This document shows positions 1 through 64,000 of a stretch of DNA of 64,000 nucleotides, one piece after another. Positions within the stretch are counted from its first letter, which is position 1, and every line of letters starts with the position of its first letter. The stretch comes from a virus. The translations under genes were made by a program, and so were the position numbers. Under the pieces are notes generated by a model. That model was not told where the DNA came from. It saw only the letters and a list, made by a program, of their open reading frames with translations, and made no database searches. The stretch spans positions 59,756 to 123,755 of IMG/VR virus record IMGVR_UViG_3300036651_001908; one strand, given 5' to 3'.

Positions 1-2
1 AG

Positions 3-608
3 ATTGCCACGGGCATCTCGGACGACCTCTACCCGACGGATCCGGACGCGGCCCAGATCGCCAGGTACGGCATCATCGCTCTAGCGGACGAACTCATTCT
101 TCAGCAGCCGTTCCAGCAGATCGTTGCCTCTCCGATCAACTCCGAGAGCATCGGCTCGTACCACTACATGAAGTCGTACAGCCGCTCGGTGTCCACGGCA
201 TCGTTGAAGTTGCAGGGCAACACTTTCGCCAAGATGACGCGCTCGGCCATCATGGGCTCCGTCACGGGCTGCATGTGGTTCGACATCGCGGTGGACACCC
301 TCGGACTCAAGAACTCGGCGCGTGGACAGTTCCTCAATGGGGGCATCGAAATCATGGAGCATGATGCTCCGCTGGTGACGGCCCAGGGCCTCAACCGTCG
401 GATGCTTTCGCCTTCCGACCTGAACCTCTTCGACTTCTCCATGGGCGGCCTGGGCGGGATCGGCTGGGACCCGGCTCAGGGCTATGGGAACGTTCCGATC
501 TACATCGCAGGCCAGCCGCAGCCGTCCGCTCCCCCGCAGGCCTCCATCATCAGTGGGTCAGCGGAAGGTATCGAGTACCCGAACGACCAGCAGGGCTTCT
601 TCGAGTAG
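3..608 (+). CDS. Head-tail connector-type structural protein (5' end outside window)
   Basis: The frame is open from the first bases of the window to the stop at 606-608, so only the C-terminal ~201 codons are seen. The segment is Gly/Ser-rich with a mixed alpha/beta composition and a Pro/Gln-rich C-terminus. Its place directly before small virion proteins and head-completion candidates suggests a head or connector component; this is inference from gene order, as no family motif was recognised. The next gene follows after 66 bases with its own ribosome site. Confidence 0.6.
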   Translation: MATGISDDLYPTDPDAAQIARYGIIALADELILQQPFQQIVASPINSESIGSYHYMKSYSRSVSTASLKLQGNTFAKMTRSAIMGSVTGCMWFDIAVDTLGLKNSARGQFLNGGIEIMEHDAPLVTAQGLNRRMLSPSDLNLFDFSMGGLGGIGWDPAQGYGNVPIYIAGQPQPSAPPQASIISGSAEGIEYPNDQQGFFE

Positions 609-674
609 GTCATTTCTCTCCTGCCGATTGTAGAGAGGGAGCCCTCAGGGCTGGACCCAATCGGAAGGTAACTC

Positions 675-908
675 ATGGCACTCGATAGGCGCAGGGTCAC
701 AATGACCAATGCCGTCGCCACCGCAAACGGGGTGGAGATTCACCAGGCTGAGGACTTCGTAGACATCGAGCACATCGATGAGTACGTGGCCGACGCGAAG
801 ACTCGCTGGCAGGCCGTCACGGTCGGAGACGAGCCGGACGATGGCCCCGCTGGGGCCGACGGCACGTATGACGTGGTTGCTGCCACCAATCCCCCGCAGG
901 AGGGCTGA
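675..908 (+). CDS. Small acidic hypothetical protein
   Basis: A 77-residue acidic protein without a recognisable domain. ATG at 675 follows a GGAAGG-type ribosome site. It lies between two virion-type genes and ends three bases before the start of the next. The 66-base gap upstream contains CCGATTGTAG, one of the sequences resembling CCGATAGT that recur at late gene boundaries. Assignment to the virion is only by position. Confidence 0.65.
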   Translation: MALDRRRVTMTNAVATANGVEIHQAEDFVDIEHIDEYVADAKTRWQAVTVGDEPDDGPAGADGTYDVVAATNPPQEG

Positions 909-911
909 TCC

Positions 912-1277
912 ATGGTACGCAACAACACGATGCTGAACACCCTCGCGAACGCCTACAAGGGCGCGGCGGTGTACGGCGCTCTCTTCACCGGCGCCGGTCC
1001 GGCCTCCGGTGCGTCGAACACTGCTTCCAACGAGTGCACGGGTGGTTCTCCCGCCTATGCACGGAAGGTGCTCGCCTGGGGCTCCCCGGCTGCCGGTGTC
1101 GTCTCCTCGACTGCGGTCACCTTCGACATCGCTTCGGGCACGACGGTGACGTACTTCGGTGTGACCACCTCCGGTACTGCGGCCACCGCGGACGTGCAGG
1201 ACTCGGTCTCGATCACCTCGCAGAACTTCGCGTCGCAGGGGACCTACCAGATCACCCCGACCTACACCCAGACCTGA
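912..1277 (+). CDS. Small Ala/Thr/Ser-rich virion protein, decoration type
   Basis: A 121-residue protein rich in Ala, Gly, Thr and Ser with alternating beta-type segments and no membrane helix. Size and composition resemble small capsid decoration or head-fibre proteins of actinobacteriophages, and it is followed at once by a factor-independent terminator, as highly expressed virion genes often are. The role is inferred from composition and position. Confidence 0.6.
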   Translation: MVRNNTMLNTLANAYKGAAVYGALFTGAGPASGASNTASNECTGGSPAYARKVLAWGSPAAGVVSSTAVTFDIASGTTVTYFGVTTSGTAATADVQDSVSITSQNFASQGTYQITPTYTQT

Positions 1278-1296
1278 TCCGGGGGAACGCTGACTG

Positions 1297-1329
1297 GGGG
1301 CCGACTGCCACGAGCGGTCGGCCCCTTTT
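1297..1329 (+). terminator. Factor-independent terminator
   Basis: A 12-base arm at 1297-1308 pairs with 1314-1325 with one G-T wobble across a 5-base loop and is followed by TTTT. It would end or attenuate transcription after the small virion gene at 912-1277. Confidence 0.85.
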
Positions 1330-1368
1330 CGGTCCTAGGCAGAACAAGATTTAGGAAGGACCAGGCCC

Positions 1369-2168
1369 ATGGCCGATTCCTCGGTAGCGATCACAGCCGG
1401 TACAGGCACGCCCATCCGTGTACTGACTGCCTTGGGCACCGCGAGTGCCGACCAGCAGGTCATCACCATCGCGGACTCTTCCGGCAACCTTCTTGGTACG
1501 CAGGCCGCTCCTATTCCGGTTTCGATTGCGCAGAGCGGGGGCCAGACCACTACCTCGGGCACCATCTCCGCGTCTGCGACGAACACTCCAGGCACGGCAG
1601 TCACCGCCTCCACCACGGCACAGATCGTACGGCAGCCCTGCCCGGGGTGGCCTACTTCCGTGTCCGCTGCTCGGCTTTCACGTCGGGCACCATCGCGGTC
1701 CTCATGGCCCCCGGTCCCACGTTGGTGGAACCGAACCCGTCGCTTGCAGCGTCCAGCGCTGTCATCGGCACCGTCGTGGATTCGCCCATCCTGACCGCGG
1801 TGGCCACGATGACCACTGTGGTGAACTCTGCACCGGGTGCTACGGGCACGATTGGCCACGCCGCAGCGACCATCACGGCTGCGGTCACCACTGCCGCTGC
1901 CTTCCTCAGCGCTCCGGGCGCGGGGCTCTCGATCTACATCACCGACATCAATGCCACGAACTCCGGGGCATCGGCCACGCTTGTGTCTCTATTCGCGGGC
2001 GCTGCAACGGTGCCTCTCGCTGCGAAGTACCTCCCTGTGACAAGCAGTGCGCCGCCCACCTCGTACCACACTCCGATCCGTGTCGGGACCGCGACGGCTC
2101 TGAACTACACCAACTCGGTGGCATCCACTTCGGTCTTCGTGCAGGTCACGTACTACGTCGCCCCGTAG
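1369..2168 (+). CDS. Virion surface/fibre-type protein, reading frame broken near 1629
   Basis: Convincing coding sequence runs from ATG 1369 in one frame to about 1628, then continues in the -1 frame to the stop at 2166-2168. In the first frame the residues after 1630 become implausible (Trp/Arg/Pro-rich) and stop at 1794. In the second frame the only nearby start is a GTG at 1647 without a ribosome site. Adding one base between 1628 and 1629 restores a smooth Ile-Val-Thr-Ala-Ala-Leu-Pro-Gly junction and a product of about 266 residues, so a single-base deletion fits better than two genes. No canonical slippery heptamer is visible there. Product is Ala/Thr/Gly-rich, probably beta-structured. 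The RBS (GGAAGG) is preceded by an AAATCTTSTT copy at 1343-1352. Confidence 0.65.
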
Positions 2169-2180
2169 GAGGTGTAAGCC

Positions 2181-5100
2181 GTGCCCGGAACCTTTGTCTC
2201 CTCTTCTAGCAACCACGTTGTTGGCGCATCTTCCCTGACCGGCACCATCGTGGTGAACGCGCCAGCGAGTATCGCCTCCGGCAACCTTCTTGTCGCTGTT
2301 TTTACCAACTCCCACAACGGTGGCGTTCAGAGCGACTTGACTGCGCCCTCCGGGTGGACACGGGCCGATTCAGCGTTCTTCCGCAGCACGGTCGGTACCG
2401 GTTCGGTATTCTGGAAAGTCGCCTCTGGGGCCGAACCTTCGACTTACACCTTCACGAGCACATACTCGTCTGCGGGCGGCCACTATTTGAACACTGCCAT
2501 TCTCCAGTACGCAAGCATCGACCCCATCACTCCTGTGTCGGCCGCGCCCGTTTGGACGGCATACACCTCGGGTACGACTGCGCCTGCCGCCGCCAGCGTG
2601 ACCCCTACGACCGCGAACGGCACCTCGATCGAGGCGTGGGCTGGCTTCAACGGGGGCTCGGTCACCACCTTCCCCTCAGGAGCCATTGGCCGCACCTCAT
2701 ATACCGACTCCTCGAACTACAGCCTCTATACCGCTGACGCCCCGCTGACCGCTGGGGCTGGGACGGCGACTGGATCGAAAACTCCGACCACCAGTTCGGA
2801 TGACTGGATCAGCGTCCAGTTGGTGCTCAACCCCCGGACGACGGCAGCCTATTCAGCCAGCGCGGCGCTTTCAGGTTCTGGATCCCTTTCTGCATCTCTG
2901 CTCCCTGGCCTGGCCTCCTCTGCAACTCTCGCGGGCTCGGGCGGCCTGACCGCGGTCAACGTTCCCAACATCGTCTTTTCTGGCGGTATGGGGGGCGCTG
3001 GTGCGCTGACCGCGACCAACACCCCCTCGGTCATCACGACTGCTGCCCTCTCCGGAGCCGGTGCACTGACCGCTGCCAACCTGCCCTCTTTCCCCATCAC
3101 CCCCCAGTTGGCCGGTGCAGGAGCACTGACCGCGACCAACACTCCCTCCTTCTCGATCACCCCGCAGTTGGCAGGTGCTGGGTCACTGAGCACCACCGTC
3201 CTGCCCAGCCTGATCCTCACTCCGCAGTTGTCCGGCGCGGGTGCACTGAGTGCCACGAACACCCCTAGCCTGATTTTGGCGACGGCCCTGGCAGGGGCGG
3301 GGGTGCTGTCGGGCGCTGTCACCGCTCTATCGATCACCCTGGCCCAGTCGCTCACGGGAACCGGTGCCCTGACCGCGACCCTGAAGCCGATCGAGGTCAC
3401 CACCGCTGCACTCTCCGGAGCAGGCTCTTTGACGGTGGCCCCGCTCGTCTTCGAAGCCACGACGGCTGCCCTCTCTGGAGCAGGTGCGCTGACGGCGACC
3501 AACCTGCCATCCTTCCCCATCACTCCCCAGTTGACCGGTGCGGGTTCCTTGACCTCGGTCGGTGGCCCGCTCTACACCGCTACGGCCACGCTCTCTGGCA
3601 CTGGCTCGCTGACGGCCACCAACCTGCCCAGCCTGATCCTGGCCTCCAGCCTGACCGGCTCCGGCACGCTGTCCAGCACGGTCAAGCCGGGCCTGATTCT
3701 GGCGACCGCGCTCACTGGTGCCGGTGCTCTGACCGGAGCCGTCTCCGGTCTCTCGCTTATTTCTGCTTCTACCCTCACCGGCGCTGGCGCCCTCTCAGTG
3801 TCGGCTACACCTATCTTGGTGACCACAGCGGGGCTGTCCGGTGCAGGCACCCTGACCTACATCGGTGGCCCGCTCTACACCGCGACCGCATCCTTCTCGG
3901 GCACTGGCTCTCTGGCGGCTCCTGTGCTGCCTTCGCTGATTCTCGCTACAGCACTTACGGGCGCTGGCAGCCTCACGGTGGCACGGGTATCCGCCCTGGC
4001 CACAAACGCCGCCCTGGCTGGCGCGGGTGCCCTGTCTGGTGCCATCACCGGTCTTACACTGGTCCTCTCACAGAGCCTGTTGGGGTCGGGAACGCTTTCG
4101 GCGGCCGTGTTGGCGAAGCCGATCCTCGCCATCGCGCTTTCGGGCTCCGGTTCGCTCACTGCCGCCAACCTGCCCAGCGTCAGCACGGCGGCTGCCCTGA
4201 CAGGCTCCGGTGCCCTGACCTACATCGGTGGCCCGCTCTACACCGCGACCGCATCCTTCTCGGGCACTGGCTCTCTGGCGGCTCCTGTGCTGCCTTCGCT
4301 GATTCTCGCTACAGCACTTACGGGCGCTGGCTCGCTGACGGCCACCAACCTGCCCAGCCTGACCCTGGCCACCAACCTGACCGGTACCGGCGTGCTCTCT
4401 GCGGCCCTGTTGCCGAAGCCGGTCCTTGCCGTCGCTCTGGCAGGCTCGGGTGCCCTGTCTGTGCAGGCTGGGCAGAACTTCCAGGCCTCCGCAGCCCTCT
4501 CGGGCACGGGTGCCTTGACGTTCGTGGCTGTACCCATCCTCACGGCACTGGCCGCTCTCTCCGGTGCAGGCAGCCTGTCGGCCACGAATGTGCCTGGTCT
4601 GCTCCTCTCGACCAGCCTTTCCGGCGCTGGAGTCCTGTCCGCGACGGTGTCGCCCGGCTGGGTACTGGCCTCCAGCCTCACCGGCTCCGGCACGCTGTCC
4701 AGCACGGTCAAGCCGGGCTTCCCCGTGGCAGTCGCCCTGACAGGATCTGGTGCGCTGTCCATTCAGGCTGGGCAGGACTTCCAGGTCAACGTGGCCCTCG
4801 CAGGGACGGGCTCGCTCACCGTCTCTGTCCTGCCTCAGTTCGCACTGCCCGGTGTCCTTGCGGGGTCTGGCACCATGGTGGCGACGAGCGTGCCGAGTCT
4901 CGTCATCTCTGGTGTTCTGTCAGGCACTGGTGCTCTGAGCGCCGCCATTCTTCCGAAAATCTTGTTTGCCAGCAGCCTCACCGGCTCCGGCCTGCTCTCC
5001 GCGCTGTTCGCTCCGGGGCTCTCCGTTCCCGAGTTCTTCTCGGGCTCCGGGTCGCTCACGGAGACGGCGGCTCTGCTGGCCTCGGGTGGGGCTTCCTTCT

Positions 5101-5573
5101 CTGGGAGTGGGGCGCTCACGTACGGGGCTGTTCCCTACATCGCAAAGCCGGAGAACCTGTCGGGCACGGGTGCCCTGGCTGCCGCGATCGTGGCGAGCAC
5201 GCATGTTCCTGCGGGGCTGGACGGCGCCGGTCAACTGACTACGGTGCGCAACTTCAGTGCGCTGGCCGCCTTCACTGGTGCAGGTATCCTCACCACCTTC
5301 TCCGGCCCGAAGCATGTCATCGACTTCGCCCCCCTGCTCGGTACCGGTGTTCTCAGCACCGAGACCTTCTACCCGCCATTCCTCGCCCTCGTGGTGTCCG
5401 AGTTCGTGGGAAGTGGCATTCAGGCCCTCGGCTTCGAGGGCAACCCGGTGGGGGCGATTGTAGAGAACAGCAACTCCGTTTCCGTCCTCGGGTTTGAGAG
5501 CAACCCCGTCTCGGCAATCGCGGAGAACGACGGGCTCGTGGAGAAAGTGAGTTTTGGAAATGAATCTTCCTGA
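2181..5573 (+). CDS. Large repetitive fibre protein with ~40 LSGAGAL-type repeats
   Basis: A 1130-residue protein starting at GTG 2181 behind GGAGGTG. Residues 1 to about 220 form a Ser/Thr/Gly-rich beta domain. Residues about 225-1040 are near-continuous 20-residue repeats built around Leu-(Ser/Thr/Ala)-Gly-(Ala/Ser)-Gly-(Ala/Ser)-Leu followed by a Pro-containing spacer. The end has two copies of a LGFEGNPV-like element. Such regular glycine-turn repeats suggest a beta-solenoid or fibre on the virion surface. Three copies of the same repeat occur at the N-terminus of the tail-tip protein at 16456, which links this protein to the tail or receptor side. A perfect 119-bp internal repeat shows recent recombination. 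Function is inference. Confidence 0.85.
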   Translation: MPGTFVSSSSNHVVGASSLTGTIVVNAPASIASGNLLVAVFTNSHNGGVQSDLTAPSGWTRADSAFFRSTVGTGSVFWKVASGAEPSTYTFTSTYSSAGGHYLNTAILQYASIDPITPVSAAPVWTAYTSGTTAPAAASVTPTTANGTSIEAWAGFNGGSVTTFPSGAIGRTSYTDSSNYSLYTADAPLTAGAGTATGSKTPTTSSDDWISVQLVLNPRTTAAYSASAALSGSGSLSASLLPGLASSATLAGSGGLTAVNVPNIVFSGGMGGAGALTATNTPSVITTAALSGAGALTAANLPSFPITPQLAGAGALTATNTPSFSITPQLAGAGSLSTTVLPSLILTPQLSGAGALSATNTPSLILATALAGAGVLSGAVTALSITLAQSLTGTGALTATLKPIEVTTAALSGAGSLTVAPLVFEATTAALSGAGALTATNLPSFPITPQLTGAGSLTSVGGPLYTATATLSGTGSLTATNLPSLILASSLTGSGTLSSTVKPGLILATALTGAGALTGAVSGLSLISASTLTGAGALSVSATPILVTTAGLSGAGTLTYIGGPLYTATASFSGTGSLAAPVLPSLILATALTGAGSLTVARVSALATNAALAGAGALSGAITGLTLVLSQSLLGSGTLSAAVLAKPILAIALSGSGSLTAANLPSVSTAAALTGSGALTYIGGPLYTATASFSGTGSLAAPVLPSLILATALTGAGSLTATNLPSLTLATNLTGTGVLSAALLPKPVLAVALAGSGALSVQAGQNFQASAALSGTGALTFVAVPILTALAALSGAGSLSATNVPGLLLSTSLSGAGVLSATVSPGWVLASSLTGSGTLSSTVKPGFPVAVALTGSGALSIQAGQDFQVNVALAGTGSLTVSVLPQFALPGVLAGSGTMVATSVPSLVISGVLSGTGALSAAILPKILFASSLTGSGLLSALFAPGLSVPEFFSGSGSLTETAALLASGGASFSGSGALTYGAVPYIAKPENLSGTGALAAAIVASTHVPAGLDGAGQLTTVRNFSALAAFTGAGILTTFSGPKHVIDFAPLLGTGVLSTETFYPPFLALVVSEFVGSGIQALGFEGNPVGAIVENSNSVSVLGFESNPVSAIAENDGLVEKVSFGNESS
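3850..4331 (+). repeat. Perfect 119-bp direct repeat inside the fibre gene
   Basis: Bases 3850-3968 and 4213-4331 are identical and lie 363 bp apart, a multiple of three, so the duplication keeps the frame. Most neighbouring repeats have diverged at the DNA level, so this pair marks a recent duplication or gene-conversion event. Confidence 0.9.
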
Positions 5574-5853
5574 GGATGGCGTGGTAAACGCCAAGGTTGT
5601 TTTCTCCGCGTATCCCACCGACCCGGGTACGACAGTGAAGTGGTCCCTGGACCGCGAGACCTGGCTGGACTTCGACACCAATCCCACTCTGCAAGCGGAC
5701 GGCACCTACGTCGGCTACGTGCTTCTCCGCGGACCTGATGCGGATTCGACGGATGGCCACCTCGTGCAGTTCGACTCCACTCCCCTGTGGGCGAAGGTCA
5801 TGGACGCCCCCGAAATCATCCCGCTCCGTGTCGGGATAATCACGTTCTACTGA
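5560..5853 (+). CDS. Small hypothetical structural-region protein
   Basis: About 97 residues from ATG 5560 (a TTG at 5554 is possible), overlapping the end of the repeat-protein gene by 14 bases, which implies translational coupling. The sequence looks like one beta domain with aromatic and Asp/Thr-rich strands (for example a WSLDRETW segment), reminiscent of an immunoglobulin-like domain. It may be an accessory virion protein partnered with the fibre; no family was recognised. Confidence 0.65.
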   Translation: MNLPEDGVVNAKVVFSAYPTDPGTTVKWSLDRETWLDFDTNPTLQADGTYVGYVLLRGPDADSTDGHLVQFDSTPLWAKVMDAPEIIPLRVGIITFY

Positions 5854-5886
5854 CCCCCGGGTCGATGGTAGGGACAGGAGAGTGCC

Positions 5887-6276
5887 ATGCGCATCGAGTT
5901 CATTAGCGACTGGTCGGATGTCAACCGTGAGTTGGACCGGCTGGAGCGACTGCCTAACGGCGCCGCTATCACGTTGCTCGATGGTCTCCTCGGCGCCACC
6001 TTCTCCGCGGTCGAAGCCAACGTGCACGTTCTCACCGGCCGCCTCAAGGGCACCGGGGAAATGAAGTCTGAGGTCTTGGGTGAGGAGTGGGTGGGCATCA
6101 TCCACTACGGCACCCCCGGCTTCTTCGATGTGCACCATCACCATTACGGCCCTGAGGTGATGTACGCAATCTTCGAGAAGCGGCGCGGGGGCACACATGA
6201 CTTCTTCAATCCGGCGAAAGCCATGGAGTCCTCTTTCGTAGAGGCTCTGGTCCTGATCTTGCGAGGTGACGTATGA
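5887..6276 (+). CDS. HK97 gp10-like head-tail/minor tail protein
   Basis: 129 residues, ATG behind AGGAGAG. The layout (helical N-terminus, a GRLKGTG turn, a Gly-Thr-Pro segment, C-terminal helix after FFNPAKA) resembles the HK97 gp10 family of head-tail joining proteins. A run of four histidines near residue 81 is unusual. Its position just before head-closure and tail-terminator candidates supports a neck role. It overlaps the next gene by ATGA. Confidence 0.65.
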   Translation: MRIEFISDWSDVNRELDRLERLPNGAAITLLDGLLGATFSAVEANVHVLTGRLKGTGEMKSEVLGEEWVGIIHYGTPGFFDVHHHHYGPEVMYAIFEKRRGGTHDFFNPAKAMESSFVEALVLILRGDV

Positions 6277-6722
6277 GCATCAACACCAGCATGTTCATCT
6301 CCCGTGCTCGGGTGGAGCAGCAGGACTACACCGTGGTGAATGGACAGCCGACGGTTACCTGGGCACAGGCCACGGATCCGGACCCGGATCTATCGGCTAT
6401 GTTGCGGAACCTCCCGTGTAGGCTGGACCTCACCTTCCTTCGTCCCGGCAAGGACGTGATCGCTCCGGTGAATGCGGGTCGCGCTCCGGACCGTGTCGGT
6501 GTCCTCTTCTGTGGGCCTACGGCTCCTATCCGAGCCGGGCAGCGTCTCGTCATGATCCCTGGGCCGAATGGGCTGATCCCTGTTCAGGGAACATTTGAGA
6601 TTCGGCAGATCCCCGACATGGCCGTGGGCATGGTCGGTGGGCACCACCAAGAGGTGCAGGTTGTGGAGACCAATCAGGAACTGGCGGGCCGCTGGCCGGA
6701 CGACCTCCCCGGGGGCGACTGA
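6273..6722 (+). CDS. Head-closure-type protein
   Basis: 149 residues, starting in an ATGA overlap with the gp10-like gene. The mostly beta sequence with a late Gly-Thr-Phe-Glu-Ile segment and the gene order gp10-like, this gene, tail-terminator candidate, tail tube fit the stopper/head-closure protein of siphoviruses. Assignment rests on synteny rather than a diagnostic motif. Confidence 0.55.
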   Translation: MSINTSMFISRARVEQQDYTVVNGQPTVTWAQATDPDPDLSAMLRNLPCRLDLTFLRPGKDVIAPVNAGRAPDRVGVLFCGPTAPIRAGQRLVMIPGPNGLIPVQGTFEIRQIPDMAVGMVGGHHQEVQVVETNQELAGRWPDDLPGGD

Positions 6723-7279
6723 TGACGCGGCTCACCGTGGCGCTCCGGAACTTCCTGGTGCAGACGCCCGAGATGCAAAATCTTGTTTCCGCGGGCACCA
6801 TCGGCCACGGCGTGCACTGGCCAGACGGCTGGGTCTTCGCGGACATGTCCTACGCGAGCATCGAGAAGTACAGCGCCAAGGCCATGATCGTGCTGACCGA
6901 GTCCGGCAACTACAACCCGATGAACGTCTACAACACCATGCAGTTCCCTCGGGTGCTCCTTGACATCTGGGCCTCGCCCACCCGGGACGCCAATGGCTCC
7001 CCGATCAAGGACGACGCGGACAACATCGCGGAGAACATCTTCTCTCAGATCAAGCACTACGTGCACATCACCCACCCTGCGGTGCACTCCACATCTCCGG
7101 CCTTCATGGGCTCCCCCGGGAGCATGCTCCAGTGGGGGACCGCTGCGGAGATGGCGAGCAACACCGGTGTCTTCATCGGTGACTGCACGTATACGAACGG
7201 ACCTGTCTACTCGAAGGTGACGGACGGGAACGGCGTCTTGATGGCGCGCTACACACTCGGCGTACAAGTCGTCGGGTAA
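6722..7279 (+). CDS. Tail terminator-type protein
   Basis: 185 residues, start overlapping the previous stop (TGATG). The N-terminal helix and alpha/beta pattern plus position between the head-closure and tail-tube genes fit the tail terminator that caps the tube. An exact AAATCTTSTT copy (6778-6787) encodes Asn-Leu-Val near residue 20. Confidence 0.55.
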   Translation: MTRLTVALRNFLVQTPEMQNLVSAGTIGHGVHWPDGWVFADMSYASIEKYSAKAMIVLTESGNYNPMNVYNTMQFPRVLLDIWASPTRDANGSPIKDDADNIAENIFSQIKHYVHITHPAVHSTSPAFMGSPGSMLQWGTAAEMASNTGVFIGDCTYTNGPVYSKVTDGNGVLMARYTLGVQVVG

Positions 7280-7304
7280 CTCAACCCAGGAGGCCACAGA
7301 GCCC

Positions 7305-8360
7305 ATGAAAATCATCTTGGCAATTCCGCTGAGTGTCTATTCCGGCTACGGCCGCGACGGCATCGGCATGACCCAGGCACTCGTCCGCGCTGGGCACGAC
7401 GTGTATCTACACCCTGAGGGTGTGCAGTCGCCACTGCCCCCGGACGTTGCCATGCTCCTGACCAAGACGCTGGAGGGCAAGTTCGACCTCGGCATCGTGC
7501 ATGTCGCCCCGGATCAGATGGCTCCCAACAAGTCCCTGCGGATGGTCTGCACCACGCTCATCGGCTGGACCATGTGGGAATACACCAACATGAACAACTG
7601 CCCTGGGCACACCAAGTTCAAGAAGGAATGGGAGCCGTACGATGCGCTGATCGCGTACGACTACAACACCGCGGACTGCCTGCGCCCGTATTTCAAGAAG
7701 TCCATTCACGTGGTGCAGGGTGGCTTCGAGCCCAAGGGCTTCGAATACCACGAGCGGGACTGGAGCGCGAACCCCTTCTTCTTCGGCATGATCGGTGTGC
7801 TGTCGCCCCGGAAGAACCCGTTCGCTGCGATCAACGCCTTCTCTCGGCTGAAGCAGGAGGAGCCGGACCTCATGGAGAACGCCCGGCTCATCCTGAAGAC
7901 TTCGACCCCGGGTCTGCATCATGGCATCGAGGACTCGCTTCCCGGTGTCCGGGTCGTCTACGACGTGTGGAACGACACCCAGGTGAAGGACTTCTATCGG
8001 CGGATCAACGTGCTGCTCGCACCGTCTCGGGGTGAGGGGAAAAATCTTCCTTGCCTGGAGGCGCTGTCCACGGGAGCCGGGGTCATCGCCACGAACTGGG
8101 GCGGCCACCGGGTGTGGATGGATGAGTCCATCGCCTACCCCCTCGACTACGACTTCATCAAGGTCAACCACTACCAGAAGAACTCCCCCATGTGGACCGA
8201 GGTGAAGGTGGACCACCTCATGTCACTCATGAAGCACTGCCTTTTGAATCGAGAAGAGGTTCGTGACAAGGGGCGGCTGGCATCGAAGATCATCCCGGCG
8301 ACCTGCAACTGGGACGCTCGCATGGCCGAACTGTTCGAGAAGTTGGGGCTGACCGCATGA
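7305..8360 (+). CDS. GT-B fold glycosyltransferase
   Basis: 351 residues, ATG behind CAGGAGG. The second half has a family 4-like donor-binding region: a GVLSPRKNP segment near residue 165, then SRGEGKNLPCLEALSTG near 245, where the spaced Glu residues usually bind the nucleotide sugar, and a GG-H-W-D motif. The N-terminus has the Gly-rich SGYGRDGIG acceptor-side loop. Location inside the tail operon suggests it glycosylates a virion protein, as is known for some actinobacteriophages; DNA modification is the alternative. An epimerase at 45713-46621 could supply sugar nucleotides. Confidence 0.85.
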   Translation: MKIILAIPLSVYSGYGRDGIGMTQALVRAGHDVYLHPEGVQSPLPPDVAMLLTKTLEGKFDLGIVHVAPDQMAPNKSLRMVCTTLIGWTMWEYTNMNNCPGHTKFKKEWEPYDALIAYDYNTADCLRPYFKKSIHVVQGGFEPKGFEYHERDWSANPFFFGMIGVLSPRKNPFAAINAFSRLKQEEPDLMENARLILKTSTPGLHHGIEDSLPGVRVVYDVWNDTQVKDFYRRINVLLAPSRGEGKNLPCLEALSTGAGVIATNWGGHRVWMDESIAYPLDYDFIKVNHYQKNSPMWTEVKVDHLMSLMKHCLLNREEVRDKGRLASKIIPATCNWDARMAELFEKLGLTA

Positions 8361-8578
8361 CTACGACCGTTGAACTTCGGTGTCCTACCGGGTTCCGCAG
8401 GCTCTTCTCGAAACTCATCCTGGCGGGCGAGCGCCCCCGGGTGACAGGAGGCAATCTCCTGGAGTTCGCGTGCTCCGACTGCCGGAAGGAACTCAGGGAG
8501 CAGGGCACGGCGTGTCGCCTCGTGCTGCACCGGTTCGACCTGGCCGGGGAACTCGTGGAGTCCTTGGTGCTCGAATGA
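8357..8578 (+). CDS. Small Cys-containing protein next to the glycosyltransferase
   Basis: 73 residues, ATGA overlap with the glycosyltransferase stop. Cysteines near residue 9, in ACSDC (about 40-43) and in TACR (about 53) could form a small zinc-binding site. Tight coupling to the glycosyltransferase suggests a linked role, but the function is unknown. Confidence 0.7.
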   Translation: MTTTVELRCPTGFRRLFSKLILAGERPRVTGGNLLEFACSDCRKELREQGTACRLVLHRFDLAGELVESLVLE

Positions 8579-8637
8579 GTCCGGACCGATAGTACCTCTT
8601 CGATAGCCCAAGGGGGCAAAGAGAGGAGTCGCCAGAG

Positions 8638-9243
8638 ATGGCTACTACGCAGATTTACGAAGGCTTTTCGCTTTCGCACGCCGCCATCCTTGACGGCCAG
8701 TCCGACGACGCTCAGGTGAACTTCGGTACCTTCTACGGCGTCCGATCCGGTTCGATCGCACTCCAGGTGCAGTCGTTCGACAACACGGGTGACGACGCGG
8801 TGCTGAGCACCTGGTACTGGGCTGACAAGGCCACGGTCACCATCACGTCGGGGTACATCCCGTTCCAGACCATCTCGGTGCTGACCGGCTCGCAGATCAC
8901 CTCCTCGGGTGCTGGCAACTCGGCCATCTACCAGTTGCCCCTCTGGGAACTCGGCTCCATGAACACGTCGCCTCGCCCGATGATGGTGCGCGTTCCCTCG
9001 AAGGACTCGGCGGGCAACATCCGCCAGTTGGACTTCATTCTGTACAAGGTCCAGTTCGAGCCGATTTCGTTCACCGGCCCCGACTACAAGGTCGGCCTCC
9101 TCGTGAACTACACCGGCACCGCGCTGATGTCGTCCATCGATGAGAAGGGCAACCCCGTCCTGGACTCCCAGACCGGTCTCCCCTCGAAGCAGATCGGCCG
9201 TCTGGTCTCGTCCGGCGTGGGTGGCGCTGACACCCTGATGTAA
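8638..9243 (+). CDS. Major tail (tube) protein
   Basis: 201 residues, ATG behind GAGGAG. A Gly/Thr/Ser-rich beta protein directly upstream of the frameshifted tail chaperone pair and the tape measure, the canonical position of the siphovirus tube protein. No C-terminal Ig-like extension is seen. The 59-base gap before it holds ACCGATAGTACC, a candidate late promoter element. Confidence 0.8.
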   Translation: MATTQIYEGFSLSHAAILDGQSDDAQVNFGTFYGVRSGSIALQVQSFDNTGDDAVLSTWYWADKATVTITSGYIPFQTISVLTGSQITSSGAGNSAIYQLPLWELGSMNTSPRPMMVRVPSKDSAGNIRQLDFILYKVQFEPISFTGPDYKVGLLVNYTGTALMSSIDEKGNPVLDSQTGLPSKQIGRLVSSGVGGADTLM

Positions 9244-9275
9244 TACCCCGCAAGCCCCAACTGAAGGAGAGTCGC

Positions 9276-9833
9276 ATGACGACCGCAAGTGAAGTAGACG
9301 CCCTCGACCCCGAGTCGGACATCATCCAACTCGAATCTGGCGATCGAGTGGTGATTCAGCGTCTTCGCACTCGGCAGATGTTCCGGCTGCTGAAGATCCT
9401 GACGCACGGTGCCGGTCCGGCACTGAACAACCTCAACGTGGGCGCGGACACGGCAGAGTTCATCACCCAACTCATCGCTGTCACGGTGATGGCGATCCCG
9501 AACGCTGAAGACGAGACCATCGACTTCGTCCTCAGCATGGTGGACTCGGCCGACACCATCGACCCGCCGCGGACGAAGGCTGACCGGGCTCGGAATGAGG
9601 AACTGCGGGACAACCTCGCAGCGAATCTGCTGAACCCGTCGCTGGACGACCTTCTCTCGATCATCGAGATTGTCATCCGCAAGGAGGCGCCGGAGATTGC
9701 AGCGCTGGGAAAACGCTTGGGGGCGCTCCTCCAGACGACGCTGGGGAACGCTCCGACGGCGGAGCCGGAGCCGGAGAGTCTGCCCGAGCCGGAGAAGCGC
9801 AAGCCCTCTTCGAGAAGCGCCTCGAAGGCATAG
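9276..9833 (+). CDS. Tail assembly chaperone, short form (gpG-like)
   Basis: 185 residues, ATG behind GAAGGAG. Helical and charged, with a Pro/Glu/Lys-rich C-terminus. It is the zero-frame product of the chaperone pair that coats the tape measure during tail assembly. A perfect slippery heptamer lies inside it at 9707-9713. Confidence 0.85.
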   Translation: MTTASEVDALDPESDIIQLESGDRVVIQRLRTRQMFRLLKILTHGAGPALNNLNVGADTAEFITQLIAVTVMAIPNAEDETIDFVLSMVDSADTIDPPRTKADRARNEELRDNLAANLLNPSLDDLLSIIEIVIRKEAPEIAALGKRLGALLQTTLGNAPTAEPEPESLPEPEKRKPSSRSASKA

Positions 9834-10222
9834 ACCATGACCATCTCGTTGGCCGCTACGCCATCATCTATGACCTCGTGGCCAACGAGTATGGCTGGAC
9901 TGATGAGCAGATCGGAGACCTCCCTGTAATCCGCCTTCGTCAGATCGTCGCTGCGATTCACATGCGCCAATTCATCCGAACCCGTGAAGAGAACGCTCGC
10001 TTCTCTTGGCTGGCTCGGGCGCTTGGCACTCTGATCGCTGCGGGGTATCAGACGGAGGGAGAGAACCCCGCTATCGACCACGCAGCCAACTTGTCCATGG
10101 ATGAAATCGAAGCGGCAGCCATGAAGGATGCCACTGGGGAAGGTACGGCCCGTGCTGTTCAGGAGAACGGTGAGGGTTCGTACGAGAAGTTGATGAAGTA
10201 CATGGGCGGCCCGCCCAGATAG
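9276..10222 (+). CDS. Tail assembly chaperone, frameshifted fusion (gpGT-like)
   Basis: Translation slipping -1 at 9707-9713 joins codons 1-146 of the short form to the overlapping -1 frame, which is open from the slip site to the stop at 10220-10222, giving about 315 residues. The downstream part has no ribosome site of its own and reads as a helical domain with a FEKRLEGIDHD segment continuing through the short-form stop. G/GT pairs made by -1 frameshifting before the tape measure are a conserved siphovirus feature. Confidence 0.85.
9707..9713 (+). other. -1 ribosomal frameshift slippery site GGGAAAA
   Basis: In the zero frame the codons read ctG GGA AAA, matching X XXY YYZ; re-pairing to GGG AAA enters the long -1 frame of the chaperone fusion. 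The frame and position about 60% into the first gene match the usual site. Confidence 0.85.
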
Positions 10223-10235
10223 CAGGAGGTGAGAA

Positions 10236-13200
10236 GTGTCGGACTTCAGGGAAACCGATGTCACGTACAAGGCCAAGGCCAACTTCTCCGAACTGCTTGC
10301 CCAGATCGCTGCTGTCAAGGCGGCTATCGATGCTCTCCGTGCGACCGAGAAGGATGCGAATTCCGGCTCCACCCAGGAGAACAAGGATGTCGCGGCCTCT
10401 CAGAACGCGATCACGAAGTCGCTCAAGGAGCGCGCGGCTGCTCAGCGGACCCTCAACGATCTAGAGAAGAAGGCCAAGGGCGCCTCTACCGGTGGAACCG
10501 CGGGCCAAGCGGGCGGCTCTGCGGTCTCCGACCTCAACGCGGTAGACGACGCGCAGAAGAAGGTCAGCAACAGCCGTCGCAAGATGGTCAAGGACACGCA
10601 GGATCTGTCCAAGGCCGAGCAGGATCTTGCGGCTGCACGCTTCCGTGCCTCCGCGGCAGGAGACACCAGCGACCTCTCTCGCATGGGTCTCGAAAAGAAG
10701 ATTTTCGGCCAGGTCGTGCAGAACATCGCTGCATATAACGATCTGGAGAAGGCGCAGACCCGGGCAGATACGCACCACGTCTTCGGTCTGCGGGACATCA
10801 AGTTCGCTGCCGAAGAGGCGGGGCGGGCCGAGAGTGCCGCGAGTGATGCGGGGACGGCAAGTGACTCGCGTCGTGCCGGGAGCATTCGGGCGATCACCTC
10901 AGGTCTTCGGGAGCAAGGGGTCGAAGCGGAGAAGACCGCGACCCGGGTGCAGAATCTCTTCGCGAAGATCGCATCCCTCTCTACCGGTCTCAGTGGCATC
11001 ATCAATAGGTTGCCTCCTGTGGGCCCTGGCGCGCTTGTCGGAATGGGGCTCGCTGCTCTTCCGGCGCTCTACCCCATCCTCTCCTCCCTCCTGAACGTCG
11101 TCGGTCCTCTGATCGCAGGTTTCGGTGCCCTGGGCGCAGGCACACTGGCATTCGCATCGAACCTCGCCTCTCTGTCTGCTGGTCTTGTGGCAGTCGTGCC
11201 CCTCATGGCGGGCATGGCCACCATGATGGGCACGATCAAGATGGCGCTTGCGGGTGTCACCGGGCCCAAGGGTGCCATGGCGTTGTATGCCAGGTGGCAG
11301 GATCTGATCGCCCTTGGTGCCTCACCTGCGGTCATCGGTCGGGCCCAGAAGGCTTATCAGAACGCGTTCCAGTCCTTGGCTCCCGCTGCTCAGCAGTTCG
11401 TGACGTGGAACCAAAGCATGCAGAACGCCTTCGATGCCATTCAGCATGCGGTCCAGCAGAACTTCTTCGCGCAGTTCGTCAAGGATCTGCACCTGGTCAA
11501 CGGGCTTCTCCCCCCTCTCGCGAAACTGTTCATGAACACCGCTACGGCCATGGGCCAGGTCGTAGACGACATCCTCAAGGCCCTGTCCGGGCCGCGGTGG
11601 ATCACGGCCATCAATACGTTCGCTGACACGATCGTTCCGCTGATCGGCGTGGTCAGCAAGACCATCATCAGCACCCTCGGGTTGTTCCGAGACCTGACCA
11701 TCGCCGCCCTCCCCTTCACGGTCAAGATGGTGAATGGGCTCAACAACGTCGTTGCCGGTCTCGTCGCGATGCTGAACACCCCGGGCAGGGCCGCCGCGTT
11801 CACTGCCTTCCTCGATGTCGTCTACAGCCGCCTGCTCGTCTGGCTGGACATCGTCAAGAACATCGCTCTGGTCATGGCCCGCTACAGCAGCGCCGCCTCC
11901 GGCTGGAGCAATGATGTTGTCAAGAACTTCGACAAGGTCACCAAGCACTGGGCGGACATGGCGAAGGCCGCCGAGAAGCCGAACTCAGGATTCAAGAAGT
12001 ACCTGGAGGAAATCAAGCCGCTCCTTGCCGCCTTCGGCCGACTGGGCAGTGAAGCCGTCGGCTGGATCAAGCGGATGATGTTCGATCCCCAGAACATCAA
12101 GGACATGACGAAGATCGCGGATGCTTTCGGCATCCTCGGTCACGCCCTTGCCAGTCTGCTTGACACCTTGACCAAGGGCGGCGACTTCTCGGTCATCGTT
12201 GACATCGTTGCCCAACTGATCAAGTTGATCGACCAGATTCTGAAACTGGGAGGCATCCAGGGCATTCAGGGTGTCTGGAACATCATCGACAACCTGCTGA
12301 AGTTCCTGAACGGGCTGCTTGCCTGGGCTTCGAAGGCTCCGGTCATCGGGAATGTTCTTGGCCCGATCGTCACCTCGTTGAGTGTGTTGGCGACGCTCTC
12401 GTTCATCGGCAAGTTCACGGGCCTGACCGACCTCTTCGCTTCCCTGATGCTCCTGGCGGGTACTCCTGGGATCCTTGCTGTGCTGGATCGCCTTCCCGGT
12501 GTGGTCCCCTTCATGTCGAAGACCGGTGTCAAGTTCACGGACGCCAAGAACCCCATGCAGCAGACGAAGAATGGTGAGCCGTCTGTCTGGGCCACCAAGC
12601 CTTCGAAGAACGACCCGCTCTACAAGTACAACAAGGGCGCCAAGATCGGTGACCCCGTCATGGGTCCCGGCATTATCGATGCGGGGGCCATGAGCACCCG
12701 GCAGGCTGCGCTTGCCTACGCGAAGCGGCTGAGCGCCTTCCAGGGCGAGGAGCGCGCCTTCGCCCTTGCCAGTGGTGGGAAGGACACCGCCAGCATCCTT
12801 GAGAAGTTGGGGGGCTTCCTGGGCCTCGGGGCCAAGGGTGGTGCCTTCCGCTCCACCACGCAGGCGCTGATGGATGCGGGCCTCATGGCCAAGGGGGGCA
12901 AGGCCTGGGGCCTGGGTGGGCTGCTCGGCAAGGGCATCTCTGGTGTTGGGAGCAAGATCCTCCCCGGCATCGGTGCCTTGTTCGGGGGCATGGATCTTTT
13001 CAACATGACCCAGAACGCGGGCTCCTCGAAGGGCAGCCCGGAGGTTCAGCGGTTCCTCAAGCACCCGACCCAGGCCAACGCGCTGGCCATGGCCAAGTCC
13101 ATCAACGGTGGGGTGTGGGGCGGAGCCGGACAGGGGGCGCTCGATGGCTTCGGCATCGGCTCCCTCCTCGGTCCCTGGGGCATGCTCGGTGGGGCACTTG

Positions 13201-15584
13201 TGGGCGGTGTCTACGGGGGAGCCACGGGTGGCATCCAGGCGAGCGGCTCGAAGAACCTGGGTCGCGGTTGGGGGAACATTGCCCAACAGGCATGGAAGAA
13301 CCCGGGCTCACTGAGTGGCACGTTGGGCACCGCCTACGGCATGCTCGGCCAGGCGATGGGGCTCCCCAAGGGCTACGGGTCGGCCTTCGGAGGGGTTGTC
13401 GGGGGTGCCGCAGGGTTTGGGCTCGGGAACGCCAAGGGCCTGATCGGGAACTTCCAGCACGGTGGTGACCAGATCGCAGGCTTCTTCAAGGGTGCAGCCA
13501 ACAACTTCACCTATGGAGCGAAGCAGATCAGTGGCTTCTTCAAGGGTGTAGCCGACAACTTCACCTATGGAGGGAAGCAGATCGTCGGCTTCTTCAAGGG
13601 TGTCGTCGCGAACTTCGCCCATGGTGCTCAGCAGATCGCCTCCTTCTTCAAGCCTGTCACGGATAAGTTCGCCGCGGGTGCGAAGCAGATCGGTGACTGG
13701 TGGAGCAAGGAGGTCATCCCTGGCTGGGCCCACGGTGCTAAGCAGATCGGTGACTGGTGGAGCAAGCAGGTTGTTCCCGCTTGGGCCCACGGCGCTAAGC
13801 AGATCGGTGACTGGTGGAGCAAGGAGGTCATCCCTGGCTGGGCCCACGGCGCTAAGCAGATCGGTGACTGGTGGAGCAAGACGGTTGTTCCTGCCTGGGC
13901 GCATGGTGCTCAGCAGATCGCCGCATTCTTCAAGCCTGTCGTGGACGGTTGGTTCATCGTCGCGAAGCAGGTCGGCCAGTTCTTCAAGCCCATGGTGGAC
14001 AAGTGGGCCTACGGAGCGAAGCAGATCGGTGATTGGTTCCATGGTGTAATCAACAACTTCGCCCACGGCTGGTCACAGATCGCTGGGTGGTGGAAGGGAG
14101 TCATTGACAACTTCGCCCACGGCTGGTCACAGATCGCTGGGTGGTGGAAGGGAGTCATTGACAACTTCGCCCACGGCTGGTCACAGATCACCGATTGGTT
14201 CCATGGTGTAATCGACAACTTCGCCCATGGCTGGAAGCAGATCACCGATTGGTTCCAGGGCCTGATCAACAACTTCGCCCACGGGTGGAAGCAGATCACC
14301 GATTGGTTCACTCAGGTCGGTAAGAACATTGACAATGGCTGGCATTCACTCACTCAGTGGTGGCACGACATTGGCAAGCACATCGATGGCTGGTGGAACG
14401 GCGTCACCAGTTGGTGGCAGCAGGTCGGCAAGAACGTCAACAAGTGGTGGGATGGTGTCACCAGTTGGTGGCAGCAGGTTGGCAAGAACGTCAACAAGTG
14501 GTGGGACGGCGTCACCAGTTGGTGGCAGCAGGTTGGCAAGAACGTCAGCAAGTGGTGGGATGGCGTCACCAGTGCTTGGGTCAAGATCGGTCAGAACATC
14601 CGTGGTTGGTGGGACGGCGTCTCCACTGCTTGGGTCAAGATCGGCAAGGACATCCGTGGTTGGTGGGATGGTGTCACCAGTGGCTTTGTCAAGATCGGCA
14701 AGGACATCTACAACTGGTGGAATGGGGTCACCAGCGGATTTGTGAATATAGGAAAGAAGATTTTCGCACTCTTCGGCGGGGTCGCCGGGGCCTTCATGAA
14801 TGCCATCAAGACCATCGGTGGGATTGGAGGCGCAGTCGGAGGCGCAGTCTCAGGTCCCCTCGGCAGTGTGATCAGTGGCGCGCTGAAGGCGGCTGGTGCT
14901 CCGCTGTCTTGGGCCGGGGACATCGCGAAGATCATTCACTTCGAGTCCGGTGGAAACGCCAACGCCCAGAACAACTGGGACAGCAACGCCAAGGCCGGTC
15001 ACCCGTCGCAGGGTCTGATGCAGTTGATTCCGGGCACCTTCTCGGCGTATGCCGGAGGGTACGCCAGTAGGGGCATCCGGGACCCCTTCGCGAATGTGTT
15101 CGCGGGCATCCGGTACATCATGGCCAACTACGGCAGCGTCTACAATGTTCCGGGCATCAAGTCGCTGGCTGCGGGAGGCTCCTACGTGGGCTACTCCACC
15201 GGTGGTTCCGTCACTGGTGGGGCCGGTCCCCGGTGGAAGAAGAACGGCACCGACACCGTTCCTGCCATGCTCACACCGGGTGAGTTCGTCATCCGCAAGC
15301 CGGTCGTGGACCTGCTCGGGGTCCAGAACCTTCGTCTGCTGAATAGCATGACGACCTACTCCAAGTTCCTCACCGGGCCGATGCGCTCCCCGCGCCCACC
15401 GGTGGTTGCGCCCTACCAGCCTGGGGTGCCCGGCTGGATGAGGAGCCCTGGGTTCAGTGGTCACGGCCCGAGCCCTGCTCAGACCTTCGGCAACATCATC
15501 ATCAACAACCCGCTGCCCGAGCGGGCCAGCGATACCCTTCCGCGCACCACGCGCAAGATGGGTTACCTCGGCCCGACCCGATAG
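10236..15584 (+). CDS. Tape measure protein with W-rich repeats and lytic transglycosylase domain
   Basis: 1782 residues from GTG 10236 behind AGGAGGTGAG. Order: N-terminal coiled coil (about 1-250), a very hydrophobic stretch (about 263-335), central helical region, Gly-rich membrane-like region (about 880-1070), tandem repeats (about 1080-1510) built on KQIGDWWSK-like and GWSQIAGWWKG-like units, then an SLT-type domain (about 1565-1640) with HFESGGNANAQNNWD and SQGLMQLIPGTF, which contain the catalytic Glu region. Tape length sets tail length; at the usual ~0.15 nm per residue a tail of roughly 250-270 nm follows. The SLT domain should open peptidoglycan during DNA entry. Several tandem units are identical at DNA level, for example 54-bp copies at 14100-14207. 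Confidence 0.95.
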   Translation: MSDFRETDVTYKAKANFSELLAQIAAVKAAIDALRATEKDANSGSTQENKDVAASQNAITKSLKERAAAQRTLNDLEKKAKGASTGGTAGQAGGSAVSDLNAVDDAQKKVSNSRRKMVKDTQDLSKAEQDLAAARFRASAAGDTSDLSRMGLEKKIFGQVVQNIAAYNDLEKAQTRADTHHVFGLRDIKFAAEEAGRAESAASDAGTASDSRRAGSIRAITSGLREQGVEAEKTATRVQNLFAKIASLSTGLSGIINRLPPVGPGALVGMGLAALPALYPILSSLLNVVGPLIAGFGALGAGTLAFASNLASLSAGLVAVVPLMAGMATMMGTIKMALAGVTGPKGAMALYARWQDLIALGASPAVIGRAQKAYQNAFQSLAPAAQQFVTWNQSMQNAFDAIQHAVQQNFFAQFVKDLHLVNGLLPPLAKLFMNTATAMGQVVDDILKALSGPRWITAINTFADTIVPLIGVVSKTIISTLGLFRDLTIAALPFTVKMVNGLNNVVAGLVAMLNTPGRAAAFTAFLDVVYSRLLVWLDIVKNIALVMARYSSAASGWSNDVVKNFDKVTKHWADMAKAAEKPNSGFKKYLEEIKPLLAAFGRLGSEAVGWIKRMMFDPQNIKDMTKIADAFGILGHALASLLDTLTKGGDFSVIVDIVAQLIKLIDQILKLGGIQGIQGVWNIIDNLLKFLNGLLAWASKAPVIGNVLGPIVTSLSVLATLSFIGKFTGLTDLFASLMLLAGTPGILAVLDRLPGVVPFMSKTGVKFTDAKNPMQQTKNGEPSVWATKPSKNDPLYKYNKGAKIGDPVMGPGIIDAGAMSTRQAALAYAKRLSAFQGEERAFALASGGKDTASILEKLGGFLGLGAKGGAFRSTTQALMDAGLMAKGGKAWGLGGLLGKGISGVGSKILPGIGALFGGMDLFNMTQNAGSSKGSPEVQRFLKHPTQANALAMAKSINGGVWGGAGQGALDGFGIGSLLGPWGMLGGALVGGVYGGATGGIQASGSKNLGRGWGNIAQQAWKNPGSLSGTLGTAYGMLGQAMGLPKGYGSAFGGVVGGAAGFGLGNAKGLIGNFQHGGDQIAGFFKGAANNFTYGAKQISGFFKGVADNFTYGGKQIVGFFKGVVANFAHGAQQIASFFKPVTDKFAAGAKQIGDWWSKEVIPGWAHGAKQIGDWWSKQVVPAWAHGAKQIGDWWSKEVIPGWAHGAKQIGDWWSKTVVPAWAHGAQQIAAFFKPVVDGWFIVAKQVGQFFKPMVDKWAYGAKQIGDWFHGVINNFAHGWSQIAGWWKGVIDNFAHGWSQIAGWWKGVIDNFAHGWSQITDWFHGVIDNFAHGWKQITDWFQGLINNFAHGWKQITDWFTQVGKNIDNGWHSLTQWWHDIGKHIDGWWNGVTSWWQQVGKNVNKWWDGVTSWWQQVGKNVNKWWDGVTSWWQQVGKNVSKWWDGVTSAWVKIGQNIRGWWDGVSTAWVKIGKDIRGWWDGVTSGFVKIGKDIYNWWNGVTSGFVNIGKKIFALFGGVAGAFMNAIKTIGGIGGAVGGAVSGPLGSVISGALKAAGAPLSWAGDIAKIIHFESGGNANAQNNWDSNAKAGHPSQGLMQLIPGTFSAYAGGYASRGIRDPFANVFAGIRYIMANYGSVYNVPGIKSLAAGGSYVGYSTGGSVTGGAGPRWKKNGTDTVPAMLTPGEFVIRKPVVDLLGVQNLRLLNSMTTYSKFLTGPMRSPRPPVVAPYQPGVPGWMRSPGFSGHGPSPAQTFGNIIINNPLPERASDTLPRTTRKMGYLGPTR
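13450..14760 (+). repeat. Tandem Trp-rich coding repeats in the tape measure gene
   Basis: About 24 in-frame units of roughly 18 residues, each with a Trp or Phe pair and a His-Gly/Lys-Gln-Ile core. Some neighbouring copies are identical at the nucleotide level, so unit number could vary by recombination and change tail length in 18-residue steps. Confidence 0.85.
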
Positions 15585-15622
15585 ACCCGCGCCGATAGTT
15601 CCCCCTAGGAGGGCATAGACCC

Positions 15623-16456
15623 GTGACGAACACAACCTCGGCGTACTGGGCCATCAATGGGACCAGCCTTCAGACCTACGCGTGGAATATCTCCTCGTGG
15701 GGAGACAAGCAGACTCTTCCTCCGACGCGTGGCGCAAATCTTCTTGTGCCGATGGCCACCGGGCAGACCTACGTTCCTAAGGTTCCGGACAGCCGCACCA
15801 TCACCCTGAACATGTGGGTCTCGGGGGCTAACCCGGATGGCAGCATCCCGAGGAACCCCACCGCTCTCGCCACCTTCCAGGCGAATTACGCTGCGTTGCA
15901 GGCGCTCTTCTGGAACATCCGAGGCCAGATGCAGTTGTCGCAGGTGATGACCTACCCGGACGGCACGACACATACCGTCATCGCGCTTGCTGAGTATGCG
16001 GGCGGTATGCAGCCGTCGATGCAGGGCCAAGCGGCTGCCGCCTTCAGTGTGGATCTACTTCTTGCCGACCCATTCTTCTACGGCCCTCAGATCACGCAGA
16101 CCCTGTCGTCTTCGACCGTCGTGAACGTCGTGGGGGACGACCGCACGGACGCAGTCTTCTTCACTCTAAGCGGCGCGCGGAACAACCTGCGCATCCAGAA
16201 CACCACGATGCTCGCCCAGCCCTACTTCGTCTACAACTACTCCACCGCTTCAGGAGACTCCGTCGTCTTCGATGTGCAGAACTTCAAGGTCACTCACACG
16301 CCTTCGGGCAGTGGCGCGTATCAGGCCGCGGGGCGAATCAGCCATGGAGCCGACCCGTTCTGGCTCCCCCTCGTTCCGGGGAACAACACCATCGCCATGA
16401 GCAGCACGTCTGGAACCGGCACGGTAAGCCTGGCTTACCAGCCTAGGTGGTTCTGA
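15623..16456 (+). CDS. Distal tail protein (Dit-like)
   Basis: 277 residues, GTG behind CCTAGGAGGG. Follows the tape measure and precedes the tail-tip protein. The N-terminal ~150 residues alternate strands with VPDSRTITLNMWVSG and a LADPFFYGP segment typical of siphovirus distal tail hub proteins; the C-terminal half is a beta galectin-like domain. CGCCGATAGTT lies in the 38-base gap upstream. Confidence 0.8.
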   Translation: MTNTTSAYWAINGTSLQTYAWNISSWGDKQTLPPTRGANLLVPMATGQTYVPKVPDSRTITLNMWVSGANPDGSIPRNPTALATFQANYAALQALFWNIRGQMQLSQVMTYPDGTTHTVIALAEYAGGMQPSMQGQAAAAFSVDLLLADPFFYGPQITQTLSSSTVVNVVGDDRTDAVFFTLSGARNNLRIQNTTMLAQPYFVYNYSTASGDSVVFDVQNFKVTHTPSGSGAYQAAGRISHGADPFWLPLVPGNNTIAMSSTSGTGTVSLAYQPRWF

Positions 16457-19400
16457 TGGGAGACTGGACCGGTACTACCCCCTGGACCGGGTCTCGCACC
16501 TGGGGCCCCGATGGGGCAAGTGTTGGGCTTACCGGGTCAGGCTCCCTGCACATTGCTGTTTCGACCAGCCCCAGCATGGGCGGCTCCGGTTCCCTGGCGG
16601 TCTCCCGGGCTACCCCGGCTATCAAGCCTGCTGTCGCACTGACCGGAGCCGGTGTTCTCAGCCTGCTGACTTCGGTCGCGATGACCTCGCCTCAGGTGCT
16701 CTACGGCTACCCGTCCTCACTGGAGTTCCGGGTCACCAAGTACACCACTGCTCGGACGACGCCCACGGTCTACGATGAGGTGCTGAACGGACCGCTGGCT
16801 GGCTCGTGGCTGGACGAGTTGGTGGGTCCCGGTAGTGGCACCCTCACACTCTCAACTCAGCACCCGAAGGTGTTGGCCGACCCGACACTGCTGGCGCAGC
16901 GCAACTGGATCACCGCGCTGCGGGATGGCCAGGTGGTAGGCCGCTTCATCTTGCAGACCAAGGAACTGGTGCTGGCGGGCTCCAACGGGGACATGGCCGA
17001 CCGTCTCTGGACTATCTCGGGTGAAGGTCTGCGGACTCTGCTGCACGACGCGGTTGTTTTCCCCGAGAACGGACAGGTCGGGAAGACGACGGGAACCACC
17101 CGCTACTTCAACTTCGCCACGGTGATGAAGAGTCGTTGGTATAACTCCAGCCAGTGGGTGGCGCCACATTCTGGCCCCAACTATCTCGCTAAGAATTCGT
17201 ACTTCTTGAAGTACCCCGCAGGGTACCCCATCGCCCAGGGCCAGTGGATCTGGGGCTCGACTCGGGACGCCAACGGACATGCTGCGGTCGGCTACAACTA
17301 CTTCCGTTGTGAGTTCACTGCGACGGTGTCTGACTCCTCGCAGACGTACTCGTTCTACGCCGCGGGTGATGACGCCCTCAACCTTTACCTCGATGGCATC
17401 CCCATTGCGAATACTGCTGTCGGGCAGAAGAGTTGGGCGAACGTCGTTGCGGTCGAGGGTATCTCTCTTACCCAGGGTGCCCATGTGCTCTCCGCACAGG
17501 TGTACAACGCCCAGGGCCGGGCAGGTTTCATGGCCTGTGTTCGGCAAGACGCGAACGACTCCACGAGCACCGCGATCAAGACCCTCTCCTACACCGGTGA
17601 TTCACACTGGAAAGTCAACGCGTACCCCTCGCAGGAACCGGGCTGGACCATCGGTGAGGTCTTGCTCCAGTTGTGGGGCGAGGCTCAGACCCGAGGTGTG
17701 GACTTCCCTGCCCAGTTGCGCCCTACCTTTTCCGAAAATACGGATTCCGCGGGCGTGGCCTGGCCGTCCACCGGTTCGTATTCGTTCCCGCTCAACACCG
17801 ACTACTCCGACATGCTCGCCCAGATGGAGGCCATGGGTTGTGAGGCCTGGGTAGATCCTTCCACTCTGACGTTCAACGTCTACGTGGTGAAGGGCATCGA
17901 TTACTCGGTTGTCGCGTCGTATCCGAACCCCCCCACATTGCAGATCGGACAGAACCTCACTGCGACGGATGAGACATCAACCGCGGCACTGAAGAATGGT
18001 CTTCTTGTTCAGGCCGCGGACGGCTGGACCTACCAGACTGACAGCAACTCGCTCTCCACCTTCGGCCGCATCGAGGGTGGCACGCAGGTCAGCGTGAATC
18101 TGAATCAGGCCAGCACCATCATCAGCAAAACCTTCTCGTTGATGAGCACGCCGCAGGTGTCCACGACGTACCAGATCATCGACACCGGCAACATCAAGCC
18201 GGGTATCGACTTCACCTTGGGTGACTGGATCATGGCTCCGGCCATGAACGTGGACCCCAACACACTTGCGCGGCGCCGCGTGATGTCCATCACCTATGCC
18301 CTGGACACGTCGAATAACAACCCGAACGTTGTCTACGCGGTCGAGTTGGACACGGTCTATCAGGACCACATCACCACACTGACCAACCTCATCTCGAAGT
18401 TGAACAATCAGGACACGGTCACTGGAGCGAAGACTTCCAAGGCCGTCCCTTCTACTGGAGCCGGTGCCCCCATCGGCGCGGGCAGTTCACCCGCCACGCG
18501 CTCCGCGCTCTACGCTCCCACGTCCTTCGCAGTCGGCACCATCACGGGTACCTACGACTCCAATGGCAACCCCACCTGTGCACTCGCACTCTCGTGGGTC
18601 TGCCCCGTGGACGATGAGGGCAACGACCAGGACGTGGCCCACTACGAGATTTACGGGTCCACTCCCACCGTCGCCTGGGCCCTCCTGTCACGGGTGGATG
18701 GGGCGAACCTCACCACGACGCTGAACGTCACTCCGGTTCAGTCCTGGACCCTCGGTGTTCGCGCTGTGGCGGCCTGGGATGCAGGCCTCCTGTCGGACTT
18801 CAGCAACATGGTCACCGTCACGTCGATCAAGCCGGGGACAGCGCTGGATCCGCCCACTGCTCCGACGCTGGCCACGGACAAGGGAACGATCACTGCCCAC
18901 TGGGACGGGAAGTTGATCAACTCCGGGGGTGTGTCGTACACGCCACCGGTGCAGTTCAAGAACGTCTCCTGCTACATCTACACGAACTCGCCCAGCGAGA
19001 GCGACATCCACCAGGTGGCAGGGCTGCTCCAGGGCGCGGGCGCAGTCGTCATCTCCGGGCTCGCCGTCGGCACGCTCTACTACGTTGTGTTCTTCGCCAA
19101 TGACAACGGAGGGCTGTCGTCTGCGCAGTCCGCCCCGGCTTCAGTGACGGTCATCGGTATCACCGGCCCGGACATCCTGGCCAACTCGATCACGGCGAAC
19201 CAACTGGCCGTCGGGGCAATCACCGCAGACAAGTTGGATGTCGGAACGGTTCCGCAAGGCAACCAGTACAACCGGGTGCCGAACCCGCTGTCGAACACCG
19301 CCTACTGGTCGTTGGTGGTCTCGTCCACCAACGCGTTCAACTTGGGTGGCTCGGCCAATGCGACCGCGCTCGCGGCGGTCGGGGCAGTTCCGGCCGGACT

Positions 19401-21120
19401 GGCACTGCTCCCGACGCCTACTGCTGCCGCCTATTGCTACGTCGCGAACAAGTCTGTCGTCCCACTCTCCGGGTCGGTTTACATCACGATGGATTCGCAG
19501 GCCAACCTCGCATACCCGGTGGTGACCGAGTATGACTCCACCGGTACGGGAGTGGACTACCCGATCGCGTCGAACACTCAGGGAACCCGCTACAAGTTCA
19601 ACGCCACCGCTGTTGCCTACGCCGTCAAGGTTTCCTCTCCGGCTGCGTCGTCACCGGTGCAGGACATCGTCACCTTCATCACCGTCTTCGAGACGGTGGG
19701 ATCAGGGGATGGCCTGAACTCGTGGGCCGAACTTTCACCGGACGGGCTGCGGCTCTACTCGGGGGAGAATCAAAACCCAACCATCGTCCTCTCAGCCTCC
19801 GCCAACGACCTGCTTTCACTCTCGGATTCGGCAGGCGATCAGATCGCAACCATCGACATCGCGGGGAATGCGAGTTTCCAGAATGTGTCGATGCTCGCTG
19901 GGTCAACCATCGATGGCGCCGAATTGGTGCTTGACCCTACCGATGAAGACTTCCCCTCCACCCTTTCTGAGTCCACTCCGAATGGCAATGGGTGGACCCG
20001 TGGCGATGTCACACTGGCTGACGGTTCCGGAGGGACGGTGGCACTTCTTGACCGGCTCGGCCGGGGTGTCATCTACGACGTGACCTGGCCGAGCCAGGAA
20101 GGGCGCACGATCAGCACTCAGTACGCGCGCATCGCACAGGATTCCTTCACTCTGGAGGATGGGCGCTCTTACCTTTTCATTCTTGAACTGGCCGGGTTGC
20201 AACTCCAAAACTCTTCAGGAGTGAACATCTACGTGGAGTTGCAAATGAAAGTCGGTGCTCCCAATACTTCGATCACAGATGGCCAAACGGTTGGCCGGGC
20301 CGTTATCCATAATGGGGATTCGGGTTACTGGTCGATTCCGCCCATTGTTTATTCTGCGTCGAACAACAGCACAGCGATTGATACGGCCAATCGAGTTATT
20401 CCGGCTGGCACCCCCATCTACTGGCAGGTGAATACCAACCTTTCTGCGGCGCCGACCCCCTATACCCTCGCAGAGTTTGGCTTCTCCAGGGGCTTCACCG
20501 TTGTGGATGTGGGCAGTGTCTACCCGACGCACCCGTTGAACGGAACGGATGCTCTGGCGGATGTCCATGACTACTCCACCTCGGGGGGCTCCTCAGGTGG
20601 TACTTCGGGAGGCACCCCTGCTTCTTCCAAGACGGTCACTGGTACAGCGACCTGGAGTCGGACCTGGAACAACTCGGGATCGAACATCGTCTCCGGCAGT
20701 GGGCAGTACACCAACTCGAACGCGCTCTACCAGGGCAATGGCGTCACCGCGATGGGTGGGGAGTTCGGCTTCTCGTCTTCGTTCCTCAGTCAGTTCGCTG
20801 GCAAGACGGTTACCTCAGCAAGCGTTTACCTGAAGAACGCCTACCAGGCCTATTCGGGCAAGTCGGCGTTGATGGGCACCTCGAACCACACGTCGGCCCC
20901 ATCCACTATCTCCGGCCGTGGAAGCAACACCTTCAGCCGGGGGTTCTCGGCAGGTGAGGGCCAGTGGATCCCACTTTCCGGTGCCATTCGAGACGGCCTG
21001 TCCTCGGGGTCGGTGAGTGCATTCCGCGTCGGTGTTGATGGTTCTGACTCGAACTACATGTACTTCGAGGGTGTGGGCTATGGCAGTCACCCCCCGCAGT
21101 TGAAGGTCACATTCTACTGA
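16456..21120 (+). CDS. Giant tail-tip / minor tail protein with PA14-like and FN3-like domains
   Basis: 1554 residues from ATG 16456, overlapping the Dit stop as TGATG (an in-frame GTG at 16447 is less likely). Residues about 20-75 carry three repeats like those of the 2181-5573 protein (GLTGSGSL, MGGSGSL, ALTGAGVL). A tail-hub region follows, with an inserted PA14-like domain near 278-361 (YSFYAAGDDALNLYLDG), then two FN3-like domains near 690-900, a Thr/Ser-rich stalk and a C-terminal beta domain (about 1385-1553) after a Ser/Gly linker. PA14 and FN3 modules often bind carbohydrate, so this is the best receptor-binding candidate. Confidence 0.85.
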   Translation: MGDWTGTTPWTGSRTWGPDGASVGLTGSGSLHIAVSTSPSMGGSGSLAVSRATPAIKPAVALTGAGVLSLLTSVAMTSPQVLYGYPSSLEFRVTKYTTARTTPTVYDEVLNGPLAGSWLDELVGPGSGTLTLSTQHPKVLADPTLLAQRNWITALRDGQVVGRFILQTKELVLAGSNGDMADRLWTISGEGLRTLLHDAVVFPENGQVGKTTGTTRYFNFATVMKSRWYNSSQWVAPHSGPNYLAKNSYFLKYPAGYPIAQGQWIWGSTRDANGHAAVGYNYFRCEFTATVSDSSQTYSFYAAGDDALNLYLDGIPIANTAVGQKSWANVVAVEGISLTQGAHVLSAQVYNAQGRAGFMACVRQDANDSTSTAIKTLSYTGDSHWKVNAYPSQEPGWTIGEVLLQLWGEAQTRGVDFPAQLRPTFSENTDSAGVAWPSTGSYSFPLNTDYSDMLAQMEAMGCEAWVDPSTLTFNVYVVKGIDYSVVASYPNPPTLQIGQNLTATDETSTAALKNGLLVQAADGWTYQTDSNSLSTFGRIEGGTQVSVNLNQASTIISKTFSLMSTPQVSTTYQIIDTGNIKPGIDFTLGDWIMAPAMNVDPNTLARRRVMSITYALDTSNNNPNVVYAVELDTVYQDHITTLTNLISKLNNQDTVTGAKTSKAVPSTGAGAPIGAGSSPATRSALYAPTSFAVGTITGTYDSNGNPTCALALSWVCPVDDEGNDQDVAHYEIYGSTPTVAWALLSRVDGANLTTTLNVTPVQSWTLGVRAVAAWDAGLLSDFSNMVTVTSIKPGTALDPPTAPTLATDKGTITAHWDGKLINSGGVSYTPPVQFKNVSCYIYTNSPSESDIHQVAGLLQGAGAVVISGLAVGTLYYVVFFANDNGGLSSAQSAPASVTVIGITGPDILANSITANQLAVGAITADKLDVGTVPQGNQYNRVPNPLSNTAYWSLVVSSTNAFNLGGSANATALAAVGAVPAGLALLPTPTAAAYCYVANKSVVPLSGSVYITMDSQANLAYPVVTEYDSTGTGVDYPIASNTQGTRYKFNATAVAYAVKVSSPAASSPVQDIVTFITVFETVGSGDGLNSWAELSPDGLRLYSGENQNPTIVLSASANDLLSLSDSAGDQIATIDIAGNASFQNVSMLAGSTIDGAELVLDPTDEDFPSTLSESTPNGNGWTRGDVTLADGSGGTVALLDRLGRGVIYDVTWPSQEGRTISTQYARIAQDSFTLEDGRSYLFILELAGLQLQNSSGVNIYVELQMKVGAPNTSITDGQTVGRAVIHNGDSGYWSIPPIVYSASNNSTAIDTANRVIPAGTPIYWQVNTNLSAAPTPYTLAEFGFSRGFTVVDVGSVYPTHPLNGTDALADVHDYSTSGGSSGGTSGGTPASSKTVTGTATWSRTWNNSGSNIVSGSGQYTNSNALYQGNGVTAMGGEFGFSSSFLSQFAGKTVTSASVYLKNAYQAYSGKSALMGTSNHTSAPSTISGRGSNTFSRGFSAGEGQWIPLSGAIRDGLSSGSVSAFRVGVDGSDSNYMYFEGVGYGSHPPQLKVTFY

Positions 21121-21198
21121 TCCGATAGTAGTAGACGGAGAAACCTCAATTTCCGGGCCTTCTCCCATGCCGCTCACAGCGATCTAAGGGGGACACCC

Positions 21199-21759
21199 AT
21201 GTCGTTCATTACTGGTGCACAACTTGCGCGCTTGCTGAATGACTATGGCCCTACCGTCGCCTTTCTCACCCTTTTCGTTGTCTCCATCACCGCCCTGATC
21301 CTGATGTGGAAGCCGGTCTCGAAGTTCATGACCGCGGTCAACCTCATCATCGCGCTTCCGAAGCGCATGGACGAGCAGGACGCATTGGTCGCGGAGGGGC
21401 AAACCAAGGTCGCAGAGATGCACAAGGATCTGGACACGCACATCAAGGAAGGTGCGCCCTGGATCACGAAGTTGGATGAGGTGGAGAAGCAGGTCCACGT
21501 CGTTCTCCAGCAGCAGGCGGAGGTCGTCCACGAGGTGAAGCCCAATAGCGGGACCTCGATGAAGGATGCGCTGAACCGCATCGAGAATGAAGTTCTACCG
21601 GCGTTGGCGAAGCAGATGTCGGCGTTGGGCGCTGCTGAGAAGAAGCAGTCCACCCGCGTCAACGATCGTCACGACGCGGAGGACGAGCAGGCTGCGGCGA
21701 AGCCCGCGCCCCGTCGTCGGGCACTACGCAAGCCGACCGATAGTACCGAAGAGCCCTGA
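21199..21759 (+). CDS. Membrane-anchored coiled-coil protein of the lysis region
   Basis: 186 residues, ATG behind AAGGGGG. One transmembrane helix (about residues 19-40), then a long charged coiled coil (about 45-150) and a basic/Ala-rich tail ending in STEEP. It precedes the holin-like gene by 10 bases. Such proteins may be accessory holins or spanin-like, but no class was recognised. Confidence 0.7.
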   Translation: MSFITGAQLARLLNDYGPTVAFLTLFVVSITALILMWKPVSKFMTAVNLIIALPKRMDEQDALVAEGQTKVAEMHKDLDTHIKEGAPWITKLDEVEKQVHVVLQQQAEVVHEVKPNSGTSMKDALNRIENEVLPALAKQMSALGAAEKKQSTRVNDRHDAEDEQAAAKPAPRRRALRKPTDSTEEP

Positions 21760-21769
21760 GGAGGACCCC

Positions 21770-22345
21770 ATGAGAAATCTTCTTTCCAAGGTCTGGTGGG
21801 AGGCCGCTGGTGGTCGTGCTCTACGCACGGCGATCGTCGTCACCCTGCCGTACCTGCCAGCCATCTACGTCGGCCAGATCCCGTATCTGGTCATCCTCTC
21901 CACCGCGGGTCTCGCGGCCATCCTCTCGCTGCTCACCTCGGTGGTGGGGCTGCCTGAGGTTGATGGCAAGAACCCTGTCTGGTGGTTCGCCATCGCAGAG
22001 CGTGTGGTCAAGACCATCGCGCAGGCGATCGTCGCCGGGATCGGCAACGCTGTGCTGATCCAGGATGTGCACTGGCCGAACATCCTCCAGGCTGCTCTCG
22101 CTGCGGGCTTCGGCTCGCTCCTGTTCGCGTTCCTGAAGGATCTGCCTGAGACCACCGTGCCGACGGCAGTCACTCCTGTCGCTCCCATCCCGGTCATCAT
22201 CAGTGGCCCTGTCACCACGACCTCCGGTGCTGTGAGTGCGAACGTGACCTATACATCCAACCCCGCATCGGCTACAGTGCCCACCGACTCGGCGCCCGCC
22301 GAGATTCCAACCAAGGAGACAGTCCTCGATGAACCCGCTCAGTGA
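21770..22345 (+). CDS. Holin-like membrane protein
   Basis: 191 residues from ATG 21770 behind GAGGAGG. At least three hydrophobic segments (about 20-38, 42-60, 80-125) and a Pro/Thr/Ala-rich C-terminal tail resemble putative holins found after the tail genes in actinobacteriophages. No endolysin is next to it in this window. Codons 3-5 (Asn-Leu-Leu) fall in an exact AAATCTTSTT copy at 21775-21784. Confidence 0.65.
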   Translation: MRNLLSKVWWEAAGGRALRTAIVVTLPYLPAIYVGQIPYLVILSTAGLAAILSLLTSVVGLPEVDGKNPVWWFAIAERVVKTIAQAIVAGIGNAVLIQDVHWPNILQAALAAGFGSLLFAFLKDLPETTVPTAVTPVAPIPVIISGPVTTTSGAVSANVTYTSNPASATVPTDSAPAEIPTKETVLDEPAQ

Positions 22346-22427
22346 CAACGACGCTCTAGAGAACGTGGACGGCTACGCCTGCCCGATCGATCCCATGGAC
22401 CGTCTGGGCTGCGACTCCTGTCAGTGA
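22329..22427 (+). CDS. Very small Cys-containing protein
   Basis: 32 residues from ATG 22329, overlapping the holin-like gene by 17 bases. Three cysteines (YACPID and GCDSC) could bind a metal. It is the last gene before the strong terminator at 22465-22498, which supports it being the end of the late operon. Function unknown. Confidence 0.5.
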   Translation: MNPLSDNDALENVDGYACPIDPMDRLGCDSCQ

Positions 22428-22464
22428 TGTATACTGACAGGTAGGCCGTCTGCCCGTGCCCCTG

Positions 22465-22498
22465 AAGCCCCCGTCCTCACCCTGAGGACGGGGGCTTT
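22465..22498 (+). terminator. Strong terminator ending the structural operon
   Basis: A perfect 15-bp stem (22465-22479 with 22483-22497) with a CCC loop ends in CTTT. It separates the late block from the replication block; the stem could also act on the opposite strand. Confidence 0.9.
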
Positions 22499-22505
22499 GG
22501 TGTGC

Positions 22506-22624
22506 TATACTCAAGGCACGACCCCTTGACCATGGATGTGGGGGTTGCCCCGCCTTCGGCCCCCGGTGAAGAGACTGCGTCTTAGTATCCGGGGGCCGTC
22601 GTGCATCTATCGACCTACATGCAC
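22506..22624 (+). ncRNA. Structured non-coding stretch between late and replication blocks
   Basis: Starts with a good -10 box (TATACT, 22506-22511) but no clear -35. Then a perfect 10-bp inverted repeat (22557-22566 with 22589-22598) encloses an inner AGAC/GTCT hairpin, and a second 6-bp hairpin (GTGCAT at 22601-22606, ATGCAC at 22619-22624) follows. No convincing ORF lies here. It may be a small RNA or a 5' leader; tRNA features are absent. Confidence 0.35.
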
Positions 22625-22660
22625 GCGACACGCCGTGGGGCCAAAAATCGTTACCTCATT

Positions 22661-22688
22661 TTGTGGCCATCCCCAGGCAAATTATGCT
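22661..22688 (+). promoter_or_regulatory. Possible leaderless promoter for the replication operon
   Basis: TTGTGG, 16-base spacer, TATGCT, with ATG 22696 seven bases downstream. The total distance equals that of the leaderless promoters in the right arm. The -10 match is moderate. Confidence 0.4.
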
Positions 22689-22695
22689 ATAAGGC

Positions 22696-22848
22696 ATGGC
22701 CCCCATCCCCGAGTCCACCGAACTCATGGTGACCCACGCCAGCGAAGCGTTCATGGAGGACTTCCGGTACGCGGAAGCCATCGCCCGCGCAGCCGTCGCC
22801 CTTCTAGCCCGTCGCGAGGTGCACCCCGGTACTGCTACCGTGGTGTAG
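22696..22848 (+). CDS. Small helical hypothetical protein
   Basis: 50 residues from ATG 22696 with no clear ribosome site, ending immediately before the helicase start at 22849. One amphipathic Ala/Arg-rich helix is predicted by eye. No family recognised; probably the first gene of the replication operon. Confidence 0.55.
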   Translation: MAPIPESTELMVTHASEAFMEDFRYAEAIARAAVALLARREVHPGTATVV

Positions 22849-24525
22849 ATGCTGAGATACGACACACGCAACTTCTCGAACTCGCAGCGTGAGGCCCTGG
22901 CCTGGAAGGCGCACGAGTACAAGGACTTCGCGCTCCCTCCGCTGACCGCCTGGAACTATGCCCTCTGCCGGAAGCACCGCAACGGCTGGGTAGAACAAGA
23001 TTTCAACGAGGCCGGTGAGGTCACCGCCGAGCGCACCGTGTACGACCGGCCCATGCCGGGCTGCCGCCAGTGTGGGATCCACTTCCGCAAGCACCAGCGG
23101 GTCAGCATCATGTGGCTTTATCTGAAGAAGAGAGCCCTCCTCGCTGACACCATGGGCACCGGCAAGACCACGAGCGCTGCCGGGCTCATCGCCCTCCTTC
23201 TAGAGACCGGGGAACTCCCGGAGGTGGGCCGCGTCGTCATCGTCCCTCGGGCACCGGCGCTGTACCAGTGGCGGGAGGAACTGCTGCGGATGATCCCGGG
23301 GCTGGACATCGCCATGGCGGAGGGCACGAAGCGCAAGCGGATGGAGACCTACTCCAGCGAGTGGCAGGTGCTCCTCATCGGCCCCGAGATGCTGAGGCAG
23401 AAAGATGATTTCGCTGCACTCCGGCACATCCCGCTGGCTGCCCTCATCTGTGACGACATCGACCCGCTCCGCAACCCGGATACCGAGACCTCGTACACCC
23501 TGGACAAGTTGGGGGAGCAAGCCGACCGGTACGTGATCATGTCTGGCACCCCGCTCCAGAAGCGTCTCCCGGAACTGCACGCCGTTCTCGACGGCATTGG
23601 TGGCCTGGGTGCTCTGGGAGGTTTGGACGCCTTCACCCGACGCTACGTTCGCAGTGAGTGGGTGGTGGACCACGACCGCTCCGGCCGGGAGTTCAAGCGG
23701 CAGCAGATCGTGGGCTACCAGAACCTCGATGAACTCAAGCGGAAGATGGCTCCCCTCGTGCTGCGCCGCACCGCCGACGACCTCGATGACGTGGACCTCC
23801 CCGCCATCCAGCCGGAGGACGTGTTCCTCTCGCTCTACCCATCGCAGCGCGCGAAGTATGACGAACTCCGTCAGGGCGTCATCCGGATCATGAAGGAGCA
23901 GGGCACGGAGGTCAAGCACACCACCGCGCTCTCCCGCATCCACTACGGAGCAGCCATCTGCGCCGGGCTCGCTGCCCTGGGTGAGCCGGACGGTCCGCGC
24001 ACCAGCGTGAAGTTGGACTGGATCGAGAGCAAGTTGATGGACGGGGGTGACCTGGAGGACGAGAAGGTGGTCATCTTCGCCCGGCTGAAGAACTCGGTCC
24101 GCGCGCTCCAGGCCCGGCTCACCGCCCGGGGCATCGGCTTCGAGACGGTGTGGGGTGACGAGCCCGACAAGCGGAAGCGGCATGCCAGTCAGCAGAGGTT
24201 CTGGGAGGACCCAGCCTGCCGGGTGATGATCGGTACCAGCGCCATGGAGCAGAGCCTGAACCTCCAGGTCAGCCGTCACCTCATCAACGCCGACATGATC
24301 CTGAACCCTGCGCGTATGGCACAGTTGGCAGGCCGCATCCGGCGAGACGGCAGCGCATACCGCACGGTGTATGTACACAACCTGCTCACACATGACACCC
24401 AGGAGGCGCGGTACCTCGCCGTGCTGGAGCGGGAGGCGGCGCTGGCCAGCCACATCTGGGACGAGACGGACGAACTCTTCCGCTCGCTCTCCTCCACCGA
24501 ACTGCTTCGCCTGATCACGGGCTGA
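22849..24525 (+). CDS. SNF2-type DEAD/DEAH-box helicase
   Basis: 558 residues. Walker A (TMGTGKTT) at about 100-107; motif Ia follows (VIVPRAP), a degenerate motif II (CDDID) near 203, SGTPLQKR motif III near 226, and C-terminal helicase motifs including IFARLKNSVRAL, GTSAMEQSLNLQ and QLAGRIRRDG. This is the superfamily 2 Snf2-like layout common in actinobacteriophage replication modules; substrate and partners are unknown. An AAATCTTSTT copy (22994-23003) encodes Glu-Gln-Asp-Phe. Confidence 0.9.
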   Translation: MLRYDTRNFSNSQREALAWKAHEYKDFALPPLTAWNYALCRKHRNGWVEQDFNEAGEVTAERTVYDRPMPGCRQCGIHFRKHQRVSIMWLYLKKRALLADTMGTGKTTSAAGLIALLLETGELPEVGRVVIVPRAPALYQWREELLRMIPGLDIAMAEGTKRKRMETYSSEWQVLLIGPEMLRQKDDFAALRHIPLAALICDDIDPLRNPDTETSYTLDKLGEQADRYVIMSGTPLQKRLPELHAVLDGIGGLGALGGLDAFTRRYVRSEWVVDHDRSGREFKRQQIVGYQNLDELKRKMAPLVLRRTADDLDDVDLPAIQPEDVFLSLYPSQRAKYDELRQGVIRIMKEQGTEVKHTTALSRIHYGAAICAGLAALGEPDGPRTSVKLDWIESKLMDGGDLEDEKVVIFARLKNSVRALQARLTARGIGFETVWGDEPDKRKRHASQQRFWEDPACRVMIGTSAMEQSLNLQVSRHLINADMILNPARMAQLAGRIRRDGSAYRTVYVHNLLTHDTQEARYLAVLEREAALASHIWDETDELFRSLSSTELLRLITG

Positions 24526-24588
24526 AATCATGAAACCCGAGAGCCACCGCCGTGTGGCATACCCTATCCCGACCGAAGGAGGCTTCCG

Positions 24589-24879
24589 GTGACAGATTCC
24601 GATGAGCAGGAGTTGGCTGCCGCTGCTCTAGAGGACGCGCTCCTCAGGTACATGCGGGCCCGGACCGACAACTCAGAGACCATGGTTCTAGAGGGATACA
24701 TCTTCGAGGCCTTCGGGCGCACGATGGAGAACCTGGACAACCACGAGACCAGCCACATCTGGGGACACATGGACAGCCAGCCGGTGCACATCACCATCGG
24801 GCTGGCCGAGATGCTGAAGTTGACCGTGAAGGATTGGTTCCTCAACGGTGAGCCCCGAGATGGTGACGACGACGACTGA
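24589..24879 (+). CDS. Acidic hypothetical protein before the sigma factor
   Basis: 96 residues from GTG 24589 behind GAAGGAGG. Acidic throughout, ending in a run of Asp. It overlaps the sigma-factor start as TGATG, so the two are co-translated. An acidic partner next to a sigma factor could be an anti-sigma protein, but that is speculation. Confidence 0.7.
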   Translation: MTDSDEQELAAAALEDALLRYMRARTDNSETMVLEGYIFEAFGRTMENLDNHETSHIWGHMDSQPVHITIGLAEMLKLTVKDWFLNGEPRDGDDDD

Positions 24880-25610
24880 TGCTCGACGCAGTTCGGGCGG
24901 AGTTGGTTCGGAAGAACGTCGCCCTCGCCCGCTATCTAGCACGGGTTGCGTACGAGCGCAACCCGACAGAACTAGAACTTGACGAGGTGACCTCCATCGC
25001 CTACCAGGGGCTGGTGACCGCCGCCATCCGCTGGGACCCCATCGGGCAGAACATCGATGAAGAAGGCCTCCGTGAGACGGCCAAACACCCTTCCGGAAGA
25101 GCGTTTGCAGGGTATGCTCGACAGCGGATCGTGGGGGAGATACTGGATTGGCAGCGACGACGCGACCACGTTCAGCGATCCTACCGCACCATCTACAAAA
25201 CCCTGATCGCAGCCGGGTTTACCGGCTCCTTCGATCAGGGGCCGTCCGCGAAGACGCTGGCCGCGAAGTTGGGGCTAGACGAAGAACGGGTACGTCGTGT
25301 AGTATATGCCGTACACGCATCACCCGTAAGCGTGGAAACAGTTCAGGACGAGACACAGGTATCCCATGCCGAATATGATTTCGAGTCTTCCGCCGTGGAG
25401 ACCTCGATCAAGCAAGCCGTCGTGCTCGCCTTGCAGCAACTGCCTACGGTTCAACGCCACGTAGTTGCACTGCGCTACTATCGCGGGTGGGAATTTCAAG
25501 CGATAGCAGTTGAGTTAGGCGTCAGCCTCCCTGTAGTTCGTGAAGCACACTCTGAAGGAGTGATTGCTTTACATGCTGCAATGCGCCGACGCGCCCAGGA
25601 GTCCTCCTAG
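24879..25610 (+). CDS. Phage-encoded sigma-70 family factor (FliA/WhiG-like)
   Basis: 243 residues. Region 2 is visible (DEVTSIAYQGL, AAIRWDP, then FAGYARQRIVGEILDW and a RRDHVQRSYR segment), matching the group 3 pattern F-YA--RI-G-I-D--R--D-V-RS-R. A region 3-like segment follows (PSAKTLAAKLGLDEERV) and region 4 has QLPTVQRHVVALRYY and an IAVELGVSLPVVREAHS helix-turn-helix. It should direct host RNA polymerase to phage promoters; CCGATAGT-like sequences at late gene boundaries are candidate -10 boxes because FliA-type factors read GCCGATAA. Binding is inference. Confidence 0.85.
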   Translation: MLDAVRAELVRKNVALARYLARVAYERNPTELELDEVTSIAYQGLVTAAIRWDPIGQNIDEEGLRETAKHPSGRAFAGYARQRIVGEILDWQRRRDHVQRSYRTIYKTLIAAGFTGSFDQGPSAKTLAAKLGLDEERVRRVVYAVHASPVSVETVQDETQVSHAEYDFESSAVETSIKQAVVLALQQLPTVQRHVVALRYYRGWEFQAIAVELGVSLPVVREAHSEGVIALHAAMRRRAQESS

Positions 25611-25673
25611 ACATTGATGCCTCCAGTTTGCTTTCCTCACCTGTAGATTTGCCCCACGAAGGAGTGACCCCGG

Positions 25674-25916
25674 ATGGTCAACAGTGATACCCCTAAGGCC
25701 CCCAAGACGGTGGAAGAAGTCATCGCCTACCTGGAGAACGCCCTCGATGAGATGCGGCGAGACGACACTCCTGACCAACTCGCCGGGATCGATCCGGACA
25801 CCGCCTTCGAACTGGGTTACGAGACGGCGATCTTCGACCTTCGCCATGCGGCAGACGTTCCCGAGATGGGCATCATCGAGTTCGAGTTCCAGAAGAGAGA
25901 AGAGGTGGGTGACTAA
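25674..25916 (+). CDS. Acidic hypothetical protein
   Basis: 80 residues, ATG behind GAAGGAG. Helical, acidic, with a VEEVIAYLENALDEM helix and a GYETAIFDLRHA helix. A similar arrangement occurs in the right-arm gene at 57954-58136 (VIAYLERMYDM and LEGYESAIHDA), so the two may be distant paralogs. Stop overlaps the next start (TAATG). Confidence 0.7.
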   Translation: MVNSDTPKAPKTVEEVIAYLENALDEMRRDDTPDQLAGIDPDTAFELGYETAIFDLRHAADVPEMGIIEFEFQKREEVGD

Positions 25917-26182
25917 TGCCTCGTAAGATCCCGGCGCCGTTCAAGCGACCCAGTATCAACCTAGAGGACACGGGCCGGTCGTGGCAACATCTCCCAGCGT
26001 TCTATGTGCAAGCGGGGGACATCGTGGCGGACCTCGGTCTCGTCGGTGAGGTGATGCACGCCGGTGGGATCCTCAACTACGTGGTGATCACCAACCGGTT
26101 CGGGGACAGCAAGCGCTTCGAGCCGCACGAGCAGGTCTTCGCCTTCGTGCCGCACGGTACGCCCACCTCTCTACCCGAGTAG
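25916..26182 (+). CDS. Small SH3-barrel-like hypothetical protein
   Basis: 88 residues starting in a TAATG overlap. Beta-rich centre (GDIVADLGLVGEVM, then LNYVVITN) ending in HEQVFAFV suggests a small barrel. It lies directly before the DnaB-type gene; function unknown. Confidence 0.7.
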   Translation: MPRKIPAPFKRPSINLEDTGRSWQHLPAFYVQAGDIVADLGLVGEVMHAGGILNYVVITNRFGDSKRFEPHEQVFAFVPHGTPTSLPE

Positions 26183-26188
26183 CCGACC

Positions 26189-27652
26189 ATGGCCGATGCT
26201 CGTGAGCATGCGGCGGTGATCTTCGCGGCGCTGATCCCTGGTCGGAAAGACCTGCTCGATTCAGCCCGCGGTCAACTCACCCCCGAGCACTTCCCGGACG
26301 CCGTCCAGCGGCAGTTCTGGAAGATCATCTCCTACTACGCCGAGCGCACCGGCAGCGTCCTGACGGACACCGCGCTCAGCGACATCACCCGGACCCTCGA
26401 CGCTGGCAAGCAGGCGCTGTACCAGCAGGTGTTCGACAGCGCGTTCAAGCGCACGGTGGGCGACGACGACTTCACCTGGTCCCTCGACCAGATCCGGGAA
26501 CTCGCAGCCGACCAGGCCACCGCAGCGGTCCTCGCCACCTCGCAGCAGATCCTCCGGCAAGGCTGGGAAGACCCCACCGGCACGACGTTGCAGGGGCAGG
26601 AGGATGCCCGCACCTACCTGCTGGAAGCCCTGGCCGCGATCGACGCTGATCTGCTCCACCAGGCTTCACCCGAGGGCACGATCCAGGACGATGAGGACCG
26701 GTTCCTCAAGCAGTACGCACAGCGCAAACAAGATTTTCAGAGCGGTGTCAGCCATGGCATCGGCTTCGGCCTCCGCGACCTGGACGAGAAGGTGGGCGGC
26801 CTCCAGCCTGGTGACCTCGTGCTCATTGCGGGCTACTCGTCGGACGGCAAGTCCTCCATGGCTGTGCAGTTGGCCTGGAGCGCAGCCGTGGAGCAGGGGA
26901 GGAACGTCCTCTTCTTCACGACCGAGACGGTGTACGAGACGACCGAGCGGAGGATCTTCGCCCGGCACAGCAAGCAGCCGGTGTTCGGACTCCGTGAGGG
27001 TCTGGACACCAAGGATCTAAAACTCGGACGGCTGAAGCCCCACGAGGAGCAGGCGCTGCCCATCGTGGTCGGGGACCTCGCGCGCAACCCGGCGTACGGG
27101 AAGATCCACATCAAGCAGGTGCCCCGGCAGGCCAACATCGCCACGCTGGAAGCGCACGCCATGACGGTCTCCCGGCAGATGAAGATCGACCTCATCGTGA
27201 TCGACTACCTGGCGCTGCTCTCCTCCGACTCCCGGCGCACCACCGACCGTGAGTCTCTAGCCGGGATCATCAAGGCCAGCAAGGTCTGGGCCACCACCTT
27301 CGACAACGGCCGGGGTGTGCCGATCGTCAGCCCGTGGCAGGTGAACCGTGCCTCCCGAGACGCAGCGCTCAGGGACGGCTACTACTCCTCCTCCGCGCTG
27401 GCTGACACGGCGGAGGCCACGAACTCCTCCGACGTGATCGTGAGCCTGCTGGCACCGGCTGACAACGAGGGCCGCTACGCCGAGGTGCGGGGCCAGGTGC
27501 TGAAGAACCGAGACGGTCAGACCAGCAACTCGCTCCTGCTGGACGTGGACTACGCCACCAGCACGTTCACGTCCAAGGCGTCCATCTCCTTCGACAGTTT
27601 CGCTGCGGCAGCGGGCGCGACGGCAGAGGGTCTGGACGACCTCCTGCAATGA
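26189..27652 (+). CDS. dnaB: Replicative DNA helicase, DnaB family
   Basis: 487 residues. N-terminal helical domain (1-110), linker, then a RecA-fold: GIGFGLRDLDEKVGGLQPGD before Walker A (GYSSDGKSS, about 214-222), catalytic Glu after the next strand (FFTTE), Walker B (LIVIDYLALL) near 335 and SDVIVSLLAP near the end. It should unwind DNA at the phage fork as a hexamer. No separate helicase loader was recognised. An AAATCTTSTT copy at 26727-26736 encodes Lys-Gln-Asp-Phe. Confidence 0.9.
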   Translation: MADAREHAAVIFAALIPGRKDLLDSARGQLTPEHFPDAVQRQFWKIISYYAERTGSVLTDTALSDITRTLDAGKQALYQQVFDSAFKRTVGDDDFTWSLDQIRELAADQATAAVLATSQQILRQGWEDPTGTTLQGQEDARTYLLEALAAIDADLLHQASPEGTIQDDEDRFLKQYAQRKQDFQSGVSHGIGFGLRDLDEKVGGLQPGDLVLIAGYSSDGKSSMAVQLAWSAAVEQGRNVLFFTTETVYETTERRIFARHSKQPVFGLREGLDTKDLKLGRLKPHEEQALPIVVGDLARNPAYGKIHIKQVPRQANIATLEAHAMTVSRQMKIDLIVIDYLALLSSDSRRTTDRESLAGIIKASKVWATTFDNGRGVPIVSPWQVNRASRDAALRDGYYSSSALADTAEATNSSDVIVSLLAPADNEGRYAEVRGQVLKNRDGQTSNSLLLDVDYATSTFTSKASISFDSFAAAAGATAEGLDDLLQ

Positions 27653-27795
27653 CGCTCCGGGCCGAAGACGCCCCGGGGTACATCGCGGACCTGATCCGGA
27701 CAGCGGAACATCATCTGGAGCAGGCACACGGACTGCTGGACGCAGCAGAGCAGATCATGAAGAAGATGGCGGACGGGGAGAAGATCAGTCTATGA
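27649..27795 (+). CDS. Small helical protein between helicase and primase genes
   Basis: 48 residues, ATGA overlap with the DnaB stop and ATGA overlap with the next gene. One long amphipathic helix with heptad-like Leu/Ala/Ile positions. The size and coupling suggest a replisome accessory peptide, but no family was recognised. Confidence 0.6.
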   Translation: MTLRAEDAPGYIADLIRTAEHHLEQAHGLLDAAEQIMKKMADGEKISL

Positions 27796-28244
27796 TACAG
27801 GGCATGCAGAACCGCACCCTCTGGCACGCACCGGACCTGACGATGGTGGACGAGCCGCTACTGCTGTCTCTAGTCAAGTACCGGCTACACAAGGACCGGC
27901 AGTTGCTCCCGCCCTTCCCGGAGTTCGAGGCGCAGGCAAATCTTGTTTCCTCGTACACCCTGGACGACAAGCAGATGCCGATCCTCGACCTGGACTTCGA
28001 CCACCTCGTGGTGGAGTCCACCACCGACGGGCACCACCACCTGTACATCAACGTGCCGATGAGCCGGATGAAGTGGCGCGTCCTCATGCTCGTGCTGTGG
28101 TGGACCGGCGTGGTGGAGATGGGCAACGCGGTCTGGTCTCTTCGTCGCGGGGCGAACTTCGTCCGTCCGCCTCAGGTGAAGAAGACAGCGGTCGAGAGCG
28201 TCAAACCGACGTACGGCTGGATCTTCAAACTCAAGGAGCACTGA
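27792..28244 (+). CDS. Hypothetical protein of the replication operon
   Basis: 150 residues from ATG 27792 (ATG 27804 also possible). Contains a beta-type centre (MPILDLDFDHLVVEST) and a Trp-rich helix (LVLWWTGVVEMG). The D-x-D-x-D-H arrangement resembles neither a nuclease nor a polymerase motif clearly. Coupled to the primase-like gene by ATGA. AAATCTTSTT at 27938-27947 encodes Asn-Leu-Val. Confidence 0.7.
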   Translation: MIQGMQNRTLWHAPDLTMVDEPLLLSLVKYRLHKDRQLLPPFPEFEAQANLVSSYTLDDKQMPILDLDFDHLVVESTTDGHHHLYINVPMSRMKWRVLMLVLWWTGVVEMGNAVWSLRRGANFVRPPQVKKTAVESVKPTYGWIFKLKEH

Positions 28245-28792
28245 TGCGTGGGCTGATCGCACTGGCGAACAGCCGCATGACCATCGTGGATGCCTACCGG
28301 CAGTGTGGGCACGACATCTATGAGGCCTACGGCGCCAAGTTGTACTGCCCGTGGGGCTTCCTGCACCACGACGGTGGCACCTCCCGCTCCCTGCGGCTGT
28401 ACCTGGATGACAACTCCTCCTACTGCTTCGCCTGCTCCGAGCGACTGGATCCGGTGGGGGTGTACCGGAAGACGCACGACCTCTCGGCCAAGGCTGCGGC
28501 CGAGCGGATCCTGGAGGACACCAACTACCGGCCACCGACGCCCGAGCAGGTGTGGGCGGACGCCCTGGCCTACCACCCGGAGCCAGACCGTACTGCTCTT
28601 GCCGCTGCGCTGGAGATGTACTTGACTGACCTCGATCCCGACTTCGAGGAGCACGCGCTCACCGGGGTGGTCAGCCACTATTACTCCGCGGTGCTGGAAC
28701 TACTGTCGTCCGTCCATACCGATGAGGACGCTGCGCTCTGGCTGGCCATGGCCAAGACCGGCATGGCCGGAAAACTTGAAATCAGTGGTTGA
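28244..28792 (+). CDS. DNA primase-type CHC2 zinc-finger protein
   Basis: 182 residues from ATG 28244. The first 75 residues resemble the zinc-binding domain of bacterial and phage primases: LYCPWGFLHHDGG, then SLRLYLDDNSSYCFACSE, with ligands Cys-His-Cys-Cys, then a helix region. The rest is helical; no TOPRIM or catalytic polymerase domain follows, so this is either the zinc-finger half of a split primase or a regulatory primase protein. Position beside DnaB supports a priming role. Confidence 0.75.
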   Translation: MRGLIALANSRMTIVDAYRQCGHDIYEAYGAKLYCPWGFLHHDGGTSRSLRLYLDDNSSYCFACSERLDPVGVYRKTHDLSAKAAAERILEDTNYRPPTPEQVWADALAYHPEPDRTALAAALEMYLTDLDPDFEEHALTGVVSHYYSAVLELLSSVHTDEDAALWLAMAKTGMAGKLEISG

Positions 28793-28817
28793 CAGCGTGG
28801 TGTAGAGAGACTATGGT
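28789..28817 (+). promoter_or_regulatory. Sigma-70-type promoter
   Basis: TTGACA at 28789-28794, 17-base spacer, TATGGT at 28812-28817. Expected start near 28824, ahead of the gene at 28857. Confidence 0.7.
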
Positions 28818-28856
28818 GTAGATCACAAGGTCACCAAAGATCCTGAGGAGGACACC

Positions 28857-29096
28857 ATGACCAACAACACCACTCTCCGTCTCGGACAGCCCGTCACCTA
28901 CACCGACAGCCGCGGCTACCAGAAGGCTGCCTTCGTGGTCGGCACCAGCGACTCGGTCCAGCCGGGCCACGACCTGCCCGTGCCCGATGAGGGCCACGCG
29001 CACCTCGCCATCTTCTCCCCGACCGGTGCGGTCTACGCCCGGCACAACATCCCGGAGGCCGTGGACGCCTTCTCCACTCAGGCCTACACGGTCTGA
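28857..29096 (+). CDS. Small hypothetical protein with its own promoter
   Basis: 79 residues behind GAGGAG. A small beta protein (LRLGQPVTYTDSRGYQKAAFVVG, split across strands) with no recognised family. It lies between a consensus promoter and a strong terminator and so is probably a separately and highly expressed early transcript. Confidence 0.75.
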   Translation: MTNNTTLRLGQPVTYTDSRGYQKAAFVVGTSDSVQPGHDLPVPDEGHAHLAIFSPTGAVYARHNIPEAVDAFSTQAYTV

Positions 29097-29107
29097 GTCC
29101 CCAGGCC

Positions 29108-29147
29108 AGCCGCACCCCGCCCCTCGTCCGGCCGGGTGCGGCTTTCC
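29108..29147 (+). terminator. Terminator after the 28857-29096 gene
   Basis: Arms 29108-29117 and 29134-29143 pair over 10 bases, followed by CTTTCCT. It isolates the small transcript upstream. Confidence 0.8.
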
Positions 29148-29167
29148 TATCTACAGGAGCAACCACC

Positions 29168-29647
29168 ATGACTCGCCTCGCACTCATCGACATCGATGGC
29201 GTCTTAGCCAACGACTCGCACCGCACGCCGCACGCCATCCTCCGGGAGTGGGCCGAGTACTTCGACCCCGAACGGATGCTGGCTGACACCGTGTGGCCCG
29301 AGGGGCGTGCCCTGGTCCAGCGCTTGTGGCTGAGGAGAACGGAGATTGCCTACCTCACTGGGCGTCGGGAGGACCGGCGCGATGTCACAGAGCGGTGGCT
29401 GATCAACAACCGCTTCCCCTACGGTCAGTTGTACATGCGCCACCCCGACATGAAGATGCGCCTGGCTGAACTGAAGGCCTCGATCATCCGGGACATCAAG
29501 CAGGCAACACCGACTCTGGACATCGTCCTCTACGACGACGACCCTGAGGTCATCCGTACCGTCCGTGAGGAGTTCGGGGACGACACCGCGGTGCACTGCA
29601 CCTGGTACGTCAAGCCGGACGAACTCATCCGCCGCGCTTCCGCGTGA
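29168..29647 (+). CDS. HAD-superfamily phosphatase (PNK 3'-phosphatase-like)
   Basis: 159 residues, ATG behind CAGGAG. HAD motif I is LIDIDGVLAND (residues 5-15), motif II is YLTGRRED near 60 and motif IV is VLYDDDPEV near 123. This resembles the phosphatase half of T4 polynucleotide kinase, which removes 3' phosphates from nicked nucleic acid; no kinase domain is attached. It may repair ends made by host nucleases; a nucleotidase role is possible. Confidence 0.8.
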   Translation: MTRLALIDIDGVLANDSHRTPHAILREWAEYFDPERMLADTVWPEGRALVQRLWLRRTEIAYLTGRREDRRDVTERWLINNRFPYGQLYMRHPDMKMRLAELKASIIRDIKQATPTLDIVLYDDDPEVIRTVREEFGDDTAVHCTWYVKPDELIRRASA

Positions 29648-29655
29648 GGAGGTGA

Positions 29656-29853
29656 ATGATGGACATTGCAATCTCAACCTCGCTCACCATCGTCTTCGTG
29701 GCGTTCTGCGCGATGCTGGTCGCAGGCTGCGTCTGGGTCGTCGTCGTGATCGTCACGGCCATCCGGAAGCGTCTCGGCCGGGTCGCCCCGGTCGCCCCTG
29801 GTCGGCACCACCTGGACGTGGCATGCGATCCGGTACAGGACTTGACGGAGTAA
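29656..29853 (+). CDS. Small single-pass membrane protein
   Basis: 65 residues behind GAGGAGGTGA. One N-terminal transmembrane segment (about residues 6-34) and a basic cytoplasmic-type tail. Its last codons contain the -35 box of the promoter at 29842-29870. Function unknown. Confidence 0.7.
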   Translation: MMDIAISTSLTIVFVAFCAMLVAGCVWVVVVIVTAIRKRLGRVAPVAPGRHHLDVACDPVQDLTE

Positions 29854-29870
29854 CCCGTCGCATATATAGT
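29842..29870 (+). promoter_or_regulatory. Consensus sigma-70 promoter
   Basis: TTGACG (29842-29847), exactly 17 bases, TATAGT (29865-29870). Expected start near 29877. It overlaps the end of the membrane-protein gene. Confidence 0.85.
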
Positions 29871-29876
29871 TGCCTC

Positions 29877-29985
29877 AACGTCGCGAGCCGTGGATCCCCC
29901 TCCACCGACCCGATGTCCAGGCAGCGATTCTTCACTCTCGCTGCTACGGAGCGGCGGGCTCTTCCCCAGTAGCCCGCCGCTCCCC
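29877..29985 (+). ncRNA. Candidate small RNA or structured leader before the clamp-loader genes
   Basis: About 107 bases between a consensus promoter and a 13-bp GC-rich hairpin (29948-29960 with 29971-29983) without a credible ORF. There is no T-run after the hairpin, so it may be an attenuator or leader for the 30003 operon rather than a free small RNA. Confidence 0.4.
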
Positions 29986-30002
29986 CTGTCACTGGAGACA
30001 AA

Positions 30003-30800
30003 ATGGAAATCTTCGGACACACCGCCATCGTCAACTCTCTACGCAACGAACTCCCAGCAGTCTCCCTCTTCGTCGGCCCGCGCTCTATAGGCAAGTGGAC
30101 CTGCGCTGAGGTCATCGCCAAGCACCACGGCATCACGCACGTCCTCGAAGTGCCCCGGCTCAACGTTGAGACGGCACGAGCGCTGGCCAGCCACAGCCAG
30201 GTGGCCACACCGGACGGCAAGGCGCTGGCCATCGTCCGCCTCGGGGACTACACCGAGGAGCGGGCGCCGCAGAACATCCTGCTGAAGTCTCTAGAGGAGC
30301 CCGCCGAGGGCCACCACTTCATCCTCATCTCCCATGACCTGGTCGCGGAGACCGTCGCCTCTCGCGCGACCCGCTTCGAGTTCGGCTACCTGTCGGTGGC
30401 GTCCATCGAGCACGCGCTCCGCCAGCGTGGGCTGCCCGAGCACGAGGTGACACAGTTCGCGCGCCAGTGCCACGGCCGGGTCGGGGATGCCCTGCACATG
30501 GCCGATCTTTTGCAGAAGAAGGCCCTGGTGATCACGGCCATGCGGGCTATCCAAGAACATGATTCCGAATCTCTAGCCCGGTGCGCCGATGCCTGGACTC
30601 CTGCACACACAGAAACGGCGGTGGCATGGTGTTACGAAGCGATCATCGGGAGGGACAAGTCCCGCCTGTTCAGCAAGGCGGAATTGGGCGACATGTCCAG
30701 GAAGACAGCGACTCGTATCCTGATCGCCCTACGCGACACGCATCGGCCCCGGCTGGTGGTGAGGGGCTCGCTGCAATCCGTCCTGTCGGCAATGGGCTGA
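30003..30800 (+). CDS. Clamp-loader delta'-like subunit
   Basis: 265 residues. Shows the AAA+ clamp-loader signature with a degenerate P-loop (GPRSIGKWT, about 26-34), the hallmark NILLKSLEEPAEGHHFIL (about 91-108) and an SRATRF sensor-type motif; the C-terminal half is helical. Delta' helps load the sliding clamp for the polymerase. Together with the delta-like gene at 31368 it implies that this phage polymerase uses a clamp, possibly that of the host, since no clamp gene is seen here. Confidence 0.8.
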   Translation: MEIFGHTAIVNSLRNELPAVSLFVGPRSIGKWTCAEVIAKHHGITHVLEVPRLNVETARALASHSQVATPDGKALAIVRLGDYTEERAPQNILLKSLEEPAEGHHFILISHDLVAETVASRATRFEFGYLSVASIEHALRQRGLPEHEVTQFARQCHGRVGDALHMADLLQKKALVITAMRAIQEHDSESLARCADAWTPAHTETAVAWCYEAIIGRDKSRLFSKAELGDMSRKTATRILIALRDTHRPRLVVRGSLQSVLSAMG

Positions 30801-30943
30801 CCAAGGCGCACATCGGGATCATCACCCTGTGGTGTCCCGTGTGTCAGGAGGATGGCGTAGCCTATTCAGTCATGGTGGCGAACGCCTGGATCCGACACCA
30901 CGACAACCTTCACGCTCTAGAGGACTCCGATGTATCCCGATGA
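30797..30943 (+). CDS. Very small C2H2-like zinc-finger protein
   Basis: About 48 residues if it begins at CTG 30797, which overlaps the previous stop as CTGA in the way ATGA does elsewhere here; no ATG, GTG or TTG lies before the first Cys pair. It has WCPVC and, about 20 residues on, RHHDNLH, a Cys2-His2 spacing. It overlaps the next gene by 14 bases. The start is uncertain. Confidence 0.45.
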   Translation: MTKAHIGIITLWCPVCQEDGVAYSVMVANAWIRHHDNLHALEDSDVSR

Positions 30944-31178
30944 CCTGACCGACATGACTGGGATGCAGGTCATCCTCAGTGAAGCCGTGGGGCGTGACAA
31001 CGCCATCGTGATGGAGGGTGAACCGTGGTTCAACGCCAAGGTCGCCATGCACCCGCTGGACTTCTACGAGATGGGTACTCCTCCCGGATCGCTGAAGCGA
31101 CTGGAGAAGGGGCTCGACTACCTGCTCGCTGAGGCCAACCGGCAACTGGATCAACTGGAGGCCCGCCTTGCTGCCTGA
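30930..31178 (+). CDS. Small hypothetical protein of the clamp-loader operon
   Basis: 82 residues from ATG 30930. N-terminal acidic/Met-rich part, then a heptad-like C-terminal helix (LKRLEKGLDYLLAEANRQL). Overlaps both neighbours. No family recognised. Confidence 0.65.
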   Translation: MYPDDLTDMTGMQVILSEAVGRDNAIVMEGEPWFNAKVAMHPLDFYEMGTPPGSLKRLEKGLDYLLAEANRQLDQLEARLAA

Positions 31179-31368
31179 GAACCATGAGTACGAAGTGCTC
31201 CGCCTGCTGGTGGTCTCCTACCCCTCCACCTGCATCGCGGATGACCGGCACCGCATCCGTCCGGGCGACAAGGCTGCCCGGCTCCAGCGTGCGGACAACC
31301 CCATGTGGCCGGTGCCTGGGCTGGTCTGCTACAAGTGCGCCAAGGGCATGCGTAGGGCGGTTGCCTGA
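31168..31368 (+). CDS. Small Cys-pair protein before the delta-like gene
   Basis: 66 residues from TTG 31168, overlapping the previous gene by 11 bases and ending in TGATG with the next. Contains Cys near residue 22 and CYKCAKG near 54, a plausible zinc ribbon. Function unknown. Confidence 0.6.
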   Translation: MLPENHEYEVLRLLVVSYPSTCIADDRHRIRPGDKAARLQRADNPMWPVPGLVCYKCAKGMRRAVA

Positions 31369-32348
31369 TGTCCACGTTTTCGGCCTGGTGGAAGGCCTAC
31401 CAGGATGGCAAGGGCATCCGGCAGATCACTTACGTCTGCGGCACCGAGAAGATCCTGGTGGATGAGGTGGTCGGTGGCATCCAGCGCTCGGTGGCCGACG
31501 CATGGGGATCCATGAACCTGGCGGTCACCGAGACCAATCAGCGGGAAATCTGGGAGATGCTGGACCGGCGTCCGATGTTCTACACCAACGCACTCACCGT
31601 GCTCTACCACGCGCAGGAACTCCAGGACACCCAGCGGCTGTGGGAGTGGTGGAAGAACAAGAAGTACAACCCGCACCACTATCTAATTCTTGTTTCTGAT
31701 CTGGACGCCGCGCCCCGCCAGCAGGTCGGTGACCCGAAGGAGCACAAGACCGAGGTCGTCCCCCACCTGCGCTTCGGTGCCGCGGGCTGGCTCATCGAGT
31801 GCAAGCCCTTCACTCAAGCCACCACGTCCACCGCCGTCCAGTGGGTGCGCTCGAAGGTGGAGATGACCGACGCCGTCGCCGGGCACCTGCTCAACCGTGC
31901 CGATGGTGACCTCCGGCTGGTGCGGGACGCGACCCAGAAACTCAAGGTGTTCCCTGGCACCATCACCCAGAGTGTGATCAACGACCTCTTCACCGCCGTG
32001 CCCCGTGACTCCTTCGTGGATGCCCTGCTCGCCCTCGACAAGAAGACTGCCCTCGCCGCGCTGGAGCGCCTGCCCACCGAGGACTACTCCAGGACGCTGG
32101 GCATGCTGGACTCGTCTCTAGAACTGGCGGGGACGGTCCATGACTTCGAGACGAACAACAAGCCGAGGCTCGAACTGATCAAGGCGGCAGGCAAGAAGGC
32201 TTGGCTGCTGCCGGAGGTGGAGAAGGTCGCGAAGCACTACGACCTGAAGCGGCGCAACCGGACGCGGCAACTGCTGCTCATGGCCGACGAAGCCCTCCAG
32301 GGTGGCGAGACCACGGGAGTGTTCGAGTCGCTGGTGGCGCTGTGGTAA
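31368..32348 (+). CDS. Clamp-loader delta-like subunit (HolA fold)
   Basis: 326 residues. ITYVCGTEKILVDEVV at residues 17-32 matches the start of DNA polymerase III delta, followed by HYLILVSDLDA, a cysteine-proline region, and the helical ADGDLRLVRDATQKL segment where delta proteins have a G-ND--R---E-EKL motif. Delta opens the sliding clamp. Paired with the delta'-like protein upstream. AAT-TCTTGTT at 31685-31694 is a one-mismatch copy of the dispersed motif. Confidence 0.75.
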   Translation: MSTFSAWWKAYQDGKGIRQITYVCGTEKILVDEVVGGIQRSVADAWGSMNLAVTETNQREIWEMLDRRPMFYTNALTVLYHAQELQDTQRLWEWWKNKKYNPHHYLILVSDLDAAPRQQVGDPKEHKTEVVPHLRFGAAGWLIECKPFTQATTSTAVQWVRSKVEMTDAVAGHLLNRADGDLRLVRDATQKLKVFPGTITQSVINDLFTAVPRDSFVDALLALDKKTALAALERLPTEDYSRTLGMLDSSLELAGTVHDFETNNKPRLELIKAAGKKAWLLPEVEKVAKHYDLKRRNRTRQLLLMADEALQGGETTGVFESLVALW

Positions 32349-32554
32349 AGCGCGCCCGCAACTACCGGCTCGGCAAGTGGGGGTACCGAGGGGTGCGCTA
32401 CCACGAGCACTCGGACCTGTTCCAAGCCCGGTGCTGTGGTGAGGAGACCTACCACGAGGAGCCCGAGGACGCCGCCCGCGCGTACGATGCCATGGCCAAG
32501 AGGCACTTCGGTGACTCCGCCATCCTGAACTTCCCGGAGGAGACCGATGACTAG
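32342..32554 (+). CDS. Free-standing AP2-domain protein
   Basis: 70 residues from GTG 32342, overlapping both the delta-like gene and the polymerase gene. Nearly the whole protein is an AP2/ERF-type DNA-binding domain: YRGVRYHEHS, then FQARCC, EEPEDAARAYDAMAKRHFG and ILNFPEE match the plant and phage AP2 pattern, including the YRGVR start and AA-AYD-AA-- helix. In phages AP2 domains usually sit on HNH endonucleases; here no nuclease domain is present. It could be a remnant of a homing endonuclease or a small DNA-binding factor of the replisome. Confidence 0.8.
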   Translation: MVKRARNYRLGKWGYRGVRYHEHSDLFQARCCGEETYHEEPEDAARAYDAMAKRHFGDSAILNFPEETDD

Positions 32555-34937
32555 GAACTACGCGGCGATTCGGTCAGCCGAAAAGTTTGAGGCCTTCGTG
32601 CAGCGCCTTCTCGAAGAGGGCAAGCCGTTCGGGTTCGACATCGAATCCGGCTACTCCGGTCCAGACCTGGCAGGAGCAGCGCTGCTGCCCTTCCATCCCC
32701 GCTGGATCATGACGGGGTTCTCCTTCACGAACAGTGTCGAATGGGGCCGTTACGTCCCGGTCGCCCATGACACCGGGCAGAACGTAGACGACCCCCGGCG
32801 CACGGCGGCGGCGTTGTGGCGGCTCTTGCAGAGCGGTAAGGGTGTGGCGCATAACGCTTCCTTTGAATTGTTGGGGCTGTCGCGGTGGTTCCGAGACATG
32901 CTCTCGGATGATCCTGAACTCGGCCTGGAAGTACACAAGTCGAAGGGCACGTTCCCGATCTACAGCGACACGCTCATCGAGGCCTACTGCACCGGGCTGT
33001 TCGCTCCGCAGAACACTGGCGGCCCCGGCATCGGCCTGAAGGGGCTGACCAAGTTCGTCTTCGACCACCAGATGGTGGAGTTCAAGAGTTTGTTCGACAA
33101 GTATACGACGAAGGTGAGGTTCAACTCTCTACCGCCCGAGGGTGTCAACGTCGAATACGCCTGCGAAGACAGTGTGTGGTGCCTGGCCCTGCACCTGAAG
33201 CACTACCCGCTGGTGAAGGACTCGTTCATCTTCAAGACCGAGATGCAGTTGCAGCCGGTGCTGACCGAGATGGAGATGGAAGGCCTGCTTCTCGACTGGG
33301 GGAAGATCCACGAGAAGACTGAGGAGGTGCAGCACTTCCGCGACAGGATGAACGAGGAAATCATGGCCAACCTCTCCGAGCGGATGGGCGAGGTCATCAA
33401 CTTCAACCTGGCCTCCACCAAGGAACTCGGAAATCTTCTTTTCGAACGGCTCGGCCTGCCGATCAAGAACCGTAGCGAGAAGACCGGCGCCGCATCCACG
33501 AGCGAGAAGGCGCTGCACGCCATCGCCCAGCGGGATCCCGTCGTCGCTCGCGTCCTGGAGTACCGCGAGGTCAACAAACTCCTTGGCTCCTACCTCCGCA
33601 AGTACGACACCGAACTCAACTACTGCGACTGTGGCCGAGCCCACCCGAACCACAAGCAGACGGGGGCAGCGACCGGCCGCATGTCGGTGGACCAGGTCTC
33701 GTATCAGCAGTGGCCGAAGCCGTACCACTACGAACTTGGTGACGGCACGACCTTCGACCTGAACTTCCGCGACCTGCTCATCTCCCCGAAGGAGTACCGC
33801 ATCGTCGGCTACGACTTCAGTCAGGTGGAGTTGCGTGTGCTCGCAGGGCTGGCCAACGAGACGGCTCTACTCAAGGCCTTCGCGGACGGCACCGACATCC
33901 ACAAGGCCACGGCCAGCCAGATGATGGGCATCCCGCTCGACCAGGTCACGAAGAAGCAGCGCGCCCAGGGCAAGACGCTGAACTTCGCGGTGGTCTACGG
34001 CTCCGGGCCCGCGAACATCGCTGAACTGCTGACCACCCCCGATGCCCCGGTCACCACCGAGGACGCTCAGGAACTCCTCTCGAAGTACTTCGCCGCCTTC
34101 TCCAACCTCAAGGGCTGGATGGATGAGCAGGTGGAGTTCGGGCGCAAGAACAAGTACGTGCTCACACCGTTCGGCCGTCGCTTCACCATCTGGGAGTACG
34201 ACTCCCACAACGGCTGGATCGTCAGCAAGGGTGACCGCATGTGCGTGAACGCCCCGGTGCAGGGCGGCGCTGCGGATTACATGAAGATCGGCATGGTGCG
34301 GGCGCAGCGGGCGATCAAGAAGGCCGGGCTCCAGGAGAAGATCCGCCTGGTGATGACAGTGCACGACGCCCTGGAGTTCTACGTGCACGAGTCGGTCAGC
34401 ACGCAGGAGGTCATCGATCTGATCACGCCGCAGGTGTCGTTCAAGGTGAAGCACCTGCCGAACCTGCCGGAGATTCTGGCCGAATGGCACGAGGGTCCGA
34501 CGTGGGGCAGCGTGGTGGATGTGCTGCTCGACGCTGAGAAGCACGTCACCGGCTATGAACTGGATGGGGTGGAGGGGATCTTCGAGACGTGGCAGGAAGT
34601 GCTGGCGGCTACCACCGCCGAGCCTGATCCGGTGACCGAGCCCGAGGAGGAACAGGGAAGTCCCATCCCGGTAGAGTCACATGTCTCTGGATACACCATC
34701 TCGATCCCGCGGATGCCTGATGAGCAGCAACTGACATCGTTCCTCGCTTTCATGAATGAACACCCCGGGTCTCATCCGGTGGTCGTTGCGAGTCCTGCTG
34801 GCAACATCACCATGGAGACGAGACATACGCTGCCACCGTTTGCTGTGACTCAGATCAGTATTCTTCTCGGCGGCGCATCGGTCACTGAGACCAGGGAGAA
34901 CTCGCTTGAAAATCTTGTTCGGGAGTTGGAACTGTGA
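32547..34937 (+). CDS. polA: DNA polymerase I (family A) with 3'-5' exonuclease and a C-terminal extension
   Basis: 796 residues. The DEDD exonuclease domain begins with FDIESG (about 29-34); polymerase motif A is YDFSQVELRVLAG near 421, motif B KTLNFAVVYGSG near 475, motif C VHDALEF near 605. No 5'-3' exonuclease domain. After the usual polymerase end (about residue 665) comes an acidic linker and an extra ~100-residue domain. It should replicate the phage chromosome with DnaB and the clamp-loader pair. Two exact AAATCTTSTT copies lie in the gene (33431-33440 and 34910-34919). Confidence 0.95.
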   Translation: MTRNYAAIRSAEKFEAFVQRLLEEGKPFGFDIESGYSGPDLAGAALLPFHPRWIMTGFSFTNSVEWGRYVPVAHDTGQNVDDPRRTAAALWRLLQSGKGVAHNASFELLGLSRWFRDMLSDDPELGLEVHKSKGTFPIYSDTLIEAYCTGLFAPQNTGGPGIGLKGLTKFVFDHQMVEFKSLFDKYTTKVRFNSLPPEGVNVEYACEDSVWCLALHLKHYPLVKDSFIFKTEMQLQPVLTEMEMEGLLLDWGKIHEKTEEVQHFRDRMNEEIMANLSERMGEVINFNLASTKELGNLLFERLGLPIKNRSEKTGAASTSEKALHAIAQRDPVVARVLEYREVNKLLGSYLRKYDTELNYCDCGRAHPNHKQTGAATGRMSVDQVSYQQWPKPYHYELGDGTTFDLNFRDLLISPKEYRIVGYDFSQVELRVLAGLANETALLKAFADGTDIHKATASQMMGIPLDQVTKKQRAQGKTLNFAVVYGSGPANIAELLTTPDAPVTTEDAQELLSKYFAAFSNLKGWMDEQVEFGRKNKYVLTPFGRRFTIWEYDSHNGWIVSKGDRMCVNAPVQGGAADYMKIGMVRAQRAIKKAGLQEKIRLVMTVHDALEFYVHESVSTQEVIDLITPQVSFKVKHLPNLPEILAEWHEGPTWGSVVDVLLDAEKHVTGYELDGVEGIFETWQEVLAATTAEPDPVTEPEEEQGSPIPVESHVSGYTISIPRMPDEQQLTSFLAFMNEHPGSHPVVVASPAGNITMETRHTLPPFAVTQISILLGGASVTETRENSLENLVRELEL

Positions 34938-35467
34938 TCCCTGAACTGGAGAAGTACGACACCCCGCTCGCCGGGGTGGAGCAGCGGATGACCGGCTGGG
35001 TGGAGGAGGCGCTGGAACTCCGGCACGGCGCAGCCGAGGATCCGGACGGCACCCTCGACGGCATCCTCTTGGTGATCTTTCCCGATGAGGTGATCCACGC
35101 CTTGCAACGGGTGCGCGCCCGTTCCGACCGGGTCGATGGGCTGCTGGCCAACATCACCCGCGCCCGAGGCAGGCTCCGTCGCATGCAGGCCAACGCCAAG
35201 TTCGAAGCCGAGCGTGCCTACGCTGAGGCAGCCAGCCGGGGGCTCACCCACCGGGTGGACTTCTCCTCCGCCAAGGAGCGGGACAGCAACGCCCGGCTGG
35301 ATTCTTTTGAACAGGAACGCGTCGCTCACCATGCCGCCCAGGCGGTGGCCATGGCGGACGAATGCTACGAGGTCATCCGTGACATCTCGTGGCAGTTGAA
35401 CGGCATGCGCACCGAACTCCGGGCCGTGCTGAACGCCCTCCAGATGGAGTCCAGTTTGGAGCGGTAA
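34934..35467 (+). CDS. Coiled-coil hypothetical protein
   Basis: 177 residues, GTG/ATG region overlapping the polymerase stop. A helical, Arg/Ala/Glu-rich protein with two coiled-coil segments (about 55-100 and 125-175). Its position between the polymerase and ssDNA-binding genes suggests a replisome accessory role; no family was recognised. Confidence 0.7.
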   Translation: MIPELEKYDTPLAGVEQRMTGWVEEALELRHGAAEDPDGTLDGILLVIFPDEVIHALQRVRARSDRVDGLLANITRARGRLRRMQANAKFEAERAYAEAASRGLTHRVDFSSAKERDSNARLDSFEQERVAHHAAQAVAMADECYEVIRDISWQLNGMRTELRAVLNALQMESSLER

Positions 35468-35480
35468 CCTCCTGAGTATT

Positions 35481-35527
35481 ACACGGACGTGTGATAGACT
35501 CATCCCCGGCATCAGGATCGTGATGCC
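35481..35527 (+). promoter_or_regulatory. Palindrome and hairpin upstream of the ssDNA-binding protein gene
   Basis: ACACG-GA-CGTGT (35481-35492) is a perfect palindrome, TAGACT at 35495-35500 could be a -10 box, and GGCATCA/TGATGCC (35508-35527) forms a 7-bp hairpin in the leader. Arrangement suggests a regulated promoter; the -35 is poor. Confidence 0.4.
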
Positions 35528-35553
35528 ACCCACAGAACAAGAAATGAGACGAC

Positions 35554-36549
35554 ATGCCTCGCATCGATTTCGCCCCAGAGTTCAAGAAGGCGACGACCAA
35601 CTACGACTTCCCGAAGTTGAAGTTGAAGAAGGATGAGCAGGCCCGCATCCTGATCTACGAAGCGCAGCCGATGATGGAGTTCGTTCACACCATCCGTGCT
35701 CCGAAGGTCATCATGGGCAAGCCCGTGATGGAGACCAAGTCCCGTCGCGATGGCACGCAGTACCAGGACTACCAGATGGACTTCCTCTCGAAGCCGATCT
35801 GCCTCGGGGACTACAACATCCTCATGGAGAAGGGCAGCGACCCGAAGAACTGCCCCGTCTGCGCTCTAGCGCACGAGTCCACCGACATGGCCGCGGCACC
35901 GCAGCGTCGGTTCGCCATCCACGTGGTGCGGTACAAGACGAAGCAGGGCACGACGAAGCCCGCCGTCCCCTTCTCGGTGGAACTCGTGGTGTGGTCCTTC
36001 ACGGACAAGACCTACAACAAGATCGAGGAGTTCCGTGAGGAGTGGGGCGACCTGCGCCAGCACGACATCGTTCTGAACTGCACCAACGAGCCGTTCCAGT
36101 TGTACGACATCAGCATCAGCCCGACGGCTGAGTGGATGCAGGACGAAGAGCGCATGAAGTTGGTGAAGACCACGTTCAAGGAGAATCAGATCCCCGACCT
36201 CTCCATCGCCTGCGGCTCCCGCAAGGAGAAGAAGTGGATCGATGAGGACGTGCAGAAGGTGCGTCAGCGCTGGGTGGAAATCTCCGGTGCGCAGACCGAG
36301 GCCGCCCCTCCGCTCGGTGACGCCCTGAACGGCCTGTTCAGCAACGTCCAGCCCGGCTCAGCAGCGGCCACCTCACTCGGGTCCGGTGCACCGGAGCGCG
36401 GTGCGGACCCGGAGCCCGCACCGTTCGACAGCAACGCCGTCCTCGGGCTGGGTGAGCCGCACACGGCTTCCACGCCCAGCATCACGGTGCCCGTCTCCAC
36501 CGCGGAGAAGAGCCTGGACGACCTGCTGGCGGACCTGGGCGACGATTGA
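35554..36549 (+). CDS. Single-stranded DNA-binding protein (gp32-like, zinc-containing)
   Basis: 331 residues. N-terminal basic region, a central OB-type core with a NCPVCALAHES Cys/His cluster near residue 105 similar to the zinc site of T4 gp32, then a Pro/Ser/Ala-rich linker and an acidic tail ending in SLDDLLADLGDD, the usual partner-binding tip of ssDNA-binding proteins. Neighbours (polymerase, RuvC-like, RecA) fit. The core sequence itself is divergent, so the name rests on architecture and context. Confidence 0.75.
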   Translation: MPRIDFAPEFKKATTNYDFPKLKLKKDEQARILIYEAQPMMEFVHTIRAPKVIMGKPVMETKSRRDGTQYQDYQMDFLSKPICLGDYNILMEKGSDPKNCPVCALAHESTDMAAAPQRRFAIHVVRYKTKQGTTKPAVPFSVELVVWSFTDKTYNKIEEFREEWGDLRQHDIVLNCTNEPFQLYDISISPTAEWMQDEERMKLVKTTFKENQIPDLSIACGSRKEKKWIDEDVQKVRQRWVEISGAQTEAAPPLGDALNGLFSNVQPGSAAATSLGSGAPERGADPEPAPFDSNAVLGLGEPHTASTPSITVPVSTAEKSLDDLLADLGDD

Positions 36550-37109
36550 TAATCGGGCTCGACCTCGCCGCCAAGTTCAGCGCCGCCGTGGTGCTGGATG
36601 ATGGCGGCGAGGTCATCGACCAGTTCGATTCCTGGGGCATCTCTGCTCTAGCGTTCCTCGACAAGATCGTGAACTGGATGACCTACTCCCAGACCCGGGT
36701 GAAGTTGGTCATCGAGGATGTGCCGTATGGCATCGGCAATCAGAAGATGATCAAGTCGGTGCTCCGGCTCCAGGGATTTCTCCAGGGGTTGCTCGTCACG
36801 GAGATTCCGCGTGACCGTCTGGAGGACGTGTATTACGTCCTCCCCTCCACCTGGCAGCGCTGTTTCGAAGGCGTCTGGCGGGGCGGCAAGGAAGGTGCCG
36901 AGGCAGCGGCGAAGACGTTCCACTACGAGGCGCCTGATCTTCTAGTGGAGTATGCCGATCGGCTCCCGGCGAAGGGGCCGATGCGCACCAAGGCTCTAGC
37001 GGACCTCCGCAAGATCAAGACGGACTACAACGACGCCTTCCTCATTGCCGAATGGGCATTCGCTGCCGATGATGAACTTGGTGAAGTGACGCAGCCTTTC
37101 TTCATCTGA
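36546..37109 (+). CDS. RuvC-like Holliday junction resolvase
   Basis: 187 residues from TTG 36546, overlapping the previous stop as TTGA. RNase H-fold active-site acids are visible: IIGLDLAAKFSA (Asp near residue 5), VIEDVPYG (Glu near 57) and KTDYNDAFLIAEW (Asp pair near 165). It should resolve branched DNA before packaging or in recombination with RecA. Confidence 0.85.
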   Translation: MIIGLDLAAKFSAAVVLDDGGEVIDQFDSWGISALAFLDKIVNWMTYSQTRVKLVIEDVPYGIGNQKMIKSVLRLQGFLQGLLVTEIPRDRLEDVYYVLPSTWQRCFEGVWRGGKEGAEAAAKTFHYEAPDLLVEYADRLPAKGPMRTKALADLRKIKTDYNDAFLIAEWAFAADDELGEVTQPFFI

Positions 37110-37110
37110 C

Positions 37111-37148
37111 GTATTACAAAGTATAGCAAAGTATAAGGGCGTATAAAA
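37111..37148 (+). repeat. Four GTAT(A/T) elements phased at 10 bp before recA
   Basis: GTATT at 37111 and GTATA at 37121, 37131 and 37141 are spaced exactly one helical turn apart and end at the recA start codon. No good ribosome site lies between. They put AT-rich steps on one face of the DNA, as expected of an operator or a bent promoter. Confidence 0.6.
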
Positions 37149-38348
37149 ATGGCTAAAGGCGACGACCCTCTGGCTCTACTCCTGGCCAACGCGTCCAAGA
37201 AGTATGGGCTGACAGTAGGCAGCATGGGTGACATCGTGGACGATGTCCAAGCGGTGAGCACCGGCAACCTGGCGATCGACTACGCCATCGGTGTGGGCGG
37301 CGTTCCGATGGGGCGCTCGCTGGAGTTGTACGGCATGCCGTCCTGTGGCAAGACCACCACTGCTCTCCAGGTGGCAGCAGAACTCCAGCGGATCATCAAG
37401 AGCGGCGGGGATGAGGCCCGCGGCATCAAGACTGACGACGTGATCCTCTACCTGGACTACGAGCAGTCCATGGATCCCGAGTACGCCAAGGCGCTCGGCC
37501 TCGACGTGCAGCACGAGTCGTTCAAGATCACCCAGCCGGACACGCTGGAGGCAGGTGCGGACTTCACGCTGGCTGCCGTCCGCACCGGCCGGGTGCGCCT
37601 GGTGATCTTCGACAGCGTCGCGGCCATGAACCCGTCGGCCACCGCGGAGGCGGAGAGCATCGGCAAGGCCATGGCGTTCACGCAGGCCAAACTCATGAAG
37701 CCGTTCGGCGTCACGCTGAACACGGTGCTGGCTGAGAACAACTGCATGGCCATCTTCCTCAACCACGCCGTGGAGAAGATGGCCATGGGTGGACGCCCCG
37801 GCATGCCGCCGACCATCAGCACGCCGGGCGGGATCGCGCTGAAGTACTTCTGCTCCGTGCGGGTGGAGTACCGGAAGATTCGGGACAACAAGGAGACGGT
37901 GATCGACCCGCTCAGCCAGGAGGAGGTCGAACGTCCGGCGTCCACCGACGTGCGGGTGAAGGTGGTCAAGAACAAGGTGGCCAGCCCGTACCGGGAGGCC
38001 GTCGTCCGCGTCCGGTTCGGCCGAGGCTTCGACAACTTCTGGACAGCGATGCAGGTTTTGATCGCGAACAAGAAGGTCATGTACTCGCAGGGCTACTACT
38101 ACTTCCACAACGTGGAGAGCCTGGGGCTCGTGCCGGACTGGATGGAGCGGGCCACGACCGGCATCAAGCGCCCGTACATCCGGGGCGAGGTGAACGTGTT
38201 CGCGCAGGCTGACAAGGACCCCGACTGGCGGGACGCGATGATCCTGCTGGCCGAGGAGGTCGTCCGGGACAACACCAGCGCGCTGGCCAAGGTGGCGCCG
38301 CAGGGTGCCGAGGAGGCAGACGAAGAAGAAGTTTCAGATAGCCTATAG
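37149..38348 (+). CDS. recA: RecA-family recombinase
   Basis: 399 residues. Walker A is YGMPSCGKTT (about 59-68); the catalytic LDYEQSMDPEYAKALG region and Walker B (LVIFDSVAAM) follow, and ISTPGGIALKYF corresponds to the L2/DNA-binding region of RecA. The C-terminus is acidic. It should drive strand exchange with the resolvase and ssDNA-binding protein upstream. The leader carries the phased GTATA repeats and lacks a normal ribosome site. Confidence 0.95.
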   Translation: MAKGDDPLALLLANASKKYGLTVGSMGDIVDDVQAVSTGNLAIDYAIGVGGVPMGRSLELYGMPSCGKTTTALQVAAELQRIIKSGGDEARGIKTDDVILYLDYEQSMDPEYAKALGLDVQHESFKITQPDTLEAGADFTLAAVRTGRVRLVIFDSVAAMNPSATAEAESIGKAMAFTQAKLMKPFGVTLNTVLAENNCMAIFLNHAVEKMAMGGRPGMPPTISTPGGIALKYFCSVRVEYRKIRDNKETVIDPLSQEEVERPASTDVRVKVVKNKVASPYREAVVRVRFGRGFDNFWTAMQVLIANKKVMYSQGYYYFHNVESLGLVPDWMERATTGIKRPYIRGEVNVFAQADKDPDWRDAMILLAEEVVRDNTSALAKVAPQGAEEADEEEVSDSL

Positions 38349-38381
38349 ATTTTTCGATCTACGAGGAGTACACTCTAGAAC

Positions 38382-39542
38382 ATGACAACCGTAACCCGTG
38401 AGCAGATGGCAGCCAAGATGCTGTCGCTCGACACCGTCTACGACCGACTCCGCCAGACTGAGCCTCTGGAGTCGATCACGATCACTCCCACCACCCCCGT
38501 GCACTTCGAACTCACGGACGGCTGGGAGGCCGAAGTCGCGGCCCTCGGGCCGAACGACTCCACTCAAGCGAAGATCGTCGTGGGGGATCAAGATTTCCAC
38601 ATGACGAGAGACGCTGCCCTCCAGGCCTGTGCCAACGTCGGGCTCACCGGCGCGTACGTCCGGAAGACTCCGGGCGAACTGGTGCAGGCGCACCTCGACT
38701 ACCACTACAGCCACGGCGTGGACGGCAAGGAGATGAACGCGCTGATCGTCAAGGACAACCTGGCGGCGTTCTCCTCCGCGAAGATCAAGCCGTTCTCCAA
38801 CATCACTCTGCTCGACCAGGCCCTCGACGTGATGACCCAGCGCTACGGCGAGAACGCGGACATCCGGGCCGACTACAAGTTCAACAACTCCCTGCTCGAC
38901 ACCAACGTGCGGCTCGTCGCACTGGAGCAGGGGCGCACCATCACCGGTGGTGGCATGAGCGACATCCCCAGCGGGGCTGACGACGTGTGGTACCCCGGCG
39001 TGACGATGCACAACTCCCTCGCTGGCAAGAGCATGAGTGCGTTCGACGTGTTCATGTTCCGCCTCTGGTGCACCAACGGTGCGATCACCACGCTCGACGC
39101 CGTCGGCGCGTGGAACCGTCACCTGAACGCCCAGAACGAGCAGGAGGTCTACGAGTGGGCACGCTCCTCGGTGGACGAAATCCTCGGAGGGATGGAGCAG
39201 CAGTTCGCATCCATCCAGGCACTCACCCAGTTGCACCTGGGTGGTTCGACGGCCGAAGTGCTCCGCGAAATCTTCTCTGAGTGGGGCATCCCGGTGTCGC
39301 AGCGCGACGCCATCCGGGAACTCCTGCTCGGCGCTGAGTCGCTGAACATGTACACCCTGATGAACTCCATCACGCAGGTGGCCAACGAGGGTGACATCAG
39401 TGACGCCCGTCGCGACCGCCTCATGAGGATCGGTGGCTCACTCCCGACGCGGCACTACAACAACCTGAAGGCCCGCGTCTGGAACGAGGGGCACACGTCC
39501 ACCGAGGATGTCAACCCCTACGAACTGGTCATCGGCCAGTAG
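38382..39542 (+). CDS. DUF932 family protein (phage/plasmid-like)
   Basis: 386 residues. The pattern with GGMSDIPSGADDVWYPGVTMHNSLAG and FMFRLWCTNGAI resembles DUF932 (TIGR03299-like) proteins found in plasmids and phages; their role is unknown, though some are linked to anti-restriction loci. TACACT at 38369-38374 lies 7 bases before the ATG, similar to the leaderless promoters elsewhere. Two one-mismatch AAATCTTSTT copies lie inside (38587, 39268). Confidence 0.75.
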   Translation: MTTVTREQMAAKMLSLDTVYDRLRQTEPLESITITPTTPVHFELTDGWEAEVAALGPNDSTQAKIVVGDQDFHMTRDAALQACANVGLTGAYVRKTPGELVQAHLDYHYSHGVDGKEMNALIVKDNLAAFSSAKIKPFSNITLLDQALDVMTQRYGENADIRADYKFNNSLLDTNVRLVALEQGRTITGGGMSDIPSGADDVWYPGVTMHNSLAGKSMSAFDVFMFRLWCTNGAITTLDAVGAWNRHLNAQNEQEVYEWARSSVDEILGGMEQQFASIQALTQLHLGGSTAEVLREIFSEWGIPVSQRDAIRELLLGAESLNMYTLMNSITQVANEGDISDARRDRLMRIGGSLPTRHYNNLKARVWNEGHTSTEDVNPYELVIGQ

Positions 39543-39552
39543 CATAGAGACC

Positions 39553-39603
39553 GCTGCCCGGGTCCGGTGCTTAGTGGTGTTTGTCACCGCAGGCCCGGGC
39601 AGC
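39553..39603 (+). other. Large stem-loop after the DUF932 gene
   Basis: A perfect 10-bp stem (39553-39562 with 39594-39603) encloses a smaller GGTG/CACC hairpin. No T-run follows, so it may stabilise or pause the transcript rather than end it. It forms most of the gap before the next gene. Confidence 0.5.
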
Positions 39604-39624
39604 CCCTCTGGAATCGAGAAGATC

Positions 39625-39804
39625 ATGAAGTCCCTAACCCTCACTGTCAACGTCCTCGATACGGAGGAGGCTGACGTGGAAGAACTTCTCTGCGGCTTCG
39701 GCAAGTTGCTGACCCAGGGAAACAAGATTTCGGACTACGTGATCCATCATGTGGTCACCGAGCGACGCCCCAAGCGGGGGCCCTACTCCATTGAGGACAA
39801 GTGA
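39625..39804 (+). CDS. Small hypothetical protein
   Basis: 59 residues from ATG 39625 behind GAGAAG. Beta strand then helix (LTLTVNVLDTEEADVEELLCGF) and a basic C-terminus. AAATCTTSTT on the minus strand at 39721-39730 encodes Asn-Lys-Ile-Ser. Stop overlaps the next start. Confidence 0.65.
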   Translation: MKSLTLTVNVLDTEEADVEELLCGFGKLLTQGNKISDYVIHHVVTERRPKRGPYSIEDK

Positions 39805-40412
39805 TGGGCAAGCCAACCACCAACGCCCTGCTGTGGGTGGACATCGAGAGTACAGGGCTCGACCCCGTCTTCGACTCCATCCTGGAGGTGGGGGCGATCC
39901 TCACCGACCTCGACCTGGTCCCCATCAGTGGCTACCACGAGGTGATCAAGCCCGACCGCATGGCCATCGAACGCCTGCGTGGCGCACACGACGTGGTCCT
40001 GTCCATGCACAAGGAGTCCGGGCTGATCAAGGACATGCGGACGGCTACCGTCTCGCTGGCTGAGGCCGAGGCGGAACTCGTCCGCATGGTGACGGCCACC
40101 GCCTTCGACTACAACGAAATCTCCCTGGCGGGCAGCGGTGTCGCGCACTTCGACCGCCGCGTGATCACTCACCAGATGAAGGATCTGGACAAGTGGCTGA
40201 CGTATTACAGTTACGACATCGGCGTGTTCCGTCGGATGGCGACGCTGTTCAACCACGGGCAGCAGGTCATCCCACCGGTGCGTGAGTCCTATATGGAGGG
40301 GTTCAAAGCCCACCGTGCTTGGGCTGACGTGTCCGCGCACCTGGCAGAAGCCAAGAAGTTCAAGGACTGGGTGGCCGGACGTACGGTTCCCCTCAGCCAG
40401 CAGCCGGTATGA
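39804..40412 (+). CDS. DEDDh 3'-5' exonuclease (oligoribonuclease/DnaQ-like)
   Basis: 202 residues from ATG 39804. Exo I is WVDIESTGLDP (about 11-21), Exo II lies in the LAGSGVAHFDRRVI segment near 110-123, and Exo III is HRAWADV near 172-178, giving Asp-Glu-Asp-Asp-His. Closest by eye to oligoribonuclease, which degrades short RNA; proofreading or nucleotide salvage is an alternative. Confidence 0.85.
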   Translation: MGKPTTNALLWVDIESTGLDPVFDSILEVGAILTDLDLVPISGYHEVIKPDRMAIERLRGAHDVVLSMHKESGLIKDMRTATVSLAEAEAELVRMVTATAFDYNEISLAGSGVAHFDRRVITHQMKDLDKWLTYYSYDIGVFRRMATLFNHGQQVIPPVRESYMEGFKAHRAWADVSAHLAEAKKFKDWVAGRTVPLSQQPV

Positions 40413-40531
40413 CCGACCTCTGGCACAGACCTCACCCCGGGCCGCTCTACTGGGACTGGCGTTGCCTGGTCTGTGGTGAGCCGGTGGATGACCACCCCTC
40501 CTGGTGGCGGAGGCTGCTTCACAAATCTTGA
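40409..40531 (+). CDS. Very small Cys-pair, Trp-rich protein
   Basis: 40 residues, ATGA overlap with the exonuclease stop. CLVCGE knuckle and six Trp. It converges with the minus-strand gene at 40519-40758 and overlaps it by 13 bases; the overlap is a one-mismatch AAATCTTSTT copy (40523-40532) that supplies the last codons of both genes. Confidence 0.6.
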   Translation: MTDLWHRPHPGPLYWDWRCLVCGEPVDDHPSWWRRLLHKS

Positions 40532-40758
40532 TTCTGTGCCTCGTCCTGTTTGACCTCGACGCGACTTGCTTGCCAGGCACTCCAGTGCCCGCTCACTAGA
40601 GCCCAGAGGCTGAGCGCGGAGACGTACACCACCGAGTTCACCCACCCAGTGATCAACGAGACCGGGATCATCACGATCCAGAAGATGGTGAGCCACCCGT
40701 TCACCCGGCGCATGAACACCGGATCACCTTGCACGCTGGCCCAGAGCGACTTGATCAT
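40519..40758 (-). CDS. Small membrane protein
   Basis: 79 residues. Two hydrophobic helices (about 22-40 and 44-62) and a charged C-terminus. Lies downstream of the phosphoesterase on the minus strand. No family recognised. Confidence 0.65.
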   Translation of the reverse strand: MIKSLWASVQGDPVFMRRVNGWLTIFWIVMIPVSLITGWVNSVVYVSALSLWALVSGHWSAWQASRVEVKQDEAQNQDL

Positions 40759-40778
40759 GCCCTGAACAATCGACCACT

Positions 40779-41969
40779 TCAGACGATGCTCAGGTGACTG
40801 AACTCCCCGTCCCTGGTCAGCATGGTCAGCGCTCCCCGTCGGCCGAGGTCACCCGTCTTCTCCTTCCACCACGTGGACTCGCTCTCGAAGGTCGGGGTGC
40901 AGATGATCGTCCGCTCCCGCTTGGTGTCCATGCTCATGGTGTGGTAGTGCCCATGCAGGAGGAAGTGGCTGGCTCCAGGGTTCTGGAGGTTCAGCGCTTG
41001 GCCTGCCCACCAGTCCCACGCCTTCCCTCGCCGCCACTGGTGTCCGTGCGCCATCGTGAAGGTGGAGGAGCCGATCTGCCGAGTCATGTAGGTCGCGTCC
41101 CGCTCCGGCACGAAGACCGACACGTGGCCGTACGTGGTGGGGTTCAGCGTGAGGGCGTCCGCTAGTGAGATGGCTGCCTCCGTGGCGTGGCCGTCGTCCC
41201 CACGGGTGCGCTGCATGCGCTGCACATCATCATGGTTGCCGTTGACGACATCGACCTCGACGTGCTCCACCAGTGGGGCGAAGAGGTCCACGCCGTAGAG
41301 CATGAGGCGGCGGAAGACTCGGATCTGCTCGGTGACGGTCAACTCTGTTCGCCACATGTTCTTGCCACCTTGGCTCTGATTGCCCTCTAGGCAATCACCG
41401 AGCCACGCTAGGTGCACCGTCCCCACCGGGACGCGGCGGCGCACTTCCTTCAGGTCGTTGGCCGCGTGCTCTAGCGAGCGCACCAGGGTGTCCACGATGC
41501 CCTCGGTGCTGTCGCCATCGACCTTGCCGAGTTGCAGGTCACCCGCGAGGTAGTGGTAGACACTCGGACCCGCGGAGCGGTTGGAGACAGGCGCAGGTCG
41601 TCGCTTCTTGATGCTCCCGAGGATGTCATCGATGGAGGACAGGGCGCTGGACACCGGCTCGACAGCGAACCGGTAGAACCACGTTCCGGTGGTGAGAGCG
41701 TCCTCGCCCTGGGCTGCTCGTGACCAGCCGTGGGTGTTGTGCCTCATCTCCACGAGCCGAACCTTGTAGCCCGGTGGGATGGTGCCACCACCCATCCGCT
41801 CCACCGCTTCGGCCCAGTCCTGCTCGGTCTCTAGCCGCTCCGGTGCGGTGAGGGTGATGGCCTGCGAAAGAGGATCCCGCGGATCAATCTCGGCGGAGAA
41901 CTGATAGTTCGACCGGGTAAATGTCGGTTGCGAGAGTGGTGGCTGGGCTAGGCGATCAGAGAGATTCAT
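40779..41969 (-). CDS. Calcineurin-like metallophosphoesterase
   Basis: 396 residues from ATG 41969; the frame is open further upstream, so the start is uncertain. Metal-binding motifs are in order: GDLQLGK, WLGDCLEG, VNGNHDD, MAHGHQW and LHGHYHT, the D-x-H/Q, GD--D, GNHD, GH and GH-H pattern with Gln replacing the first His. The N-terminal ~150 residues lack a motif. This class includes Mre11/SbcD nucleases, and a Rad50-like half protein is encoded at 62608, but pairing is speculative. Confidence 0.8.
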   Translation of the reverse strand: MNLSDRLAQPPLSQPTFTRSNYQFSAEIDPRDPLSQAITLTAPERLETEQDWAEAVERMGGGTIPPGYKVRLVEMRHNTHGWSRAAQGEDALTTGTWFYRFAVEPVSSALSSIDDILGSIKKRRPAPVSNRSAGPSVYHYLAGDLQLGKVDGDSTEGIVDTLVRSLEHAANDLKEVRRRVPVGTVHLAWLGDCLEGNQSQGGKNMWRTELTVTEQIRVFRRLMLYGVDLFAPLVEHVEVDVVNGNHDDVQRMQRTRGDDGHATEAAISLADALTLNPTTYGHVSVFVPERDATYMTRQIGSSTFTMAHGHQWRRGKAWDWWAGQALNLQNPGASHFLLHGHYHTMSMDTKRERTIICTPTFESESTWWKEKTGDLGRRGALTMLTRDGEFSHLSIV

Positions 41970-42207
41970 CGACTCGGGGTCCACAGGAACACGCTCCCAA
42001 TCTGTGACGGCGGAGGCTGTTCTCCTTGATGGAGAGGCCAGCCGGGGCGAGGACGGCCAGCAGCGCTGCTGAAGACCATCGTCGGTCATCTAGTGCGGCG
42101 TTGATGGCCGCTTGGTCCTTCTCTGACTGAAGGTTGAGCCAGTTCCTGAACCCGCACTTGGAGGGCTTGATGGGGGGACTGGCGAGGGCTCGAACGAGGT
42201 CGCTCAT
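41956..42207 (-). CDS. Small helix-turn-helix-type protein
   Basis: 83 residues from ATG 42207. Cys near residue 18, a WLNLQSEKDQAAINAALDD helix, then SAALLAVLAPAGLSIKENSLRRHRLGAC, a pattern of a recognition helix followed by a basic RRHR-Gly-Cys end seen in many small actinobacteriophage proteins. It overlaps the phosphoesterase start by 14 bases. Probably DNA-binding; the role is unknown. Confidence 0.7.
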   Translation of the reverse strand: MSDLVRALASPPIKPSKCGFRNWLNLQSEKDQAAINAALDDRRWSSAALLAVLAPAGLSIKENSLRRHRLGACSCGPRVDESL

Positions 42208-42283
42208 ACCACATACAATCGACCGACACGCCGCGGACGGGGCGAGGGGCACCTGGGTGGGGCAAAGATTTTTGATTTAGGTG

Positions 42284-42312
42284 TTGACACGGACCTCGAA
42301 GGTGTGTACTAT
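42284..42312 (+). promoter_or_regulatory. Strong sigma-70-type promoter
   Basis: TTGACA (42284-42289), 17 bases, TACTAT (42307-42312), continuing as TATAGAGG. Expected start near 42319, ahead of a GGAG site and ATG 42357. Confidence 0.85.
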
Positions 42313-42356
42313 AGAGGTATCAGACAAACACCACCCTGCTACCAAAGGAGCACACC

Positions 42357-43187
42357 ATGTGGATTTTTCTTCCAAGCGGCCTCTTGATGCCGTCCTCGTT
42401 CCCCGCCGACAAGGTTCCCGCCGAGTACCTGAAGCCCGAGTACGACCTTCAGATCCGGACTCGCACCCTTTCGCACCTGGAGAACTTCCTGAACGAGTAC
42501 ATGGCACCTGGCACGTACTCCGCCATTCAAGCCACGCCAGAGATGGACTACAACTACCGGGTCTACTGCTCGCACGACGACTTCGCGTGGGCGATGGGCA
42601 AGGCAATCGCCGCGATCGACTACAAGAAGTTCAAGCCGACCGCTGAGGAGAAGAAGGAGGACGGCACCTACCGGTGGGGCAAGGACTCCAAGGCCTACCA
42701 CGATGTGCTCAACTCGATCTGGAGCACCGTCACCCTGCTGGGCAAGCCTGGCGGATGGTGGGGCCCGTACTCCGAGACCAACCCCAAGGGCTACAAGGCC
42801 TCCGAGTTCCACTCCCGCTACGGGCTCTCCAAGCCGTCCAAGTACACCTCGTGGGGTAGCAACCCGCTCTTCTCCTCCGAGACGGAGCACAGTGGCTACA
42901 ACTGGGCCGACTACCTGCCGGACGACGACTACATCGGGCACGACGTGGCCCCGTTCGACTCCCACGACCTGGACTGGTCCCCCACCGCTGAGGAGGAGGC
43001 ACAGTTCATCATCGATGACCTGAAGAGGGCACAGATCCCGACCAGCGAGTGGCGGGACTCGTGCACCGAGGACGAGTGGATCGCAATCCGGTCCTACTTC
43101 GACCGGGAGGTGAAGAGGGAGAGGCGCGAGGCCAAGCGGGCTCGTCGTCGGGAGAACCGCCGTCGCTCCCACATCAAGGCGGCGTGA
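42357..43187 (+). CDS. Hypothetical protein with MWIF-type N-terminus
   Basis: 276 residues behind AAAGGAG. The hydrophobic MWIFLPSG start, a Tyr/Trp-rich centre (WSTVTLLGKPGGWWGPYSE), an acidic part (PDDDYIGHDVAPFDSHDLDW) and a very basic Arg/Glu/Lys C-terminus are visible. Strong promoter and terminator suggest abundant early expression from a single-gene unit. No function recognised. Confidence 0.75.
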   Translation: MWIFLPSGLLMPSSFPADKVPAEYLKPEYDLQIRTRTLSHLENFLNEYMAPGTYSAIQATPEMDYNYRVYCSHDDFAWAMGKAIAAIDYKKFKPTAEEKKEDGTYRWGKDSKAYHDVLNSIWSTVTLLGKPGGWWGPYSETNPKGYKASEFHSRYGLSKPSKYTSWGSNPLFSSETEHSGYNWADYLPDDDYIGHDVAPFDSHDLDWSPTAEEEAQFIIDDLKRAQIPTSEWRDSCTEDEWIAIRSYFDREVKRERREAKRARRRENRRRSHIKAA

Positions 43188-43206
43188 TCCGTCGCTAGTG
43201 AACAGG

Positions 43207-43243
43207 TACCCCTGGTGCAAAGGTTGTGCACCAGGGGTATTTT
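43207..43243 (+). terminator. Factor-independent terminator
   Basis: A 13-bp perfect stem (43207-43219 with 43227-43239), 7-base loop and TTTT. Ends the 42357-43187 transcript. Confidence 0.9.
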
Positions 43244-43244
43244 G

Positions 43245-43273
43245 TTGCGCTGTCAACGACTTTGTAGTACACT
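43245..43273 (+). promoter_or_regulatory. Sigma-70-type promoter
   Basis: TTGCGC (43245-43250), 17 bases, TACACT (43268-43273). It starts immediately after the terminator and would give a leader of about 178 bases before ATG 43458. Confidence 0.65.
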
Positions 43274-43295
43274 GTAGGAGAACACAGCAACCGTT

Positions 43296-43432
43296 CACCC
43301 TAGCCCAAACTAGGGGTAGCGCTCAGTACCCAGAGCCGCTATGGTGTATGACACCCGCACAACTACATAACGTGAGCAAGGCTGGCGTGGAGGCTTCACC
43401 CAAAGTAACTCGGCTAGCCTCGTCAGCCTTGC
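43296..43432 (+). promoter_or_regulatory. Structured 5' leader of the 43458 gene
   Basis: Contains a CCCTAG/CTAGGG hairpin near 43296-43315, a 9-codon minicistron (ATG 43341 to TAA) and a two-part stem: GCAAGGCTG (43376-43384) with CAGCCTTGC (43424-43432), and inside it GAGGCT (43390-43395) with AGCCTC (43416-43421). The stem ends 25 bases before the start codon. A regulatory leader is likely; the ligand or protein is unknown. Confidence 0.5.
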
Positions 43433-43457
43433 CCACATCACCCACCAGGAGCCAAGC

Positions 43458-43670
43458 ATGGCCAACGCGCTTGCCAACAAGCAGCAGAAAGTACTTCTCG
43501 TCAGCCTCGAACATCAGGGCTGCAAGGTCCGCCGCACCAAGGACGGATGGTTCGTCGCTTTCCCCAGTGGGGGAGGCACGTCCGTCCACACGTCCACGTC
43601 TGACCACCGTGCGGTGCAGAATCTACGGTCCACGATCCGCCGTGCGGGTCTGGAGTGGCCGTTCGACTGA
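43458..43670 (+). CDS. HicA-like small protein
   Basis: 70 residues behind AGGAGCC. Helix, then QGCKVRRTKDGWFVAFPSGGG, then SDHRAVQNLRSTIRRAGLEW, which follows the alpha-beta-beta-beta-alpha layout of HicA-type RNA-binding domains with a His in the SDHRA helix. HicA toxins cut mRNA, but standalone versions are common in phages and no HicB partner is seen, so toxin activity is not implied. Confidence 0.65.
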   Translation: MANALANKQQKVLLVSLEHQGCKVRRTKDGWFVAFPSGGGTSVHTSTSDHRAVQNLRSTIRRAGLEWPFD

Positions 43671-43676
43671 GGTGAC

Positions 43677-43705
43677 TTGACCCTTACGGGGGTTGGGTGT
43701 AGCAT
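43677..43705 (+). promoter_or_regulatory. Sigma-70-type promoter inside an inverted repeat
   Basis: TTGACC (43677-43682), 17 bases, TAGCAT (43700-43705). A perfect 11-bp inverted repeat (43682-43692 and 43718-43728) brackets the -10 and start site and includes the ribosome site GTAAGGAG. Confidence 0.7.
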
Positions 43706-43735
43706 ATTGACACTCGCCCCCCGTAAGGAGCCCCA

Positions 43736-43981
43736 ATGCCTAACATTCAGTCTCTATCGTTCACGCGGTACTCGATCACGCACGCCCTGCCGTCCACCCT
43801 CTCGGACCTGGAAGGCGACGTGACCGCCGCGTACGCGCACTTCCAGGCCAACGGTCACGGAGCCCAGGTGCTCCCGGAGACCTTCGGGCTCGAACTCGAA
43901 GGCAGCGACCTGGTCATCTCCTGGGTCATCCAGGAGAGCCCGGTGATCAACGCAGTCACCTCCGCTCCCACAGCGCAGTAG
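43736..43981 (+). CDS. Small hypothetical protein with its own promoter
   Basis: 81 residues behind GTAAGGAG. Begins with beta-type LSFTRYSITHALP, then a helix (LSDLEGDVTAAYAHFQANG) and a strand (GSDLVISWVI). The inverted repeat over promoter and ribosome site suggests tight control. No family recognised. Confidence 0.7.
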   Translation: MPNIQSLSFTRYSITHALPSTLSDLEGDVTAAYAHFQANGHGAQVLPETFGLELEGSDLVISWVIQESPVINAVTSAPTAQ

Positions 43982-43987
43982 GAACGA

Positions 43988-44185
43988 GTGTCAGCCCCCC
44001 TGGGTGGAGCGACATTCGACACCTCCACCCAGGGTGACCGCCTCAGTACGATGCGCTCTAGCGAACGCACGCGCCTTGACCGGCTTCGTGCATCCGCCGA
44101 ATGGGCCAGACTCTACTGGGAAGGCGAGGTCACCCACCTTGACCGACAAATTGCCGAACTCGAAACCGAGCAAGCGAAGGCGTAG
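43988..44185 (+). CDS. Small coiled-coil protein
   Basis: 65 residues from GTG 43988, six bases after the previous stop. Flexible N-terminus and a charged helix (RLDRLRASAEWARLYWEGEV) running into a Glu/Gln-rich end. Overlaps the membrane-protein gene by 47 bases. Function unknown. Confidence 0.55.
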   Translation: MSAPLGGATFDTSTQGDRLSTMRSSERTRLDRLRASAEWARLYWEGEVTHLDRQIAELETEQAKA

Positions 44186-44435
44186 CCGTCTTTGGCTGGA
44201 GCATCCTCGGGTTGCTCTAGTCTCGGCTCTAGTGGGCTCGGCGGCGATCATCTGCGTCTTCATCGGTGGCGCCGCCCTCTACGAGCAAGGTATCCACGGG
44301 CTGCTGTGGGAGAAAATCTTGTTCTGGCTCGGCGTCGTGCTGCTCATCTGCTCGGCCATCTGGTCTCGGGATACGGAAGCACAGGCCTGGAAACGGGCCG
44401 ACAAGCGAGAGCGCCGGAAGAAGCGGCTCCGATAG
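44139..44435 (+). CDS. Small two-helix membrane protein
   Basis: 98 residues from TTG 44139 behind GAGGT. Basic N-terminus (KRRRSR), two transmembrane helices (about 26-46 and 58-76) and a basic cytoplasmic tail. AAATCTTSTT at 44314-44323 encodes Lys-Ile-Leu-Phe in the second helix. CTCCGATAGTTCC at its end resembles the late-boundary motif. Confidence 0.65.
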   Translation: MTDKLPNSKPSKRRRSRLWLEHPRVALVSALVGSAAIICVFIGGAALYEQGIHGLLWEKILFWLGVVLLICSAIWSRDTEAQAWKRADKRERRKKRLR

Positions 44436-44443
44436 TTCCCGGT

Positions 44444-44602
44444 GTGACGCACATCCTGACGGTGACCCTGACCGACGAAGAGTGCCATGCCCTTCATGAC
44501 CTCCTGCTCACCACCGTCGCGGTGAGTGAGGCGCTGGCATCGGCCCGCCGAGAGGTGCTGTACAAGATCGAAGAGGTCATCGACACTCCCCACCTGTTCT
44601 GA
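44444..44602 (+). CDS. Small helical protein
   Basis: 52 residues from GTG 44444. One strand (HILTVTLTDEE) and a helix (CHALHDLLLTTVAVSEAL). It ends four bases before a strong terminator. Function unknown. Confidence 0.6.
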   Translation: MTHILTVTLTDEECHALHDLLLTTVAVSEALASARREVLYKIEEVIDTPHLF

Positions 44603-44605
44603 AAG

Positions 44606-44641
44606 AGCCACGCCCGGGCTACCCAACCCGGGCGTGGCTTC
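44606..44641 (+). terminator. Terminator
   Basis: 13-bp perfect stem (44606-44618 with 44627-44639), 8-base loop, followed by TCTTC. Ends the 43736-44602 unit. Confidence 0.8.
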
Positions 44642-44773
44642 TTCACTCGACAGTGGCATTGGAACGGTGAGGGCCGACACCTTCACCCAAGTAGGCGTCT
44701 GTCCCGTTTTCCCTGCACAGCCTGTCGTGCTCCCCTGGCTGGGTACCCATCCCCACCGGCTGAAGTAGGAAGA

Positions 44774-44845
44774 GAATACCTGTATTCCCGAAGGGTCACA
44801 ACCCCTTGTACTTGTGCATCTGCTGTACTTGTGCATCTGCTGTAC
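44774..44845 (+). repeat. Palindrome and 17-bp tandem repeat in a control region
   Basis: GAATAC-CT-GTATTC (44774-44787) is a perfect palindrome. TGTACTTGTGCATCTGC is present twice in tandem (44807-44823, 44824-44840) and starts a third time (44841-44845). The region 44642-44886 has no gene and precedes ATG 44887, so these are probably operator elements. Confidence 0.65.
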
Positions 44846-44886
44846 GCCGGGTTGGATCCGGGAGGGGTTTCGGGTATCATAGGAGG

Positions 44887-45132
44887 ATGCTGAACGCAGG
44901 AGTCGCCCGCCGCCACGCCATCGAGATGATCGAGGCTACCGAGGAAGAAGTTCTCCAACTCCCCGAAGAAGCGCTCTCACTGCTTGACTCACTGATCCAG
45001 TTGCCCGGGGTTGAGGTGTGGCCGGTGGAACGGCGGTCGGGGTTGCGCTGGAGGATCGGGATCGCCCACCAGACGCCGTGTGTGACGACTTTGGCACCAC
45101 AGGTGATGGCCGGGTACCCTCGGCACTTCTAG
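44887..45132 (+). CDS. Small hypothetical protein, overlapping a minus-strand gene
   Basis: 81 residues behind a perfect AGGAGG. N-terminal helix (VARRHAIEMIEATEEEVLQL) then a short beta-type C-terminus. Its last 197 bases are antisense to the end of the 44936-45370 gene. Good ribosome site and upstream control elements favour expression; no family recognised. Confidence 0.55.
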   Translation: MLNAGVARRHAIEMIEATEEEVLQLPEEALSLLDSLIQLPGVEVWPVERRSGLRWRIGIAHQTPCVTTLAPQVMAGYPRHF

Positions 45133-45370
45133 AGGCCTCAGACGGCGTCGTAGGCGCAGCCAACGGCTCCGGTGGTGCTACAACGTGGTGCACCACCGGA
45201 GCCTTCGTCTTCACGGTGGCCGTCACGGTGGGGCCGGGGAGGATGCCCCCACCTAGGCGGCCGGAGAAGGGTGCGTTCATGAGGTAGATCGTGAGCGCGA
45301 GGGCTAGAGCCACGATCGTCAGCACGACGGTGTAGAAGTTGATCCAGCGGGGGCGGCGGATCTTTCTCAT
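44936..45370 (-). CDS. Membrane-anchored Pro/Ala/Thr-rich protein
   Basis: 144 residues. Basic N-terminus (MRKIRRPRW), a single transmembrane helix (about 11-31) and a long Pro/Ala/Ser/Thr-rich exported-type tail. Could be a cell-envelope protein acting on superinfection or envelope. Converges with the plus-strand gene at 44887 over 197 bases. No family recognised. Confidence 0.6.
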   Translation of the reverse strand: MRKIRRPRWINFYTVVLTIVALALALTIYLMNAPFSGRLGGGILPGPTVTATVKTKAPVVHHVVAPPEPLAAPTTPSEASRSAEGTRPSPVVPKSSHTASGGRSRSSSATPTAVPPATPQPRATGSVSQAVRALLRGVGELLPR

Positions 45371-45379
45371 GGCTTCAGG

Positions 45380-45664
45380 CTACCGGCGTGGCTTGAGGTC
45401 TAGACCCATGCCATGCCGTCGCAACTCCTTAGCAAGCACGGTGCGGATGGTGGACTCGTGCAGCCCGAGCAGCAGGCCTGCCTCCACTGGGGTGACCACG
45501 CCTCGCGCATCGAGGATGGCCTTGTTCCGCTCCTTGATCAGATCGGCGTGGATGTCACTCAGCGCGACGACCTCTTGACGCGCGTGCTCTAGAGACTCCT
45601 CCACAGCGGTGATGCGTCCCGCCAACTGCTCGAAGTGCTTCTTGTGCTGGCTGCTCGTCTTCAT
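45380..45664 (-). CDS. Coiled-coil helix-turn-helix protein
   Basis: 94 residues. N-terminal coiled coil (about 5-50) and a C-terminal helix-turn-helix (TPVEAGLLLGLHESTIRTVLAKELRR, about 58-83) followed by a basic end. Resembles small phage DNA-binding regulators. Its leader holds an exact AAATCTTSTT copy (45681-45690) just upstream of the ribosome site. Confidence 0.7.
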   Translation of the reverse strand: MKTSSQHKKHFEQLAGRITAVEESLEHARQEVVALSDIHADLIKERNKAILDARGVVTPVEAGLLLGLHESTIRTVLAKELRRHGMGLDLKPRR

Positions 45665-45712
45665 GGTGGTGTCTCCAGAAAAATCTTGTTGGGTGCTAGA
45701 CGACGGCGATCT

Positions 45713-46621
45713 TCATACAAACTTGTTGCGGTAGTAGGTCACCGTGTGGCCGATGCCCGTGCGCAGCGGCATGAACTTGTAGCCCTCGGGGTAGAGGATG
45801 TCCTGCGTCCCACGGTCGGCCACGACAGGGCGGCTGGCGCTCTCGCCGGGCCGCATGGGCAGGTGCTCGATGCGAGCGCCGGGCACGAGCCGGGCGACCT
45901 CCTGGGCCACGTCCAGCACGGTGGTGTGCAGGCCGGTGCCCGCTTCGATCGTCGGCTGTGCTCCGCGCAGCATGGTGAGCGTTAGAGCGTCCACCAGGAA
46001 GCGCGCCACGTCCACGACGTAGACCATGTCCATGACCTGGAGACCGTCGCCGTAGACCTCGATAGGAGCCCCGTGGAGGGCACGGGCGACGAAGGACGGC
46101 ACAATCTTCCGAACCTTGCTCGTTCCGAACGGAGCGGCCACGCTCTGGCCCGGTCCGTAGGCATTCAGCGCCCGAACGTTGGTCACCTTGGAGCCCCGGT
46201 ACTGCGCGAACATCGTCGCCAGGCGCTCGACCGAGTTCTTCGAGATGGAGTACGGATTCTGCTCCCAGTAGTTCCCGACGGCGATGTTCACGCCGGGGAT
46301 GCCGTACTGATTGGAGGCCTCTAGAACGTTCAGGCCACCGGTGATGTTCGTCATGATGGCGGGCGTGGGGTTCGCGATCGTCTCCGCCGTCCCCAGCACA
46401 CCGGCGAGATGGATGAAGCCGTCCACATGGGCCATGGCCTCGGTCACGGCGACGCTGTCGCGGATGTCCCCAAGGTAGGTGGTGACAGGCCGCTTGGAGG
46501 CTTCCTCTCGCGTGTGCTGAGCGTGATCGAACAGGATCACCTCGAAGCCCTGGTCGAGAAGTTCTTCGGTGACGTGCGAACCGATGAAGCCAGCGCCACC
46601 GGTGACAAGAATGGAAGTCAT
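45713..46621 (-). CDS. NAD-dependent sugar-nucleotide epimerase/dehydratase
   Basis: 302 residues. N-terminal Rossmann motif GGAGFIGSH (about 8-16), a FIHLAGVLG segment and a YSISKN motif providing the catalytic Tyr-x-x-x-Lys, then ALNAYGPGQ and a substrate-binding C-terminal half. This is the extended short-chain dehydrogenase family that includes UDP-galactose epimerases and GDP-sugar dehydratases. It may feed the glycosyltransferase at 7305-8360. Confidence 0.9.
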   Translation of the reverse strand: MTSILVTGGAGFIGSHVTEELLDQGFEVILFDHAQHTREEASKRPVTTYLGDIRDSVAVTEAMAHVDGFIHLAGVLGTAETIANPTPAIMTNITGGLNVLEASNQYGIPGVNIAVGNYWEQNPYSISKNSVERLATMFAQYRGSKVTNVRALNAYGPGQSVAAPFGTSKVRKIVPSFVARALHGAPIEVYGDGLQVMDMVYVVDVARFLVDALTLTMLRGAQPTIEAGTGLHTTVLDVAQEVARLVPGARIEHLPMRPGESASRPVVADRGTQDILYPEGYKFMPLRTGIGHTVTYYRNKFV

Positions 46622-46827
46622 GCCGTCGATGATGTCATAGATTGGGCGTCGGCGTTGGCTAGAGCCGTCAACTCCGCGTACAACTCCTTGATCAGGCGAT
46701 CGTCCTTGTCGATGGTGCGCCGTAGAGCGGCGACCACCTCCAGTTCGTCCACGAGGAAAAGAAGATTCTTCTTCTTCCGGTCCTCGGCGTCCTTGATCAT
46801 CGGCAGGATCAGGTCTGGGTCAGTCAT
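46618..46827 (-). CDS. Small helical protein upstream of the epimerase
   Basis: 69 residues from ATG 46827, overlapping the epimerase start (ATGA). A helical, acidic/basic protein. GAATCTTCTT on the minus strand (46759-46768), one mismatch from the dispersed motif, encodes Asn-Leu-Leu-Phe. Confidence 0.65.
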   Translation of the reverse strand: MTDPDLILPMIKDAEDRKKKNLLFLVDELEVVAALRRTIDKDDRLIKELYAELTALANADAQSMTSSTA

Positions 46828-46834
46828 CAGTACC

Positions 46835-47476
46835 TCACGAGATGTACGAGGCGAGAGGGAGGTCGATGTTGTCCCCCTGGATTTGGTAAGAGTGGACGTA
46901 GTCGCCATCGGATGTCCGGACGAAGCCCTGCTTTTCCGCCACCTTGCGCTTATTGATTTCCGCCCGCTCCTTCTCGATCCGTGCGCACTTAGGACAGGCC
47001 ACAGGGCCGTGGGAGAAGTAATTGGGTTCCGAACCTACTGCCCAGCGGTGACCTTCGCCCTCCAAAGCGGTAGGAGCATCGATGGTGCCGATGGCCCGCC
47101 ACTCCACATTTTTGATCAGCCCATGACCATGGCTGTCCTTCTTATCCACGACCTGGGACGTGGCGTAGTACGGATCACCTTCCCACTTCTGGAAAGAAGA
47201 ATTCAGTTCGTGGACGGAGATACCAGTATCCATCCACTGGCGGACCCAGATGGCGGCGACTTCCTCGCGGGCCTTGTGCTTGGTTGCCATCAGCACCTTC
47301 TGCGCTGCTTCGGCCTCGGCATAGATGGCCTGCCGCTTCTGCCGTGCTCGCTCGATCTTGCTCGGTCGCTTCCTCTTGTCCTTCTTTGGACGTATCACAT
47401 ATAAGCCAGTGAGGCAGAGAGCGATGGTGCCTCCGAAACTCATCAGGAGTTCAATCACATTGAGGACAGTAGGCAT
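46835..47476 (-). CDS. Membrane-anchored hypothetical protein with a Cys pair
   Basis: 213 residues. N-terminal transmembrane helix (about 8-28), basic coiled-coil (about 30-75), then a globular part with VACPKCARIEKER near 163 that could be a half zinc site. No family recognised. Confidence 0.7.
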   Translation of the reverse strand: MPTVLNVIELLMSFGGTIALCLTGLYVIRPKKDKRKRPSKIERARQKRQAIYAEAEAAQKVLMATKHKAREEVAAIWVRQWMDTGISVHELNSSFQKWEGDPYYATSQVVDKKDSHGHGLIKNVEWRAIGTIDAPTALEGEGHRWAVGSEPNYFSHGPVACPKCARIEKERAEINKRKVAEKQGFVRTSDGDYVHSYQIQGDNIDLPLASYIS

Positions 47477-47841
47477 CAGTCCACCTCCGTCAGCGCCTGG
47501 ATGTACCGAGGGTTCCAGTACATCTTGTACGTCCCCGAGTTACTGTCTCCCGGGTTCTCATCCACATCCACCAGGTAGGACCCGTTCACATGAGCCACCA
47601 CCGTGCCGGTGTCAAAGTCACCCATTCCCCCGGAGAAGAGGACTCTGTCTCCAGCCTCGAAGGTAGGAATCCAAGGTGTCGGGGTCTGTGCCATGACCTT
47701 CTTGATCATCTCGACGGTCTCCTTGATGGAGTGAACGTCCCAGTCGAACTCCTCGTTCAGTGTGTTCCACCAGTCGAAGCGCTCGTTGCTCCCGCCGTCC
47801 CGGTAGCCCTCTTCGTACTCGTCCCGCTCGTCACTGCCCAT
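47476..47841 (-). CDS. Small SH3/KOW-like hypothetical protein
   Basis: 121 residues. Acidic N-terminal helix region, then a beta-barrel-like segment (AGDRVLFSGGMGDFDTGTVV, then NGSYLVDVDEN). Overlaps the next gene by 11 bases and abuts the previous one. Function unknown. Confidence 0.65.
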   Translation of the reverse strand: MGSDERDEYEEGYRDGGSNERFDWWNTLNEEFDWDVHSIKETVEMIKKVMAQTPTPWIPTFEAGDRVLFSGGMGDFDTGTVVAHVNGSYLVDVDENPGDSNSGTYKMYWNPRYIQALTEVD

Positions 47842-48154
47842 CGTTCTGTCCTCGCAGTTCCTGAATCAAGTAGGCGTATCGCACACTGAGCGCAGCGAGA
47901 CGCCCTAGAGTGCAGAACAGCACGTCATACGTCTCGTCGTCGTCCATCTCGCGCATGATGGCACCGACGACCTCCCCCACGTGGGCACCCTCCGCCTTCA
48001 GTTCCCAGACGGGCACCTCAGCGTTGATCCCCAACCGCATGCGGAGCATGGCATCGACCAGTGGGGTGAGCAGTTCGTCCACCCGTGCATCGGCTCCGGA
48101 CAACTCCTCCTCAGCCGCTCGCAGTTCCGCCTCATCGTCAGCGTCGTAGGTCAT
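47831..48154 (-). CDS. Acidic helical hypothetical protein
   Basis: 107 residues from ATG 48154 (ATGA overlap with the gene upstream; ATG 48166 also possible). Glu/Asp-rich N-terminus and long helices. No family recognised. Confidence 0.65.
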   Translation of the reverse strand: MTYDADDEAELRAAEEELSGADARVDELLTPLVDAMLRMRLGINAEVPVWELKAEGAHVGEVVGAIMREMDDDETYDVLFCTLGRLAALSVRYAYLIQELRGQNDGQ

Positions 48155-48324
48155 GTCTCGGTCCAATCATCGGGGCGCATGGAGTATAGAAGAATCTCGC
48201 CTGGACTGGCAAACACCATGGTCTTGTTGCGGTACTTGTAGGTGCCCGGCGTGGAGACGACGGCGTAGCAGCGGCCATCTCGCCACTCCATCGGCAGCGT
48301 CTCCACGTCGGTCACCTTCTTCAC
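48151..48324 (-). CDS. Small beta-type protein
   Basis: 57 residues from GTG 48324, which overlaps the upstream stop as GTGA. Two-strand pattern with CYAVVSTPGTYKYRNK and ILLYSMRP. Short but well-coupled on both sides. Function unknown. Confidence 0.6.
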   Translation of the reverse strand: MKKVTDVETLPMEWRDGRCYAVVSTPGTYKYRNKTMVFASPGEILLYSMRPDDWTET

Positions 48325-48464
48325 GGCATGCTTCTCATCGCATGGATCATCTCGCGGCGCCTGGGCGCGGTTGCGTTGCTCCAACGGGTGAGCCAGTCGG
48401 TCAGGCCCTTGTGCTGGAACGCGTGGAGTACCTCTAGAAGTAGAGAGTCGGTGAGTTCCGGCAT
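48321..48464 (-). CDS. Very small basic helical protein
   Basis: 47 residues from ATG 48464. Amphipathic helices (LLLEVLHAFQHKGLTDWLTR) and an Arg-rich end. Start overlaps the upstream stop (TGATG) and stop overlaps the downstream GTG. Function unknown. Confidence 0.5.
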   Translation of the reverse strand: MPELTDSLLLEVLHAFQHKGLTDWLTRWSNATAPRRREMIHAMRSMP

Positions 48465-48646
48465 CACTCGTCCGGCCAAATCTTCATGGCTCGGCGCATG
48501 ACCTCTGGGCTAATCTCCAGCGGCAGTAGTGGTGGAGGGGCAGGCACCATGCACTGGCGCAATCGGTCCATCAGCGCCTCGCGCTTGAGCACCCCCTGGT
48601 CGTACAAATCTAGAAATCGGTGGGCAAGCCCAGAATCAAAAATCAT
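48464..48646 (-). CDS. Small helical hypothetical protein
   Basis: 60 residues from ATG 48646. Both ends coincide with one-mismatch copies of the dispersed motif: the start codon lies in AAATCATGTT (48640-48649) and the terminal Met-Lys-Ile lies in AAATCTTCAT (48478-48487). Confidence 0.6.
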   Translation of the reverse strand: MIFDSGLAHRFLDLYDQGVLKREALMDRLRQCMVPAPPPLLPLEISPEVMRRAMKIWPDE

Positions 48647-48933
48647 GTTCCACTCCTATCCAGTGGGCATCGCCACGCGTAGTCGTCGTCGGTGTTGGTC
48701 CGATACCCACAGATACACTCGACCGCCCAGCCACCGAGGATTCCCCGATGGTCGGACCACCGGATGTAGTGCGCGATGGGCGGCTCGGAGTGGGCGAACT
48801 GGTCATGTCGCGCCTGCGCTCGCTGTGCACTGCCGATGTTTCTCTCCTCCGTGATGTACAGCCCATCGCAGTCGGGGCAGCGGACCTCGTAGAGCCTGAC
48901 GGTCTTCGTCTTCTCTTGAATCTCGGCGGTCAC
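48643..48933 (-). CDS. Zinc-ribbon-type protein
   Basis: 96 residues. RCPDCDG near 18 and ECICGY near 72 supply four Cys in two knuckles, with a helical insert between. Probably a small zinc ribbon; function unknown. Confidence 0.65.
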   Translation of the reverse strand: MTAEIQEKTKTVRLYEVRCPDCDGLYITEERNIGSAQRAQARHDQFAHSEPPIAHYIRWSDHRGILGGWAVECICGYRTNTDDDYAWRCPLDRSGT

Positions 48934-49172
48934 TCGTCCCCCAGCGTGAAGTGGCCGTCGTACTCGTCGGCCGTGTGGTCCTGGTCAATCTCGCACCGGC
49001 AGAGGTGCGGGCGCGTGTTGTCCTCGTGGTCGCAGCGGTGGAGGAATTCACCGTCGATGTCCATGTCGTGCAACTCGCCTAGAACCTCGCCTATAGACCA
49101 GGAGTAGCCGGTCCCTGCTGCCAGCGTGACCGCCAGCAGCAGGGTCTTGTCGTCCAGTTCGTCAGTGGCCAT
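48930..49172 (-). CDS. Small His/Cys/Asp-rich protein
   Basis: 80 residues, ATGA-type overlap at both ends. Hydrophobic N-terminal helix (LLLAVTLAAGTGYSWSIGEVL) and a metal-binding-looking tail (HRCDHEDN, HLCRCEIDQDH). Function unknown. Confidence 0.6.
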   Translation of the reverse strand: MATDELDDKTLLLAVTLAAGTGYSWSIGEVLGELHDMDIDGEFLHRCDHEDNTRPHLCRCEIDQDHTADEYDGHFTLGDE

Positions 49173-49432
49173 CAGACGTACGTGCCTTCCGGATCCTTGA
49201 TCCAGACCTCGGCGTCGTTCGGCACGGTCACGGAGGCCTCACCGAAGGCGAGGACGCAGTACCCGTTCTGTCCATCGAAGAGGGCCGTGATGGGTTTGGA
49301 CGGGATGCCGGGGTCGAATGACATGGTGCGGCTGGTCACGAGCGAGACGGGCATGCCCACCTGAACTTCGTCAGCCTGGAGGACGGTGATGCGGTCGTTG
49401 ATTCGGCGGTGCGCCGCGGTGGTGTTGGTCAT
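49172..49432 (-). CDS. Small hypothetical protein from a leaderless promoter
   Basis: 86 residues from ATG 49432. Beta-rich (VQVGMPVSLVTSRTMSF, ASVTVPNDAEVWI). The promoter's -10 ends 6 bases before the ATG and no ribosome site is present, so translation is probably leaderless. Confidence 0.65.
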   Translation of the reverse strand: MTNTTAAHRRINDRITVLQADEVQVGMPVSLVTSRTMSFDPGIPSKPITALFDGQNGYCVLAFGEASVTVPNDAEVWIKDPEGTYV

Positions 49433-49436
49433 GGTT

Positions 49437-49595
49437 CTATAGTACATCCGTCGAAGACGGACCGTCAAGCACCAGGTGCACCACGTAGAGCGCTTCGTCC
49501 ATCCGCTTTAGAAACCCCTCATCGTGGATGGGGTAGGCGGCGTCCAGCCAGTGCAGGATGCGGGCGCAGGCGGCAGCCCGCTCTTCGTCCTTCAC
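49437..49595 (-). CDS. Small hypothetical protein
   Basis: 52 residues from GTG 49595 (GTGA overlap with the stop upstream). Helical with an ACARILHWLDAAYPIHDEGF segment. Its 3' part overlaps the promoter of the next gene. Function unknown. Confidence 0.55.
   Translation of the reverse strand: MKDEERAAACARILHWLDAAYPIHDEGFLKRMDEALYVVHLVLDGPSSTDVL
49439..49468 (-). promoter_or_regulatory. Leaderless promoter for 49172-49432
   Basis: On the minus strand: TTGACG (49468-49463), 18 bases, TACTAT (49444-49439), then 6 bases to the ATG at 49432. Confidence 0.75.
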
Positions 49596-50002
49596 TCGGG
49601 ATCCACCATCTTGCGGTTCACCATGCGCTTCGGCGGCTGAGGGACCTGGTCGGCCGGGGTGACCTTCGCGGGCTCGGCACCCTTGGCCTCCTGCTGGCCG
49701 GTGCCTGGGGCGTAGGTCTTCGTCTCGGAGGTCCAGACAAACGGGTGCTCTTTGTCCCACTCGGCGGGCTCGTCGTCGTGGTGGCAATCGTCGTGCCTGC
49801 GCGCCCAGGCAGCGGCCCAGAAGATGGCGGCGATGGCGAACGCGATACCGATGGCAGCGACTGCATCAGGCCAGTTCATGGTTCTCTTCTCCTTGTAAAT
49901 CTTGTTCTCATGGATCTTTCCGAACCGTCGCTCCAGGGTCTCGCGCATCTCTTGGAGTTGTTCGCGTTCTCGATCGCTCGTGGGCTCCCTCAATGCAGCC
50001 AC
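49592..50002 (-). CDS. Membrane protein with two possible starts
   Basis: 136 residues if it begins at GTG 50002, which overlaps the upstream stop; 95 residues if it begins at ATG 49879, which has an excellent ribosome site (AAGGAG). The long form adds a charged helical N-terminus before a transmembrane helix (IGIAFAIAAIFWAAAW) and a Pro/Lys-rich tail. An exact AAATCTTSTT copy (49897-49906) lies just upstream of the internal ribosome site. Both forms may be made. Confidence 0.6.
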   Translation of the reverse strand: MAALREPTSDREREQLQEMRETLERRFGKIHENKIYKEKRTMNWPDAVAAIGIAFAIAAIFWAAAWARRHDDCHHDDEPAEWDKEHPFVWTSETKTYAPGTGQQEAKGAEPAKVTPADQVPQPPKRMVNRKMVDPE

Positions 50003-50265
50003 TCTCCTTCGTCTATCCACCGCTGGAGGGTGGAGACATCATCTTCTAGAACCACCGGCGTCTCTGCCGTGATGGGCGTGCGGATCGGAGGCGGGTCGGG
50101 TGCGATGAACTCGGGCATGCAGGCTAGTAGCCAGTCCTCATGCCGGAGAAGCACTCGCTTGAGCGCGATGAGGAACGCGTCGGTGGGTTCCTTGTTCGGG
50201 ACGCCCCAGAGTGTGCTCAACAGTTCCCGGGCGTAGTCGCGAACGCGGTCATCATGCTTCGCCAT
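49990..50265 (-). CDS. Small hypothetical protein
   Basis: 91 residues. N-terminal helix with basic and Leu residues (YARELLSTLWGVPNKEP), a middle Pro-rich part and a C-terminal acidic helix. Overlaps neighbours at both ends. Function unknown. Confidence 0.6.
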   Translation of the reverse strand: MAKHDDRVRDYARELLSTLWGVPNKEPTDAFLIALKRVLLRHEDWLLACMPEFIAPDPPPIRTPITAETPVVLEDDVSTLQRWIDEGEWLH

Positions 50266-50572
50266 GTAGAGAGTCCCTGATCCTTTTGACGCGACGGTGG
50301 TTCACACCGAACTCGACCATCAGTTGATAGCCGGTGTACCCCTCACGCAGCAGGTCGAGGATGGCCCCGTCAGTGATGTACCCGTTGTTTGGATTCGGCA
50401 TGCCGCGCTTCCGGAAGCCGTGCACGGTGCGGTAGGAGACACCGGTCTCCTCAGCGATGATCCCAGTTTCGGCGCCAGCCTTGATCATCTGATCGATCTT
50501 CTGGTAAACCCGCTCCGCGAACTCAGGGTCACGCTGCCAGTTCTTCGGCAGGGTGCTCGGTTGGTGCCTCAT
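50252..50572 (-). CDS. Helix-turn-helix DNA-binding protein
   Basis: 106 residues from ATG 50572. Two recognition-helix patterns: TGIIAEETGVSYRTVHGFRKRG (central) and GYTGYQLMVEFGVNHRRVKR near the C-terminus, resembling a resolvase-type HTH repeated twice. A candidate regulator and possible reader of one of the operator-like elements. Confidence 0.7.
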   Translation of the reverse strand: MRHQPSTLPKNWQRDPEFAERVYQKIDQMIKAGAETGIIAEETGVSYRTVHGFRKRGMPNPNNGYITDGAILDLLREGYTGYQLMVEFGVNHRRVKRIRDSLHGEA

Positions 50573-50892
50573 CACATCCATCCCTCGTAGGGGTTGTCGT
50601 CGCTCACGTGCACCCACTCGGGGGCGTAGCGCTTCGCCGTGCCCAGCAGCCAGTCTCGACCCACTGGATTTGCAGTATGCACGCGAATCTCGTTCGGCCA
50701 CTTCTCGTTCTCGATCATCCAGGTGAGTACCGGCCGCGACGTGTCGTCAGTCGAGGTGCCACCGAGGTCGTGGTCGAACGAGACCACTTCGAAATCATGT
50801 CTGCTCAGCAGGGTGATGGCTTGTGCAGCGGACTGTGCCAGGTGGGTGAACTCGGCAGGCAGCACACGCTCGTCATCGATGTACAGACGCAT
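50572..50892 (-). CDS. Receiver-like domain protein (cyclic-phosphate processing type)
   Basis: 106 residues from ATG 50892. RLYIDDERVLP at the start and VVSFDHDLGGTSTDDT near the middle match the conserved acidic pockets of the receiver-like family described with cyclic-phosphate processing (cREC). Enzymatic roles of that family are only partly known. Coupled by TGATG to the HTH gene downstream. Confidence 0.65.
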   Translation of the reverse strand: MRLYIDDERVLPAEFTHLAQSAAQAITLLSRHDFEVVSFDHDLGGTSTDDTSRPVLTWMIENEKWPNEIRVHTANPVGRDWLLGTAKRYAPEWVHVSDDNPYEGWM

Positions 50893-50996
50893 CAGTCCCT
50901 CTTGTCCTGCCAGAGCCGACAGTCCTTGCACACCGAGCCACCACCAACGCGGTTCTGCCAACGGTGCCCGAACAGGGCACAGATGATCTTCTTCAT
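50892..50996 (-). CDS. Very small zinc-knuckle protein
   Basis: 34 residues, start and stop overlapping both neighbours as TGATG. Contains CALFGHRWQ and CKDCRLW, enough for one Cys3His site. Function unknown. Confidence 0.5.
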   Translation of the reverse strand: MKKIICALFGHRWQNRVGGGSVCKDCRLWQDKRD

Positions 50997-51133
50997 CAGT
51001 CCACCTCGAAAACAGTGGGCCGCTTCAGCAATTCGCGCAGGCGTGGCAGATCCTTCGGCGGTTCGTCCAGCATCTTCTCGACCTGTGCGAATTGCTCCGG
51101 CGTCAGCACATATCTTGTTTCGTTCTCATCCAT
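50996..51133 (-). CDS. Possible DUF1778/TacA antitoxin-fragment-like peptide
   Basis: 45 residues from ATG 51133. LTPEQFAQVEKMLDEPPKDLPRL and the following RPTVFEVD end resemble the C-terminal, toxin-binding tail of DUF1778 antitoxins of acetyltransferase toxins (pattern L---F--F---LD-PP---P-L--L). The DNA-binding N-terminal half is absent and no toxin gene is adjacent. It might neutralise a host toxin; this is a motif-level guess. Confidence 0.5.
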   Translation of the reverse strand: MDENETRYVLTPEQFAQVEKMLDEPPKDLPRLRELLKRPTVFEVD

Positions 51134-58136: not shown

Positions 58137-58402
58137 CAGAGCGGCCTCACCGTCCAATGCTCGACGCCTCGCCCGCATCGGCACCGCACGTAGTTGCCGA
58201 TGTCTTGCATGTGGAGCGTGTGCCGCCCGACGCACCACAGTTTCACTAGAGGGGACGACGTGAGCGTGGCGCAGCCCACATCCACCTCCGCCACGTACTT
58301 CGCCACGATGGTGCACCGGTGCTCCGGCTCGACCGAATCGCAGCGTAGTTCTGGCTCGTCCAGGAACAGCAGGACTAAATCTTCTTCTTCCAGGGTCTCC
58401 AT
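58136..58402 (-). CDS. Cys-rich paralog family member B
   Basis: 88 residues. METLEEEDLVLLFLDEPELRC, HRCTIVAKYVAEV, LWCVGRHTLHM, VRCRCGRG, HWTVRPL: nearly the element order of members A and C. Exact AAATCTTSTT copy at 58377-58386 encodes Glu-Glu-Asp-Leu at the same place as in member A. Confidence 0.65.
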   Translation of the reverse strand: METLEEEDLVLLFLDEPELRCDSVEPEHRCTIVAKYVAEVDVGCATLTSSPLVKLWCVGRHTLHMQDIGNYVRCRCGRGVEHWTVRPL

Positions 58403-58878
58403 CAGACCTCGAACTCCTCCAGTTTCTCGTCAATCGAACGCAGCGCTTGGAACTCCTCGGGGAACCTCAGGTTGTTGTTCTCCTCCCACGCCTCGGCCCA
58501 CTTCATGTAGCCACTCTTGCCCACGTTGCGGTGGCGACGCCGCGACCGCTGCACTCGACTGCCGTTGCGCCCCACGGCCTTCGTCGGCCAGGCGGGCTTG
58601 GCCAGCATCTCGGGGTGGCGTCCCTTCCAGCCGGGCAGGTTGTCGCACGGGCAGCCAACAGCGCCGAACCCCCAGGTGATCCGGTTCGTCTTCGGGTCGT
58701 AGTAGTTCACGCAGTTGCCCCAGGCACAGCGGATGCGGATGCTCCGTGCCTCCTCCTCCGCACGCTCGGCACGGCGCGTCTCGCGCGTGGTGTGGTCGTT
58801 CAGGCTTTCGGACCAGGTCCGTATCTCGTCCCAGGTCATTCGCGGGGTGTGGTCGTGCTTGCGCCGTTGCTTCAGCAT
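58402..58878 (-). CDS. Basic Cys-containing hypothetical protein
   Basis: 158 residues from ATG 58878 behind AGGAGA. Basic helical start, then IRCAWGNCVNYYDPKTNR, VGCPCDNLPGWKG and a basic RVQRSRRRHRN segment. Possibly a nucleic-acid-binding zinc protein. AATTCTTGTT (58890-58899) lies just upstream of the ribosome site. Confidence 0.65.
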   Translation of the reverse strand: MLKQRRKHDHTPRMTWDEIRTWSESLNDHTTRETRRAERAEEEARSIRIRCAWGNCVNYYDPKTNRITWGFGAVGCPCDNLPGWKGRHPEMLAKPAWPTKAVGRNGSRVQRSRRRHRNVGKSGYMKWAEAWEENNNLRFPEEFQALRSIDEKLEEFEV

Positions 58879-59017
58879 GGTGGTCTCCTAATTCTTGTTT
58901 TCCAGGCAGCCGCTCGTTCGCTCGGTGCCACCTATGCCGGTACGGCTCGGTCAGGTACTCTTCGCCCCAGAATATAATACGCAGGCACTCCGCGCAATAG
59001 GCAGGCCCCGCGGTCAT
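58430..59017 (-). CDS. Zinc-finger-like ORF running through the next gene
   Basis: Starts at ATG 59017 with a credible N-terminus (YCAECLRIIFWGEEYLTEPYR, then HRWHRA) but has no stop until 58430, so its C-terminal ~150 residues lie out of frame over the 58402-58878 gene. The short N-terminal protein is probably what is meant; a stop codon may have been lost. Confidence 0.4.
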   Translation of the reverse strand: MTAGPAYCAECLRIIFWGEEYLTEPYRHRWHRANERLPGKQELGDHHAEATAQARPHPANDLGRDTDLVRKPERPHHARDAPCRACGGGGTEHPHPLCLGQLRELLRPEDEPDHLGVRRCWLPVRQPARLEGTPPRDAGQARLADEGRGAQRQSSAAVAASPPQRGQEWLHEVGRGVGGEQQPEVPRGVPSAAFD

Positions 59018-59283
59018 ATCGGTAGCACGGTGTAGTGGCTACAGGGCAGCGTGCATGCGCAGGTGGTGCCCCACTCGCATTGCTTCAGCCAGTAGTTGTA
59101 GCGCGCTTGGCACCAGGGCACCACCGCTTGCTTCGTCCGGGAACAGGCATTGGTCGCGTAGCAGAGCCACTTCGCTTCGACTAGGCAACCGTGCTTCGTG
59201 ATCGTCGCCTCGCAGCGAATCTCGTGCTCGTCCTCTAGAAACAGTTCCAGGTCGGTCTTCTCTAGAACATCAGGAATCGGCAT
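59014..59283 (-). CDS. Cys-rich paralog family member C
   Basis: 89 residues. VLEKTDLELFLEDEHEIRC, HGCLVEAKWLCYA, PWCQARYNYWL, CACTLPC, HYTVLPI. Same layout as members A and B with extra Cys. Eleven or so Cys/His in 89 residues suggest a compact metal-bound fold. Confidence 0.65.
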   Translation of the reverse strand: MPIPDVLEKTDLELFLEDEHEIRCEATITKHGCLVEAKWLCYATNACSRTKQAVVPWCQARYNYWLKQCEWGTTCACTLPCSHYTVLPI

Positions 59284-59491
59284 CGTCCACCTCGTGGTCG
59301 CAAAGCATCTCGTCCCCCTCGTGGCAGTGGTCGCAATCGAAATCGCAGCGCATCTGCTCGACCTCGTGCATCCGTCCGGCCAGGTCCAGCACCTCGTGCG
59401 CTTCGGCCTTCAGGCCATCGCGGAACAGGATCAGTGCCCGGAATGCCAGCGCTTCGGTAATCTTGGCCCGCTCCCGCTCGCTCAGTTGCAT
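59270..59491 (-). CDS. Small helical protein with Cys/His tail
   Basis: 73 residues. N-terminal helices (RAKITEALAFRALILFRDG) and a CDFDCDHCHEGDEMLCDHE tail rich in ligands and acids. Overlaps member C by 14 bases. Confidence 0.6.
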   Translation of the reverse strand: MQLSERERAKITEALAFRALILFRDGLKAEAHEVLDLAGRMHEVEQMRCDFDCDHCHEGDEMLCDHEVDDADS

Positions 59492-59613
59492 CAGAAATCA
59501 TCTTCCCCACAGGCAGCGCAGTACCAGGTACCGGCCGGTGTCTCTTCCAGTTCATCCACCGCTCGACAGTTCGGGCAGGTGAAGTGAGGCACCATGCCCC
59601 AGTCGTTCTCCAT
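59491..59613 (-). CDS. Very small zinc ribbon
   Basis: 40 residues. FTCPNCRA and WYCAACGED spaced as a classic four-Cys ribbon. The end (Glu-Asp-Asp-Phe-stop) lies in a near-copy of the dispersed motif. Confidence 0.6.
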   Translation of the reverse strand: MENDWGMVPHFTCPNCRAVDELEETPAGTWYCAACGEDDF

Positions 59614-59813
59614 CAGATCGTCTCGTCCGCGAACTCGGTCATCCGGTTCAGCAGATCCTTCTCGGTGTCCGAATAGCCCAACTTCGGCTCGGCCAACTTC
59701 AGAATCTCGACCCAGCCCAGGATGGTGTCGGCCTCATCCGTCGTCAGCGGGAAGTAGGCGCGGGTCGGCAGCGGCGCAGCGTCAGGCCATGGCCCGACCG
59801 GATACTCCTCCAT
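59613..59813 (-). CDS. Small hypothetical protein
   Basis: 66 residues from ATG 59813 (TGATG overlap). ADTILGWVEILKLAEPKLG helix and acidic C-terminus. Function unknown. Confidence 0.6.
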   Translation of the reverse strand: MEEYPVGPWPDAAPLPTRAYFPLTTDEADTILGWVEILKLAEPKLGYSDTEKDLLNRMTEFADETI

Positions 59814-59965
59814 CAGAAATCCTTCTTTGCGTGTGCGTTGAGGATGTCGCGGACTCGACGCGTGCTGATCCAGCCCTTGAGCCCTTGCTCGTCCTCTTCG
59901 TCACACGCGCTTCGTAGTGCGAGCGCCAATAGAGACATGGGCGGAATCTTCTTCTTGCCGAACAT
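59813..59965 (-). CDS. Very small helical protein
   Basis: 50 residues from ATG 59965. KKKIPP near the start is encoded by GAATCTTCTT (59944-59953) and the end AKKDF by AAATCCTTCTT, both near-copies of the dispersed motif. Function unknown. Confidence 0.5.
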   Translation of the reverse strand: MFGKKKIPPMSLLALALRSACDEEDEQGLKGWISTRRVRDILNAHAKKDF

Positions 59966-59966
59966 C

Positions 59967-60104
59967 TCAGTCCCCTTTCGTGAACTTGTTCAGAACCGCG
60001 ACCGGGACAAGCGCCCTCGACACGTGGTTCTCGTCGCAATACTTCGATATGAATGCACAGTCACAGTCGTACCAAGTGACCCACACCTCTTCGGCCTCGG
60101 GCAT
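59967..60104 (-). CDS. Very small Cys-containing protein
   Basis: 45 residues from ATG 60104. VWVTWYDCDCAFISKYCDE supplies three Cys. Overlaps the upstream stop as TGATG. Confidence 0.5.
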   Translation of the reverse strand: MPEAEEVWVTWYDCDCAFISKYCDENHVSRALVPVAVLNKFTKGD

Positions 60105-60295
60105 CACATCCCCTTCGTCTTGGCAATGATCCGGCGCAGTCGCACCACCGGTATCTCCTTGTAGCCGATCGTCTCGGCACGCTCGCACTCGTCCTGAATC
60201 TCCCGGAGAGCGGTGCCCAGGCGTTGGATGGTCAGGCCTAGAACCTCGACCAGTTCCCCGTGGTTCAGCCGCGCTAGATCCTCAGGCAGCGTCAT
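60104..60295 (-). CDS. Small coiled-coil protein
   Basis: 63 residues. LNHGELVEVLGLTIQRLGTAL and a Glu/Arg-rich helix, ending with a basic RLRRIIAKTKG. Overlaps the next upstream gene by 14 bases. Confidence 0.6.
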   Translation of the reverse strand: MTLPEDLARLNHGELVEVLGLTIQRLGTALREIQDECERAETIGYKEIPVVRLRRIIAKTKGM

Positions 60296-60539
60296 CGTCG
60301 TCCTTTCCCATCAGTCGAATCTCCACACTCGACGGCGGCTCCAGGATCAAGAATTGGATCCGGACCTCCTGGTCCAGCAGCAGCCGCGCGACCCGGCCCA
60401 AGTCCACCGCGTCCAGCGTCAGTGACTCGCCCCCACCTCGGAGGATCAGCGCAGCCAGCGCCAGGCGCAGGTCCTCGACCTCGGCTTCCAGGTGCACCCA
60501 GTGGTTCATCTGCTTCGTCAGTTTGTCTTCTAGAGTCAT
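60282..60539 (-). CDS. Small coiled-coil protein from a leaderless start
   Basis: 85 residues from ATG 60539. LEAEVEDLRLALAALILRGG coiled coil, then a beta-type half and an Asp-rich end. TATGAT at 60551-60546 lies 6 bases before the ATG; the -35 is weak. Confidence 0.6.
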   Translation of the reverse strand: MTLEDKLTKQMNHWVHLEAEVEDLRLALAALILRGGGESLTLDAVDLGRVARLLLDQEVRIQFLILEPPSSVEIRLMGKDDDDAA

Positions 60540-60545
60540 GCACGT

Positions 60546-60551
60546 ATCATA
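60546..60551 (-). promoter_or_regulatory. -10 box of a leaderless promoter
   Basis: TATGAT on the minus strand, 6 bases before ATG 60539, in the same place as in the other leaderless promoters; no good -35 within the terminator sequence upstream. Confidence 0.5.
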
Positions 60552-60570
60552 CACCCGTGTCATAGACAAA

Positions 60571-60610
60571 CGGAAGGCCCCCGGCGCGAAATCTCACCGG
60601 GGGCCTTCCG
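60571..60610 (-). terminator. Terminator of the secreted-protein gene
   Basis: A 14-bp perfect stem (60571-60584 with 60597-60610), followed on the minus strand by TTTGTC. Ends transcription of 60617-61156. Confidence 0.85.
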
Positions 60611-60616
60611 GATTCC

Positions 60617-61156
60617 TCAGGTGTGCGAGCAGCGGGTGCCGCCCAGCCACACCTTCACGTCACCGTTGCTCCAGTCCATCGGGACTGCCTTGAGCGACGT
60701 GCCACGGGCGGTCAACTTCCCGGTCTTCAGCATCACGGGCACGCCGTGGATGCTGTACTGCACCACGTAGGTCGCGTGCGGATAGTTGCCGAACACCAGC
60801 AGCGAGCCGGGCTCGTCAGCGTTGTACTGACAGGGCATCGAAACCCCGGACTGAATCTCGGCAGCGAGCGCCAGGGCACTCGTGGTGAGGCTCGGTGCGG
60901 CTCCCCGCGCTCGACTCGAACGGGTGCGGACGGTGGTGCCGCTCACACCTGCGGTGGTGACGGGAGGGGCGACGTTGGGGGTCGCTCCGGCAGCGATTGC
61001 GGCCTGAATCTCAGCCACAACCGATGCGACCGAGACGGTGCCGGGTGCGGGGGTGGGGACGGGAGAGCCAGCATCGGCCGCCGTGGCGGCGAATAGGCTC
61101 CCGGCGAGGATGGCGCCTCCTGCGAGACATGCGGTGGTACGGGTGCGGATGTTCAT
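60617..61156 (-). CDS. Secreted protein with signal peptide
   Basis: 179 residues from ATG 61156 behind AAGGAG. A signal peptide (basic start, hydrophobic core ending ATAADAGS, about 30 residues) precedes a Pro/Ala/Thr linker and a globular domain with MPCQYNADEPGSLLVFG, WSNGDVKVWLGG and a terminal RCSH; two Cys could form a disulfide. Separate promoter and terminator. Surface or medium location is inferred; possible superinfection or host-envelope role. Confidence 0.7.
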   Translation of the reverse strand: MNIRTRTTACLAGGAILAGSLFAATAADAGSPVPTPAPGTVSVASVVAEIQAAIAAGATPNVAPPVTTAGVSGTTVRTRSSRARGAAPSLTTSALALAAEIQSGVSMPCQYNADEPGSLLVFGNYPHATYVVQYSIHGVPVMLKTGKLTARGTSLKAVPMDWSNGDVKVWLGGTRCSHT

Positions 61157-61201
61157 GATGTGCTCCTTGGTGGTGGTGCGCCCTCCTGAGGCGCTACAGC
61201 A

Positions 61202-61230
61202 ATGGTAGCACCTTCTATGACACACAGCAA
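61202..61230 (-). promoter_or_regulatory. Promoter of the secreted-protein gene
   Basis: Minus strand: TTGCTG (61230-61225), 17 bases, TACCAT (61207-61202); start near 61195 gives a 39-base leader with a ribosome site, unlike the leaderless promoters nearby. Confidence 0.7.
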
Positions 61231-61260
61231 GGGCCCGCAAGAACGAAATCTTGCGGGCCC
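61231..61260 (-). terminator. Terminator of 61275-61829
   Basis: Perfect 12-bp stem (61231-61242 with 61249-61260) with a 6-base loop, abutting the next promoter. The loop and right arm contain AAATCTTG, a partial motif copy. Confidence 0.8.
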
Positions 61261-61274
61261 TCAGGGTCGGATGG

Positions 61275-61829
61275 TTACGGAAGCCAGCGGTGGTTCAGCG
61301 CATAGCCCCCATCGGTGTGGTGACGGTCAGGGGACCACAGACGCCACTCCCGCGACTTGATCCAGTCCTGACGCCCGGACATGTACTTGCTCCGCGCCTC
61401 GGCGTCCTGCGACCAGGCCAGCGCCCCATCGTTGCCGTAGAGCCGGTCGTACTCACGGGCGAGGTCGCCGTAGTCGTTGCTGTGATCGTTGCTCGGGCAG
61501 CCCTTGCCGATGCAATCGAACCCATCGGGGTAGAGCGTGCGGCTCAGGCTGTAGACAACATGAAATCCCATGTCCATCCCAGCGCCACCGACCACCAGTG
61601 CGTCGGTCTTGGGCGAAATCTTCATGCCCAGCGCCTTCGACACTCGCCAGGTGTGGACGAGAACGGTGTCCTTGCTCGGGATGGTGAGCACGTCGATGTG
61701 GCGGCTCATCCCGGAGGACGCGACGTGCTTGAGGGAGGTCCAGACGGTGTCGCCGGGACGGAGGGACTGACGGAGGTCTGCGATTGCTTCGGCCTGCTCG
61801 GTGCGCTCGGCCTTGGTGGTGGTTGACAT
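61275..61829 (-). CDS. Conserved phage hypothetical protein (SGMSR-type)
   Basis: 184 residues from ATG 61829. Contains VWTSLKHVASSGMSRHIDVL, a GGAGMDMGFHVVYSLSRTLYP core and a Cys pair in FDCIGKGCPSNDHS. This combination recurs in conserved phage and plasmid proteins of unknown function. AAATCTTCAT (61616-61625) encodes Met-Lys-Ile-Ser. Confidence 0.75.
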   Translation of the reverse strand: MSTTTKAERTEQAEAIADLRQSLRPGDTVWTSLKHVASSGMSRHIDVLTIPSKDTVLVHTWRVSKALGMKISPKTDALVVGGAGMDMGFHVVYSLSRTLYPDGFDCIGKGCPSNDHSNDYGDLAREYDRLYGNDGALAWSQDAEARSKYMSGRQDWIKSREWRLWSPDRHHTDGGYALNHRWLP

Positions 61830-61835
61830 ACTGCG

Positions 61836-61864
61836 AGCGTAGCACTCTCTACACCACGGCGCAA
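61836..61864 (-). promoter_or_regulatory. Leaderless promoter for 61275-61829
   Basis: Minus strand: TTGCGC (61864-61859), 17 bases, TACGCT (61841-61836), 6 bases to ATG 61829. Confidence 0.8.
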
Positions 61865-61874
61865 GAGGCAGTTT

Positions 61875-62243
61875 CTAGCACTCCTCCGAAATCATGTTTT
61901 CTTCTCTCCTCCGCAGCAGGGTGGCCACATCGATCAGGGCTCGCTTGCGCGCTTCCCGGTCGCGGTCCCTCTGCCGCATCTTTGCGGGCAGGTGCCGGAG
62001 CCAGGTCCAGAAAATCCAGTTACAGACTCCGATCACCACGACCCCGATCGTCACCAGCCCGGATCCCGGCCGGGCAGCCCAGTCGGCGCTCGGGTTCGGG
62101 CCGTCCATCAGTCCACCGATGACGCAGAGGATCGTGCCGGGGAATCCGATCACAGCGATCAGCACCAGCCAGCCGAGTCCGATCACCAGCCGTCCCAACA
62201 GGTGGGCGACGGCGGCACGCTCGGCCGCCTCGTGTCTGCTCAT
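61875..62243 (-). CDS. Membrane protein from a leaderless promoter
   Basis: 122 residues from ATG 62243. Two or three hydrophobic segments (about 17-47 and 63-83), then a basic C-terminal helix (AKMRQRDRDREARKRAL). AAATCATGTT (61889-61898) encodes Asn-Met-Ile near its end. Confidence 0.65.
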   Translation of the reverse strand: MSRHEAAERAAVAHLLGRLVIGLGWLVLIAVIGFPGTILCVIGGLMDGPNPSADWAARPGSGLVTIGVVVIGVCNWIFWTWLRHLPAKMRQRDRDREARKRALIDVATLLRRREENMISEEC

Positions 62244-62249
62244 ATCCGT

Positions 62250-62278
62250 ATCATATCACCATGTAATAGTCACGGCAA
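62250..62278 (-). promoter_or_regulatory. Leaderless promoter for 61875-62243
   Basis: Minus strand: TTGCCG (62278-62273), 17 bases, TATGAT (62255-62250), 6 bases to ATG 62243. Confidence 0.8.
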
Positions 62279-62348
62279 GGTGGTTTTCCTGAAGACTGTG
62301 AAATCTTCTTTTACACCCTGCACCCCAAACGTAGATCATGATGTTCCC

Positions 62349-62600
62349 ATGACAGGAAAGCATCCGGACCTGAACCGCAAACCGTTGACCATCAGCATGG
62401 TCATGGACAGCCTCAGGGAGCAATGCGCCATGGTGGAAGAGGCTCGTGCACTCGTGTCAGAGCGCATCGCCGTACGGGACAGGATGATTGCCGACGCCAT
62501 GGTGGAAGGCATCTCGTACAAGCGTCTAGCAGCCGTCACCGGCCTCAGCCAGCATCGGTTGTGGCGCATCAGCGTGGATGCCCAGGAGGACACGCTATAG
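62349..62600 (+). CDS. Helix-turn-helix protein
   Basis: 83 residues from ATG 62349. Helical N-terminus (MVMDSLREQCAMVEEARALV) and a C-terminal HTH (VEGISYKRLAAVTGLSQHRLWRIS). No good ribosome site, so leaderless or weak translation is likely. An exact AAATCTTSTT copy (62301-62310) lies 39 bases upstream. Confidence 0.65.
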   Translation: MTGKHPDLNRKPLTISMVMDSLREQCAMVEEARALVSERIAVRDRMIADAMVEGISYKRLAAVTGLSQHRLWRISVDAQEDTL

Positions 62601-62601
62601 T
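62596..62601 (+). promoter_or_regulatory. -10 box of a leaderless promoter
   Basis: TATAGT, 6 bases before GTG 62608; the -35 region is poor. Confidence 0.55.
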
Positions 62602-62607
62602 GTACGC

Positions 62608-63552
62608 GTGACTGCCATCCAGCAAGTGTCCATCAGGCACTTCCAGAGCCTCGTGGACGTATCCCTCACGCTTGGCAACTTCACCGTGATTGTGGGACCC
62701 AGCAGCAGCGGTAAATCCGCGTTCGTCCGCGCCCTCCAGACACTCACCCACAACGCCCGTGGGACCGCCTTCATCACCCAGGGCAAGCCGGGTTGCAGCA
62801 TCACGGCGACCCTGCCCACTGCGATCGTCACACTCACCCGCTCCCGCTCCTCATCAGCCACGGATGCCTACGGGGTCCGCACCGACGAGAACGATCAGCG
62901 GCGGTACACCAAACTCGGGGGCTCAACCCCACCGGAAGTCACCAGCGTCTTCGGGCAAATGGCGGACCCCAGCGCTATCGCATCCCAGTTCGATCCGCCG
63001 TACCTGCTCACCCAATCGCCAGCAGAGGCAGCCAGGACACTCGCGGCCCTCACCGGCTCGGACGTGGTGCTCGAAGGAGCACGGGAAGCCAACAGACGGC
63101 GGCTCGAAGCAACAGCCACGCTCCGCACCCGCTCATCCGACAAGGCCAAAGCGGAACAAGAATTAGCCAGCCACGCCCAGCACGCCAGCCAATCGGCCCA
63201 TCTCGACAGCGCGGAACCGCACCTCACCGATGCAAAAGCACTTCTGCACCAGTGCGCAGCGCTCCAGGGCCTTCTGGATCACATCTCGGCAGACTCCACG
63301 GGCATCCAGATCCACCGGGAAGCACTCGCCAGCCTGCCCAGCATCCCCGACCTGGCACCGCTCGACACACTCAGCGACAGCATCAGGGCACTCCGGTACA
63401 GCATCGCCAACGTGACCAGCAGGGCCTACAGCGTCCGGGACCTGAAGAGCACGCTCGACGGGCTCGAAGTCGAAATCGACCACGCATCAGAGCGCTACGA
63501 CGAGACGCTGCATGCGCTCGGGGTCTGCCCCACCTGCCATCAGCCGGTCTAA
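62608..63552 (+). CDS. Rad50/SMC-like half protein ending at a zinc hook
   Basis: 314 residues from GTG 62608. N-terminal ABC-type domain with IRHFQSLVDVSLTLGNFTVIVG and Walker A GPSSSGKSAF (about 31-40); a coiled coil follows (about 170-305) and the protein ends with LGVCPTCHQPV, a Cys-x-x-Cys hook like that of Rad50. The second arm and the Walker B/signature half are missing: the stop comes two residues after the hook. It may pair with a host protein or the phosphoesterase at 40779. Confidence 0.75.
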   Translation: MTAIQQVSIRHFQSLVDVSLTLGNFTVIVGPSSSGKSAFVRALQTLTHNARGTAFITQGKPGCSITATLPTAIVTLTRSRSSSATDAYGVRTDENDQRRYTKLGGSTPPEVTSVFGQMADPSAIASQFDPPYLLTQSPAEAARTLAALTGSDVVLEGAREANRRRLEATATLRTRSSDKAKAEQELASHAQHASQSAHLDSAEPHLTDAKALLHQCAALQGLLDHISADSTGIQIHREALASLPSIPDLAPLDTLSDSIRALRYSIANVTSRAYSVRDLKSTLDGLEVEIDHASERYDETLHALGVCPTCHQPV

Positions 63553-63666
63553 CACTCCGCCATACCCAGCAAATACGCCCCAAAACCCCGCAGAACCTGC
63601 CCAAAACCCCGCATCAACGCCAGCAGATCCCAAACCGCAAATGTGTACTACTCCAGAGCCCGCACC

Positions 63667-63849
63667 TCAGCGGACCATCCAGACGTAGAACTGCATCGTG
63701 AGCCACCGGTCGAAATCTTCTTGCCGACTCCCAGGGGCAGGCTTGGTCAACCGGCCTAGATACTCCCAGCCGCGCAGTCGATACCGGCTCATCTCGGTGT
63801 CTCGCACCACGGCACACTCGTTCGGCGGCTCAGCAGCCACGCGTAGCAC
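63667..63849 (-). CDS. Small hypothetical protein
   Basis: 60 residues from ATG 63849. NECAVVRDTEMSRYRLRGWEYLG then a helix with RQEDFDRWLT encoded over the motif copy 63713-63722. Function unknown. Confidence 0.55.
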   Translation of the reverse strand: MLRVAAEPPNECAVVRDTEMSRYRLRGWEYLGRLTKPAPGSRQEDFDRWLTMQFYVWMVR

Positions 63850-63893
63850 CCCCGGAATGCCATCGTGGCGTCGGATAGAGCGACGAACAGCCC

Positions 63894-64000
63894 CTATTGG
63901 GCATCGTCACCCTCTGCGACATTCCCAGAGCCTGATTTGCCCCACCACGCGTGGTCCCCGATGGGCGCTCCGCGCCATGCACCGTCCACCTGGCGCAGTC
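63894..64000 (-). CDS. C-terminal end of a gene continuing past the window
   Basis: The open frame enters from the right edge and stops at 63894-63896. About 34 residues are visible (GDHAWWGKSGSGNVAEGDD included) and look like coding sequence. Nothing can be said about function. Confidence 0.45.
   Translation of the reverse strand, partial: LRQVDGAWRGAPIGDHAWWGKSGSGNVAEGDDAQ

Follow-up and report, generated by a model that had tools for sequence, protein, structure and literature searches.

Predicted leaderless promoters and a duplicated promoter cassette in an uncultured phage

Promoters and hairpins of the accessory arm

The record analysed is that of a 123.8-kb phage, circular or terminally redundant, and the window (the whole 64-kb stretch of DNA studied here) is its end. 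The uncultured phage is probably actinobacterial; its sole cultured relative is Microbacterium phage Magritte, which has Microbacterium foliorum as host (polA 45%, MCP 68%), and no close DNA relatives of the record were found among the phage records searched. The densest stretch of its promoter array lies beyond the window, across the record junction. Within the window, the predicted leaderless promoters are the following:

49430..49468, minus strand: leaderless promoter; TTGACG 49463-49468, 18 bp, TACTAT 49439-49444, 6 nt, ATG 49432; 86-aa gene
52186..52224, minus strand: leaderless promoter; TTGCCA 52219-52224, 18 bp, TATGAT 52195-52200, ATG 52188; 141 aa, phrog_572
52238..52275, plus strand: leaderless promoter; TGGACA 52238-52243, 17 bp, TACTAT 52261-52266, ATG 52273; 81 aa
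56078..56115, minus strand: leaderless cassette promoter (CAGT family); TTGCAT 56110-56115, 17 bp, TACGCT 56087-56092, GTCAGT, ATG 56080; 171 aa, DUF6011
56932..56969, minus strand: leaderless promoter; TTGTGC 56964-56969, 17 bp, TACTAT 56941-56946, ATG 56934; 50 aa
60537..60575, minus strand: leaderless promoter with imperfect -35; TTCCGT 60570-60575, 18 bp, TATGAT 60546-60551, ATG 60539; 85 aa
61827..61864, minus strand: leaderless cassette promoter; TTGCGC 61859-61864, 17 bp, TACGCT 61836-61841, CGCAGT, ATG 61829; 184 aa
62241..62278, minus strand: leaderless promoter; TTGCCG 62273-62278, 17 bp, TATGAT 62250-62255, ATG 62243; 122 aa

An earlier note had described, for the genes starting at 52273 on the plus strand and at 49432, 52188, 56080, 56934, 61829 and 62243 on the minus strand, a TTGNNN -35 box followed by a TANNNT -10 box, with exactly 6 bases left between the latter and the start codon. 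The TANNNT box, the gap of exactly 6 bases and the ATG were found at all seven, and the TTGNNN box at six of them (at 17 bp for 56080, 56934, 61829 and 62243, and at 18 bp for 49432 and 52188), the exception being 52273, which has TGGACA at 17 bp. Among three sites regarded as weaker cases, 60539 held up, with an exact gap of 6 and an imperfect -35, whereas 62608 (GTG, without a -35) and 22696 (gap 7, TATGCT) are both unconvincing. The 60539 gene is the head of an operon with overlapping genes, and the promoter of 52188 is the divergent partner of that of 52273.

About half of the cassette copies described below are preceded by a hairpin with a 13-14-bp stem, adjoining or overlapping the -35. 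The folds of these whole regions range from about -27 to -39 kcal/mol, and the U-runs are short (TCTTG) and overlap the -35, a long U-tract being absent. As judged from sequence, these hairpins are likely terminators of the upstream units. In the window they are found at:

56116..56149, minus strand: hairpin with 14-bp stem, directly adjoining the -35 of 56080; likely terminator of the upstream unit
56983..57011, minus strand: hairpin upstream of the 56934 promoter; GAAAGCCGCGG/CCGCGGCTTTC
60572..60609, minus strand: hairpin with 13-bp stem, overlapping the -35 of 60539
61229..61262, minus strand: hairpin overlapping the -35 of the 61195 cassette

Leadered sites are present in the window as well; in these, 24-39 nt separate the predicted +1 from a downstream start codon preceded by a Shine-Dalgarno (SD) sequence:

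61156..61230, minus strand: leadered cassette copy; TTGCTG 61225-61230, TACCAT 61202-61207, predicted +1 at 61195 (AGC, not ATG), ATG 61156; 179 aa
39-nt leader of the 61195 cassette, minus strand: contains ACCACCACC and AAGGAG
42284..42359, plus strand: leadered promoter; TTGACA 42284-42289, TACTAT 42307-42312, AGAGGT, predicted +1 ATC 42319, 38-nt leader with AAAGGAG, ATG 42357
43677..43738, plus strand: leadered promoter; TTGACC, TAGCAT 43700-43705, predicted +1 43712, SD AAGGAG, ATG 43736
28789..28859, plus strand: leadered promoter outside the arm; TTGACA, TATGGT 28812-28817, predicted +1 28824, SD GAGGAGG, ATG 28857

The leadered copies (61195, and the similar 42319, 43712 and 28824) make it too broad a claim that start codons and transcription units throughout the arm are defined by this layout. 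The expectation that internal genes use stop/start overlaps was borne out among the called arm genes, with 36 of 76 non-leaderless same-strand junctions overlapping (by 1 or 4 bp in 32 of the 36) versus 1 of 20 for leaderless-called genes, fractions that are approximate because the ad hoc codon-score caller used rewarded the leaderless layout with a bonus.

Spacing and mode of translation

The window contains seven instances of the pattern TTG, 17 or 18 bp, TANNNT, 6 nt and ATG, where shuffled sequences would give about 0.14. The 17-bp version (TTG-N20-TANNNT-N6-ATG) accounts for five matches (0.10 expected, with none of 100 shuffles reaching 5) and the 18-bp version for two (0.04 expected); six of the seven are sites named above, and the remaining one, 44887 on the plus strand, corresponds to a poorly coding ORF. 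When TTG at 17/18 is required, the seven ATGs at gap 6 compare with a control-gap mean of 0.30 (Poisson P 3.5e-8), and the window excess is confined to this gap. In the whole 123.8-kb record, where TANNNT boxes with at least 4 of 6 matches to TATAAT were counted, 26 of 233 lie 6 nt before an ATG versus 3.25 per control gap (P 2e-15). Gap 7 shows a smaller excess (10 boxes), and leaderless GTG starts were rejected, the gap-6 excess being absent for GTG in the same record-wide count. With -35 and -10 hexamers separated by 16-19 bp, the sites conform to sigma70-type promoters. A TANNNT some 12 bp ahead of the start codon, present here above chance, is the signature of leaderless genes in Actinobacteria, where about a fifth of genes are of this type (Zheng et al. 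2011, PMC3160421).

We infer the transcription start sites from the promoter spacing: transcription would begin at the A of the ATG, 6 nt past the -10, presumably under host SigA and early in infection, and the host ribosome would translate the resulting leaderless mRNAs without an SD sequence. At the strong promoters of the record, an SD-preceded start is found behind 1 of 21 ATG sites versus 10 of 21 others (P 0.004), and in all 14 phages behind 3 of 47 versus 52 of 148 (P 6e-5). The median anti-SD energy is -3.8 kcal/mol at leaderless starts versus -8.45 at other genes, a value in keeping with the lack of an SD, with two exceptions (the starts at 56080 and L003:3097) that carry an SD-like GGAG inside the promoter. 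Coding character appears early, since GC3 rises from 0.60 upstream in the same frame to 0.75 in codons 2-7 and to 0.85 in codons 8-20, and in-frame stops number 1 in 1127 codons downstream versus 10 in 460 upstream. Moreover, M1 of the 61829 product coincides with the start of two independently annotated homologues, and the protein is conserved from residue 1; the copy of this gene in Microbacterium phage Shocker has an SD-like sequence upstream.

The proposal that these genes have leaderless starts is well supported at the sequence level by the fixed 6-nt gap, the lack of an SD, the early coding periodicity and the homologue starts at M1 of 61829, but it is incomplete, as leadered copies coexist. 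Overall, we consider it quite probable that these are sigma70/SigA-type promoters whose mRNAs begin with the A of the start codon and hence lack a leader; some of the promoters belong to a duplicated cassette of which leadered copies exist too.

A duplicated cassette in two forms

Twenty cassette copies are alike in their -35 and -10 boxes, in a GCAGT discriminator and in the bases at the start of the predicted transcript. In the alignment, information is concentrated at the -35, the -10, positions -5 to -1, +1, +2, +4 and +5, and is near zero in the spacer. Thirteen copies have ATG at +1 to +3 and the other seven have C at +3; an SD with an ATG 28-39 nt downstream is present in all seven of the latter versus none of the 13 ATG cassettes (P 1.3e-5). 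The order of elements is, often, a hairpin, then the TTGNNN -35, 17-18 bp, the TANNNT -10, GCAGT and ATG AAn ... ACC ACC ACC, so that the cassette itself brings along the start codon as well as the first few codons. In the copies with C for G at the third transcribed base the 5' AUG would be gone, the A/C-rich stretch would become a 5' UTR, and translation would depend on the downstream SD and ATG. The idea that leadered copies might begin translation at AUC, extending the protein in frame at its N-terminus, was rejected, the leaders (28, 29, 30, 32, 33 nt etc.) not being consistently multiples of three.

The left-arm products bear MNAHTTT-type N-termini encoded by the cassette repeat. Paralogy as the cause was rejected, no blastp matches being found among the left-arm products, and such N-termini occur on unrelated proteins because the cassette includes the first codons. 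We propose, with slightly less than even confidence, that a single mobile or duplicating promoter cassette exists in two interchangeable forms, the third transcribed base (G or C) setting a leaderless 5' AUG or an SD leader, and that the leaderless form stamps an MNAHTTT-like N-terminus on unrelated small proteins. The exact cassette gave no match in other viral contigs with the first pattern used, and a looser pattern matched nothing beyond G001, which is the same virus, and, by chance, a stretch of AT-rich DNA.

Among 13 relatives, the layout is clear in G003, supported in G008 and suggestive in G005, G010 and Magritte; since a clear or suggestive excess is seen in only about 5 of the 13, a family-wide rule was rejected. 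Magritte has at most a few candidates, mostly with gap 7 and without a good -35. The relatives G003 and L200 also present an ATG/ATC split, but with a different promoter sequence. At one G003 site (L124:223) there is a leaderless ORF of 6 codons, which includes the SD of the gene that follows.

Alternative explanations and comparison with known systems

The phage encodes its own sigma factor (24879..25610, plus strand, 243 aa, FliA-like by sequence), meaning that host SigA is not the sole candidate reader, and this protein is possibly an alternative reader of some promoters. Its regions 2, 3 and 4, its conservation in Magritte, and a TACCAT -10 consensus with a fixed discriminator specific to this phage would fit a scenario in which the promoters are real and leaderless but read by the phage sigma as middle or late promoters. 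Such scenario is unlikely, because the elements match ordinary sigma70 hexamers and spacing, and the nearest solved relatives of the protein are FliA-type by sequence, whereas the usual FliA-type -10, GCCGATAA, is not seen at these promoters. Less probable still is that the pattern is a by-product of recent short-repeat duplication without meaning for the translation mode. Recent duplication did produce many of the left-arm copies (7844 and 8131, for example, share the same 36 bp upstream), but 49432, 52188, 52273, 56934, 60539 and 62243 keep the layout with only about 50-60% identity to other copies, G003 has it with a different promoter sequence, and promoter elements and +1 are retained next to a spacer that has diverged.

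It could also be that transcripts start upstream and that the -10-like box, together with GCAGT, serves as a conserved operator or as an element associated with starts, the genes being leadered without a recognisable SD. GCAGT is conserved beyond the needs of a sigma70 promoter, TAC-N7-GTA forms a weak dyad, and cluster K mycobacteriophages have repeated start-proximal elements (PMC3203893), namely the SAS, a 13-bp element with AGGAG located 3-9 bp upstream of the start (PMC3203893, PMC11373665). We find this explanation improbable, given that a TTGNNN -35 lies at 17-18 bp, in many copies right beside a strong hairpin at which transcripts from upstream would end, and that in the non-ATG copies an SD is present and the leader starts precisely at the predicted +1. 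The likeness to the SAS is that of a repeated element before start codons, mostly ATG, of non-structural genes; unlike the SAS, the element here includes the start codon and first codons, and its AGGAG core is absent, no SD core being found between the -10 and the ATG in the cassette repeat. The least probable reading, and a very doubtful one, takes a downstream ATG or GTG as the start and the N-terminal segment as 5' UTR. The same A/C-rich stretch is UTR in the leadered copies, and could in principle be so elsewhere, and the ACC repeats carry little information; on the other side, 20 of the 21 ATG sites in the record have no downstream SD-preceded start, codon-position bias is present in codons 2-7 and 8-20, and the 61829 homologue is conserved from residue 1.

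Leaderless starts represent a known actinobacterial pattern. As in the leaderless genes of Actinobacteria (PMC3160421), the first T of TAnnnT lies 12 bp before the start codon, an SD is lacking and the genome is high in GC; unlike them, the starts are phage-borne, ATG only, and partly in a duplicated cassette having a leadered form too. In Adephagia, the ESAS carries a promoter and gene 90 was proposed to be leaderless (PMC11373665). Mycobacterium smegmatis reporter pairs (PMC7148126) likewise present one promoter with and without a leader, but those are built constructs, whereas the phage genomes hold natural copies in both forms. The G003 site L124:223 resembles 5'-terminal AUGs on SD-led E. 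coli mRNAs and mycobacterial leaderless small ORFs (PMC4965119; review PMC9031893), although this is a minority form here, the main contrast being ATG versus ATC at +1.

For a large phage group with hardly any cultured members, in which SD-based callers would pick wrong starts, the leaderless reading offers rules by which start codons and transcription units can be called. The near-identical natural promoters differing in leader status bear on why some genes are leaderless and others use an SD. Finally, a duplicating leaderless promoter must copy coding sequence, and would thereby place a common N-terminus on unrelated proteins.

Promoter layout and start codons in the right arm

The earlier note had proposed a common layout (-35 box, 17-18 bp, -10 box, 6 bp, ATG) for seven right-arm starts (49432, 52188, 56080, 56934, 61829 and 62243 on the minus strand, 52273 on the plus strand), taking it as a sign of leaderless transcription, and this arrangement was present at all seven. 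The -10 box is TACTAT, TATGAT or TACGCT, with the ATG following after exactly 6 bases, and the -35 box TTGNNN lies at 17 or 18 bp in every case except 52273, where TGGACA is found instead. Regarding the three weaker cases also put forward, 60539 is good, while 62608 and 22696 are unconvincing. TTG-17-TANNNT-6-ATG occurs five times in the window versus 0.10 expected, and its 18-bp version twice versus 0.04; a gap scan gave seven occurrences at gap 6 versus a mean of 0.30 over all remaining spacings of the same scan, which served as the control.

Judged from the sequence, the ATGs at the predicted +1 are probably real starts, because coding bias (codon-position GC) is already apparent in the first codons, stop codons hardly occur downstream and are frequent upstream, Shine-Dalgarno (SD) energies are weak, and annotated products of Microbacterium phage Shocker and Caulobacter phage RBC63 match the 61829 product from its first residue on. 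In Shocker, the homologous gene has an SD-like GAAAGGA upstream. The seven starts are probably served by leaderless transcription, a known actinobacterial mode, here in a new phage. About a fifth of actinobacterial genes are leaderless and have TANNNT some 12 bp ahead of the start (PMC3160421), the leaderless share in mycobacteria is about 14% of annotated genes (PMC7148126), and one gene of phage Adephagia was proposed as leaderless (PMC11373665). Cluster K mycobacteriophages also carry repeated start-associated sequences, but with the SD in them (PMC3203893). The host is likely actinobacterial. Among cultured phages, Microbacterium phage Magritte is the nearest, at 45% identity in the DNA polymerase and 68% in the capsid protein.

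Since the promoter elements match an ordinary sigma70 promoter, host SigA would be the default reader. The phage encodes a sigma factor of its own (24879-25610; Sigma70_r4, E 6e-11; FliA-like by phmmer), which is a further candidate reader. Magritte keeps this sigma factor, annotated there only as DNA binding protein.

The array across the whole record

In the complete record (123,755 bases, the window being positions 59756-123755), TANNNT boxes lie 6 nt before an ATG in 26 of 233 cases, where the other gaps would predict 3.25 (P 2e-15). Gap 7 shows a lesser excess, and GTG starts show none. A 361-bp end repeat with two mismatches (window 63639-63999 against 1-361 of L002, the left-end piece of the record), together with a separate contig from this virus that runs uninterrupted through the record junction, place the right arm next to the left end and indicate a circular or terminally redundant genome, though the record is listed as linear. 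The duplicated promoter units, or cassettes, are densest directly beyond this junction, with about ten at record positions 4,000-9,200. They read TACCAT-YGCAGT-ATG or a near variant. Many of these cassettes lie 80-115 bp from the gene upstream of them, and each leads a small gene or a pair of small genes. The 56080 and 61829 promoters belong to this sequence family; the remaining window promoters are alike in layout, not in letters.

Just upstream of the outermost cassette, the 12-bp unit CTGGCGCTGCTG is tandemly repeated (L002 9201-9260). The gap-6 ATG at L002 2756 (plus strand) opens a 6-codon ORF (MKIFLG), and a strong hairpin comes no more than about 60 nt after it; this may be a short leaderless transcript.

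About half of the cassettes are preceded by a GC-rich hairpin of 13-14 bp, its 3' arm adjoining or running into the -35 box. These look like terminators that would insulate each unit, although their U-runs are short. In the window they include:

56116-56149: hairpin by cassette
60572-60609: hairpin by cassette
61229-61262: hairpin by cassette

In the record, AAGATTT/AAATCTT is enriched above every other 7-mer (62 copies versus 3.0 expected; 34 in the window, e.g., 54970, 54708 and 61252 on the minus strand and 26730 on the plus strand). It turns up on either strand, within hairpin loops as well as coding and non-coding DNA, and AA[GC] is favoured before it. AGATCT is rare in the record (2 copies), and AAGCTT and GATATC have zero copies.

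One cassette in two forms

A weight-matrix scan retrieved copies of this promoter that lack an ATG at +1. The predicted transcripts of these leadered copies start with ATC (AGC once), continue with AA..CAACCACCACC and an SD, and reach the start codon 28-39 nt downstream. Those in the window, with similar sites, are:

61195: leadered cassette copy
42319: site resembling leadered copies, in the arm
43712: site resembling leadered copies, in the arm
28824: site resembling leadered copies, outside the arm

In 20 aligned cassettes the -35, -10, discriminator, +1, +2, +4 and +5 are conserved and the spacer is nearly without information, while +3 is G in 13 and C in 7. A downstream SD-start accompanies 7/7 C copies versus 0/13 G copies (P 1.3e-5); the ATG of the G copies is a matter of definition, the informative point being that C copies retain the remaining sequence and carry an SD. 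Nearest neighbours cross between forms (leadered 5531 with leaderless 7069, 78%; leaderless 7405 with leadered 2182, 83%), meaning that the form has changed between copies.

Two paralogous proteins (window 60617-61156 and L002 5978-6538; 64% identity, signal-peptide-like N-termini) both sit behind leadered copies. A very strong promoter at L002 772, minus strand (TTGACA..TACTAT, 19.6 bits), has neither an ATG at +1 nor an SD-start near, and possibly drives a non-coding RNA.

Among thirteen relatives compared, the geometry recurs and the letters differ. In the relative G003 the gap-6 count is nine times background, and TTGACA-17/18-TCCTAAGAT-AGAGAC is followed by ATG (6 sites, 5/6 without SD-start) or by ATCAAG...SD...ATG (6 sites); contig L200 splits likewise between ATG and ATC. 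G008 has sites of TTGACA-17-TANNNT-6/7-ATG, gap-6 or gap-7 counts in G010, G005 and Magritte are no more than suggestive, and the remaining relatives show none.

The left-arm leaderless products begin alike (MNAHTTT, MNESTTTT, MKQSTTT and so on), with no similarity among them by blastp, because the duplicated DNA spans the start codon and first codons; the same stretch is UTR in leadered copies. According to the account in PMC9031893 of Martin-Farmer and Janssen (1999), CA-rich sequence 3' of the start codon raises the translation of mRNAs in E. coli, leaderless and leadered alike, and such a gain would be a plausible reason for its retention in the cassette. The open-licence literature yielded no account of a repeated phage promoter occurring in both forms. 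The new addition would be a single cassette existing in two forms, with predicted leader status, that supplies both the start codon and the codons just after it.
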